From NCBI GenBank assembly GCA_027923505.1, contig BROI01000030.1, positions 62,001 to 126,000 on the forward strand: 64,000 bases of DNA. The letters run 5' to 3'. Positions within the stretch are counted from its first letter, which is position 1. Every line of letters begins with the position of its first letter. The notes below the pieces were generated by a model. That model was given only the letters and a program-made list of their open reading frames with translations, ran no database searches and was not told where the DNA came from. Positions 1-64,000 of this stretch are shown piece by piece. A program made the translations under genes and the position numbers. Source of the DNA: Mayamaea pseudoterrestris. Lineage: Eukaryota > Bacillariophyta > Bacillariophyceae > Sellaphorales > Sellaphoraceae.

Positions 1-540
1 GGCAGTCCGTTTTGCACCATTTCAGCCCATCCTCATGTCAATGGCACACCCTGGACATGTTTTGCCTGACTCATTGGGTTGTTGGGTGGCCAGGGCATGG
101 GGCATTGTAGTGGTATGATTCCATAATTTGGGGTGTTGGCCACACCCATCTTGTAGACCACCATGCTGTAGGCCTCCAGGCAGTCCGTTTTGTACCATGT
201 CAGACCATCCTCATGTCAATGGCACACCCTGGACATGTTTTGCATGACTCATTGGGTTGTTGGGTGATCAGGGGACGGGGCATTGTAGTGGTATGATTCC
301 ATAATTTGGGGTGTTGGCCACACCCATTTCGCAGAGGTGTAGGCCTCCAGGCAGTCCGTTTTGCACCATTTCAGCCCATCCTCATGTCAATGGCACACCC
401 TGACATGTTTTGCCTGACTCATTGGGTTGTTGGGTGGCCAGGGCATGGGGCATTGTAGTGGTATGATTCCATAATTTGGGGTGTTGGCCACACCCATCTT
501 GTAGACCATTCCATGCTGTAGGCCTCCAGGCAGTCCGTTT

Positions 541-1000
541 TGACCATGTCAGACCACCTCGTCAATGGCACACCCTGGACATGTTTTGCATGACTCATTG
601 GGTTGTTGGGTGATCAGGGACGGAGGTATGTAGTGGTATGATCCAAATTTGGGGGGCGGCCACCCATTTTGCAGATGGTGTAGGCCTCCAGGCAGTCCGT
701 TTTGCACCATTTCAGCCCAACCTCATGTCATGGCACACCCTGGACATGTTTTGCCTGACTCATTGGGTTGTTGGGTAGGCGGCGGGGGCGGTGGTCAGGT
801 CCCTACTCGTGGGGTGTTGGCCACCCCATCTTGTAGACCATTCCATGCTGTAGGCCTCCAGGCAGTCCGTTTTGTACCATGTCAGACCATCCTCATGTCA
901 ATGGCACACACTGACATGTTTTGCAGATCATTGGGTGTGTTGGGGATCAGGGACGGGGCATTGTAGTGGTATGATTCCATAATTTGCGATGTTGGCCACA
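541..1000. repeat. Small eroded patch in array A
   Basis: One to two dimers here carry scattered small deletions and odd substitutions relative to the neighbours. Examples are a shortened GACCACCTCGTCAATGG at about 543-567, a rearranged GGGGGGCGGCCACCC at about 649-665, and a G-rich GGCGGGGGCGGTGGTCAGG around 780-798 where the monomer should read GGTGGCCAGGGCATGGGG. The dimer phase is kept on both sides. Nothing coding is seen. Confidence 0.75.
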
Positions 1001-1460
1001 CCCATTTTGCAGATGGTGTAGCCTCCAGGCAGTCCGTTTTGCACCATTTCAGCCCATCCTCATGTCAATGGCACACCCTGGACATGTTTTGCCTGACTCA
1101 TTGGGTTGTTGGGTGGCCAGGGCATGGGGCATTGTAGTGGTATGATTCCATAATTTGGGGTGTTGGCCACACCCATCTTGTAGACCATTCCATGCTGTAG
1201 GCCTCCAGGCAGTCCGTTTTGTACCATGTCAGACCATCCTCATGTCAATGGCACACCCTGGACATGTTTTGCATGACTCATTGGGTTGTTGGGTGATCAG
1301 GGGACGGGGCATTGTAGTGGTATGATTCCATAATTTGGGGTGTTGGCCACACCCATTTTGCAGATGGTGTAGGCCTCCAGGCAGTCCGTTTTGCACCATT
1401 TCAGCCCATCCTCATGTCAATGGCACACCCTGGACATGTTTTGCCTGACTCATTGGGTTG

Positions 1461-2170
1461 TTGGGTGGCCAGGGCATTTTGGGGTGTTGGCCACACCCAT
1501 CTTGTAGACCATTCCATGCTGTAGGCCTCCAGGCAGTCCGTTTTGTACCATGTCAGACCATCCTCATGTCAATGGCACACCCTGAATTTGGCAGACTCAT
1601 TGGGTTGTTGGGTGATCAAGGGACGGGGCATTGTAGTGGTATGATTCCATAATTTGCGGTGTTGGCCACACCCATTTTGCAGATGGTGTAGGCCTCCAGG
1701 CAGTCCGTTTTGCACCATTTCAGCCCATCCTCATGTCAATGGCACACCCTGGACATGTTTTGCCTGACTCATTGGGTTGTTGGGTGGCCAGGGCATGGGG
1801 CATTGTAGTGGTATGATTCCATAATTTGGGGTGTTGGCCACACCCATCTTGTAGACCATTCCATGCTGTAGGCCTCCAGGCAGTCCGTTTTGTACCATGT
1901 CAGACCATCCTCATGTCAATGGCACACCCTGACATGTTCTGCGTGACTCATTGGGTTGTTGGGTGGCCAGGGACGGGGCATTGTAGTGGTATGATTCCAT
2001 AATTTGGGGTGTTGGCCACACCCATTTTGCAGATGGTGTAGGCCTCCAGGCAGTCCGTTTTGCACCATTTCAGCCCATCCTCATGTCAATGGCACACCCT
2101 GGACATGTTTTGCCTGACTCATTGGGTTGTTGGGTGGCCAGGGCATGTTGGGGTGTTGGCCACACCCATC
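1461..2170. repeat. Two A1 monomers sharing a 28-bp internal deletion
   Basis: At about 1,477 and again at about 2,146 the A1 monomer runs from CCAGGGCAT straight to TTGGGGTGTTGG. It lacks 28 bp that normally hold the GGGGCATTGTAGTGG and TGATTCCATAA segments. The two events remove the same length at the same place two dimers apart, differing in one base at the join (TTT against TGT). They are probably one deletion copied by unequal exchange, or two deletions between the short GGCAT repeats. Confidence 0.8.
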
Positions 2171-4289
2171 TTGTAGACCATTCCATGCTGTAGGCCTCCA
2201 GGCAGTCCGTTTTGTACCATGTCAGACCATCCTCATGTCAATGGCACACCCTGGACATGTTTTGCCTGACTCATTGGGTTGTTGGGTGGCCAGGGCTTGA
2301 GCGGTGTATGATTCCAAATTTTGGGGTGTTGGCCACACCCATTTTGCAGATGGTGTAGGCCTCCAGGCAGTCCGTTTTGCACCATTTCAGCCCATCCTCA
2401 TGTCAATGGCACACCCTGGACATGTTTTGCCTGACTCATTGGGTTGTTGGGTGGCCAGGGCACGGGGCATTGTAGTGGTATGATTCCATAATTTGGGGTG
2501 TTGGCCACACCCATTTTGCAGATGGTGTAGGCCTCCAGGCAGTCCGTTTTGCACCATTTCAGCCCATCCTCATGTCAATGGCACACCCTGGACATGTTTT
2601 GCCTGACTCATTGGGTTGTTGGGTGGCCAGGGCATGGGGCATTGTAGTGGTATGATTCCATAATTTGGGGTGTTGGCCACACCCATCTTGTAGACCATTC
2701 CATGCTGTAGGCCTCCAGGCAGTCCGTTTTGTACCATGTCAGACCATCCTCATGTCAATGGCACACCCTGACATGTTTTGCGGGACCCATTGGGTTGTTG
2801 GGTGGCCAGGGACGGGGCATTGTAGTGGTATGATTCCATAATTTGGGGTGTTGGCCACACCCATTTTGCAGATGTTAGGCCCCAGGCAGTCCGTTTTGCA
2901 CCATTTCAGCAGCCATCCTCATGTGAAGGGCACACCCTGGACATGTTTTGTCTGACTCATTGGGTTGTTGGGTGGCCAGGGCAGGGGGCATTGTAGTGGT
3001 ATGATTCCATAATTTGGGGTGTTGGCCACACCCATCTTGTAGACCATTCCATGCTGTAGGCCTCCAGGCAGTCCGTTTTGTACCATGTCAGACCATCCTC
3101 ATGTCAATGGCACACCCTGGACATGTTTTGCATGACTCATTGGGTTGTTGGGTGATCAGGGAACGGGGCATTGTAGTGGTATGATTCCATAATTTGGGGT
3201 GTTGGCCACACCCATTTTGCAGATGGTGTAGGCCTCCAGGCAGTCCGTTTTGCACCATTTCAGCCCATCCTCATGTCAATGGCACACCCTGGACATGTTT
3301 TGCCTGACTCATTGGGTTGTTGGGTGGCCAGGGCATGGGGCATTGTAGTGGTATGATTCCATAATTTGGGGTGTTGGCCACACCCATCTTGTAGACCATT
3401 CCATGCTGTAGGCCTCCAGGCAGTCCGTTTTGTACCATGTCAGACCATCCTCATGTCAATGGCACACCCTGGACATGTTTTGCATGACTCATTGGGTTGT
3501 TGGGTGAGCAGGGACGGGGCATTGTAGTGGTATGATTCCATAATTTGGGGTGTTGGCCACACCCATTTTGCAGATGGTGTAGGCCTCCAGGCAGTCCGTT
3601 TTGCACCATTTCAGCCCATCCTCATGTCAATGGCACACCCTGGACATGTTTTGCCTGACTCATTGGGTTGTTGGGTGGCCAGGCATGGGGCATTGTAGTG
3701 GTATGATTCCATAATTTGGGGTGTTGGCCACACCCATCTTGTAGACCATTCCATGCTGTAGGCCTCCAGGCAGTCCGTTTTGTACCATGTCAGACCATCC
3801 TCATGTCAATGGCACACCCTGGACATGTTTTGCATGACTCATTGGGTTGTTGGGTGATCAGGGACGGGGCATTGTAGTGGTATGATTCCATAATTTGGGG
3901 TGTTGGCCACACCCATTTTGCAGATGGTGTAGGCCTCCAGGCAGTCCGTTTTGCACCATTTCAGCCCATCCTCATGTCAATGGCACACCCCGACATGTTT
4001 TCCCTGACTCATTGGGTTGTTGGGTGGCCAGGGCATGGGGCATTGTAGTGGTATGATTCCATAATTTGGGGTGTTGGCCACACCCATCTTGTAGACCATT
4101 CCATGCTGTAGGCCTCCAGGCAGTCCGTTTTGTACCATGTCAGACCATCCTCATGTCAATGGCACACCCTGGACATGTTTTGCATGACTCATTGGGTTGT
4201 TGGGTGATCAGGGACGGGGCATTGTAGTGGTATGATTCCATAATTTGCGGTGTTGGCCACACCCATTTTGCAGATGGTGTAGGCCTCCA

Positions 4290-4640
4290 GGCAGTCCGTT
4301 TTGCACCATTTCAGCCCATCCTCATGTCAATGGCACACCCTGGACATGTTTTGCCTGACTCATTGGGTTGTTGGGTGGCCAGGGCATGGGGCATTGTAGT
4401 GGTATGATTCCATAATTTGGGGTGTTGGCCACACCCATCTTGTAGACCATTCCATGCTGTAGGCCTCCAGGCAGTCCGTTTTGTACCATGTCAGACCATC
4501 CTCATGTCAATGGCACACCCTGGACATGTTTTGCATGACTCATTGGGTTGTTGGGTGATCAGGGACGGGGCATTGTAGTGGTATGATTCCATAATTTGCG
4601 GTGTTGGCCACACCCATTTTGCAGATGGTGTAGGCCTCCA
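4290..4640. repeat. Reference 351-bp dimer of family A (A1 4290-4469, A2 4470-4640)
   Basis: This is a representative complete higher-order unit from the clean part of the array. The two halves are alignable along their whole length and clearly descend from one ancestral monomer. They differ by a few substitutions (GCACCATTTCAGCCC against GTACCATGTCAGACC, GCCTGACTC against GCATGACTC, GTGGCCAGGGCAT against GTGATCAGGGA) and by an 8-bp length change just before the TAGGCCTCCA end. In this copy A2 carries GCGGTGTTGG where A1 has GGGGTGTTGG. Lengths of 180 and 171 bp fit one nucleosome plus linker, as in many centromeric satellites. That is family-level knowledge and is not shown here. Confidence 0.95.
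4420..4436. other. Imperfect 17-bp dyad in family A monomers (representative copy)
   Basis: GGGTGTTGGCCACACCC pairs 7 of 8 positions around a central G. The only mismatch is the T/C pair next to the centre. It recurs in every A1 monomer and, one outer pair shorter when the A2 variant is GCGGTGTT, in A2. It is followed directly by CATCTTGTAG or CATTTTGCAG. It may be a protein-binding or cruciform-prone site; this is inference only. Confidence 0.6.
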
Positions 4641-7600
4641 GGCAGTCCGTTTTGCACCATTTCAGCCCATCCTCATGTCAATGGCACACCCTGGACATGT
4701 TTTGCCTGACTCATTGGGTTGTTGGGCGGCCAGGGCATGGGGCATTGTAGTGGTATGATTCCATAATTTGGGGTGTTGGCCACACCCATCTTGTAGACCA
4801 TTCCATGCTGTAGGCCTCCAGGCAGTCCGTTTTGTACCATGTCAGACCATCCTCATGTCAATGGCACACCCTGGACATGTTTTGCATGACTCATTGGGTT
4901 GTTGGGTGATCAGGGACGGGGCATTGTAGTGGTATGATTCCATAATTTGCGGTGTTGGCCACACCCATTTTGCAGATGGTGTAGGCCTCCAGGCAGTCCG
5001 TTTTGCACCATTTCAGCCCATCCTCATGTCAATGGCACACCCTGGACATGTTTTGCCTGACTCATTGGGTTGTTGGGTGGCCAGGGCATGGGGCATTGTA
5101 GTGGTATGATTCCATAATTTGGGGTGTTGGCCACACCCATCTTGTAGACCATTCCATGCTGTAGGCCTCCAGGCAGTCCGTTTTGTACCATGTCAGACCA
5201 TCCTCATGTCAATGGCACACCCTGGACATGTTTTGCATGACTCATTGGGTTGTTGGGTGATCAGGGACGGGGCATTGTAGTGGTATGATTCCATAATTTG
5301 CGGTGTTGGCCACACCCATTTTGCAGATGGTGTAGGCCTCCAGGCAGTCCGTTTTGCACCATTTCAGCCCATCCTCATGTCAATGGCACACCCTGGACAT
5401 GTTTTGCCTGACTCATTGGGTTGTTGGGTGGCCAGGGCATGGGGCATTGTAGTGGTATGATTCCATAATTTGGGGTGTTGGCCACACCCATCTTGTAGAC
5501 CATTCCATGCTGTAGGCCTCCAGGCAGTCCGTTTTGTACCATGTCAGACCATCCTCATGTCAATGGCACACCCTGGACATGTTTTGCATGACTCATTGGG
5601 TTGTTGGGTGATCAGGGGACGGGGCATTGTAGTGGTATGATTCCATAATTTGGGGTGTTGGCCACACCCATTTTGCAGATGGTGTAGGCCTCCAGGCAGT
5701 CCGTTTTGCACCATTTCAGCCCATCCTCATGTCAATGGCACACCCTGGATGTGTTTTGCCTGACTCATTGGGTTGTTGGGTGGCCAGGGCATGGGGCATT
5801 GTAGTGGTATGATTCCATAATTTGGGGTGTTGGCCACACCCATCTTGTAGACCATTCCATGCTGTAGGCCTCCAGGCAGTCCGTTTTGTACCATGTCAGA
5901 CCATCCTCATGTCAATGGCACACCCTGGACATGTTTTGCATGACTCATTGGGTTGTTGGGTGATCAGTGGATGGGGCATTGTAGTGGTATGATTCCATAA
6001 TTTGGGGTGTTGGCCACACCCATTTTGCAGATGGTGTAGGCCTCCAGGCAGTCCGTTTTGCACCATTTCAGCCCATCCTCATGTCAATGGCACACCCTGG
6101 ACATGTTTTGCCTGACTCATTGGGTTGTTGGGTGGCCAGGGCATGGGGCATTGTAGTGGTATGATTCCATAATTTGGGGTGTTGGCCACACCCATCTTGT
6201 AGACCATTCCATGCTGTAGGCCTCCAGGCAGTCCGTTTTGTACCATGTCAGACCATCCTCATGTCAATGGCACACCCTGGACATGTTTTGCATGACTCAT
6301 TGGGTTGTTGGGTGATCAGGGACGGGGCATTGTAGTGGTATGATTCCATAATTTGCGGTGTTGGCCACACCCATTTTGCAGATGGTGTAGGCCTCCAGGC
6401 AGTCCGTTTTGCACCATTTCAGCCCATCCTCATGTCAATGGCACACCCTGGACATGTTTTGCCTGACTCATTGGGTTGTTGGGTGGCCAGGGCATGGGGC
6501 ATTGTAGTGGTATGATTCCATAATTTGGGGTGTTGGCCACACCCATCTTGTAGACCATTCCATGCTGTAGGCCTCCAGGCAGTCCGTTTTGTACCATGTC
6601 AGACCATCCTCATGTCAATGGCACACCCTGGACATGTTTTGCATGACTCATTGGGTTGTTGGGTGATAAGGGAAGGGGCATTGTAGTGGTATGATTCCAT
6701 AATTTGCGGTGTTGGCCACACCCATTTTGCAGATGGTGTAGGCCTCCAGGCAGTCCGTTTTGCACCATTTCAGCCCATCCTCATGTCAATGGCACACCCT
6801 GGACATGTTTTGCCTGACTCATTGGGTTGTTGGGTGGCCAGGGCATGGGGCATTGTAGTGGTATGATTCCATAATTTGGGGTGTTGGCCACACCCATCTT
6901 GTAGACCATTCCATGCTGTAGGCCTCCAGGCAGTCCGTTTTGTACCATGTCAGACCATCCTCATGTCAATGGCACACCCTGGACATGTTTTGCATGACTC
7001 ATTGGGTTGTTGGGTGATCAGGGGACGGGGCATTGTAGTGGTATGATTCCATAATTTGCGGTGTTGGCCACACCCATTTTGCAGATGGTGTAGGCCTCCA
7101 GGCAGTCCGTTTTGCACCATTTCAGCCCATCCTCATGTCAATGGCACACCCTGGACATGTTTTGCCTGACTCATTGGGTTGTTGGGTGGCCAGGGCATGG
7201 GGCATTGTAGTGGTATGATTCCATAATTTGGGGTGTTGGCCACACCCATCTTGTAGACCATTCCATGCTGTAGGCCTCCAGGCAGTCCGTTTTGTACCAT
7301 GTCAGACCATCCTCATGTCAATGGCACACCCTGGACATGTTTTGCATGACTCATTGGGTTGTTGGGTGATCAGGGATGGGGCATTGTAGTGGTATGATTC
7401 CATAATTTGCGGTGTTGGCCACACCCATTTTGCAGATGGTGTAGGCCTCCAGGCAGTCCGTTTTGCACCATTTCAGCCCATCCTCATGTCAATGGCACAC
7501 CCTGGACATGTTTTGCCTGACTCATTGGGTTGTTGGGTGGCCAGGGCATGGGGCATTGTAGTGGTATGATTCCATAATTTGGGGTGTTGGCCACACCCAT

Positions 7601-10600
7601 CTTGTAGACCATTCCATGCTGTAGGCCTCCAGGCAGTCCGTTTTGTACCATGTCAGACCATCCTCATGTCAATGGCACACCCTGGACATGTTTTGCATGA
7701 CTCATTGGGTTGTTGGGTGATCAGGGCACGGGGCATTGTAGTGGTATGATTCCATAATTTGGGGTGTTGGCCACACCCATTTTGCAGATGGTGTAGGCCT
7801 CCAGGCAGTCCGTGTTGCACCATTTTAGACCACCTCATGTGAATGGCACACCCTGGACATGTTTTGCCTGACTCATTGGGTTGTTGGGTGGCCAGGGCAT
7901 GGGGCATTGTAGTGGTATGATTCCATAATTTGGGGTGTTGGCCACACCCATCTTGTAGACCATGCCATCCGGGAGCCACACAGGAAGTCCCTTTTGTACC
8001 ATGTCAGACCATCCTCATGTCAATGGCACACCCTGGACATGTTTTGCATGACTCATTGGGTTGTTGGGTGATCAGGGAACGGGGCATTGTAGTGGTATGA
8101 TTCCATAATTTGGCGTGTTGGCCACACCCATTTTGCAGATGGTGTAGGCCTCCAGGCAGTCCGTTTTGCACCATTTCAGCCCATCCTCATGTCAATGGCA
8201 CACCCTGGATGTGTTTTGCCTGACTCATTGGGTTGTTGGGTGGCCAGGGCATGGGGCATTGTAGTGGTATGATTCCATAATTTGGGGTGTTGGCCACACC
8301 CATCTTGTAGACCATTCCATGCTGTAGGCCTCCAGGCAGTCCGTTTTGTACCATGTCAGACCATCCTCATGTCAATGGCACACCCTGGACATGTTTTGCA
8401 TGACTCATTGGGTTGTTGGGTGATCAGGGGACGGGGCATTGTAGTGGTATGATTCCATAATTTGGGGTGTTGGCCACACCCATTTTGCAGATGGTGTAGG
8501 CCTCCAGGCAGTCCGTTTTGCACCATTTCAGCCCATCCTCATGTCAATGGCACACCCTGGACATGTTTTGCCTGACTCATTGGGTTGTTGGGTGGCCAGG
8601 GCATGGGGCATTGTAGTGGTATGATTCCATAATTTGGGGTGTTGGCCACACCCATCTTGTAGACCATTCCATGCTGTAGGCCTCCAGGCAGTCCGTTTTG
8701 TACCATGTCAGACCATCCTCATGTCAATGGCACACCCTGGACATGTTTTGCATGACTCATTGGGTTGTTGGGTGATCAGGGGACGGGGCATTGTAGTGGT
8801 ATGATTCCATAATTTGGGGTGTTGGCCACACCCATTTTGCAGATGGTGTAGGCCTCCAGGCAGTCCGTGTTGCACCATTTTAGACCACCTCATGTGAATG
8901 GCACACCCTGGACATGTTTTGCCTGACTCATTGGGTTGTTGGGTGGCCAGGGCATGGGGCATTGTAGTGGTATGATTCCATAATTTGGGGTGTTGGCCAC
9001 ACCCATCTTGTAGACCATTCCATGCTGTAGGCCTCCAGGCAGTCCGTTTTGTACCATGTCAGACCATCCTCATGTCAATGGCACACCCTGGACATGTTTT
9101 GCATGACTCATTGGGTTGTTGGGTGATCAAGGGACGGGGCATTGTAGTGGTATGATTCCATAATTTGCGGTGTTGGCCACACCCATTTTGCAGATGGTGT
9201 AGGCCTCCAGGCAGTCCGTTTTGCACCATTTCAGCCCATCCTCATGTCAATGGCACACCCTGGACATGTTTTGCCTGACTCATTGGGTTGTTGGGTGGCC
9301 AGGGCATGGGGCATTGTAGTGGTATGATTCCATAATTTGGGGTGTTGGCCACACCCATCTTGTAGACCATTCCATGCTGTAGGCCTCCAGGCAGTCCGTT
9401 TTGTACCATGTCAGACCATCCTCATGTCAATGGCACACCCTGGACATGTTTTGCATGACTCATTGGGTTGTTGGGTGATCAGGGCACGGGGCATTGTAGT
9501 GGTATGATTCCATAATTTGCGGTGTTGGCCACACCCATTTTGCAGATGGTGTAGGCCTCCAGGCAGTCCGTTTTGCACCATTTCAGCCCATCCTCATGTC
9601 AATGGCACACCCTGGACATGTTTTGCTGGACTCATTGGGTTGTTGGGTGGCCAGGGCATGGGGCATTGTAGTGGTATGATTCCATAATTTGGGGTGTTGG
9701 CCACACCCATCTTGTAGACCATTCCATGCTGTAGGCCTCCAGGCAGTCCGTTTTGTACCATGTCAGACCATCCTCATGTCAATGGCACACCCTGGACATG
9801 TTTTGCATGACTCATTGGGTTGTTGGGTGATCAGGGACGGGGCATTGTAGTGGTATGATTCCATAATTTGCGGTGTTGGCCACACCCATTTTGCAGATGG
9901 TGTAGGCCTCCAGGCAGTCCGTTTTGCACCATTTCAGCCCATCCTCATGTCAATGGCACACCCTGGACATGTTTTGCCTGACTCATTGGGTTGTTGGGTG
10001 GCCAGGGCATGGGGCATTGTAGTGGTATGATTCCATAATTTTGGGGTGTTGGCCACACCCATCTTGTAGACCATTCCATGCTGTAGGCCTCCAGGCAGTC
10101 CGTTTTGTACCATGTCAGACCATCCTCATGTCAATGGCACACCCTGGACATGTTTTGCATGACTCATTGGGTTGTTGGGTGATCAGGGCATGTGGCATTG
10201 TAGTGGTATGATTCCATAATTGGGGGTGTTGGCCACACCCATTTTGCAGATGGTGTAGGCCTCCAGGCAGTCCGTTTTGCACCATTTCAGCCCATCCTCA
10301 TGTCAATGGCACACCCTGGACATGTTTTGCCTGACTCATTGGGTTGTTGGGTCGCCAGGCATGGGGCATTGTAGTGGTATGATTCCATAATTTGGGGTGT
10401 TGGCCACACCCATCTTGTAGACCATTCCATGCTGTAGGCCTCCAGGCAGTCCGTTTTGTACCATGTCAGACCATCCTCATGTCAATGGCACACCCTGGAC
10501 ATGTTTTGCATGACTCATTGGGTTGTTGGGTGATCAGGGCACGGGGCATTGTAGTGGTATGATTCCATAATTTGCGGTGTTGGCCACACCCATTTTGCAG

Positions 10601-13600
10601 ATGGTGTAGGCCTCCAGGCAGTCCGTTTTGCACCATTTCAGCCCATCCTCATGTCAATGGCACACCCTGAACATGTTTTGCCTGACTCATTGGGTTGTTG
10701 GGTGGCCAGGGCATGGGGCATTGTAGTGGTATGATTCCATAATTTGGTGGTGTTGGCCACACCCATCTTGTAGACCATTCCATGCTGTAGGCCTCCAGGC
10801 AGTCCGTTTTGTACCATGTCAGACCATCCTCATGTCAATGGCACACCCTGGACATGTTTTGCATGACTCATTGGGTTGTTGGGTGATCAAGGGACGGGGC
10901 ATTGTAGTGGTATGATTCCATAATTTGCGGTGTTGGCCACACCCATTTTGCAGATGGTGTAGGCCTCCAGGCAGTCCGTTTTGCACCATTTCAGCCCATC
11001 CTCATGTCAATGGCACACCCTGAACATGTTTTGCCTGACTCATTGGGTTGTTGGGTGGCCAGGGCATGGGGCATTGTAGTGGTATGATTCCATAATTTGG
11101 GGTGTTGGCCACACCCATCTTGTAGACCATTCCATGCTGTAGGCCTCCAGGCAGTCCGTTTTGTACCATGTCAGACCATCCTCATGTCAATGGCACACCC
11201 TGGACATGTTTTGCATGACTCATTGGGTTGTTGGGTGATCAAGGGACGGGGCATTGTAGTGGTATGATTCCATAATTTGCGGTGTTGGCCACACCCATTT
11301 TGCAGATGGTGTAGGCCTCCAGGCAGTCCGTTTTGCACCATTTCAGCCCATCCTCATGTCAATGGCACACCCTGGACATGTTTTGCCTGACTCATTGGGT
11401 TGTTGGGTGGCCAGGGCATGGGGCATTGTAGTGGTATGATTCCATAATTTGGGGTGTTGGCCACACCCATCTTGTAGACCATTCCATGCTGTAGGCCTCC
11501 AGGCAGTCCGTTTTGTACCATGTCAGACCATCCTCATGTCAATGGCACACCCTGGACATGTTTTGCATGACTCATTGGGTTGTTGGGTGATCAGGGACGG
11601 GGCATTGTAGTGGTATGATTCCATAATTTGCGGTGTTGGCCACACCCATTTTGCAGATGGTGTAGGCCTCCAGGCAGTCCGTTTTGCACCATTTCAGCCC
11701 ATCCTCATGTCAATGGCACACCCTGGATGTGTTTTGCCTGACTCATTGGGTTGTTGGGTGGCCAGGGCATGGGGCATTGTAGTGGTATGATTCCATAATT
11801 TGGGGTGTTGGCCACACCCATCTTGTAGACCATTCCATGCTGTAGGCCTCCAGGCAGTCCGTTTTGTACCATGTCAGACCATCCTCATGTCAATGGCACA
11901 CCCTGGACATGTTTTGCATGACTCATTGGGTTGTTGGGTGATCAGGGACGGGGCATTGTAGTGGTATGATTCCATAATTTGCGGTGTTGGCCACACCCAT
12001 TTTGCAGATGGTGTAGGCCTCCAGGCAGTCCGTTTTGCACCATTTCAGCCCATCCTCATGTCAATGGCACACCCTGGACATGTTTTGCCTGACTCATTGG
12101 GTTGTTGGGTGGCCAGGGCATGGGGCATTGTAGTGGTATGATTCCATAATTTGGGGTGTTGGCCACACCCATCTTGTAGACCATTCCATGCTGTAGGCCT
12201 CCAGGCAGTCCGTTTTGTACCATGTCAGACCATCCTCATGTCAATGGCACACCCTGGACATGTTTTGCATGACTCATTGGGTTGTTGGGTGATCAGGGAC
12301 GGGGCATTGTAGTGGTATGATTCCATAATTTGCGGTGTTGGCCACACCCATTTTGCAGATGGTGTAGGCCTCCAGGCAGTCCGTTTTGCACCATTTCAGC
12401 CCATCCTCATGTCAATGGCACACCCTGGACATGTTTTGCCTGACTCATTGGGTTGTTGGGTGGCCAGGGCATGGGGCATTGTAGTGGTATGATTCCATAA
12501 TTTGGGGTGTTGGCCACACCCATCTTGTAGACCATTCCATGCTGTAGGCCTCCAGGCAGTCCGTTTTGTACCATGTCAGACCATCCTCATGTCAATGGCA
12601 CACCCTGACATGTTTTGCCTGACTCATTGGGTTGTTGGGTGATCAGGGCACGGGGCATTGTAGTGGTATGATTCCATAATTTGGGGTGTTGGCCACACCC
12701 ATTTTGCAGATGGTGTAGGCCTCCAGGCAGTCCGTTTTGCACCATTTCAGCCCATCCTCATGTCAATGGCACACCCTGGACATGTTTTGCCTGACTCATT
12801 GGGTTGTTGGGTGGCCAGGGCATGGGGCATTGTAGTGGTATGATTCCATAATTTGGGGTGTTGGCCACACCCATCTTGTAGACCATTCCATGCTGTAGGC
12901 CTCCAGGCAGTCCGTTTTGTACCATGTCAGACCATCCTCATGTCAATGGCACACCCTGGACATGTTTTGCATGACTCATTGGGTTGTTGGGTGATCAGGG
13001 ACGGGGCATTGTAGTGGTATGATTCCATAATTTGCGGTGTTGGCCACACCCATTTTGCAGATGGTGTAGGCCTCCAGGCAGTCCGTTTTGCACCATTTCA
13101 GCCCATCCTCATGTCAATGGCACACCCTGGACATGTTTTGCCTGACTCATTGGGTTGTTGGGTGGCCAGGGCATGGGGCATTGTAGTGGTATGATTCCAT
13201 AATTTGGGGTGTTGGCCACACCCATCTTGTAGACCATTCCATGCTGTAGGCCTCCAGGCAGTCCGTTTTGTACCATGTCAGACCATCCTCATGTCAATGG
13301 CACACCCTGGACATGTTTTGCATGACTCATTGGGTTGTTGGGTGATCAGGGACGGGGCATTGTAGTGGTATGATTCCATAATTTGCGGTGTTGGCCACAC
13401 CCATTTTGCAGATGGTGTAGGCCTCCAGGCAGTCCGTTTTGCACCATTTCAGCCCATCCTCATGTCAATGGCACACCCTGGACATGTTTTGCCTGACTCA
13501 TTGGGTTGTTGGGTGGCCAGGGCATGGGGCATTGTAGTGGTATGATTCCATAATTTGGGGTGTTGGCCACACCCATCTTGTAGACCATTCCATGCTGTAG

Positions 13601-14780
13601 GCCTCCAGGCAGTCCGTTTTGTACCATGTCAGACCATCCTCATGTCAATGGCACACCCTGGACATGTTTTGCATGACTCATTGGGTTGTTGGGTGATCAG
13701 GGACGGGGCATTGTAGTGGTATGATTCCATAATTTGCGGTGTTGGCCACACCCATTTTGCAGATGGTGTAGGCCTCCAGGCAGTCCGTTTTGCACCATTT
13801 CAGCCCATCCTCATGTCAATGGCACACCCTGGACATGTTTTGCCTGACTCATTGGGTTGTTGGGTGGCCAGGGCATGGGGAATTGTAGTGGTATGATTCC
13901 ATAATTGGGGGTGTTGGCCACACCCATCTTGTAGACCATTCCATGCTGTAGGCCTCCAGGCAGTCCGTTTTGTACCATGTCAGACCATCCTCATGTCAAT
14001 GGCACACCCTGGACATGTTTTGCATGACTCATTGGGTTGTTGGGTGATCAAGGGACGGGGCATTGTAGTGGTATGATTCCATAATTTGCGGTGTTGGCCA
14101 CACCCATTTTGCAGATGGTGTAGGCCTCCAGGCAGTCCGTTTTGCACCATTTCAGCCCATCCTCATGTCAATGGCACACCCTGGACATGTTTTGCCTGAC
14201 TCATTGGGTTGTTGGGTGGCGGGGCATGGGGCATTGTAGTGGTATGATTCCATAATTTGGGGTGTTGGCCACACCCATCTTGTAGACCATTCCATGCTGT
14301 AGGCCTCCAGGCAGTCCGTTTTGTACCATGTCAGACCATCCTCATGTCAATGGCACACCCTGGACATGTTTTGCATGACTCATTGGGTTGTTGGGTGATC
14401 AGGGGACGGGGCATTGTAGTGGTATGATTCCATAATTTGCGGTGTTGGCCACACCCATTTTGCAGATGGTGTAGGCCTCCAGGCAGTCCGTTTTGCACCA
14501 TTTCAGCCCATCTCCTGTCAATGGCACACCCTGGACATGTTTTGCCTGACTCATTGGGTTGTTGGGTGGCCAGGGCATGGGGCATTGTAGTGGTATGATT
14601 CCATAATTTGGGGTGTTGGCCACACCCATCTTGTAGACCATTCCATGCTGTAGGCCTCCAGGCAGTCCGTTTTGTACCATGTCAGACCATCCTCATGTCA
14701 ATGGCACACCCTGGACATGTTTTGCATGACTCATTGGGTTGTTGGGTGATCAGGGGACGGGGCATTGTAGTGGTATGATT

Positions 14781-14820
14781 CCATAATTTGGGGTGTTTTT
14801 GCAGATTGTGTAGGCCTCCA
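14781..14820. repeat. A2 unit with 12-bp deletion of the GGCCACACCCA segment
   Basis: The unit reads GGGGTGTTTTTGCAGATTGTG-like sequence across the place where GGTGTTGGCCACACCCATTT is expected, so the right half of the A dyad is missing in this copy only. The flanking units are normal and in phase. Confidence 0.8.
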
Positions 14821-15459
14821 GGCAGTCCGTTTTGCACCATTTCAGCCCATCCTCATGTCAATGGCACACCCTGGACATGTTTTGCCTGACTCATTGGGTT
14901 GTTGGGTGGCCAGGGCATGGGGCATTGTAGTGGTATGATTCCATAATTTGGGGTGTTGGCCACACCCATCTTGTAGACCATTCCATGCTGTAGGCCTCCA
15001 GGCAGTCCGTTTTGTACCATGTCAGACCATCCTCATGTCAATGGCACACCCTGGACATGTTTTGCATGACTCATTGGGTTGTTGGGTGATCAGGGGACGG
15101 GGCATTGTAGTGGTATGATTCCATAATTTGCGGTGTTGGCCACACCCATTTTGCAGATGGTGTAGGCCTCCAGGCAGTCCGTTTTGCACCATTTCAGCCC
15201 ATCCTCATGTCAATGGCACACCCTGGACATGTTTTGCCTGACTCATTGGGTTGTTGGGTGGCCAGGGCATGGGGCATTGTAGTGGTATGATTCCATAATT
15301 TGGGGTGTTGGCCACACCCATCTTGTAGACCATTCCATGCTGTAGGCCTCCAGGCAGTCCGTTTTGTACCATGTCAGACCATCCTCATGTCAATGGCACA
15401 CCCTGACATGTTTTGCATGACTCATTGGGTTGTTGGGTGACCGGGGACGGGGCATTGTA

Positions 15460-15850
15460 GTGGTATGATCCATAATTTGGGGTGTTGGCCACTCCCATCT
15501 TGTAGTCTATCACATGCTGTAGGCCTCCAGGCAGTCCGTTTTGTACCATTTCAGCCCATCCTCATGTCAATGGCACACCCTGGACATGTTTTGCCTGACT
15601 CATTGGGTTGTTGGGTGATCAGGGCATGGGGCATTGTAGTGGTATGATTCCATAATTTGGGGTGTTGGCCACACCCACGTGACCGATGGTGTAGGCCTCC
15701 AGGCAGTCCGTTTTGTACCATTTCAGACCATCCTCATGTCAATGGCACACCCTGGACATGTTTTGCCTGACTCATTGGGTTGTTGGGGGGGGGCCATGGC
15801 CAGAGGGCAGTTTCATCCTGTCATGATTTTGGTGGCATTATTTGGGGTGT
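15460..15850. repeat. Strongly diverged A dimer inside the homogeneous array
   Basis: This stretch carries several private changes packed together: TGTAGTCTATCACATGCT for TGTAGACCATTCCATGCT near 15,500, a CCCACGTGACCGATGG junction near 15,676, and at about 15,784-15,840 a run of ten Gs followed by CCATGGCCAGAGGGCAG and about 30 bp that do not align well to the monomer before TTTGGGGTGTTGG resumes. The units on both sides are canonical. It could be an older relic unit that escaped homogenisation, a gene-conversion patch, or a local consensus error. Confidence 0.7.
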
Positions 15851-16914
15851 TGGCCACACCCATCTTGTAGACCATTCCATGCTGTAGGCCTCCAGGCAGT
15901 CCGTTTTGTACCATGTCAGACCATCCTCATGTCAATGGCACACCCTGGACATGTTTTGCATGACTCATTGGGTTGTTGGGTGATCAGGGGACGGGGCATT
16001 GTAGTGGTATGATTCCATAATTTGCGGTGTTGGCCACACCCATTTTGCAGATGGTGTAGGCCTCCAGGCAGTCCGTTTTGCACCATTTCAGCCCATCCTC
16101 ATGTCAATGGCACACCCTGGACATGTTTTGCCTGACTCATTGGGTTGTTGGGTGGCCAGGGCATGGGGCATTGTAGTGGTATGATTCCATAATTTGGGGT
16201 GTTGGCCACACCCATCTTGTAGACCATTCCCAGCTGTAGGCCTCCAGGCAGTCCGTTTTGTACCATGTCAGACCATCCTCATGTCAATGGCACACCCTGG
16301 ACATGTTTTGCATGACTCATTGGGTTGTTGGGTGATCAGACGGGGCATTGTAGTGGTATGATTCCATAATTTGCGGTGTTGGCCACACCCATTTTGCAGA
16401 TGGTGTAGGCCTCCAGGCAGTCCGTTTTGCACCATTTCAGCCCATCCTCATGTCAATGGCACACCCTGGACATGTTTTTGCCTGACTCATTGGGTTGTTG
16501 GGTGCCAGGGCATGGGGCATTGTAGTGGTATGATTCCATAATTTGGGGTGTTGGCCACACCCATCTTGTAGACCATTCCATGCTGTAGGCCTCCAGGCAG
16601 TCCGTTTTGTACCATGTCAGACCATCCTCATGTCAATGGCACACCCTGGACATGTTTTGCATGACTCATTGGGTTGTTGGGTGATCAGGGGACGGGGCAT
16701 TGTAGTGGTATGATTCCATAATTTGCGGTGTTGGCCACACCCATTTTGCAGATGGTGTAGGCCTCCAGGCAGTCCGTTTTCACCATTTCAGCCCATCCTC
16801 ATGTCAATGGCACACCCTGGACATGTTTTGCCTGACTCATTGGGTTGTTGGGTGGCCAGGGCATGGGGCATTGTAGTGGTATGATTCCATAATTTGGGGT
16901 GTTGGCCACACCCA

Positions 16915-17125
16915 TCTTGTAGACCATTCCATGCTGTATGTCAGACCATCCTCATGTCAATGGCACACCCTGGACATGTTTTGCATGACTCATTGGGTTG
17001 TTGGGTGATCCGGGGACGGGGCATTGTAGTGGTATGATTCCATAATTTGGGGTGTTGGCCACACCCATTTTGCAGATGGTGTAGGCCTCCAGGCAGTCCG
17101 TTTTGCACCATTTTTGCACCATTTC
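16915..17125. repeat. A2 unit missing 27 bp, followed by an 11-bp slippage duplication
   Basis: At about 16,939 ATGCTGTA joins directly to TGTCAGACC, losing 27 bp that span the usual monomer start (GGCCTCCAGGCAGTCCG and after). About 165 bp later, at 17,101-17,123, the TTTTGCACCAT segment is present twice in tandem. Both events lie just ahead of the deletion-rich zone that starts at about 17,241. Confidence 0.8.
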
Positions 17126-17240
17126 AGCCCATCCTCATGTCAATGGCACACCCTGGACATGTTTTGCCCGACTCATTGGGTTGTTGGGTGGCCAGGGCAT
17201 GGGGCATTGTAGTGGTATGATTCCATAATTTGGGGTGTTG

Positions 17241-19540
17241 GCCACACCCACTGTAGACCAGCGGGCCTCCGGCAGTCCGTTTTGTACCATGCAGACATCC
17301 TCATGTCAATGCACACGACATGTTATGGGTTGTTGGGAGATCAGGCGGGGTGGTGGTTGATTCCAAATTTGGGTTGGCCATACCCATTTTGCAGATGGTG
17401 TGGCCCCAGGCAGTCCGTTTTGCACATTTCAGCCCATCCATGTCAGATTTTGCGACATTGGGGTTGGGGGGCCAGGGATGGGATGTAGTGGAACCAATTT
17501 GGGTGTTGGCCACACCCACTGTAGACCATTCCATGCTGTGCCTCCAGGCAGTCGTTTTGTACCATTCAGACATCCCAGTCAATGGCACACCGAATTTTGC
17601 CTGACATTGGTTGTTGGGTGGCCGGGTGGGGGTTGAGTGTAGATTCAAAGGTGTTGGCCACACCATTGGCAGTAGGCCTCCAGGAGTCCTTTTGAATTTC
17701 AGCCCATCCTGTCAATGGCACACCGAATGTTTTGCCTGACTTGGGTTGTTGGGTGGCCAGATGGGGGTGTAGTGGTTGATTCCAAATTGGGGTGTTGGCC
17801 ACACCCACCTTGTAGAATCCAGCCCAGCAGTCGTTGAACATCCTGTCAATGGCACACGCAGTTTTTGTGATCAGGGTGTTGGGTGATCAGGGCGGGGCAT
17901 TGGAGTGGTAAGAATCCATAATTTGTGGTGTTGGCCACACCCACGTGCAGTATGGTGCGCTCAGGCAGTCCGTTTTGCACCATTTCAGCCTCTCATGTCA
18001 AGACCGGACATTTGATATTGGGTTGTTGGGTGGCCAGGATGGGGCATTGTAGAGGTTGAACCAAATTTGGGTGTTGGCCACACCCACGGAGACCACATGC
18101 TGTGGCTCCAGCAGTCCGTTTTGTCTCAGACATCTCATGTCAATGGCATACCCTGACATGTTTTGCCTGACTCATTGGGTTTTGCGCGGGGGTGACAGGT
18201 CAGATTCATGGTGTTGGCAGCGAGGGCTCCAGGCAGTCCGTTTTGAATTTGAGTCCTGTCATGGAACGGAATGTTTTGCTGACCATTGGGTTGTTGGGTG
18301 GCCAGGTGGGCGAGAACAATGTTGGCACACCAGAACCAGGAGTCTACAGCTCCTGTCAATGGCAAGACATGTTTTGCCTGACATTGGGTTGGGTGGCAGG
18401 GGAGATTCAAATTGGTGTTGGCAACAAGAGATGTGTCGAGTGATTACCTTTAATGGGATTTTGCTGATCAGGTTTGTGGCCAGGGCATGGGCGACAGGTC
18501 AGAATCCAATTTGGGGTGTTGGCCAACAGACCGGGCTCCAGGCAGTGTTACGATTTTGCAAGTTTGGCCCGTAAAAGGGGTGTTGGCCACACCCATGTTC
18601 GTCGTTTTGAATAATACCTGTCATGCAAAATTTGTGATATTGGGTTGTTGGGTGGCCAGGGACGGGCATTGTAGTGGTATGATTCCATAATTTGCGGTGT
18701 TGGCTCCACCCATTTTGCAGATGGTGTAGGCCTCCAGGCAGTCCGTTTTGCACCATTTCAGCCCATCTCATGTCAATGGCACACCCTGACATGTTTTGCC
18801 TGACTCATTGGGTTTTTGGGTGGCCAGGCATGGGCATTGTAGTGGTATGATTCCATAATTTGGGGTGTTGGCCACACCCATCTTGTAGACCATTCCATGC
18901 TGTAGGCCTCCAGGCAATCCGTTTTGTACCATGTCAGGACCATCCTCATGTCAATGTAGCAAAACACCCGACATGTTTTGGTATAACTCATTGGGTTGTT
19001 GGGAGAGGGGATTGTAGTGGTATGATTCCATAATTTAAGGTTGGCCACACCCCATTTTGCAGACGGTGTGGCTCCAGGAGTCCCTTTGAATTTCTATGGA
19101 ATTGGGCGTTGTGGCCAGGCATGGGGCGTTGTAGTGGTATGATTCCAATTGGGTGTTGGCCACACCCATCTTTGGAGACATCGTGCTCCAGGAGTCGTTT
19201 TGTACCATCAACACTCCTGTCAATGGAACCGGACATGTTTTGGTCTGACCATGGTTGTTGGGGATCAGGGATTGGGGAGTGGTAAGAATCCAAATTGTGT
19301 TGCAAATCTTTTGATCAGCCAACCCCAAGGACACCGAATTTTTTTTGTAATTGTTGTTGGGTGGCCAGGGATGGGATGTAGTGGTAAGAATCCAAATTTG
19401 GGGTGTGGCCACACCACTGGTAGCCCATTCCATGCTGTGGCTCCAGGCAGTCCGCGTTTTGTACATGTCAAATCATGGAACGACATGTTTTGTCTGACCA
19501 TTGGTATTGGTGGCCAGGGGATGGGGATTGTAGTGGTATG
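17241..19540. repeat. Deletion-rich, degraded zone of array A
   Basis: Recognisable A monomers continue but with many short internal deletions: GTTGTTGGG, GGTGTTGGCCACACC, CAGGCAGTCC and GTCAATGGCACAC blocks survive while the spacers shrink. Deletions far outnumber substitutions. The centre, about 18,180-18,600, is the worst and includes stretches such as AGAACAATGTTGGCACACC that are hard to place. A near-normal stretch returns at about 18,660-19,000, then erosion resumes to about 19,540. Either this is an old unmaintained segment or a poorly resolved consensus of long reads. Overlapping apparent ORFs on both strands are frame noise. Confidence 0.8.
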
Positions 19541-20190
19541 ATTCCATAATTTGCGGTGTTGGCCACACCCATTTTGCAGATGGTGTGGCAGTCCGTTTTT
19601 GCACCATTTCAGCCCATCCTCATGTCAATGGCAATTGCCTGACTCATTGGGTTGTTGGGTGGCCAGGGCATGGGGCATTGTAGTGGTATGATTCCATAAT
19701 GTGGGGTGTTGGCCACACCCATCTTGTAGACCATTCCATGCTGTAGGCCACAAGGCAGTCCGTTTTGTACCATGTCAGCCCATCCTCATGTCAATGGCAC
19801 ACCCTGGACATGGTTTGCATGACTCATTGGGTTGTTGGGTGATCAGGGGATGGGGCATTGTAGTGGTATGATTCCATAATTTGGGGTGTTGGCCACACCC
19901 ATTTTGCAGATGGTGTAGGCCTCCAGGCAGTCCGTTTTGCACCATTTCAGCCCATCCTCATGTCAATGGCACACCCTGGACATGTTTTGCCTGACTCATT
20001 GGGTTGTTGGGTGATCAGGGGACGGGACATTGTAGTGGTATGATTCCATAATTTGGGGTGTTGGCCACACCCATTTTGCAGATGGCGTAGGCCTCCAGTC
20101 CGTTTTGCACCATGTCAGCCCATCCTCATGTCAATGGCACACCCTGGACATGTTTTGCCTGACTCATTGGGTTGTTGGGTGGCCAGGGCA
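19541..20190. repeat. Near-canonical A units next to the A/B boundary, dimer order disturbed
   Basis: Sequence quality returns to near consensus, but the strict A1-A2 alternation breaks. The unit at about 19,928-20,096 has an A1 head (TTTTGCACCATTTCAGCCC) and an A2 tail (GTGATCAGGGGACGGG, TTTTGCAGATGG). It is followed by an A1-like head that stops at GGCCAGGGCA, base 20,190. Hybrid units of this kind are the expected product of unequal exchange between out-of-register monomers. Confidence 0.8.
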
Positions 20191-20200
20191 TCACCAATAT
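20181..20200. other. Left A-to-B satellite junction
   Basis: Family A reads GTGGCCAGGGCA up to 20,190 and family B starts at TCACCAATATC from 20,191. One base (T) is shared by both continuations. The A break lies in its GGCCAGGG segment (20,181-20,188). The B break lies inside the 19-bp dyad of the B monomer, so only its right arm (TCACCA) is present. The join is sharp, with no filler. Confidence 0.9.
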
Positions 20201-22070
20201 CATTGCCGTCCCCTGAGACACTAGCCAGGCATACCATCTTGTTGCGCAGCCTGAATAATGATGTTGGCACCATTCTGGTGTCATTTGGGTGTATACATGG
20301 CCTGCTGTAGGGGCATTTGAATGTCATGGCATCTGCGGGCTGAGACTGGTGACAAGTTGACACCAATATCATTGCCATCCCCTGAGACACTAGCCAGGCA
20401 TACCATCTTGTAGCGCAGCCTGAATAATGATGTTGGCACCATTCTGGTGTCATTTGGGTGTATACATGGCCTGCTGTAGGGGCATTTGAATGTCACGGCA
20501 TCTGCAGGCTGAGACTGGTGACAAGTTGTCACCAATATCATTACCGTCCCCTGAGACACTAGCCAGGCATACCATCTTGTAGCGCAGCCTGAATAATGAT
20601 GTTGGCACCATTCTGGTGTATTTTGGGCACCTACAGGGCTTGCTGTAGGGGCGTTTGAATGTCACGGCATCTGCGGGCTGAGACTGGTGACAAGTTGTCG
20701 CCAATATCATTGCCATCCCCTGAAACACTAGCCAGGCATATCATCTTGTAGCGCAGCCTGAATAATGATGTTGGCACCATTCTGGTGTATTTTGGGCACC
20801 TACAGGGCCTGCTGTAGGGGCGTTTGAATGTCACGGCATCCGCGGGCTGAGACTGGTGACAAGTTGTTACCAATATCATTGCTGTCCCCTGAGACAATAG
20901 CTAGGCATACCATCTTGTGGCGCAGTTTGTATAATGATCATGGCACCATTCTGGTGTCATTTGGGTGTATACATGGCCTGCTGTACGGTAGGGGCGTTTG
21001 AATGTCACGGCATCTGCAGGCTGAGACTGGTGACAAGTTGTCACCAATATCATTGCCAGCCCCTGAGACAATATCCAGGCATACCATCTTGTAGCGCAGC
21101 CTGAATAATGATGTTGGCACCATTCTGGTGTTATTTGGTTGTATACATGGCCTGCTGTAGGGGCGTTTGAATGTCACGGCATCTGCAGGCTGAGACTGGT
21201 GACAAGTTGTCACCAATATCATTGCCATCCCCTGAGACACTAGCCAGGCATACCATCTTGTAGCGCAGCCTGAATAATGATGTTGGCACCATTCTGGTGT
21301 CATTTGGGTGTATACATGGCCTGCTATAGGGGCGTTTGAATGTCACGGCATCTGCAGGCTGAGACTGGTGACAAGTTGTCACCAATATCATTGCCGTCCC
21401 CTGAGACACTAGCCAGGGCATACCATCTTGTAGGGCAGCTTGAATAATGATATTGGCAATATTCTGGTGTCATTTGGGTGTATACATGGCCTGCTGTAGG
21501 GGCGTTTGAATGTCACGGCATCTGCAGGCTGAGACTGGTGACAAGTTGTCACCAATATCATTGCCATCCCCTGAGACACTAGCCAGGCATACTATCTTGT
21601 AGCGCAGCCTGAATAATGATGTTGGCACCATTCTGGTGTCATTTGGGTATACTCATGGCCTGTTCTAGGGGCGTTTGAATGTCACGGCATCCGCGGGCTG
21701 AGACTGGTGACAAGTTGTCACCAATATCATTACCGTCCCCTGAGACACTAGCCAGGCATACCATCTTGTAGCGCAGCCTGAATAATGATGTTGGCACCAT
21801 TCTGGTGTATTTTGGGCACCTACAGGGCTTGCTGTAGGGGCGTTTGAATGTCACGGCATCTGCGGGCTGAGACTGGTGACAAGTTGTCGCCAATATCATT
21901 GCCATCCCCTGAGACACTAGCCAGGCATACCATCTTGTAGCGCAATTTGAATAATGATGTTGGCACCATTCTGGTGTCATTTGGGTGTATACATGGCCTG
22001 CTGTAGGGGTGTTTGAATGTCACGGCATCTGCAGGCTGAGACTGGTGACAAGTTGTCACCAATATCATTG
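20191..22070. repeat. Left arm of B array, fairly intact, mixed subfamilies
   Basis: About eleven units close to full length. Units ending GTGTATACATGGCCTGCTG are interleaved with units carrying GTATTTTGGGCACCTACAGG and GGCTTGCTG (for example near 20,620, 20,790 and 21,810). A distinctive unit near 20,891-20,940 has GAGACAATAGCTAGGC and TTGTGGCGCAGTTTGTATAA, a variant seen again near 31,325. Confidence 0.88.
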
Positions 22071-23811
22071 ATCCTCCGAGACACTAGCCAGGTATACCAT
22101 CTTGTAGCGCAGCCTGAATAATGATGGCTGGCACCATTCTGGTGTCTTTTGGGTGTCTACAGGGCTTGCTGTAGGGTCGTTTGAATGTCACGGCATCTGC
22201 AGGCTGAGACTGGTGACAAGTTGTCACCAATATCATTGCCGTCCCCTGAGACACTAGCCAGGCATACCATCTTGTAGCGCAGCCGCGATAATGATGTTGG
22301 CACCATTCTGGTGTATTTTGGCACCTACAGGCTGTGCTGTAGGGGGTTTGAATGTCGCGGCATCTGCGGGCTGAGACTGGTGACAAGTTGTCACCAATTC
22401 TTGCCTCCCCTGAGACACTATGCCAGGCAATAATACTGGTTGCGCACATGCTAATGATCTTGCATGTTCCTTGTATTTTGTGGCACCTACATGGCCTGCT
22501 GTACGTTTGAATGTCACGGCATCTGCAGGCTGAGACTGGTGACGAGTTGTCACCAATATCATTGCCTCCCCTGAGCACACTAGCCAGGCATACCATCTTG
22601 TTGCGCAGCCTGAATAATGATGTTGGCACCATTCTGGTGTCATTTGAGTGCATACATGGCCTGCTGTAGGGCGTTTGAATGTCACGGCATCTGCAGGCTG
22701 AGACTGGTGACAAGTTGTCACCAATATCATTGCGTCCCCTGAGACACTAGCCAGGCATGCCATCTTGTTGCGCAGCCTGAATAATGATGTTGGCACCATT
22801 CTGGTGTCATTTGGGTGTATACATGGCCTTGCTGTAGCGTTTGAATGTCACGGCATCTGCAGGCTGAGACTGGATGACAGAGTTGTCGCCATCATTGCCA
22901 TCCCTTGAGACACTGCCAGGCATAACCCTTGTTGCGCAGCCTGAATTGATGTTGGCACACCATTCTGGTGCTCATTTGGGTACGCCTGCTTGGGGCGGGT
23001 AATGTCACGCATCTGCGGGGCTGACATTGGTGACATGTTGCCAATCTCATTGCCATCCCTGAGACACTAGCCAGGCATACGCATCTTGTTTGCAGCCTGA
23101 ATAATGATGTTGGCCCCATTCTGTGGTGTCATTTGGGTGTCCTCTGTAGGCGTTTAGTCCCATCAGGCTGAGACTGGTAAGTTGTATTCATTGCATCCTG
23201 AGACACAGCAGGCATACTATCTTGTTGCGCAGCCTGAATATTGATGTTGGCACCATTCTGGTGTCATTTGGGTATACTCATGGCCTGTTCACAAAGGGGC
23301 GTTGTCGCTCCTAGGCTGAGATTGGTGACAAGTTGTCACCAATAATCGTGCCATCCCGAGACACTAGCCAGGCATACCATCTTGTAGTGCAGCCTGAATA
23401 ATGATGTTGGCACCATTCTGGTGTCATTTGGGTGCTCATGGCCTGCTGTAGGGGCGTTGAATGTCATGGCATCTGCAGGCTGAGACCTGTGTGGATTGTC
23501 ACCAATATCATTGCGTCCCCTTGAGACACTAGCCAGGCATACCATCTTGTTGCGCAGCCTGAATATTGATGTTGGCACCATTCTGGTGTATTTTGGGCAC
23601 CTACAGGGCTTGCTGTAGGGCGTTTGAATGTCACGGCATCCGCGGGCTGAGATCTTGTCATGTTCACCCCTGAAGCACTCACACCTGAGAATGTTGGCCA
23701 ATCGTTCATGGTGTTCCTGTGGTTTGTTCCGCGGCAGTCTGCAAGACTGATAATATCGTTGCCGTCCCCTGGCAACATCTTGTTGCGCTGTTGTGGCACC
23801 ATTCTGGTGTG
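22071..23811. repeat. Deletion-rich zone of B array
   Basis: Units are shortened by many small deletions, with the worst stretches at about 22,420-22,500, 22,840-23,330 and 23,640-23,811. Core words (GTTGCGCAGCCTGAAT, GATGTTGGCACCATTCTGG, GAGACACTAGCCAGGCATA) remain recognisable, so this is still family B. It ends at the left edge of the 2.98-kb duplicated segment. Confidence 0.82.
23650..23760. other. About 100 bp not alignable to family B
   Basis: Between CGCGGGCTGAGA and GCCGTCCCCTGG lies sequence such as TGTTCACCCCTGAAGCACTC and GTTCCTGTGGTTTGTTCCGC that does not match either satellite consensus by eye. It could be a small unique insert, a scrambled unit or a consensus error. No ORF of note, terminal repeats or poly-A tail is visible. 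Confidence 0.5.
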
Positions 23812-26795
23812 TGGCTTGCTGTAGGGGCGTTTGAATGTCACGGCATCCTGCAGGCTGAGACTTGGTGACAAGTTGTACCTAATATCATTGTCCCCCTGAG
23901 ACACTAGCCAGGCATACCATCTTGTTGTGCAGCCTGAATAATGATGTTGGCACCATTCTGGTGTCATTTGGGTGTATACATGGCCTGCTGGGGGCGTTTG
24001 AATTTCCGGCATCTGCAGGCTGAGACTGGTGACAAGTTGTCACCAATATCATTGCCATCCCTGAGACACTAGCCAGGCATCCATCTTGTTGCAGCCCTGA
24101 TTAATGATGTTGGCACCATTCTGGTGTCATTTGGGTATACATGGCCTGCTGTAGGGGGCGTTTGAATGTTCACGGCATCTGCAGGCTGAGACTGGTGACA
24201 AGTTGTCACCAATATCATTGCCGTCCCCTGAGACACTTAGCCAGCATACCATCTTGTTGCGCAGCCTGAATAATGATGTTGGCACCATTCTGGTGTCATT
24301 TGGGTGTATACATGGCCTGCTGTAGGGGCATTTGAATGTCACGGCATCTGCGGGCTGAGACTGGTGACAAGTTGTCACCAATATCATTGCCATCCCCTGA
24401 GACACTAGCCAGGCATACCATCTTGTAGCGCAGCCTGCATAATGATGTTGGCACCATTCCAGTGTCAATTGGGTGTATACATAGCCTGCTGTAGGGGCGT
24501 TTGAATGTCACGGCATCTGCAGGGCAACTGTGACAAGTTGTCACCAATATCAGTCCCCCGAGACAACTAGCCAGGCATACCATCTTGTGGCGCAGCCTGA
24601 ATAATGATTGTTGGCACCATTCTGGTGTCATTTGGGTGTATACATGGCCTGTTGTAGGGGCATTTGAATGTCACCGCATCTGCAGGCTGAGACTGGTGAC
24701 AAGTTGTCACCAAATATCATTGCCCCCCTGAGACACTAGCCAGGCATACCATCTTGTAGCGCAGCCTGAATAATGATGTTGGCACCATTCTGGTGTCATT
24801 TGGGTGTATACATGGCCTGCTGTAGGGGCGTTTGAATGTCACGGCTTCTGCAGGCTGAGACTGGACAAGTTGTCACCAATATCATTGCCGTCCCCGAGAC
24901 ACTAGCCAGGCATACCATCTTGTAGCGCAGCCTGAATAATGATGTTGGCACCATTCTGGTGTCATTTGGGTGTATACATGGCCTGCTGTAGGGGCGTTTG
25001 AATGTCACGGCATCTGCAGGCTGAGACTGGTGACAAGTTGTCACCAATATCATTACCGTCCCCTGAGACACTAGCCAGGCATACCATCTTGTAGCGCAGC
25101 CTGAATAATGATGTTGGCACCATTCTGGTGTCTTTTGGTAGGCTGCTGTACAGGGGCGTTTGAATGTCACGGCATCTGGGCTGAGACTGGTGACAAGTTT
25201 CTATCACCGTCCCCTGAGACACTAGCCAGGCATACCATTTTGCGCGCAGTCTGAATAATGATGTTGGCACCATTCGGTGTCAATTGGGTGTATAATAGCC
25301 TGCGTAGGGGCGTTTGAATGTCCGGCATCTGCGCTGAGACTGGTGACAAGTTGTCACATTATCATTGGCACTAGCCAGGCATACCATCTTGTAGCACAGC
25401 CTGAATGATGATGTTGGCACCATTCTAGTGTCATTTGGGTGTATACATAGCCTGCTATAGGGGCAATTGAATGCGGCATCTGCCGGCTGAGACTGGTGAC
25501 AAGTTGTCACCAATCACAATGCCGTCCCCAGAGACACAAGCCAGGCATACCATCTTGTAGCGCAGCCTGAATGATGATGTTGGCACCATTCTGGTGTCAT
25601 TTGGGTGTATACATGGCCTGCTGTAGGGGCGTTTGAATGTCACGGCATCTGCAGGCTGAGACTGGTGACAAGTTGTCTCTAATATCATTGCCGTCCCCTG
25701 AGACACTAGCCAGGCATACCATCTTGTTGCGCAGCCTGAATAATGATGTTGGCACCATTCTGGTGTCATTTGGACTCATGGCCTGCTGTAGGGCATTTGA
25801 ATGTCACGGCATCGGCTGGAGAAGTTGTCACCAATATCATTACCATCCCCTGAGACACTTGCCAGGCATACCATCTTGTAGCGCAGCCTGAATAATGATG
25901 TTGGCACCATTCTGGTGTCATTTGGGTGTATACATGGCCTGCTGTAGGGGTGTTTGAATGGGCATTTGAATGTCATGGCATCTGCAGGCTGAGACTGGTG
26001 ACAAGTTGTCACCAATATCATTGCCGTCCCCTGAGACACTAGCCAGGCATACCATCTTGTTGCGCAGCCTGAATAATGATGTTGGCACCATTCTGGTGTC
26101 ATTTGGGTGTATACATGGCCTGCTGTAGGGGCGTTTGAATTGACACGGCATCTGCGGGCTGAGACTGGTGACAAGTTGTCACCAATATCATTGCCATCCC
26201 CTGAGACACTAGCCAGGCATACTATCTTGTAGCGCAGCCTGAATAATGATGTTGGCACCATTCTGGTGTATTTGGGTGTATACATGGGGCCTGCTGTAGT
26301 TGAAAGTCAGGCACGAGACTGGTGACAAGTTGTCACCAATATCATTGCCATCCCTGAGACACTAGCCAGGCATACCATCTTGTTGCGCAGCCTGAATAAT
26401 GATGTTGGCACCATTCTGGTGTCATTTGGGTGTATAATGGCCTGCTGTAGGGGCGTTTGAATGTCACGGCATCTGCGAGGCTGAGACTGGTGACAAGTTG
26501 TCACCAATATCATTGCTGTCCCCTGAGACACTAGCCAGGCATACCATCTTGTAGCGCAGTTTGAATAATGATGTTGGCACCATTCTGGTGTCATTTGGGT
26601 GTATACATGGCTTGCTGTAGGGGCATTTGAATGTCATGGCATCTGCAGGCTGAGACTGGTGACAAGTTGTCACCAATATCATTGCCATCCCCTGAGACAC
26701 TAGCCAGGCATACCATCTTGTACAGGAATAATGATGTTGGCACCATTCTGGTGTATTTGCCGCTACAGGGCCTGCTGTAGGGGCGTTTGAATGTC
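23812..26795. repeat. Segmental tandem duplication within B, copy 1 (2,984 bp)
   Basis: The copy starts at TGGCTTGCTGTAGGGGCG and ends at GCGTTTGAATGTC. It contains about 18 eroded B units with a unique fingerprint of indels, including CATCCTGCAGGCTGAGACTT near 23,845, TTTTGCGCGCAGTCTGAAT near 25,238, CTATAGGGGCAATTGAATGC near 25,455, CAATCACAATGCC at 25,511 and GTACAGGAATAATG near 26,720. All recur in order in the next 2,981 bp. I see only a handful of differences between the copies. Confidence 0.93.
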
Positions 26796-29776
26796 TGGCT
26801 TGCTGTAGGGGCGTTTGAATGTCACGGCATCCTGCAGGCTGAGACTTGGTGACAAGTTGTACCTAATATCATTGTCCCCCTGAGACACTAGCCAGGCATA
26901 CCATCTTGTTGTGCAGCCTGAATAATGATGTTGGCACCATTCTGGTGTCATTTGGGTGTATACATGGCCTGCTGGGGGCGTTTGAATTTCCGGCATCTGC
27001 AGGCTGAGACTGGTGACAAGTTGTCACCAATATCATTGCCATCCCTGAGACACTAGCCAGGCATCCATCTTGTTGCAGCCCTGATTAATGATGTTGGCAC
27101 CATTCTGGTGTCATTTGGGTATACATGGCCTGCTGTAGGGGGCGTTTGAATGTTCACGGCATCTGCAGGCTGAGACTGGTGACAAGTTGTCACCAATATC
27201 ATTGCCGTCCCCTGAGACACTTAGCCAGCATACCATCTTGTTGCGCAGCCTGAATAATGATGTTGGCACCATTCTGGTGTCATTTGGGTCATGGCCTGCT
27301 GTAGGGGCATTTGAATGTCACGGCATCTGCGGGCTGAGACTGGTGACAAGTTGTCACCAATATCATTGCCATCCCCTGAGACACTAGCCAGGCATACCAT
27401 CTTGTAGCGCAGCCTGCATAATGATGTTGGCACCATTCCAGTGTCAATTGGGTGTATACATAGCCTGCTGTAGGGGCGTTTGAATGTCACGGCATCTGCT
27501 GGGCAACTGTGACAAGTTGTCACCAATATCAGTCCCCCGAGACAACTAGCCAGGCATACCATCTTGTGGCGCAGCCTGAATAATGATTGTTGGCACCATT
27601 CTGGTGTCATTTGGGTGTATACATGGCCTGTTGTAGGGGCATTTGAATGTCACCGCATCTGCAGGCTGAGACTGGTGACAAGTTGTCACCAAATATCATT
27701 GCCCCCCTGAGACACTAGCCAGGCATACCATCTTGTAGCGCAGCCTGAATAATGATGTTGGCACCATTCTGGTGTCATTTGGGTGTATACATGGCCTGCT
27801 GTAGGGGCGTTTGAATGTCACGGCTTCTGCAGGCTGAGACTGGTGACAAGTTGTCACCAATATCATTGCCGTCCCCGAGACACTAGCCAGGCATACCATC
27901 TTGTAGCGCAGCCTGAATAATGATGTTGGCACCATTCTGGTGTCATTTGGGTGTATACATGGCCTGCTGTAGGGGCGTTTGAATGTCACGGCATCTGCAG
28001 GCTGAGACTGGTGACAAGTTGTCACCAATATCATTACCGTCCCCTGAGACACTAGCCAGGCATACCATCTTGTAGCGCAGCCTGAATAATGATGTTGGCA
28101 CCATTCTGGTGTCTTTTGGTAGGCTGCTGTACAGGGGCGTTTGAATGTCACGGCATCTGGGCTGAGACTGGTGACAAGTTTCTATCACCGTCCCCTGAGA
28201 CACTAGCCAGGCATACCATTTTGCGCGCAGTCTGAATAATGATGTTGGCACCATTCGGTGTCAATTGGGTGTATAATAGCCTGCGTAGGGGCGTTTGAAT
28301 GTCCGGCATCTGCGCTGAGACTGGTGACAAGTTGTCACATTATCATTGACACTAGCCAGGCATACCATCTTGTAGCACAGCCTGAATGATGATGTTGGCA
28401 CCATTCTAGTGTCATTTGGGTGTATACATAGCCTGCTATAGGGGCAATTGAATGCGGCATCTGCCGGCTGAGACTGGTGACAAGTTGTCACCAATCACAA
28501 TGCCGTCCCCAGAGACACAAGCCAGGCATACCATCTTGTAGCGCAGCCTGAATAATGATGTTGGCACCATTCTGGTGTCATTTGGGTGTATACATGGCCT
28601 GCTGTAGGGGCGTTTGAATGTCACGGCATCTGCAGGCTGAGACTGGTGACAAGTTGTCTCTAATATCATTGCCGTCCCCTGAGACACTAGCCAGGCATAC
28701 CATCTTGTTGCGCAGCCTGAATAATGATGTTGGCACCATTCTGGTGTCATTTGGACTCATGGCCTGCTGTAGGGCATTTGAATGTCACGGCATCGGCTGG
28801 AGAAGTTGTCACCAATATCATTACCATCCCCTGAGACACTTGCCAGGCATACCATCTTGTAGCGCAGCCTGAATAATGATGTTGGCACCATTCTGGTGTC
28901 ATTTGGGTGTATACATGGCCTGCTGTAGGGGTGTTTGAATGGGCATTTGAATGTCATGGCATCTGCAGGCTGAGACTGGTGACAAGTTGTCACCAATATC
29001 ATTGCCGTCCCCTGAGACACTAGCCAGGCATACCATCTTGTTGCGCAGCCTGAATAATGATGTTGGCACCATTCTGGTGTCATTTGGGTGTATACATGGC
29101 CTGCTGTAGGGGCGTTTGAATTGACACGGCATCTGCGGGCTGAGACTGGTGACAAGTTGTCACCAATATCATTGCCATCCCCTGAGACACTAGCCAGGCA
29201 TACTATCTTGTAGCGCAGCCTGAATAATGATGTTGGCACCATTCTGGTGTATTTGGGTGTATACATGGGGCCTGCTGTAGTTGAAAGTCAGGCACGAGAC
29301 TGGTGACAAGTTGTCACCAATATCATTGCCATCCCTGAGACACTAGCCAGGCATACCATCTTGTTGCGCAGCCTGAATAATGATGTTGGCACCATTCTGG
29401 TGTCATTTGGGTGTATAATGGCCTGCTGTAGGGGCGTTTGAATGTCACGGCATCTGCGAGGCTGAGACTGGTGACAAGTTGTCACCAATATCATTGCTGT
29501 CCCCTGAGACACTAGCCAGGCATACCATCTTGTAGCGCAGTTTGAATAATGATGTTGGCACCATTCTGGTGTCATTTGGGTGTATACATGGCTTGCTGTA
29601 GGGGCATTTGAATGTCATGGCATCTGCAGGCTGAGACTGGTGACAAGTTGTCACCAATATCATTGCCATCCCCTGAGACACTAGCCAGGCATACCGTCTT
29701 GTACAGGAATAATGATGTTGGCACCATTCTGGTGTATTTGCCGCTACAGGGCCTGCTGTAGGGGCGTTTGAATGTC
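26796..29776. repeat. Segmental tandem duplication within B, copy 2 (2,981 bp)
   Basis: This is a direct repeat of 23,812-26,795. The offset is 2,984 at the start and 2,981 later, explained by a 5-bp loss (GGGTCATGGCC for GGGTGTATACATGGCC near 27,287) and a 2-bp difference (CTGGTGACAAG against CTGGACAAG near 27,840). Other differences seen are single bases near 27,500, 28,349, 28,550 and 29,696. The match ends exactly at GAATGTC (29,776). The join at 26,795/26,796 is out of unit register, with GCTGTAGGGGCGTTTGAATG present twice within about 45 bp. Confidence 0.93.
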
Positions 29777-29940
29777 GGGGGAGATCAGGACAGTTGTCTT
29801 GCATCTCCTGAGACACTGAGCCAGGGGCATACATCTTGTAGCGCAGCCTGAATAATGATGTTGGCACCATTCTTGTATTTTGGCACCTACAGGGCCTGTA
29901 GGGGCGTTTGAATGTCACGGCATTCTGCGCGGGTAGACTG
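29777..29940. repeat. Eroded B unit after the duplication
   Basis: A poor-quality unit (GGGGGAGATCAGGACAGTTG, then TCTCCTGAGACACTGAGCCA) that breaks the similarity to copy 1. Normal units begin by about 29,940. Confidence 0.75.
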
Positions 29941-32900
29941 GTGACAAGTTGTCACCAATATCATTGCCGTCCCCTGAGACACTAGCCAGGCATACCATCT
30001 TGTAGCGCAGCCTGAATAATGATGTTGGCACCATTCTGGTGTCATTTGGGTGTATACATGGCCTGCTGTAGGGGCGTTTGAATGTCACGGCATCTGCGGG
30101 CTGAGACTGGTGACAAGTTGTCACCAATATCATTGCCATCCCCTGAGACACTAGCCAGGCATACCATCTTGTAGCGCAATTTGAATAATGATGTTGGCAC
30201 CATTCTGGTGTCATTTGGGTGTATACATGGCCTGCTGTAGGGGCGTTTGAATGTCACGGCATCTGCAGGCTGAGACTGGTGACAAGTTGTCACCAATATC
30301 ATTGCCGTCCCCTGAGACACTAGCCAGGCATACCATCTTGTAGCGCAGCCTGAATAATGATGTTGGCACCATTCTGGTGTATTGGTGTACTACAGGCCTG
30401 CTGCAGGGGCGTTTGAATGTCACGGCATCTGCAGGCTGAGACTGGTGACAAGTTGTCACCAATATCATTGCTGTCCCCTGAGACACTAGCCAGGCATACC
30501 ATCTTGTTGCGCAGCCTGAATAATGATGTTGGCACCATTCTGGTGTCATTTGGGTGTATACATGGCCTGCTGTAGGGGCGTTTGAATGTCACGGCATCTG
30601 CAGGCTGAGACTGGTGACAAGTTGTCACCAATATCATTGCCGTCCCCTGAGACACTAGCCAGGCATACCATCTTGTAGTGCAGCCTGAATAATGATGTTG
30701 GCACCATTCTGGTGTCATTTGGGTGTATACATGGCCTGCTGTAGGGGCGTTTGAATGTCACGGCATCTGCAGGCTGAGACTGGTGACAAGTTGTCACCAA
30801 TATCATTGCCGTCCCCTGAGACACTAGCCAGGCATACCATCTTGTAGCGCAGCCTGAATAATGATGTTGGCACCATTCTGGTGTCTTTTGGGCGCATACA
30901 GGGCTTGCTGTAGGGGCGTTTGAATGTCACGGCATCTGCGGGCTGAGACTGGTGACAAGTTGTCACCAATATCATTGCCGTCCCCTGAGACACTAGCCAG
31001 GCATACCATCTTGTAGCGCAGCCTGAATAATGATGTTGGCACCATTCTGGTGTATTTTGGGCACCTACAGGGCTTGCTGTAGGGGCGTTTGAATGTCACG
31101 GCATCTGCAGGCTGAGACTGGTGACAAGTTGTCACCAATATCATTGCCGTCCCCTGAGACACTAGCCAGGCATACCATCTTGTAGCGCAGCCTGAATAAT
31201 GATGTTGGCACCATTCTGGTGTATTTTGGGCACATACATGGCCTGCTGTAGGGGCGTTTGAATGTCACGGCATCTGCAGGCTGAGACTGGTGACAAGTTG
31301 TCACCAATATCATTGCTGTCCCCTGAGACAATAGTTAGGCATACCATCTTGTGGCGCAGTTTGTATAATAATGTTGGCACCATTCTGGTGTCATTTGGGT
31401 CTATACATGGCCTGCTGTACGTCACGGCATCTGCAGGCTGAGACTGGTGACAAGTTGTCACCAATATCATTGCCATTGCCTGAGACACTAGCCAGGCATA
31501 CCATCTTGTAGCGCAGCCTGAATAATGATGTTGGCACCATTCTGGTGTCATTTGGGTGTATACATGGCCTGCTGTAGGGGCGTTTGAATGTCACGGCATC
31601 TGCGGGCTGAGACTGGTGACAAGTTGTCACCAATATCATTGCCGTCCCCTGAGACACTAGCCAGGCATACCATCTTGTAGCGCAGCCTGAATAATGATGT
31701 TGGCACCATTCTGGTGTCATTTGGGTGTATACATGGCCTGCTGTTAGGGCGTTTGAATGTCACGGCATCTGCAGGCTGAGACTGGTGACAAGTTGTCACC
31801 AATATCATTGCCGTCCCCTGAGACACTAGCCAGGCATACCATCTTGTAGCGCAGCCTGAATAATGATGTTGGCACCATTCTGGTGTATTTTGGGTACCTA
31901 CAGGGCTTGCTGTAGGGGCGTTTGAATGTCACGGCATCTGCGGGCTGAGACTGGTGACAAGTTGTCACCAATATCATTGCCGTCCCCTGAGACACTAGCC
32001 AGGCATACCATCTTGTAGCGCAGCCTGAATAATGATGTTGGCACCATTGTGGTGTAATTTCTACACATACAGGGCCTGCTGTAGGCGCGTTTGAATGTCA
32101 CGGCATCTGCAGGCTGAGACTGGTGACAAGTTGTCACCAATATCATTGCCGTCCCCTGAGACACTAGCCAGGCATACCATCTTGTTAGCGCAGCCTGAAT
32201 AATGATGTTGGCACCATTCTGGTGTCATTTGGGTGTATACATGGCCTGCTGTAGGGCGTTTGAATGTCACGGCATCTGCAGGCTGAGACTGGTGACAAGT
32301 TGTCACCAATATCATTGCCGTCCCCTGAGACACTAGCCAGGCATACCATCTTGTAGCGCAGCCTGAATAATGATGTTGGCACCATTCTGGTGTCATTTGG
32401 GTGTATACATGGCCTGCTGTAGGGGCGTTTGAATGTCACGGCATCTGCAGGCTGAGACTGGTGACAAGTTGTCACCAATATCATTGCCGTCCCCTGAGAC
32501 ACTAGCCAGGCATACCATCTTGTAGCGCAGCCTGAATAATGATGTTGGCACCATTCTGGTGTCATTTGGGTGTATACATGGCCTGCTGAAGGGCGTTTGA
32601 ATGTCACGGCATCTGCAGGCTGAGACTGGTGACAAGTTGTAACCAATATCATTGCCGTCCCCCGAGACACTAGCCAGGCATACCATCTTGTAGCGCAGCC
32701 TGAATAATGATGTTGGCACCATTCTGGTGTTATTTGGGCGTATACGTGGCCTGCGGGGCGTTTGAATGTCACGGCATCTGCGGCTGAGACTGGTGACAAG
32801 TTGTCACCAATATCATTGCCGCCCCTGAGACACTAGCCAGGCATACCATCTTGTGGCGCAGCCGAAATGATGTTGGCACCATTCTGGTGTCATTTGGGTG

Positions 32901-34660
32901 CATACAGGGCCTGCTGTAGGGGCGTTTGAATGTCACGGCATCTGCAGGCTGAGACTGGTGACAAGTTGTCACCAATATCATTGCCGTCCCCTGAGACACT
33001 AGCCAGGCATACCATCTTGTTGCGCAGCCTGAATAATGATGTTGGCACCATTCTGGTGTCATTTGGGTGTACCTACATGGCCTGCTGTAGGGGCGTTTGA
33101 ATGTCACGGCATCTGCAGGCTGAGACTGGTGACAAGTTGTCACCAATATCATTGCCGTCCCCTGAGACACTAGCCAGGCATACCATCTTGTAGCGCAGCC
33201 TGAATAATGATGTTGGCACTATTCTGGTGTCATTTGGGTGTATACATGGCCTGCTGAAGGGCGTTTGAATGTCACGGCATCTGCAGGCTGAGACTGGTGA
33301 CAAGTTGTCACCAATATCATTGCCGTCCCCTGAGACACTAGCCAGGCATACCATCTTGTAGCGCAGCCTGAATAATGATGTTGGCACCATTCTGGTGTCA
33401 TTTGGGTGTATACATGGCCTGCTGTAGGGGCGTTTGAATGTCACGGCATCTGCAGGCTGAGACTGGTGACAAGTTGTCACCAATATCATTGCCGTCCCCT
33501 GAGACACTAGCCAGGCATACCATCTTGTTGCGCAGCCTGAATAATGATGTTGGCACCATTCTGGTGTCATTTGGGTGTATACATGGCCTGCTGTAGGGGC
33601 GTTTGAATGTCACGGCATCTGCGGGCTGAGACTGGTGACAAGTTGTCACCAATATCATTGCCGTCCCCTGAGACACTAGCCAGGCATACCATCTTGTAGC
33701 GCAGCTTGAATAATGATGTTGGCACCATTCTGGTGTCATTTGGGTGTATACATGGCCTGCTGTAGGGGCGTTTGAATGTCACGGCATCTGCAGGCTGAGA
33801 CTGGTGACAAGTTGTCACCAATATCATTGCCGTCCCCTGAGACACTAGCCAGGCATACCATCTTGTAGCGCAGCCTGAATAATGATGTTGGCACCATTCT
33901 GGTGTCATTTGGGTGTATACATGGCCTGCTGTAGGGGCGTTTGAATGTCACGGCATCTGCGGGCTGAGACTGGTGACAAGTTGTCACCAATATCATTGCC
34001 GTCCCCTGAGACACTAGCCAGGCATACCATCTTGTAGCGCAGCCTGAATAATGATGTTGGCACCATTCTGGTGTCATTTGGGTGTATACAGGGCTTGCTG
34101 TAGGGGCGTTTGAATGTCACGGCATCTGCGGGCTGAGACTGGTGACAAGTTGTCACCAATATCATTGCCGTCCCCTGAGACACTAGCCAGGCATACCATC
34201 TTGTTGCGCAGCCTGAATAATGATGTTGGCACCATTCTGGTGTCATTTGGCTGTAATCAACGCATGATGTAGGGGCGTTTGAATGTCACGGCATCTGCAG
34301 GCTGAGACTGGTGACAAGTTGTCACCAAATATCATTGCCGTCCCCTGAGACACTAGCCAGGAATACCATCTTGTAGCGCAGCCTGAACAATGATGTTGGC
34401 ACCATTCTGGTGTCATTTGGGTCTATACATGGCCTGCTGTACGTCACGGCATCTGCAGGCTGAGACTGGTGACAAGTTGTCACCAATATCATTGCCATCC
34501 CCTGAGACACTAGCCAGGCATACCATCTTGTAGCGCAGCCTGAATAATGATGTTGGCACCATTCTGGTGTCATTTGGGTGTATACATGGCCTGCTGTAGG
34601 GGCGTTTGAATGTCACGGCATCTGCAGGCTGAGACTGGTGACAAGTTGTCACCAATATCA
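29941..34660. repeat. Clean B units, left core
   Basis: About 28 units close to 169 bp. Alternative spacers are common between 30.8 and 32.1 kb (GCGCATACAGGGCTTGCTG near 30,890, GCACCTACAGGGCTTGCTG near 31,060, GTACCTACAGGG near 31,895, and a private TAATTTCTACACATACAGG near 32,055). Two units lacking the same 12 bp between CTGTA and GTCACGG occur at about 31,415 and 34,437, 3,022 bp (close to 18 units) apart. Confidence 0.92.
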
Positions 34661-36330
34661 TTGCCATCCCCTGAGACACCCAGGCATACCATTTCGCAGC
34701 CGAATAATGATGTTGGCACCATTCTGGTGTCATTTGGGTGTATACATGGCCTGCTGTAGGGGCGTTTGAATGTCACGGCATCTGCGGGCTGAGACTGGTG
34801 ACAAGTTGTCACCAATATCATTGCCGTCCCCTGAGACACTAGCCAGGCATACCATCTTGTAGCGCAGCCTGAATAATGATGTTGGCACCATTCTGGTGTC
34901 ATTTGGGTGAACAGGCGGCCTGTAGGGGCGTTTGAATGTCACGGCATCTGCGGGCTGAACTGGTGACAAGTTGTCACCAATATCATTGCCGTCCCCGAGA
35001 CACTAGCCAGGCATACCATCTTGTAGCGCAGCCTGAATAATGATGTTGGCACCATTCTGGTGTCATTTGGGTGTATACATGGCCTGCTGTAGGGGCGTTT
35101 GAATGTCACGGCATCTGCAGGCTGAGACTGGTGACAAGTTGTCACCAATATCATTGCCCCCCGAGACACTAGCCAGGCATACCATCTTGTAGCGCAGCCT
35201 GAATAATGATGCTGGCACCAGACATTCTGGTGTCATACTGGCCGCTGTAGGGGCGTTTGAATGTCACGGCACTGCGGCTGAGACTGGTGACAAGTTGTCA
35301 CCACAATTGCTGGCCACCCGAGACACTAGCCGGCATACCATCTTGCAGCGCAGCCTGAATAATGATGTTGGCACCATTCTGGTGTCATTTGGGTGTATAC
35401 ATGGCCTGCTGTAGGGGCGTTTGAATGTCACGGCATCTGCAGGCTGAGACTGGTGACAAGTTGTCACCAATATCATTGCCGTCCCCTGAGACACTAGCCA
35501 GGCATACCATCTTGTAGCGCAGCCTGAATAATGATGTTGGCACCATCCTGGTGTCATTTTGGGGGCAACAGGCCGCAGGGGCGTTTGAATGTCACGGCAT
35601 CTGCAGGCTGAGACTGGTGACAAGTTGTCACCAATATCATTGCCGCCCCGAGACACTAGCCAGGCATACCATCTTGTTGCGCAGCCTGAATAATGATGTT
35701 GGCACCATTCTGGTGTCATTTGGGTGTATACATGGCCTGCTGTAGGGGCGTTTGAATGTCACGGCATCTGCGGGCTGAGACTGGTGACAAGTTGTCACCA
35801 ATATCATTGCCGTCCCCTGAGACACTAGCCAGGCATACCATCTTGTAGCGCAGCCTGAATAATGATGTTGGCACCATTCTGGTGTCATTTGGGTGTATAC
35901 ATGGCCTGCTGTAGGGGCGTTTGAATGTCACGGCATCTGCAGGTTGAGACTGCGACAAGTTGTCACCAAACATTGCCGTCCCCCGAGACACTAGCCAGGC
36001 ATACCATCTTGTAGCGCAGCCTGAATAATGATGTTGGCACCATTCTGGTGTCATTTGGGTGTACAGGCCTGCGTAGGGGCGTTGAATGTCACTGCATCTG
36101 CGGGCTGAGACTGGTGACAAGTTGTCACCAATATCATTGCCGTCCCCTGAGACACTAGCCAGGCATACCATCTTGTAGCGCAGCCTGAATAATGATGTTG
36201 GCACCATTCTGGTGTCATTTGGGTGTATACATGGCCTGCTGTAGGGGCGTTTGAATGTCACGGCATCTGCAGGCTGCGACATGTACAAAGTTGTCACCAA
36301 TATCTCCCCCCTCGACGCAGTTCCGAGCCA
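34661..36330. repeat. Moderately eroded B units
   Basis: Units with small deletions and damaged spacers alternate with normal ones (for example GGCGGCCTGTAGGGG near 34,914, GACATTCTGGTGTCATACTG near 35,221, GGGGGCAACAGGCCGCAGGG near 35,560, and CTGCGACATGTACAAAGTTG near 36,274). Unit order and orientation are unchanged. Confidence 0.82.
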
Positions 36331-39300
36331 GGCATACCATCTTGTTGCGCAGCCTGAATAATGATGTTGGCACCATTCTGGTGTCATTTGGGTGTATACA
36401 TGGCCTGTTCTAGGGGCGTTTGAATGTCACGGCATCTGCAGGCTGAGACTGGTGACAAGTTGTCACCAATATCATTGCCGTCCCCTGAGACACTAGCCAG
36501 GCATACCATCTTGTAGCGCAGCCTGAATAATGATGTTGGCACGATTCTGGTGTCATTTGGGTGTATACAGGGCCTGCTGTAGGGGCGTTTGAATGTCACG
36601 GCATCTGCGGGCTGAGACTGGTGACAAGTTGTCACCAATATCATTGCCGTCCCCTGAGACACTAGCCAGGCATACCATCTTGTAGCGCAGCCTGAATAAT
36701 GATGTTGGCACCATTCTGGTGTCATTTGGGTGCATACATGGCCTGCTGTAGGGGCGTTTGAATGTCACGGCATCTGCAGGCTGAGACTGGTGACAAGTTG
36801 TCACCAATATCATTGCCGTCCCCTGAGACACTAGCCAGGCATACCATCTTGTTGCGCAGCCTGAATAATGATGTTGGCACCATTCTGGTGTCATTTGGGT
36901 GTATACATGGCCTGCTGTAGGGGCGTTTGAATGTCACGGCATCTGCAGGCTGAGACTGGTGACAAGTTGTCACCAATATCATTGCCGCCCCCTGAGACAC
37001 TAGCCAGGCATACCATCTTGTAGCGCAGCCTGAATAATGATGTTGGCACCATTCTGGTGTCATTTGGGTGTATACATGGCCTGCTGTAGGGGCGTTTGAA
37101 TGTCACGGCATCTGCAGGCTGAGACTGGTGACAAGTTGTCACCAATATCATTGCCGTCCCCTGAGACACTAGCCAGGCATACCATCTTGTAGCGCAGCCT
37201 GAATAATGATGTTGGCACCATTCTGGTGTCATTTGGGTGTATACATGGCCTGCGTGGGCGCTTGAATGTCACGGCATCTGCAGGCTGAGACTAGTGACAA
37301 GTTGTCACCAATACCATTGCCGTCCCCTGAGACACTATCCAGGCATACCATCTTGTAGCGCAGCCTGAATAATGATGTTGGCACCATTCTGGTGTCATTT
37401 GGGTGTATACATGGCCTGCTGTAGGGGCGTTTGAATGTCACGGCATCTGCGGGCTGAGACTGGTGACAAGTTGTCACCAAATACATTGCCATCCCTTGAG
37501 ACACCAGCCAAGCCCAGCCTGTATAATGATGCTGGCACCATTCTGGTGTCATTTGGGTGTAGACATAGCCTGCTGTAGGGGCGTTTGAATGTCACGGCAT
37601 CTGCAGGCTGAGACTGGTGACAAGTTGTCACCAATAACATTGCCGTCCCCTGAGACACTAGCCAGGCATACCATCTTGTTGCGCAGCCTGAATAATGATG
37701 TTGGCACCATTCTGGTGTCATTTGGGTGTATACATGGCCTGCTGTAGGGGCGTTTGAATGTCACGGCATCTGCAGGCTGAGACTGGTGACAAGTTGTCAC
37801 CAATATCATTGCCGTCCCCTGAGACACTAGCCAGGCATACCATCTTGTAGCGCAGCCTGAATAATGATGTTGGCACCATTCTGGTGTCATTTGGGTGTAT
37901 ACATGGCCTGCTGTAGGGGCGTTTGAATGTCACGGCATCTGCGGGCTGAGACTGGTGACAAGTTGTCACCAATATCATTGCCATCCCCTGAGACACTAGC
38001 CAGGCATACCATCTTGTAGCGCAGCCTGAATAATGATGTTGGCACCATTCTGGTGTCATTTGGGTGGATACATGGCCTGCTGTAGGGGCGTTTGAATGTC
38101 ACGGCATCTGCAGGCTGAGACTGGTGACAAGTTGTCACCAATATCACTGCCGCCCCCTGAGACACTAGCCAGGCATACCATCTTGTAGCGCAGCCTGAAT
38201 AATGATGTTGGCACCATTCTGGTGTCATTTGGGTGTATACATGGCCTGCTGTAGGGGCGTTTGAATGTCACGGCATCTGCGGGCTGAGACTGGTGACAAG
38301 TTGTCACCAATATCATTGCTGTCCCCTGAGACACTAGCCAGGCATACCATCTTGTTGCGCAGCCTGAATAATGATGTTGGCACCATTCTGGTGTCATTTG
38401 GGTGTATACATGGCCTGCTGTAGGGGCGTTTGAATGTCACGGCATCTGCAGGCTGAGACTGGTGACAAGTTGTCACCAATATCATTGCCGTCCCCTGAGA
38501 CACTAGCCAGGCATACCATCTTGTAGCGCAGCCTGAATAATGATGTTGGCACCATTCTGGTGTCATTTGGGTGCATACATGGCCTGCTGTAGGGGCGTTT
38601 GAATGTCACGGCATCTGCAGGCTGAGACTGGTGACAAGTTGTCACCAATATCATTGCCGTCCCCTGAGACACTAGCCAGGCATACCATCTTGTAGCGCAG
38701 CCTGAATAATCATGTTCGCACCATTCTGCTGTCCTTTGGGCCTACACACGGCCTGCTGTACGGGCATTTGAATGTCACGGCATCTGCAGGCTGAGACTGG
38801 TGACAAGTTGTCACCAATATCATTGCCGTCCCCCGAGACACTAGCCAGGCATACCATCTTGTAGCGCAGCCTGAATAATGATGTTGGCACCATTCTGGTG
38901 TCATTTGGGTGTATACATGGCCTGCTGTAGGGGCGTTTGAATGTCACGGCATCTGCGGGCTGAGACTGGTGACAAGTTGTCACCAATATCATTGCCGTCC
39001 CCTGAGACACTAGCCAGGCATACCATCTTGTAGCGCAGCCTGAATAATGATGTTGGCACCATTCTGGTGTCATTTGGGTGTATACATGGCCTGCTGTAGG
39101 GGCGTTTGAATGTCACGGCATCTGCAGGCTGAGACTGGTGACAAGTTGTCACCAATATCATTGCCGCCCCCTGAGACACTAGCCAGGCATACCATCTTGT
39201 AGCGCAGCCTGAATAATGATGTTGGCACCATTCTGGTGTCATTTGGGTGTATACATGGCCTGCTGTAGGGGCGTTTGAATGTCACGGCATTTGCAGGCTG

Positions 39301-40318
39301 AGACTGGTGACAAGTTGTCACCAATATCATTGCCGTCCCCTGAGACACTAGCCAGGCATACCATCTTGTAGCGCAGCCTGAATAATGATGTTGGCACCAT
39401 TCTGGTGTCATTTGGGTGTATACATGGCCTGCTGTAGGGGCGTTTGAATGTCACGGCATCTGCAGGCTGAGACTGGTGACAAGTTGTCACCAATATCATT
39501 GCCGTCCCCTGAGACACTAGCCAGGCATACCATCTTGTAGCGCAGCCTGAATAATGATGTTGGCACCATTCTGGTGTCATTTGGGTATATACATAGCCTG
39601 CTGTAGGGGCGTTTGAATGTCACGGCATCCGCGGGCTGAGACTGGTGACAAGTTGTCACCAATATCATTGCCATTCCTCGAGACACTAGCCAGGCATACC
39701 ATCTTGTAGCGCAGCCTGAATAATGATGTTGGCACCATTCTGGTGTCATTTGGGTACCTACAGGGCCTGCTGTAGGGGCGTTTGAATGTCACGGCATCTG
39801 CAGGCTGAGACTGGTGACAAGTTGTCACCAATATCATTGCCGTCCCCTGAGACACTAGCCAGGCATACCATCTTGTTGCGCAGCCTGAATAATGATGTTG
39901 GCACCATTCTGGTGTCATTTGGGTGTATACATGGCCTGCTGTAGGGGCGTTTGAATGTCACGGCATCTGCAGGCTGAGACTGGTGACAAGTTGTCACCAA
40001 TCACAATGCCGTCCCCAGAGACACTAGCCAGGCATACCATCTTGTAGCGCAGCCTGAATGATGATGTTGGCACCATTCTGGTGTCATTTGGGTGTATACA
40101 TGGCCTGCTGTAGGGGCGTTTGAATGTCACGGCATCTGCGGGCTGAGACTGGTGACAAGTTGTCACCAATATCATTGCCGTCCCCTGAGACACTAGCCAG
40201 GCATACCATCTTGTAGCGCAGCCTGAATAATGATGTTGGCACCATTCTGGTGTCATTTGGGTGTATACATGGCCTGCTGTAGGGGCGTTTGAATGTCACG
40301 GCATCTGCAGGCTGAGAC

Positions 40319-40337
40319 TGGTGACAAGTTGTCACCA
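40319..40337. other. 19-bp dyad in family B monomers (representative copy)
   Basis: TGGTGACAAGTTGTCACCA is its own reverse complement except for the central G, so it has two 9-bp arms. It recurs once per 169-bp unit through the array. In the eroded 54-58 kb zone the inner part GTGACAAGTTGTCACC usually survives (for example near 55,382, 55,672 and 56,649) while flanking sequence is shortened. Rare altered copies are seen near 32,640 (TTGTAACC), 43,190 (GGTGACCAAGTGTCACC), 43,530 (GTTTTCACC) and 61,147 (GACAGGTTGTC). It is not a CENP-B box. Possible roles are a dimeric DNA-binding protein site or a hairpin/cruciform; neither is shown by sequence alone. Confidence 0.85.
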
Positions 40338-40408
40338 ATATCATTGCCGTCCCCTGAGACACTAGCCAGGCATACCATCTTGTAGCGCAGCCTGAATAAT
40401 GATGTTGG
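40335..40408. other. Second inverted pair in B monomer (11-bp arms, 52-bp loop)
   Basis: CCAATATCATT (40,335-40,345) and AATGATGTTGG (40,398-40,408) are complementary at 10 of 11 positions, the eleventh being a G-T pair. The loop of 52 bases holds the CTGAGACACTAG and CCATCTTGTAG segments. The left arm starts in the last bases of the 19-bp dyad. A transcript of either strand could fold here; the array could equally carry it as a relic of an internal inverted duplication. Confidence 0.6.
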
Positions 40409-43400
40409 CACCATTCTGGTGTCATTTGGGTGTATACATGGCCTGCTGTAGGGGCGTTTGAATGTCACGGCATCTGCAGGCTGAGACTGGTGACAAGTTG
40501 TCACCAATATCATTGCCGTCCCCTGAGACACTAGCCAGGCATACCATCTTGTAGCGCAGCCTGAATAATGATGTTGGCACCATTCTGGTGTCATTTGGGT
40601 GTATACATGGCCTGCTGTAGGGGCGTTTGAATGTCACGGCATCTGCAGGCTGAGACTGGTGACAAGTTGTCACCAATATCATTGCCGTCCCCTGAGACAC
40701 TAGCCAGGCATACCATCTTGTAGCGCAGCCTGAATAATGATGTTGGCACCATTCTGGTGTCATTTGGGTGTACTACATGGCCTGCTGTAGGGGCGTTTGA
40801 ATGTCACGGCATCTGCAGGCTGAGACTGGTGACAAGTTGTCACCAATATCATTGCCGTCCCCTGAGACACTAGCCAGGCATACCATCTTGTAGCGCAGCC
40901 TGAATAATGATGTTGGCACCATTCTGGTGTCATTTGGGTGTATACATGGCCTGCTGTAGGGGCGTTTGAATGTCACGGCATCTGCAGGCTGAGACTGGTG
41001 ACAAGTTGTCACCAATATCATTGCACGCCCCTGAGACACTAGCCAGGCATACCATCTTGTAGCGCAGCCTGAATAATGATGTTGGCACCATTCTGGTGTC
41101 ATTTGGGTGTATACAGGGCCTGCTGTAGGGGCGTTTGAATGTCACGGCATCTGCAGGCTGAGACTGGTGACAAGTTGTCACCAATATCATTGCCGTCCCC
41201 TGAGACACTAGCCAGGCATACCATCTTGTAGCGCAGCCTGAATAATGATGTTGGCACCATTCTGGTGTCATTTGGGTGTATACATGGCCTGCTGTAGGGG
41301 CGTTTGAATGTCACGGCATCTGCAGGCTGAGACTGGTGACAAGTTGTCACCAATATCATTGCCGTCCCCTGAGACACTAGCCAGGCATACCATCTTGTAG
41401 CGCAGCCTGAATAATGATGTTGGCACCATTCTGGTGTCATTTGGGTGCATACATGGCCTGCTGTAGGGGCGTTTGAATGTCACGGCATCTGCAGGCTGAG
41501 ACTGGTGACAAGTTGTCACCAATATCATTGCCGTCCCCTGAGACACTAGCCAGGCATACCATCTTGTAGCGCAGCCTGAATAATGATGTTGGCACCATTC
41601 TGGTGTCATTTGGGTGTATACATGGCCTGCTGTAGGGGCGTTTGAATGTCACGGCATCTGCAGGCTGAGACTGGTGACAAGTTGTCACCAATATCATTGC
41701 CGTCCCCTGAGACACTAGCCAGGCATACCATCTTGTAGCGCAGCCTGAATAATGATGTTGGCACCATTCTGGTGTCATTTGGGTGTATACATGGCCTGCT
41801 GTAGGGGCGTTTGAATGTCACGGCATCTGCGGGCTGAGACTGGTGACAAGTTGTCACCAATATCATTGCCGTCCCCTGAGACACTAGCCAGGCATACCAT
41901 CTTGTAGCGCAGCCTGAATAATGATGTTGGCACCATTCTGGTGTATTTTGGGCACCTACAGGGCTTGCTGTAGGGCGTTTGAATGTCACGGCATCTGCGG
42001 GCTGAGACTGGTGACAAGTTGTCACCAATATCATTGCCGTCCCCTGAGACACTAGCCAGGCATACCATCTTGTAGCGCAGCCTGAATAATGATGTTGGCA
42101 CCATTCTGGTGTCATTTGGGTGCATACATGGCCTGCTGTAGGGGCGTTTGAATGTCACGGCATCTGCAGGCTGAGACTGGTGACAAGTTGTCACCAATAT
42201 CATTGCCGTCCCCAAGACACTAGCCAGGCATACCATCTTGTAGCGCAGCCTGAATAATTGATGTTGGCACCATTCTGGTGTCATTTGGGTGTATACATGG
42301 CCTGCTGTGGGGGCGTTTGAATGTCACGGCATCTGCGGGCTGAGACTGGTGACAAGTTGTCACCAATATCATTGCCGTCCCCTGAGACACTAGCCAGGCA
42401 TACCATCTTGTAGCGCAGCCTGAATAATGATGTTGGCACCATTCTGGTGTCATTTGGGTGTATACAGGGCTTGCTGTAGGGGCGTTTGAATGTCACGGCA
42501 TCTGCAGGCTGAGACTGGTGACAAGTTGTCACCAATATCATTGCCGTCCCCTGAGACACTAGCCAGGCATACCATCTTGTAGCGCAGCCTGAATAATGAT
42601 GTTGGCACCATTCTGGTGTCATTTGGGTGTATACATGGCCTGCTGGGGGGTTGAATGTCACGGCATCTGCAGGCTGAGACTGGTGACAAGTTGTCACCAA
42701 TATCATTGCCGTCCCCGAGACACAGCCAGGCATACCATCTTGTAGCGCAGCCTGAATAATGATGTTGGCACCATTCTGGTGTCATTTGGGTGTATACATG
42801 GCCTGCTGTAGGGGCGTTTGAATGTCACGGCATCTGCAGGCTGAGACTGGTGACAAGTTGTCACCAATATCATTGCCGTCCCCTGAGACACTAGCCAGGC
42901 ATACCATCTTGTTAGCGCAGCCTGAATAATGATGTTGGCACCATTCTGGTGTCATTTGGGTGCATACATGGCCTGCTGTAGGGGCGTTTGAATGTCACGG
43001 CATCTGCAGGCTGAGACTGGTGACAAGTTGTCACCAATATCATTGCCGTCCCCTGAGACACTAGCCAGGCATACCATCTTGTAGCGCAGCCTGAATAATG
43101 ATGTTGGCACCATTCTGGTGTCATTTGGGTGTATACATGGCCTGCTGTAGGGGCGTCGAATGTCACAGCATCTGCAGGCTGAGAGCGGTGACCAAGTGTC
43201 ACCAATAGCATTGCCGTCCCCTGAGACACTAGCCAGGCATACCATCTTGTAGCGCAGCCTGAATAATGATGTTGGCACCATTCTGGTGTCATTTGGGTGT
43301 ATACATGGCCTGCTGTAGGGGCGTTTGAATGTCACGGCATCTGCAGGCTGAGACTGGTGACAAGTTGTCACCAATATCATTGCCGTCCCCTGAGACACTA

Positions 43401-46400
43401 GCCAGGCATACCATCTTGTAACCCAGCCTGAATAATGATGTTGGCACCATTCTGGTGTCATTTGGTTATATTCATGGCCTGCTGTAGGGGCGTTTGAGTG
43501 GCACGGCATCTGCGGCCTGAGACTGGTGACAAGTTTTCACCAATATCATTGCTGTGCTTGAGACACTATCCAGGCATACCATCTTGTAGCGCAGCCTGAA
43601 TAATGATGTTGGCACCATTCTGGTGTCATTTGGGTGTATACATGGCCTGCTGTAGGGGCGTTTGAATGTCACGGCATCTGCAGGCTGAGACTGGTGACAA
43701 GTTGTCACCAATATCATTGCCGTCCCCTGAGACACTAGCCAGGCATACCATCTTGTAGCGCAGCCTGAATAATGATGTTGGCACCATTCTGGTGTCATTT
43801 GGGTGTATACATGGCCTGCTGAAGGGCGTTTGAATGTCACGGCATCTGCAGGCTGAGACTGGTGACAAGTTGTCACCAATATCATTGCCGTCCCCTGAGA
43901 CACTAGCCAGGCATACCATCTTGTAGCGCAGCCTGAATAATGATGTTGGCACCATTCTGGTGTCATTTGGGTGTATACATGGCCTGCTGTAGGGGCGTTT
44001 GAATGTCACGGCATCTGCAGGCTGAGACTGGTGACAAGTTGTCACCAATATCATTGCCGTCCCCTGAGACACTAGCCAGGCATACCATCTTGTAGCGCAG
44101 CCTGAATAATGATGTTGGCACCATTCTGGTGTCATTTGGGTGCCTACAGGGCCTGCTGTAGGGGCGTTTGAATGTCACGGCATCTGCAGGCTGAGACTGG
44201 TGACAAGTTGTCACCAATATCATTGCCGTCCCCTGAGACACTAGCCAGGCATACCATCTTGTTGCGCAGCCTGAATAATGATGTTGGCACCATTCTGGTG
44301 TCATTTGGGTGTATACATGGCCTGCTGTAGGGGCGTTTGAATGTCACGGCATCTGCAGGCTGAGACTGGTGACAAGTTGTCACCAATATCATTGCCGTCC
44401 CCTGAGACACTAGCCAGGCATACCATCTTGTAGCGCAGCCTGAATAATGATGTTGGCACCATTCTGGTGTCATTTGGGTACATACAGGGCCTGCTGTAGG
44501 GGCGTTTGAATGTCACGGCATCTGCAGGCTGAGACTGGTGACAAGTTGTCACCAATATCATTGCCGTCCCCTGAGACACTAGCCAGGCATACCATCTTGT
44601 AGCGCAGCCTGAATAATGATGTTGGCACCATTCTGGTGTCATTTGGGCGTATACAGGGCCTGCTGTAGGGGCGTTTGAATGTCACGGCATCTGCAGGCTG
44701 AGACTGGTGACAAGTTGTCACCAATATCATTGCTGTCCCCTGAGACACTAGCCAGGCATACCATCTTGTAGCGCAGCCTGAATAATGATGTTGGCACCAT
44801 TCTGGTGTCATTTGGGTGTATACATGGCCTGCTGTAGGGGCGTTTGAATGTCACGGCATCTGCAGGCTGAGACTGGTGACAAGTTGTCACCAATATCATT
44901 GCCGTCCCCCGAGACACTAGCCAGGCATACCATCTTGTAGCGCAGCCTGTATAATGATGCTGGCACCATTCTGGTGTCATTTGGGTGTAGACATAGCCTG
45001 CTGTAGGGGCATTTGAATGTCACGGCATCCACGGGCTGAGACTGGTGACAAGTTGTCACCAATATCATTGCTTTTCCTTGAGACACTATCCAGGCATACC
45101 ATCTTGTAGCTCAGCCTGAATAATGATGTTGGCACCATTCTGGTGTCATTTGGGTGTATACAGGGCTTGCTGTAGGGGCGTTTGAATGTCACGGCATCTG
45201 CAGGCTGAGACTGGTGACAAGTTGTCACCAATATCATTGCCGTCCCCTGAGACACTAGCCAGGCATACCATCTTGTAGCGCAGCCTGAATAATGATGTTG
45301 GCACCATTCTGGTGTCATTTGGGTGTATACATGGCCTGCTGTAGGGGCGTTTGAATGTCACGGCATCTGCAGGCTGAGACTGGTGACAAGTTGTCACCAA
45401 TATCATTGCCGTCCCCTGAGACACTAGCCAGGCATACCATCTTGTAGCGCAGCCTGAATAATGATGTTGGCACCATTCTGGTGTCATTTGGGTGTATACA
45501 TGGCCTGCTGTAGGGGCGTTTGAATGTCACGGCATCTGCAGGCTGAGACTGGTGACAAGTTGTCACCAATATCATTGCCGTCCCCTGAGACACTAGCCAG
45601 GCATACCATCTTGTTGCGCAGCCTGAATAATGATGTTGGCACCATTCTGGTATCATTTGGGCACCTACATGGCCTGCTGTAGGGGCATTTGAATGTCATG
45701 GCATCTGCGGGCTGAGACTGGTGACAAGTTGTCACCAATATCATTGCCGTCCCCTGAGACACTAGCCAGGCATACCATCTTGTAGCGCAGCCTGAATAAT
45801 GATGTTGGCACCATTCTGGTGTCATTTGGGTGTATACATGGCCTGCTGTAGGGGCGTTTGAATGTCACGGCATCTGCGGGCTGAGACTGGTGACAAGTTG
45901 TCACCAATATCATTGCTGTCCCCTGAGACACTAGCCAGGCATATCATCTTGTAGCGCAGCCTGAATAATGATGTTGGCACCATTCTGGTGTCATTTGGGT
46001 GTATACATGGCCTGCTGTAGGGGCGTTTGAATGTCACGGCATCTGCAGGCTGAGACTGGTGACAAGTTGTCACCAATATCATTGCCGTCCCCTGAGACAC
46101 TAGCCAGGCATACCAGCTTGTAGCGCAGCCTGAATAATGATGCTGGCACCATTCTGGTGTAATTTGGGCGTATACATGGCCCGCTGTAGGGGGGTTTGAA
46201 TGTCACGGCATCTGCAGGCTGAGACTGGTGACAAGTTGTCACCAATATCATTGCCGTCCCCTGAGACACTAGCCAGGCATACCATCTTGTAGCGCAGCCT
46301 GAATAATGATGTTGGCACCATTCTGGTGTCATTTGGGTGTACCTACATGGCCTGCTGTAGGGGGCGTTTGAATGTCACGGCATCTGCAGGCTGAGACTGG

Positions 46401-47170
46401 TGACAAGTTGTCACCAATATCATTGCCGTCCCCGAGACACTAGCCAGGCATACCATCTTGTAGCGCAGCCTGTATAATGATGTTGGCTCCATTCTGGTGT
46501 CATTTGGGCGTCTACAGGGCCTGCTGTAGGGGCGTTTGAATGTCACGGCATCTGCAGGCTGAGACTGGTGACAAGTTGTCACCAATATCATTGCCGTCCC
46601 CTGAGACACTAGCCAGGCATACCATCTTGTAGCGCAGCCTGAATAATGATGTTGGCACCATTCTGGTGTCATTTGGGGTATACATGGCCTGCTGTAGGGG
46701 CGTTTGAATGTCACGGCATCTGCAGGCTGAGACTGGTGACAAGTTGTCACCAATATCATTGCCGTCTCCTGAGACACCAGCCAGGCATACCATCTTGTAG
46801 CGCAGCCTGAATAATGATGTTAGCACCATTCTGGTGTCATTTGGGTGTATACATAGCCTGCTATAGGGGCGATTGAATGCGGCATCTGCCGGCTGAGACT
46901 GGTGACAAGTTGTCACCAATCACAATGCCATCCCCAGAGACACACGCCAGGCATACCATCTTGTAGCGCAGCCGGAATGATGATGCTGGCACCATTCTGG
47001 TGTCATTTGGGTGTATACATGGCCTGCTGTAGGGGTGTTTGAATGTCACGGCATCTGCAGGCTGAGACTGGTGACAAGTTGTCACCAATATCATTGCCGT
47101 CCCCTGAGACACTAGCCAGGCATACCATCTTGTAGCGCAGCCTGAATAATGATGTTGGCACCATTCTGGT

Positions 47171-50100
47171 GTCATTTGGGTGTATACAGGCCTGCTGTAG
47201 GGCGTTGAATGTCACGGCATCTGCCGGATGAGACTGGTGACAAGTTGTCACCAATATCATTGCCTCCCCTGAGACACTAGCCAGGCATATCATCTTGTAG
47301 CGCAGCCTGAATAATGATGTTGGCACCATTCTGGTGTCATTTGGGTGTATACATAGCCTGCTGTAGGGCGCTTGAATGTCACGGCATCTGCAGGCTGAGA
47401 CTGGTGACAAGCTGTCACCAATATCATTGCCGTCACCTGAGACACTAGCCAGGCATACCATCTTGTAGCGCAGCCTGAATAATGATGTTGGCACCATTCT
47501 GGTGTCATTTGGGTATACATGGCCTGCTGTAGGGCGTTTGAATGTCACGGCATCTGCAGCTGAGACTGGTGACAAGTTGTCACCAATATCATTGCCGTCC
47601 CCTGAGACACTAGCCAGGCATACCATCTTGTAGCGCAGCCTGAATAATGATGTTGGCACCATTCTGGTGTCATTTGGGTGCATACATGGCCTGCTGTAGG
47701 GGCGCTTGAATGTCACGGCATCTGCGGGCTCAGACTGGTGACAAGTTGTCACCAATATCATTGCCGTCCCCTGAGACACTAGCCAGGCATACCATCTTGT
47801 AGCGCAGCCTGAATAATGATGTTGGCACCATTCTGGTGTCATTTGGGTGTATACGGGCCTGCTGTAGGGCGTTTGAATGTCACGGCATCTGCAAGGCTGA
47901 GACTGGTGACAAGTTGTCACCAATATCATTGCCGTCCCCTGAGACACTAGCCAGGCATACCATCTTGTAGCGCAGCCTGAATAATGATGTTGGCACCATT
48001 CTGGCTCATTTGGGTGTATACATGGCCTGCTGTAGGGGCGTTTGAATGTCACGGCATCTGCAGGCTGAGACTGGCGACAAGTTGTCACCAATACATTGCC
48101 GTCCCCTGAGACACTAGCCAGGCATACCATCTTGTAGCGCAGCCTGAATAATGATGTTGGCACCATCTGGTGTCATTTGGTGTACCTACAGGGCCTGCGG
48201 TAGGGGGGTTGAATGTCACGGCATCTGCGGGCTGAGACTGGTGACAAGTTGTCACCAATATCATTGCCGTCCCCTGAGACACAGCCAGGCAACCATCTTG
48301 TAGCGCAGCCTGAATAATGATGTTGGCACCATTCTGGTGTCATTTGGGTGCAACAGGGCCTGCGTAGGGGCGAATGTCACGGCATCTGCAGGCTGAGACT
48401 GGTGACAAGTTGTCACCAATTCATTGCCGCCCCTGAGACACTAGCCAGGCATACCATCTTGTAGCGCAGCCTGAATAATGATGTTGGCACCATTCTGGTG
48501 TCATTTGGGTGCATACATGGCCTGCTGTAGGGCGTTGAATGTCACGGCATCTGCGTGGCTGAGACTGGTGACAAGTTGTCACCAATATCATTGCCGTCCC
48601 CCGAGACACTAGCCAGGCATATAATCTTGTTGCGCAGCCTGAATAATGATGTTGGCACCATTCTGGTTTCTTTTGGGTATAAACAGGGCCTGCTGTAGGG
48701 GCGTTTGAATGTCACGGCATCTGCAGGCGAGACTGGTGACAAGTTGTCACCAATATCATTGCCGTCCCCGAGACACTAGCCAGGCATACCATCTGTTGCG
48801 CAGCCTGAAAATTGATGTTGGCACCATTCTGGTGTCATTTGGGTGTATACATGGCCTGCTGTAGGGGCGTTTGAATGTCACGGCATCTGCAGGCTGAGAC
48901 TGGTGACAAGTTGTCACCAATATCATTGCCGCCCTGAGACACCAGCCAGGCATACATCTTGTAGCGCAGCCTGAATAATGATGTTGGCACCATTCTGGTG
49001 TCATTTGGGTGTATACATGGCCTGCTGTAGGGGCGTTTGAATGTCACGGCATCTGCGGGCTGAGCCTGGTGACAAGTTGTCACATATACCATTGCATCCC
49101 CTGAGACACCAGCCAGGCATATCATCTTGTAGCGCAGCCTGAATAATGATGTTGGCACCATTCTGGTGTCATTTGGGCGCCTACAGGGCCTGCTGTAGAG
49201 GCGTTTGAATGTCACGGCATCTGCAGGCTGAGACTGGTGACAAGTTGTCACCAATATCATTGCCATCCCCTGAGACACTAGCCAGGCATACCATCTTGTA
49301 GCGCAGCCTGAATAATGATGTTGGCACCATTCTGGTGTCATTTGGGTGTATACATGGCCTGCTGTAGGGGCGTTTGAATGTCACGGCATCTGCAGGCTGA
49401 GACTGGTGACAAGTTGTCACCAATATCATTACCGACCCTGAGACACTAGCCAGGCATACCATCTTGTAGCGCAGCCTGAATAATGATGTTGGCACCATTC
49501 TGGTGTCATTTGGGTGTACTACATGGCCTGCTGTAGGGGCGTTGAATGTCACGGCATCTGCAGGCTGAGACTGGTGACAAGTTGTCACCAATATCATTGC
49601 CACCCCTGAGACACTAGCCAGGCATACCATCTTGTAGCGCAGCCTGAATAATGATGTTGGCACCATTCTGGTGTCATTTGGGCGTACATGGCCTGCTGTA
49701 GGGGCTTGAATGTCACGGCATCTGCAGGCTGAGACTGGTGACAAGTTGTCACCAATATCATTGCCGTCCCTGAGACACTAGCCAGGCATACCATCTTATA
49801 GCGCAGCCTGAATAATGATGTTGGCACCATTCTGGTGTAATTTGGGGCACCTACATGGCCTGCTGTAGGGGCGTGAATGTCACGGCATCTGCAGGCTGAG
49901 ACTGGTGACAAGTTGTCACCAATATCATTGCCGCCCCTGAGACACAGCCAGGCATACCATCTTGTAGCGCAGCCTGAATAATGATGTTGGCACCATTCTG
50001 GTGTCATTTGGGTGTATACATGGCCCGCTGTAGGGGCGTTTGAATGTCACGGCATCTGCAGGCTGAGACTGGTGACAAGTTGTCACCAATATCATTGCCG

Positions 50101-53100
50101 TCCCCTGAGACACTAGCCAGGCATACCATCTTGTAGCGCAGCCTGAATATTGATGTTGGCACCATTCTGGTGTCATTTGAGTGTATACATGGCCTGCTTA
50201 GGGGCGTTTGAATGTCACGGCATCGGCAGGCTGAGACTGGTGACAAGTTGTCACCAATATCATTGCCGTCCCCTGAGACACTAGCCAGGCATACCAGCTT
50301 GTAGCGCAGCCTGAATAATGATGTTGGCACCATTCTGGTGTCATTTGGGTGTATACATGGCCTGCTGTAGGGGCGTTTGAATGTCACGGCATCTGCGGGC
50401 TGAGACTGGTGACAAGTTGTCACCAATATCATTGCCGTCCCCTGAGACACTAGCCAGGCATACCATCTTGTAGCGCAGCCTGAATAATGATGTTGGCACC
50501 ATTCTGGTGTCATTTGGGCGCATACAGGCCTCTGTAGGGGCGTTGAATGTCACGGCATCTGCAGGCTGAGACTGGTGACAAGTTGTCACCAATACATTGC
50601 CGTCCCCTGAGACACTAGCCAGGCATACCATCTTGTAGCGCAGCCTGAATAATGATGTTGGCACCATTCTGGTGTAATTTGGGTGTATACATGGCCTGCT
50701 GAAGGGCGTTTGAATGTCACGGCATCTGCAGGCTGAGACTGGTGACAAGTTGTCACCAATATCATTGCCGTCCCCTGAGACACTAGCCAGGCATACCATC
50801 TTGTAGCGCAGCCTGAATAATGATGTTGGCACCATTCTGGTGTATTTTGGGCACATACAGGGCCTGCTGTAGGGGCGTTTGAATGTCACGGCATCTGCAG
50901 GCTGAGACTGGTGACAAGTTGTCACCAATATCATTGCCATCCCCTGAGACACTAGCCAGGCATACCGTCTTGTAGCTCAGCCTGTATAATGATGTTGGCA
51001 CCATTCTGGTGTCATTTGGGTGTATACATGGCCTGCTGTAGGGGCGTTTGAATGTCACGGCATCCGCGGGCTGAGACTGGTGACAAGTTGTCACCAAATT
51101 CATTGCCGTCCCCGAGACACTAGCCAGGCATACCATCTTGTAGCGCAGCCTGAATAATGATGTTGGCACCAATCTGGTGTCATTTGGGTGTATACATGGC
51201 CTGCTGTAGGGGCGTTTGAATGTCACGGCATCTGCAGGCTGAGACTGGTGACAAGTTGTCACCAATAACATTGCCGTCCCCGAGACACTAGCCAGGCATA
51301 CCATTGTAGCGCAGCCTGAATAATGATGTTGGCACCATTCTGGCGTATTTGGGTGTACCTACAGGGACTGCTGTAGGGGCATTTGAATGTCACGGCATCT
51401 GCGGGCTGAGACTGGTGACAAGTTGTCACCAATATCATTACCGACCCTGAGACACTAGCCAGGCATACCATCTTGTAGCGCAGCCTGAATAATGATGTTG
51501 GCACCATTCTGGTGATATTTGGTTGTATATATGGCCTGCTGTAGGGCGTTTGAATGTCACGGCATCTGCAGGCTGAGACTGGTGACAAGTTGTCACCAAT
51601 ATCATTGCCGTCCCCTGAGACACTAGCCAGGCATACCATCTTGTTGCGCAGCCTGAATAATGATGTTGGCACCATTCTGGTGTTATTTGGTTGTATACAT
51701 GGCCTGCTTAGGGGCGTTGAATGTCACGGCATCTGCAGGCTGAGACTGGTGACAAGTTGTCACCAATATCATTGCCGTCCCCTGAGACACTAGCCAGGCA
51801 TACCATTGTAGCGCAGCCTGAATAATGATGTTGGCACCTCTGGTGTCATTTGGTGTAACAGGGCCTGCTGTAGGCGTTTGAATGTCACGGCATCTGCAGG
51901 CTGAGACTGGTGACAAGTTGTCACCAATATCATTGCCGTCCCCTGAGACACTAGCCAGGCATACCATCTTGTAGCGCAGCCTGAATAATGATGTTGGCAC
52001 CATTCTGGTGTTATTTGGGTGTTTAGATGGCCTGCTGTAGGGGCGTTTGAATGTCACGGCATCTGCAGGCTGAGACTGGTGACAAGTTGTCATGAATATC
52101 ATTGCCGTCCCCTGAGACACTGCCAGGCATACCATCTTGTAGCGCAGCCTGAATAATGATGTTGGCACCATTCTGGTGTCATTTGGGTGCACTACAGGGC
52201 CTGCTGTAGGGGCGTTTGAATGTCACGGCATCTGCAGGCTGAGACTGGTGACAAGTTGTCACCAATATCATTGCCGTCCCCTGAGACACTAGCCAGGCAT
52301 ACCATTTGTAGCGCAGCCTGAATAATGATGTTGGCACCATTCTGGTGACATTTGGGCGTAACTGGCCTGCTGTAGGGCGTTTAAATGTCACGGCATCTGC
52401 AGGCTGAGACTGGTGACAAGTTGTCACCAATATCATTGCCGTCCCCTGAGACACTAGCCAGGCATACCATCTTGTAGCGCAGCCTGAATAATGATGTTGG
52501 CACCATTCTGGTGTCATTTGGGTGCATACATGGCCTGCGTAGGGCGTTTGAATGTCACGGCATCTGCGGGCTGAGACTGGTGACAAGTTGTCACCAATAT
52601 CATTGCCGCCCCCCGAGACACTAGCCAGGCATACCATCTTGTAGCGCAGCCTGAATAATGATGTTGGCACCATTCTGGTGTCATTTGGGGTAATACATGG
52701 CCTGCTGTAGGGCTTTGAATGTCCCGGCATCTGCAGGCTGAGACTGGTGACAAGTTGTCACCAATATCATTGCCGTCCCCTGAGACACTAGCCAGGCATA
52801 CCATCTTGTTGCGCAGCCTGAATAATATGTTTGCACCATCTGGTGTCATTTGGGTGTACTACAGGGCCTGCTGTAGGGGCGTTTGAATGTCACGGCATCT
52901 GCAGGCTGAGACTGGTGACAAGTTGTCACCAATATCATTGCTGTCCCCTGAGACACTAGCCAGGCATACCATCTGTTGCGCAGCCTGAAAATGATGTTGG
53001 CACCATTCTGGTGTCATTAGGGCGTATACATGGCTTGCTGTAGGGGCGTTTGAATGTCACGGCATCTGCGGGCTGAGACTGGTGACAAGTTGTCACCAAT

Positions 53101-53480
53101 ATCATTGCCGTCCCCTGAGACACTAGCCAGGCATACCATCTTGTTGCGCAGCCTGAATAATGATGTTGGCACCATTCTGGTGTCATTTGGGTGTAAATGG
53201 CCTGCTGTAGGGGCGTTGATGTCACGGCATCTGCAGGCTGAGACTGGTGACAAGTTGTCACCCATGCCGTCCCCGAGACACTAGCCAGGCATACCATCTT
53301 GTAGCGCAGCCTGAATAATGATGTTGGCACCATTCTGGTGTCATTTGGGCATACAGGGCCTGCTGTAGGGGCGTTTGAATGTCACGGCATCTGCAGGCTA
53401 GACTGGTGACAAGTTGTCACCAATATCATTGCCGTCCCCGAGACACCAGCCAGGCATACCATCTTGTAGCGCAGCCTGAA
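47171..53480. repeat. B units with scattered small deletions
   Basis: Unit order is regular but most units are missing one to several bases, mainly in the GGCCTGCTGTAGGGGCGTTT segment and in GTCCCCTGAGACACTAG. Several successive units near 47.0-48.2 kb are 168 bp or otherwise a multiple of three, which produces one uninterrupted minus-strand frame of 387 codons. It has no other sign of being a gene. Confidence 0.85.
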
Positions 53481-56400
53481 TAATGATGTTGGCACCATCT
53501 GGTGTCATTTGGGGCACACATGGCCTGCGTAGCGGAATGTCACGGCATCTGCAGCTGAGACTGGTGACAAGTTGTCACCAAACATTGCCGCCCCGAGACA
53601 CCCAGGCACCATCTTGTAGCGCAGCGAATAATGATGTTGGCACCATTCTGGTGTATTTGGGCACCTACAGGCTGCTGTAGGGCGCTTGAATGTCACGGCA
53701 TCTGAGGCTGAGACTGGTGACAAGTTGTCACCAATATCATTGCCGCCCCGAGACACCGCAGGCATACCATTGTAGCGCAGTGAAAAATGATGTTGGCACC
53801 ATTCTGGTGTCAATTGGGTGTACCTACAGGGCCTGCTGTAGGGGCGCTTGAATGTCCGGCATCTGCAGGCTGAGACTGGTGACAAGTTGTCACCAATACA
53901 TTGCCGTCCCCGAGACACAGCCAGGCCTACCACTGTAGCGCAGCCCGAATAATGATGTTGGCACCATTCTGGTGTCATTTGGGTGTATACATGGCTGCGG
54001 GGCGTTTGAATGTCACGGCATCTGCAGGCTGAGACTGGTGACAAGTTGTCACCAATATCATTGCCGTCCCCGAGACACCAGCCAGGCCACCATCGTAGCG
54101 CAGCCTGAATAATGATGTTGGCACCATTCTGGTGTCATTTTGGTGTAACATGGCTCTGTGGCTTTGAATGTCACGGCATCTGCAGGCTGAGACGGACAAG
54201 TTGTCACCAATATCATTGCCGCCCCCTGAGACACCCAGGCATACCATCTTGTAGCGCAGCCTGAATAATGATGTTGGCACCATTCTGGTGTCAGGAGACG
54301 GTGACAAGTGTCACCAATATCATGCCGTCCCCTGAGACACTAGCCAGGCATACATTTGTAGCGCAGCCTGAATAATGATGTTGGCACCATTCTGGTGTCA
54401 TTTGGGTGCCACTGGCTGCTGTAGGGGCGAATGTCCGGCAGCAGGTGAGACTGGTGACAAGTTGTCACCAATATCATTGCCGTCCCCGAGACACTAGCCA
54501 GGCATACCATCTTAGCAGTGAAATGATGCGGAATCGGAACATGTGGGGCGTTTGAATGTCACAGATCGCGTGGCTGGAGAGTGACAAGTTGTCACCACCG
54601 TCCCCCGGAACACGCAACTGTAGCGCAGCTCGAAAATGATGTTGGACGGTCATGGGAGTTAGGGCGTTGAATGTCACGGCATCTGGGGGACGAGCACCAT
54701 TGCCCCGAGACAAGCCAGGCATACCATTGTTGCGCAGCCTGAAAATGATGTTGGCACCATCGGTGTTTTGGGTGTATACATGGCCTGGGGGCTTTGAATG
54801 TCACGGCTCGCAGGTGAGACTGTGACAAGTTGTCACCAATATCATTGCCGTCCCCTGAGACACTAGCCAGGCATACCTCTTGTAGCGCAGCTGAATAAGT
54901 GGCCGGTGTATTTGGGCGCCCACGGCTGCGTTGAATGTCACGGCATCTGCAGGCTGAGACTGGTGACAAGTTGTCACCAATATCATTGCCGCCCCTGAGA
55001 CACCAGCCAGGCATACATCTTGTAGCGCAGCCTGAATAATGATGTTGGCACCATTCTGGTGTCATTTGGGTGAAACAGGCCGCTGTAGGGGCGTTTGAAT
55101 GTCACGGCATCTGCAGGGAGAGGTGACAAGTTGTCACCAATATCATTGCCCCCCGAACAGCAGGATACCATTGTAGCGCAGCCTGAATAATATGTTGGCA
55201 CCATTGGGAGGGGGAATGTCTTGGCATAGAGAGGAGGACAAGCTGTCATTTTGTCCCCCGAGACACTAGCCAGTATACCATTAGCGCAGCTGATTGATGT
55301 TGGCACCAATCTGGTGTCATTTGGGCATATTCATGGCTGCTGTAGGGGGTTTGAATGTCACGGCATCTCGCAGAGCGAGACGTGACAAGTTGTCACCAAT
55401 ATCATTGCCGTCCCGAGACAAAGCAGGTATAGTTGGCAGCGAATAATGATGTTGGCACCATTCTGGTTCATTTGGTAACATGGCCTTGTGGCGTTTGAAT
55501 GTCACGGATCTGCAGGAGACTGGTGACAAGTTGTCACCAATATCATTGCCGTCTCCCTGAGACACAGCCAGGCAACCATCTTTAGCGCAGCCTGAATAAT
55601 GATGTTGGACCATTCGGTGTCATTTGGGTAGCAGGCTGCAGGGGGTTTGAATGTCACGGACGCAGGAGACTGTGACAAGTTGTCACCAATATCATTGCTG
55701 TCCCCGAGACACAGCCAGGCATACCACTTGTAGCGCAGCAAATGTTGGTAGGTTGACGGTGAGAGGGACAAGTTGCACCAAGATAGCCAGAGAACTAGCC
55801 AGGCATACCATTGTAGCGCAGCGAAAGTGGCATTGGTCATGGGTGTTAAGGGGGGGCTTGAATGTACGGATCTGAGGTGAGACTGGTGACAATTGTCACC
55901 AATATCATTGCGTCCTGAGACACCAGCCAGGATACCATTGTAGCGCAGCCTGAAAATGATGTTGGCACCATTCTGGTGTCATTTGGGCGTACCTACAGGG
56001 CCTGCTGTAGGGGGAATGTCACGGATCTGGTGAGATGGACAAGGTCACCAAATACAGCCCCTAGACACCCTACCTTTAGAATGGAAGGACAAAGGGGATA
56101 GGCATGCAGGAATGCCCCGAGACAGCAAATTTCAACAGGAACAATGTTGTACGAGGGCAGCGGGTGTAAGTTGTCACCAAAGAAAGACATGTAGTGTAGC
56201 CTGAATAATGTGGACATTGGTTTTTGGCGTAACATGGTGTGGGGGTGCTTTGAATGTCATGTGTAGAGAGTGACAAGTTGTCGCCAAAACGTCCCAGAGA
56301 GCGAATTGATGTTGGACCATTGGTGTTTTTGGTATACAGGTGTGAACAGGAGAGGGAAAGTTGCGAGACACAGCAGGCTACATTGTAGCTCAGCCCTGAA

Positions 56401-57900
56401 TGGTTTGCAAGTAGGCACCATCGGTAGATAATGTCCCCGACGGAAAATGTTGGCAGCTGAAAAATGAGTGGACATTCTGGTTCATTTGTGCTACAGGGTG
56501 TCGTGGTGAGACAAAGTCACCAAAACGTCCTGAGACATAGCAGGCCTACCATCTTGGAGCGCAGCTGTATAATGATGTTGGCACCATTCTGGTGTATTTG
56601 GGTATATACACGTAGGGGGTGTTCTGAATGTAGCTTGCGGCTCGAGACGTGACAAGTTGTCACCAAATATTCCATCCCCGAAGACACCAGCAGGCCTACC
56701 ATCTTGTAGCGCAGCTGAATAGATGTAGGGAATTGTGTTTTTGTGCACCTACAGGGTGTGTGGCGTTTGAATGTCACGGATGCGGAGGTGAGTTGTCACC
56801 AATTGGTCCCAGACACAGCAGGCTACCATCTTGTAGGCAGCGAATAAGAGTGGCGTGTCATGGACATACAGGGGGGGGTGAATGTCACGCATCTGGGGTG
56901 AGACTGGTGACAAGTTGTCACCAATACATTGCGCCGAGAAGACATTTGTGCCAGCCTGAAAAATGATGTTGGCACCTTCAGGGGTGTGCGGGGGAATGTC
57001 ACGCATAGGCTACGGTGACGTTGTCACCCGAGACAAGGCATACATCTGTAGCGCAGCCTAAATGTGTTGAAGGTGTAGAAAGTGGGGCGTTGAATGTCAC
57101 GGCATTGCAGGGAGAGTCAAGTTGTCACCAATACTTCGTGAGACAAGGGACCTGTGCGCAGCCTGATAATATGTTGGCACATTCTGGTGGGATTTTGGTG
57201 TACCTACATGGCTGGGAGGTGTTGAATGTCACGGCATCTGCAGGTGGACGGGTGACAAGTTGTCACCAATATCATTGCCGTCCCCCGAGACACAGCCAGG
57301 CATACCATCTTGCGCAGCCTGAAAATGATGTTGGCACCATTCGGTGTCATTTGGTGTACACAGGCTGCTGTAGGGGCTGAATGTCACGGCATCTCAGGTG
57401 AGACTGGTGACAAGTTGTCACCAATATCATTGCCGTCCCTGAGACACTAGCCAGGCATACCATGTTGCGCAGCTGAATAAGATGTTGGCACCATTCTGGT
57501 GTCATTTGGGTGTATACATGGCCTGTGTAGGGCGTTTGAATGTCACGGATCTGAGGTGAGACGGTGACAAGTTGTCACCAATATCATTACCGTCCCCTGA
57601 GACACCAGCAGGCATACATCTGTAGCGCAGCCTGAATAATGATGTTGGCACCATTCTGGTGTATTGGGGTAATGGCCTGCTGTAGGTGTCGGATGAGGTT
57701 GAACTCCCCGACAAGCCAGGCATACATCTTGTAGCGCAGCCTGAATAATGATGTTGGCACCATTCTGGTGTCATTTGGGTGTATACATGGCCTGCTGTAG
57801 GGGCGATGTCACGATCTGCAGGCTGAGACTGGTGACAAGTTGTCACCAATATCATTGCCGTCCCCCGAGACAAGCAGGCATACCATCTTGTTGCGCAGCC
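53481..57900. repeat. Most degraded zone of B array
   Basis: Units shrink to roughly 100-150 bp. What survives best are TGACAAGTTGTCACCAAT, ATCATTGCC, TAGCGCAGCCTGAA and ATGATGTTGGCACCATTC. Between about 55,700 and 57,100 only short words are left. Losses are overwhelmingly deletions, with few substitutions in the words that remain. That is unusual for ordinary neutral decay and typical of a low-quality consensus across mis-stacked repeat reads. No inserted element is recognisable. Confidence 0.8.
56065..56165. other. About 100 bp without clear satellite match
   Basis: From about CTACCTTTAGAATGGAAGG to GAGGGCAGCGGGTGTAAG the sequence does not align to B apart from a central CCCCGAGACAGC. It contains the local inverted words GCATGC and CCTTTAGAATGGAAGG. 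Either a small foreign or unique insert or a heavily corrupted unit. Too short to classify. Confidence 0.45.
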
Positions 57901-59220
57901 TGAATAATGATGTTGGCACCATTCTGGTGTCATTTGGTGTATACATGGCCTGCTGTAGGGGCATTTGAATGTCACGGCATCTGCGGGCTGAGACTAATGA
58001 CAAGTTGTCACCAATATCATTGCCATCCCCTGAGACACTAGCTAGGCATACCATCTTGTAGCGTAGCCTGAATAATGATGTTGGCACCATTCTGGTGTCA
58101 TTTGGGTGCACCCGGCCTGCTGTAGGGGCGTTTGAATGTCACGGATCTGCGGCTGAGACTGGGACAAGTTGTCACCAAACATTCCGTCCCCTGAGACACT
58201 AGCCAGGCATACCACTTGTAGCGCAGCCTGAATAATGATGTTGGCACCATTCTGGTGTCATTTGGGTGTATACATGGCCTGCTGTAGGGGCGTTTGAATG
58301 TCACGGCATCTGCAGGCTGAGACTGGTGACAAGTTGTCACCAATATCATTGCGCCCCTGAGACACTGCCAGGCATACCATCTGTAGCGCAGCCTGAATAA
58401 TGATGTTGGCACCATTCTGGTGTCATTGGGTGTATACATGGCCGGGGCGTGAATGTCACGGCATCTGCAGGCGAGACTGGTGACAAGTTGTCACCAATAT
58501 CATCCGTCCCCGAGACACAGCCAGGCATACCATCTTGTTGCTCTGCCTGAATAATGATGTTGGCACCATTCTGGTGTCATTTTGGTGTAACAGGGCTGCC
58601 GTAGGGCGTTTGAATGTCACGGCATCTGCAGGCTGAGACTGGTGACAAGTTGTCACCAATATCATTGCCGCCCTGAGACACAGCCAGGCATACCAGCTTG
58701 TAGCGCAGCCTGAATAATGATGTTGGCACCATTCTTGTGTCATTTGGGCGTATACATGGCCTGCTGTAAGGGCGTTTGAAAGTCACGGCATCTGAAGGCC
58801 GAGACTGGTGACAAGTTGTCACCAAATCATTGCCGTCCCCTGAGACACAGCAGGCATACCATCTGTAGCGCAGCCTGAATAAGATGGGCACCTTGGTGTC
58901 ATTGGGTGTATAATGGCCTGTTGTAGGGGCGTTTAAATGTCACGGCATCTGCGGGCTGAGACTGGTGACAAGTTGTCACCAATATCATTGCTGTCCCCGA
59001 GACAGCAGCATACCATGTAGCGCAGCCTGAATAATGATGTTGGCACCATTCTGGTGTCATTGGGTTGTACTACATGGCCTGCGTAGGGGCTTTGAATGTC
59101 ACGGCATCTGCAGGCTGAGACTGGTGACAAGTTGTCACCAATATCATTGCCGTCCCCGAGACACTAGCCAGGCATACCATCTGTAGCGCAGCCTGAATAA
59201 TGATGTTGGCACCATTCTGG
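57901..59220. repeat. B units recovering from the degraded zone
   Basis: Near-normal units alternate with shortened ones. The GGCCTGCTGTAGGGGCG segment is again the part most often damaged (for example GGCCGGGGCGTGAATG near 58,440). The 19-bp dyad is complete in most units. Confidence 0.82.
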
Positions 59221-62200
59221 TGTCATTTGGGGTATACATGGCCTGCTGTAGGCGTTTGAATGTCACGGCATCTGCAGGCTGAGACTGGTGACAAGTTGTC
59301 ACCAATATCATTGCCTCCCCCGAGACACTAGCCAGGCATACCATCTTGTAGCGCAGCCTGAATAATGATGCTGGCACCATTCTGGCGTCATTTGGGTGCA
59401 TACAGGGCCTGCTGTAGGGGCGTTTGAATGTCACGGCATCTGCAGGCTGAGACTGGTGACAAGTTGTCACCAATATCATTGCCGTCCCCTGAGACACTAG
59501 CCAGGCATACCATCTTGTAGCGCAGCCTGAATAATGATGTTGGCACCATTCTGGTGTCATTTGGGTGTATACATGGCCTGCTGTAGGGGCGTTTGAATGT
59601 CACGGCATCTGCAGGCTTAGACTGGTGACAAGTTGTCACCAATATCATTGCCATCTCCTGAGACACTAGCCAGGCATACCATCTTGTAGCGCAGCCTGTA
59701 TAATGATGTTGGCACCATTCTGGTGTCATTTGGGGGTATACATGGCCTGCTGTAGGGGCGTTTGAGTGTCACGGCATCTGCAGGCTGAGACTGGTGACAA
59801 GTTGTCACCAATATCATTGCCGTCCCCTGAGACACTAGCCAGGCATACCATCTTGTAGCGCAGCCTGAATAATGATGTTGGCACCATTCTGGTGTCATTT
59901 GGGGCACCTACAGGGCCTGCTGTAGGGCGTTTGAATGTCACGGCATCTGCAGGCTGAGACTGGTGACAAGTTGTCACCAATATCATTGCCGTCCCCTGAG
60001 ACACTAGCCAGGCATACCATCTTGTAGCGCAGCCTGAATAATGATGTTGGCACCATTCTGGTGTCATTTGGGCGCATACATGGCCTGCTGTAGGGCGTTT
60101 GAATGTCACGGCATCTGCAGGCTGAGACTGGTGACAAGTTGTCACCAATATCATTGCCGTCCCCTGAGACACTAGCCAGGCATACCATCTTGTAGCGCAG
60201 CCTGAATAATGATGTTGGCACCATTCTGGTGTCATTTGGGTGTGTACATGGCCTGCTGTAGGGGCGTTTGAATGTCACGGCATCTGCAGGCTGAGACTGG
60301 TGACAAGTTGTCACCAATATCATTGCCGTCCCCTGAGACACTAGCCAGGCATACCATCTTGTTGCGCAGCCTGAATAATGATGTTGGCACCATTCTGGTG
60401 TCATTTGGGTGTATACATGGCCTGCTGTAAGGGCGTTTGAATGTCACGGCATCTGCAGGCTGAGACTGGTGACAAGTTGTCACCAATATCATTGCCGTCC
60501 CCTGAGACACTAGCCAGGCATACCATCTTGTAGCGCAGCCTGAATAATGATGTTGGCACCATTCTGGTGTCATTTGGGTGTATACATGGCCTGCTGTAGG
60601 GGCGTTTGAATGTCACGGCATCTGCGGGCTGCGATTGGTGACAAGTTGTCACCAATATCATTGCCATCCCCTGAGACACTAACCAGGCATACCATCTTGT
60701 AGCGCAGCCTGACTAATGATGTTGGCACCATTCTGGTGTCATTTGGGTGTATACATGGCCTGCTGTAGGGTCGTTTGAATGTCATGGCATCTGCAGGCTA
60801 AAACTGGTGACAAGTTGTCACCAATATCATTGCCGTCCCCTGAGACACTAGCCAGGCATACCATCTTGTAGCGCAGCCTGAATAATGATGTTGGCACCAT
60901 TCTGGTGTCATTTGGGTGTATACATGGCCTGCTGTAGGGGCGTTTGAATGTCACGGCATCTGCAGGCTGAGACTGGTGACAAGTTGTCACCAATATCATT
61001 GCCGTCCCCAAGACACTAGCCAGGCATATCATCTTGTAGCGCAGCCTGAATAATGATGTTGGCACCATTCTGGTGTCATTTGGGTGTATACATGGCCTGC
61101 TGTAGGGGCGTTTTATGTCACGGCATCTGCAGGCTGAGACTGGTGACAGGTTGTCACCAATATCATTGCCGTCCCCTGAGACACTAGCCAGGCATACCAT
61201 CTTGTAGCTCAGCCTGAATAATGATGTTGGCACCATTCTGGTGTGCTTTGGGCGCCTGCAACACGTGGCGTAGGCGATTTTGAATGTCACGGCATCTGCG
61301 GGCTGAGACTGGTGACAAGTTGTCACCAAATTCATTGCCGTCCCCTTAGACACTAGCCAGGCATACCATCTTGTAGCGCAGCCTGAATAATGATGTTGGC
61401 ACCATTCTGGTGTCATTTGGGTGTATACATGGCCTGCTGTAGGGGCGTTTGAATGTCACGGCATCTGCAGGCTGAGACTGGTGACAAGTTGTCACCAATA
61501 TCATTGCCGTCCCCTGAGACACTAGCCAGGCATACCATCTTGTAGCGCAGCCTGAATAATGATGTTGGCACCATTCTGGTGTCATTTGGGGTATACATGG
61601 CCTGCTGTAGGGGCGTTTGAATGTCACGGCATCTGCAGGCTGAGACTGGTGACAAGTTGTCACCAATATCATTGCCGTCCCCTGAGACACTAGCCAGGCA
61701 TACCATCTTGTTGCGCAGCCTGAATAATGATGTTGGCACCATTCTGGTGTCATTTGGGTGTATACATGGCCTGCTGTAGGTGTTTGAATGTCACGGCATC
61801 TGCAGGCTGAGACTGGTGACAAGTTGTCACCAATATCATTGCTGTCCCCTGAGACACTAGCCAGGCATACCATCTTGTAGCGCAGCCTGAATAATGATGT
61901 TGGCACCATTCTGGTGTCATTTGGGTGTATACAGGGCCTGCTGTAGGGGCGGTTGAATGTCACGGCATCTGCGGGCTGAGACTGGTGACAAGTTGTCACC
62001 AATATCATTGCCGTCCCCTGAGACACTAGCCAGGCATACCATCTTGTTGCGCAGCCTGAATAATGATGTTGGCACCATTCTGGTGTCATTTGGGTGTATA
62101 CATGGCCTGCTGTAGGGCGTTTGAATGTCACGGCATCTGCAGGCTGAGACTGGTGACAAGTTGTCACCAATATCATTGCCGTCCCCTGAGACACTAGCCA

Positions 62201-62740
62201 GGCATACCATCTTGTTGCGCAGCCTGAATAATGATGTTGGCACCATTCTGGTGTCATTTGGGTGCATACATGGCCTGCTGTAGGGGCGTTTGAATGTCAC
62301 GGCATCTGCAGGCTGAGACTGGTGACAAGTTGTCACCAATATCATTGCCGTCCCCTGAGACACTAGCCAGGCATACCATCTTGTAGCGCAGCCTGAATAA
62401 TGATGTTGGCACCATTCTGGTGTCATTTGGGTGTATACATGGCCTGCTGTAGGGGCGTTTGAATGTCACGGCATCTGCAGGCTGAGACTGGTGACAAGTT
62501 GTCACCAATATCATTGCCGTCCCCTGAGACACTAGCCAGGCATACCATCTTGTTGCGCAGCCTGAATAATGATGTTGGCACCATTCTGGTGTCATTTGGG
62601 TGTATAAAATGCCTGCTGTAGGGGCGTTTGAATGTCACGGCATCTGCAGGCTGAGACTGGTGACAAGTTGTCACCAATATCATTGCCGTCCCCTGAGACA
62701 CTAGCCAGGCATACCATCTTGTAGCGCAGCTTGAATAATA
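59221..62740. repeat. Clean B units, right arm
   Basis: About 21 units near 169 bp and close to the core consensus. Small private changes occur near 60,630-60,715 (GGGCTGCGATTGG, GACTAATGATG), 60,800 (GGCTAAAACTGG) and 61,240-61,275 (TGGGCGCCTGCAACACGTGG). Quality equals that of the core, so the degraded 53-58 kb zone is bracketed by good sequence. Confidence 0.92.
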
Positions 62741-63247
62741 ACGTTGGCACCAGTCTGGTGTAATTTGGGTCACCACAGGGCCTGCTGTAGGGGCGGTTGA
62801 ATGTCACAACATCTGCGGGCTGAGACTGGTGACAAGTTGTCACCAAATACATTGCCGCCCCCTGAGACACCAGTCAGGCAAACCAACTTGTAGCGCAGCC
62901 AGAATAAAATGTTGGCACCATTCGGGTGTATTGGGGTACCTACAGGGCCTGCTGTAGGGGCGTTGGAATGTCACGGCATCTGCGGGCTGAGACTGGTGTC
63001 AAGTTGTCACCAAATACATTGCCGTCCCCTGAGACACCAGTCCAGCAAACCATCTTGTAGCGCAGCCTGAAAATATGTTGGCACCATTCGGGTGTCATTT
63101 GGGTACATACAGGGCCTGCTGTGGGGGGTTGATGCCGGCACGCGCGAGTGGGACAAGTTGTCACCAAACAGCCATGCCCGAGGCACTAGCCACCCACCCT
63201 GTAGCGCACCCGAAAATGATGTTGGCACCATCTGGGTTTTGGGTAGC
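62741..63247. repeat. Diverged right edge of B array
   Basis: The last three units diverge progressively by substitutions as well as deletions: AATAATAACGTTGG near 62,725-62,740, CACAACATCTGCGGG near 62,805, ACACCAGTCAGGCAAACCAAC near 62,867, and GATGCCGGCACGCGCGAGTG near 63,131. Two neighbouring units share AACATTGCC-type changes and CCAGTC for CTAGCC, so they were copied together. Greater divergence at an array edge is the classical pattern for satellites. Confidence 0.85.
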
Positions 63248-63260
63248 GGCCAGGGGGTAT
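63241..63260. other. Right B-to-A satellite junction
   Basis: Family B ends around GGTTTTGGGTAG. Family A resumes with GGCCAGGG (63,248-63,255) then GGTATGGTGGTATGATTCC, with part of GGGGCATTGTAGTGG missing. The first A bases are the same 8 (GGCCAGGG) that end the left A block at 20,181-20,188, like a target-site duplication or a break at one preferred point. Confidence 0.8.
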
Positions 63261-64000
63261 GGTGGTATGATTCCATAATTTGGGGTGTTGGCCACACCCA
63301 TTTTGCAGATGGTGTAGGCCTCCAGGCAGTCCGTTTTGCACCATTTCAGCCCATCCTCATGTCAATGGCACACCCTGGACATGTTTTGCCTGACTCATTG
63401 GGTTGTTGGGTGGCCAGGGCATGGGGCATTGTAGTGGTATGATTCCATAATTTGGGGTGTTGGCCACACCCATCTTGTAGACCATTCCATGCTGTAGGCC
63501 TCCAGGCAGTCCGTTTTGTACCATGTCAGACCATCCTCATGTCAATGGCACACCCTGGACATGTTTTGCATGACTCATTGGGTTGTTGGGTGATCAGGGT
63601 GGGGGGCATTGTAGTGGTATGATTCCATAATTTGGGGTGTTGGCCACACCCATTTTGCAGATGGTGTAGGCCTCCAGGCAGTCCGTTTTGCACCATTTCA
63701 GCCCATCCTCATGTCAATGGCACACCCTGGACATGTTTTGCCTGACTCATTGGGTTGTTGGGGGGCCAGCGCATGGGGCATTGTAGTGGTATGATTCCAT
63801 AATTTGGGGTGTTGGCCACACCCATCTTGTAGACCATTCCATGCTGTAGGCCTCCAGGCAGTCCGTTTTGTACCATGTCAGACCATCCTCATGTCAATGG
63901 CACACCCTGGACATGTTTTGCATGACTCATTGGGTTGTTGGGTGATCAAGGGACGGGGCATTGTAGTGGTATGATTCCATAATTTGGGGTGTTGGCCACA
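63248..64000. repeat. Satellite family A, right array (continues past window end)
   Basis: Same orientation and same A1/A2 dimer as the left block. After a partial A2 tail, unit starts are at 63,325 (A1), 63,505 (A2), 63,677 (A1) and 63,857 (A2, cut by the window end), with spacings of 180, 172 and 180. The sequence is as close to consensus as the 4-14 kb region, so the two A blocks have been homogenised together or separated recently. Confidence 0.95.

Follow-up and report, generated by a model that had tools for sequence, protein, structure and literature searches.

A conserved 19-bp palindrome in a dispersed 169-bp satellite of the diatom Mayamaea pseudoterrestris, a candidate recognition site

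Does a palindrome that recurs once per unit of a long satellite have a function, or has it simply been copied along with the repeat? The question was raised by a stretch of 64,000 nucleotides from the diatom Mayamaea pseudoterrestris (hereafter, the window), namely bases 62001-126000 of the 303,049-base contig C30 in a 30.6-Mb genome assembled into 41 contigs. Two tandem satellites, A and B, occupied almost the entire window (Table 1), and the palindrome under study, a 19-bp dyad, belonged to B, which had ~51% GC. In A, the higher-order repeat consisted of two units, of 172 and 179/180 bp. Among the 19 contig starts examined, four lay in A or in a diverged A subfamily (C4, C9, C20, C30; L048, L052, L056, L009) and one lay within B (C39). 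We considered A and B as possible relatives and rejected this idea because shuffle controls revealed no clear sequence relation. Namely, in local alignments with B, 203 of 400 shuffles scored as well as the 172-bp A unit, and for the 179-bp A unit, which 15 of 400 shuffles equalled, the score came from one 11-base match. In the genome as a whole, the chlorophyll-binding family PF00504 had 53 matches, a content that points to a photosynthetic stramenopile. The best match of one such protein was to fucoxanthin-binding chains and that of another to the LHCI chains of entry 9vfj. The former was closer to chains of 7vd6 and 6jlu (Chaetoceros gracilis) than to 8iwh (Thalassiosira pseudonana), which spoke against T. 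pseudonana as the source.

Table 1. Positions of the features discussed in the text, numbered from the first base of the window.
Feature	Position	Strand	Description or basis
A satellite	1..20190	+	172-bp units alternating with 179/180-bp units
B satellite array	20191..63127	+	~257.7 units with a period of 169; the dyad is exact in 201 places
GAGAC, 5' flank of the dyad	40314..40318	+	array variability count
19-bp dyad TGGTGACAA-G-TTGTCACCA, unit positions 1-19	40319..40337	.	direct reading, palindrome scan
Second, imperfect dyad TGGCACCA-TTC-TGGTGTCA, unit positions 88-106	40406..40424	.	palindrome scan, variability count
Deletion-ridden B stretch, likely an assembly or consensus artefact	54000..58500	+	unit alignment
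A satellite again	63262..64000	+	repeat analysis

An earlier note made from the sequence had described 9-bp arms that are fully complementary about one central base and recur at a fixed phase, and both observations were confirmed. The exact word TGGTGACAAGTTGTCACCA was present 201 times against ~257.7 B units, at one phase of the 169-bp unit; its starts in the window ran from 20516 to 62827, and the distance from one exact copy to the next was precisely 169 bp in 91 of 200 cases. Dinucleotide-shuffled windows contained no match to the dyad even with one mismatch allowed. Genome-wide, there were 7,561 exact copies (3,689 forward and 3,872 reverse), corresponding to ~1.28 Mb of units at 169 bp each, and the reversed control word had no copies in the 30.6-Mb genome. 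For comparison, the word from the second dyad was counted 5,448 times and another well-conserved word 4,134 times. The dyad contained neither a CpG nor a homopolymer longer than two bases. The suggested likeness to TALE-homeodomain sites did not hold when judged on half-site spacing alone, since the TALE palindrome has TGACA half-sites two bases apart and three bases separate TGACA from TGTCA here. A palindrome of this size was rare by chance but not impossible: arms of at least 9 bp with a loop of 0-6 bases appeared in 9 of 3,000 base-shuffled units.

We next examined the variability of the dyad in comparison to the rest of the unit. We aligned B units to a profile, pooling 712 units from 23 labelled arrays, and called an array varied at a position if at least 10% of its units differed there. 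Over the 17 arrays that had at least 10 units, the number of varied arrays per position was 0.79 in the dyad versus 3.90 in the whole unit. The least variable 19-bp window of the unit started exactly at dyad position 1, and none of 100,000 position permutations produced a value as low. The constrained segment and the palindrome overlapped again in a second alignment, where the unit was cut elsewhere and the arrays were regrouped by distance (713 units, 709 of them spanning the dyad, in 14 clusters of at least 10 units). There, the dyad was once more the lowest window, with 0.47 versus 3.05 in the rest (p ~1e-5 for the dyad window and 0.0002 for any window).

Most of these arrays had been chosen via the exact dyad, and the sole set free of that choice consisted of 101 units from 10 arrays, fetched by a variant of the word at unit positions 87-105. 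In this set, the substitution rate was 3.9% in the dyad versus 14.8% in the rest, which ranked the dyad second of 132 windows, and the lowest window began five bases upstream of it. In 45 units from divergent arrays compared with the C30 consensus, the dyad also ranked second (2.1% substitutions, 15.5% in the rest), and in the 237 cleaner C30 units it ranked third of 167 (0.7% versus 2.7%). When all C30 units were included, the dyad was low, not lowest (rank 14 of 167), and its rank was 24 of 167 among all units of the C1:620-640k array. The 59 units at 20-30 kb of the window had 3.1% in the dyad versus 4.7% in the rest and showed no sparing from deletions. Additionally, exact dyads were few in some edge or degenerate arrays (0/5 units at C2:1838k, 7/18 at C3:463k, 6/13 at C3:468k and 5/11 at C3:519k). 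The earlier note had named a dyad substitution rate equal to the unit average as one result that would speak against a function, and the rates were not equal. For the other, loss of the dyad from the satellites of close relatives, divergent arrays of this genome served as a stand-in. With the lowest variability of all windows in both alignments and the second lowest of 132 in the arrays fetched by the outside word, the dyad was less variable than the remainder of the monomer across divergent subfamilies, which is the general mark of a conserved satellite box.

One further argument for conservation had to be dropped. It had been claimed that the inner 16-17 bases of the dyad survive where the unit is eroded at 54-58 kb. 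In the 26 units of that stretch, the dyad had a deletion rate of 7.9% (5.0% over the inner 17 bases) compared with 10.5% for the remainder of the unit, so the dyad was not notably spared (36th of 132 windows) and the claim was weak. Moreover, these units were dominated by deletions (14.6 deletions and 7.8 substitutions per unit), unlike 261 divergent-array units elsewhere (means of 2.0 and 20.4, respectively). Therefore, judging from the assembly alone, the stretch from 54 to 58.5 kb seems to result from poor consensus calling and not from evolution, and survival under erosion was not used as evidence. A similar stretch of short deletions was seen in the A array at 17317-19630, likely due to poor long-read consensus as well.

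The low variability of the dyad did not indicate a mutation cold spot, since one-off changes were as common there as elsewhere and only the widely shared ones were scarcer. Variants confined to one unit of an array numbered 37 over the 19 dyad positions versus 220 over 126 non-CpG positions. On the other hand, variants present in at least five units made up 7 of the 57 possible dyad states versus 158 of 378 elsewhere (p = 7.5e-6), and 7 of 41 versus 158 of 348 if only observed states were considered (p = 3.9e-4). With a looser cut of at least two units, the comparison of shared and unshared variants gave p = 0.09. Counting all distinct derived states per array, the dyad tied for the lowest value, yet the any-window p was 0.135. 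New variants, whether true or due to sequencing error, thus appear in the dyad at a normal rate and seldom become common.

The conserved region was slightly wider than the palindrome. Unit positions 165-168, in the 5' flank, were varied (at least 10% variants) in none of the 17 arrays, and position 169 was varied in five. Since the constraint entered a few bases of the 5' flank only, the dyad site may be not purely symmetric. The half-site TGGTGNCA occurred four times per unit, pointing inward at positions 1 and 12 and outward at 88 and 99, with a gap of 3 bp in each case. The outward pair belonged to the second dyad, which was picked out post hoc. Among non-overlapping windows of the unit, the one at positions 83-101 had the second lowest variability (2.16), and the right end of the second dyad was variable (position 105 in 17/17 arrays and position 106 in 12/17).

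We then considered which changes of the dyad had persisted. The arms were unchanged in 540 of the 632 ungapped dyads. Eight carried the matched swap of C7/G13 to G7/C13, against 0.34 expected under independence, and all eight had C-A at positions 22-23. This shared flank marker suggests that the swap probably traces back to a single old lineage and did not arise many times. A genome search with G7, either base at position 13 and any centre produced 140 matches (palindromes match both strands); among the 100 of them that were listed, 43 places had both changes and 15 had one. We observed an old B lineage of the form TGGTGAGAA-S-TTCTCACCA, with the flank GTCACATTG in most units examined, at C2:464k (L078), at L079, L085 and L086 and at places from this genome search, where it was present as short runs or at array edges on several contigs. 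The central base changed mostly from G to C, which preserves the palindrome. Such flips made up 7 of 8 array-level events at the centre versus 124 of 735 changes at G/C positions elsewhere in the unit (p = 3e-5); counted by units, 11 of the 632 had a central C and 5 a central A. Tolerance to change did not match between mirror positions of the arms (Spearman -0.09). The matched arm changes that the earlier note had suggested looking for therefore exist, limited to the pair 7/13 and seemingly to one old lineage in the units examined. Persisting changes of the dyad often preserved the palindrome.

At least 34 of the 41 contigs contained the dyad, a variant of it or the word from the second dyad. 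On C1 (2.99 Mb), the B family was found at no fewer than six places, two of them small (near 610-678, 946-959, 1252, 1686-1691, 2168-2192 and 2210 kb), and one array end, at C1:677k, was adjoined by a 317-aa ORF. Hence, the single dominant array per chromosome that is characteristic of a centromere was not seen on C1 in the assembly as it stands. B is a dispersed satellite without a single block per chromosome, an arrangement to which assembly errors may contribute, and a centromeric role was not established because the arrays are dispersed and can lie beside genes. Several places deserve a separate mention. At C1:1252k (L077), two decayed fragments of B units stood alone in otherwise unrelated sequence, with the dyad as a remnant. 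On the contig of the window, a B array ended at telomere-like TTAGGG repeats (C30:53,414; L011 ~1414). A run of N opened inside a B array at C1:640001 and extended to at least 641487 (L006 from 1702), possibly as an assembly gap, and B sequence reappeared from ~C1:670.8k (L008).

A search for solo dyads with a changed-flank pattern gave 43 genome matches, most of which, read on the opposite strand, were units that followed a C and had a change at base 20; C34:192933 was the single place that differed on both sides. Outside this genome, the 19-mer was found in 26 stretches of genome_contigs, compared with ~2 expected by size alone (a rough hand estimate), and in 2 of viral_contigs. We inspected 14 of these 28 loci, and six (L090, L094, L095, L100, L104, L114) encoded LVT(S/T)CHQ in bacterial genes for one kind of protein, with the L114 protein scoring as Bro-N. 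Apart from those letters, the satellite frames bore no likeness to this protein, and none of them matched a Pfam family above its cut-off. The bacterial and viral copies were set aside as a codon coincidence.

Taken together, we consider it rather probable that the dyad has a function as a palindromic recognition element, which would most likely be bound once per unit by a putative homodimeric or two-headed nuclear protein that packages or marks the arrays. This protein would recognise the duplex dyad, and its binding would act on the arrays in a CENP-B-like manner, but via a different sequence. Dimeric recognition is the simplest reading since the exact letters were kept, the input of changes was normal, variants spread poorly and symmetry-keeping changes survived. 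The earlier note had proposed either a dimeric satellite-binding protein or a regularly spaced hairpin. The dimeric site fits because the dyad is conserved and matched arm changes exist; the hairpin received no support from the predicted folding of the single strand (z = -0.59). We infer a role in chromatin packaging rather than kinetochore assembly from the location of the arrays: a contig of chromosome size carries them at several sites, and gene-sized ORFs adjoin at least one of them. More tentatively, it is conceivable that a putative dimeric satellite-binding protein evolved within diatoms and that, on at least one occasion, it changed in step with the satellite (C7/G13 to G7/C13, simultaneously in the two half-sites). 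The result would be a CENP-B-like system of separate origin whose targets are scattered arrays, in part next to genes, and not a single centromere on each chromosome.

Other explanations have to be weighed against recognition by a dimeric protein. The dyad might be kept for folding, namely as a hairpin or cruciform (8-bp stem, 3-base loop) that is read structurally or as a substrate for arm-to-arm correction by template switching, which we regard as unlikely. Template switching in a quasi-palindrome yields matched swaps and centre flips, so the 7/13 swap and the centre flips would be expected from it. The 8-bp hairpin did appear in the predicted fold, and short dyads are enriched at the centromeres of several species according to the parts of PMC9070824 and PMC13081366 that deal with them. 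However, the single DNA strand was predicted to fold no better than its shuffles, 51 of 200 of which did equally well, and what was kept in the arms was the letters, not pairing alone. Arm-to-arm correction should also spread errors, which leaves the ~4-7x lower divergence of the dyad unexplained. For RNA, there were no matches to Rfam families up to E = 1 in positions 39800-41000 of the window. Template switching is nevertheless compatible with the protein-binding explanation: it may be the origin of the swap and the flips, which selection for binding would then have retained. It is similarly doubtful that the dyad drives its own spread as a replication start, recombination site or transposase site, so that the constraint would reflect amplification and not a host function. 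Normal one-off changes with seldom common variants would suit such a site, as would the proposal, in the relevant part of PMC3694981, that conserved boxes are rearrangement sites in Meloidogyne satellites. Furthermore, the A-to-B junction of the window fell inside a dyad, with B starting at dyad position 14, and each end of a B block of two units at C2:464k (L078 1247-1633) lay inside a dyad. On the other hand, the edges in general showed no clear preference for the dyad: after 12 of 51 edge rows were removed by eye (6 in the mis-called 56-57 kb and 6 repeats of one place), 7 of 39 were inside it versus ~4.4 expected by length, a weak and not decisive excess. Words of the AACAACTTG type in the flank of the C2:464k block were similar to the dyad core and may be the trace of a recombination or insertion event.

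A functionless palindrome that arose by chance and was copied by homogenisation is disfavoured and seems quite improbable. The shuffled units described above indicate that such a palindrome can arise, but homogenisation alone is not expected to give ~5-6x lower variation over 14-17 arrays of different subfamilies, nor to preserve symmetry through changes. Finally, we see only a very slight chance of a sequencing or assembly effect, by which an easily called segment appears conserved. The stretch at 54-58.5 kb indeed looks mis-called, and the lack of long homopolymers would make the dyad easy to call. However, our main measure was substitutions, the divergent arrays compared with the C30 consensus had just 0.1-0.2% deletions per position, and one-off changes were equally frequent in the dyad and elsewhere.

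Among open-licence literature, no paper on a comparable diatom satellite was found in the matches listed, and there was little on repeat-based chromatin in diatoms. The main text of a long-read study of T. pseudonana and P. tricornutum used neither 'satellite' nor 'tandem repeat' (PMC8147415). The portion of PMC7082073 on the centromeres of Phaeodactylum tricornutum describes them as short, AT-rich and non-repetitive, in contrast to the tandem B satellite with its balanced base composition, and low GC was proposed as a driver of episome maintenance in Phaeodactylum in the corresponding part of PMC4976089. Thousands of copies of a symmetric box with natural matched and mismatched variants should make an easy bait for a new satellite-binding protein, and these variants (centre flip, matched swap and one-arm mutants) could serve as ready-made test oligos.

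The closest parallel is the 17-bp CENP-B box of primate alpha satellite, which is likewise short, at a fixed phase and more conserved than its unit, and the periods are close (169 bp for B versus ~171 bp for alpha satellite). The core of the CENP-B box is TTCG....A..CGGG, and the box is not a full palindrome. As the earlier note had held, the dyad differs from it, since without a CpG it can contain neither TTCG nor CGGG. Moreover, the CENP-B box is centromeric and has a known protein, and the dyad is a candidate site known from sequence alone. The short centromeric dyads of Kasinathan and Henikoff, as summarised in a section of PMC9070824, have arms under 10 bp and regular spacing, as here; with 9-bp arms in 201 exact copies over ~43 kb, the dyad shows the repeated arms of <10 bp by which non-B-form dyads are recognised. 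However, those dyads were tied to structure-forming potential, whereas we found an ordinary predicted fold of the single strand, dispersed arrays and constrained letters. In the Meloidogyne satellites covered by part of PMC3694981, Box 1 and Box 2 resemble the dyad in that 17-20 bp stay conserved while the satellites diverge, and as of 2013 the CENP-B box alone among conserved satellite boxes had an assigned function. Box 1 is CENP-B-box-like and common to satellites of low identity, unlike the dyad, a perfect palindrome of one family (PMC3694981). Thus, as far as its sequence indicates, the dyad is a case of the conserved-box type, in the form of a perfect palindrome within a single satellite family.
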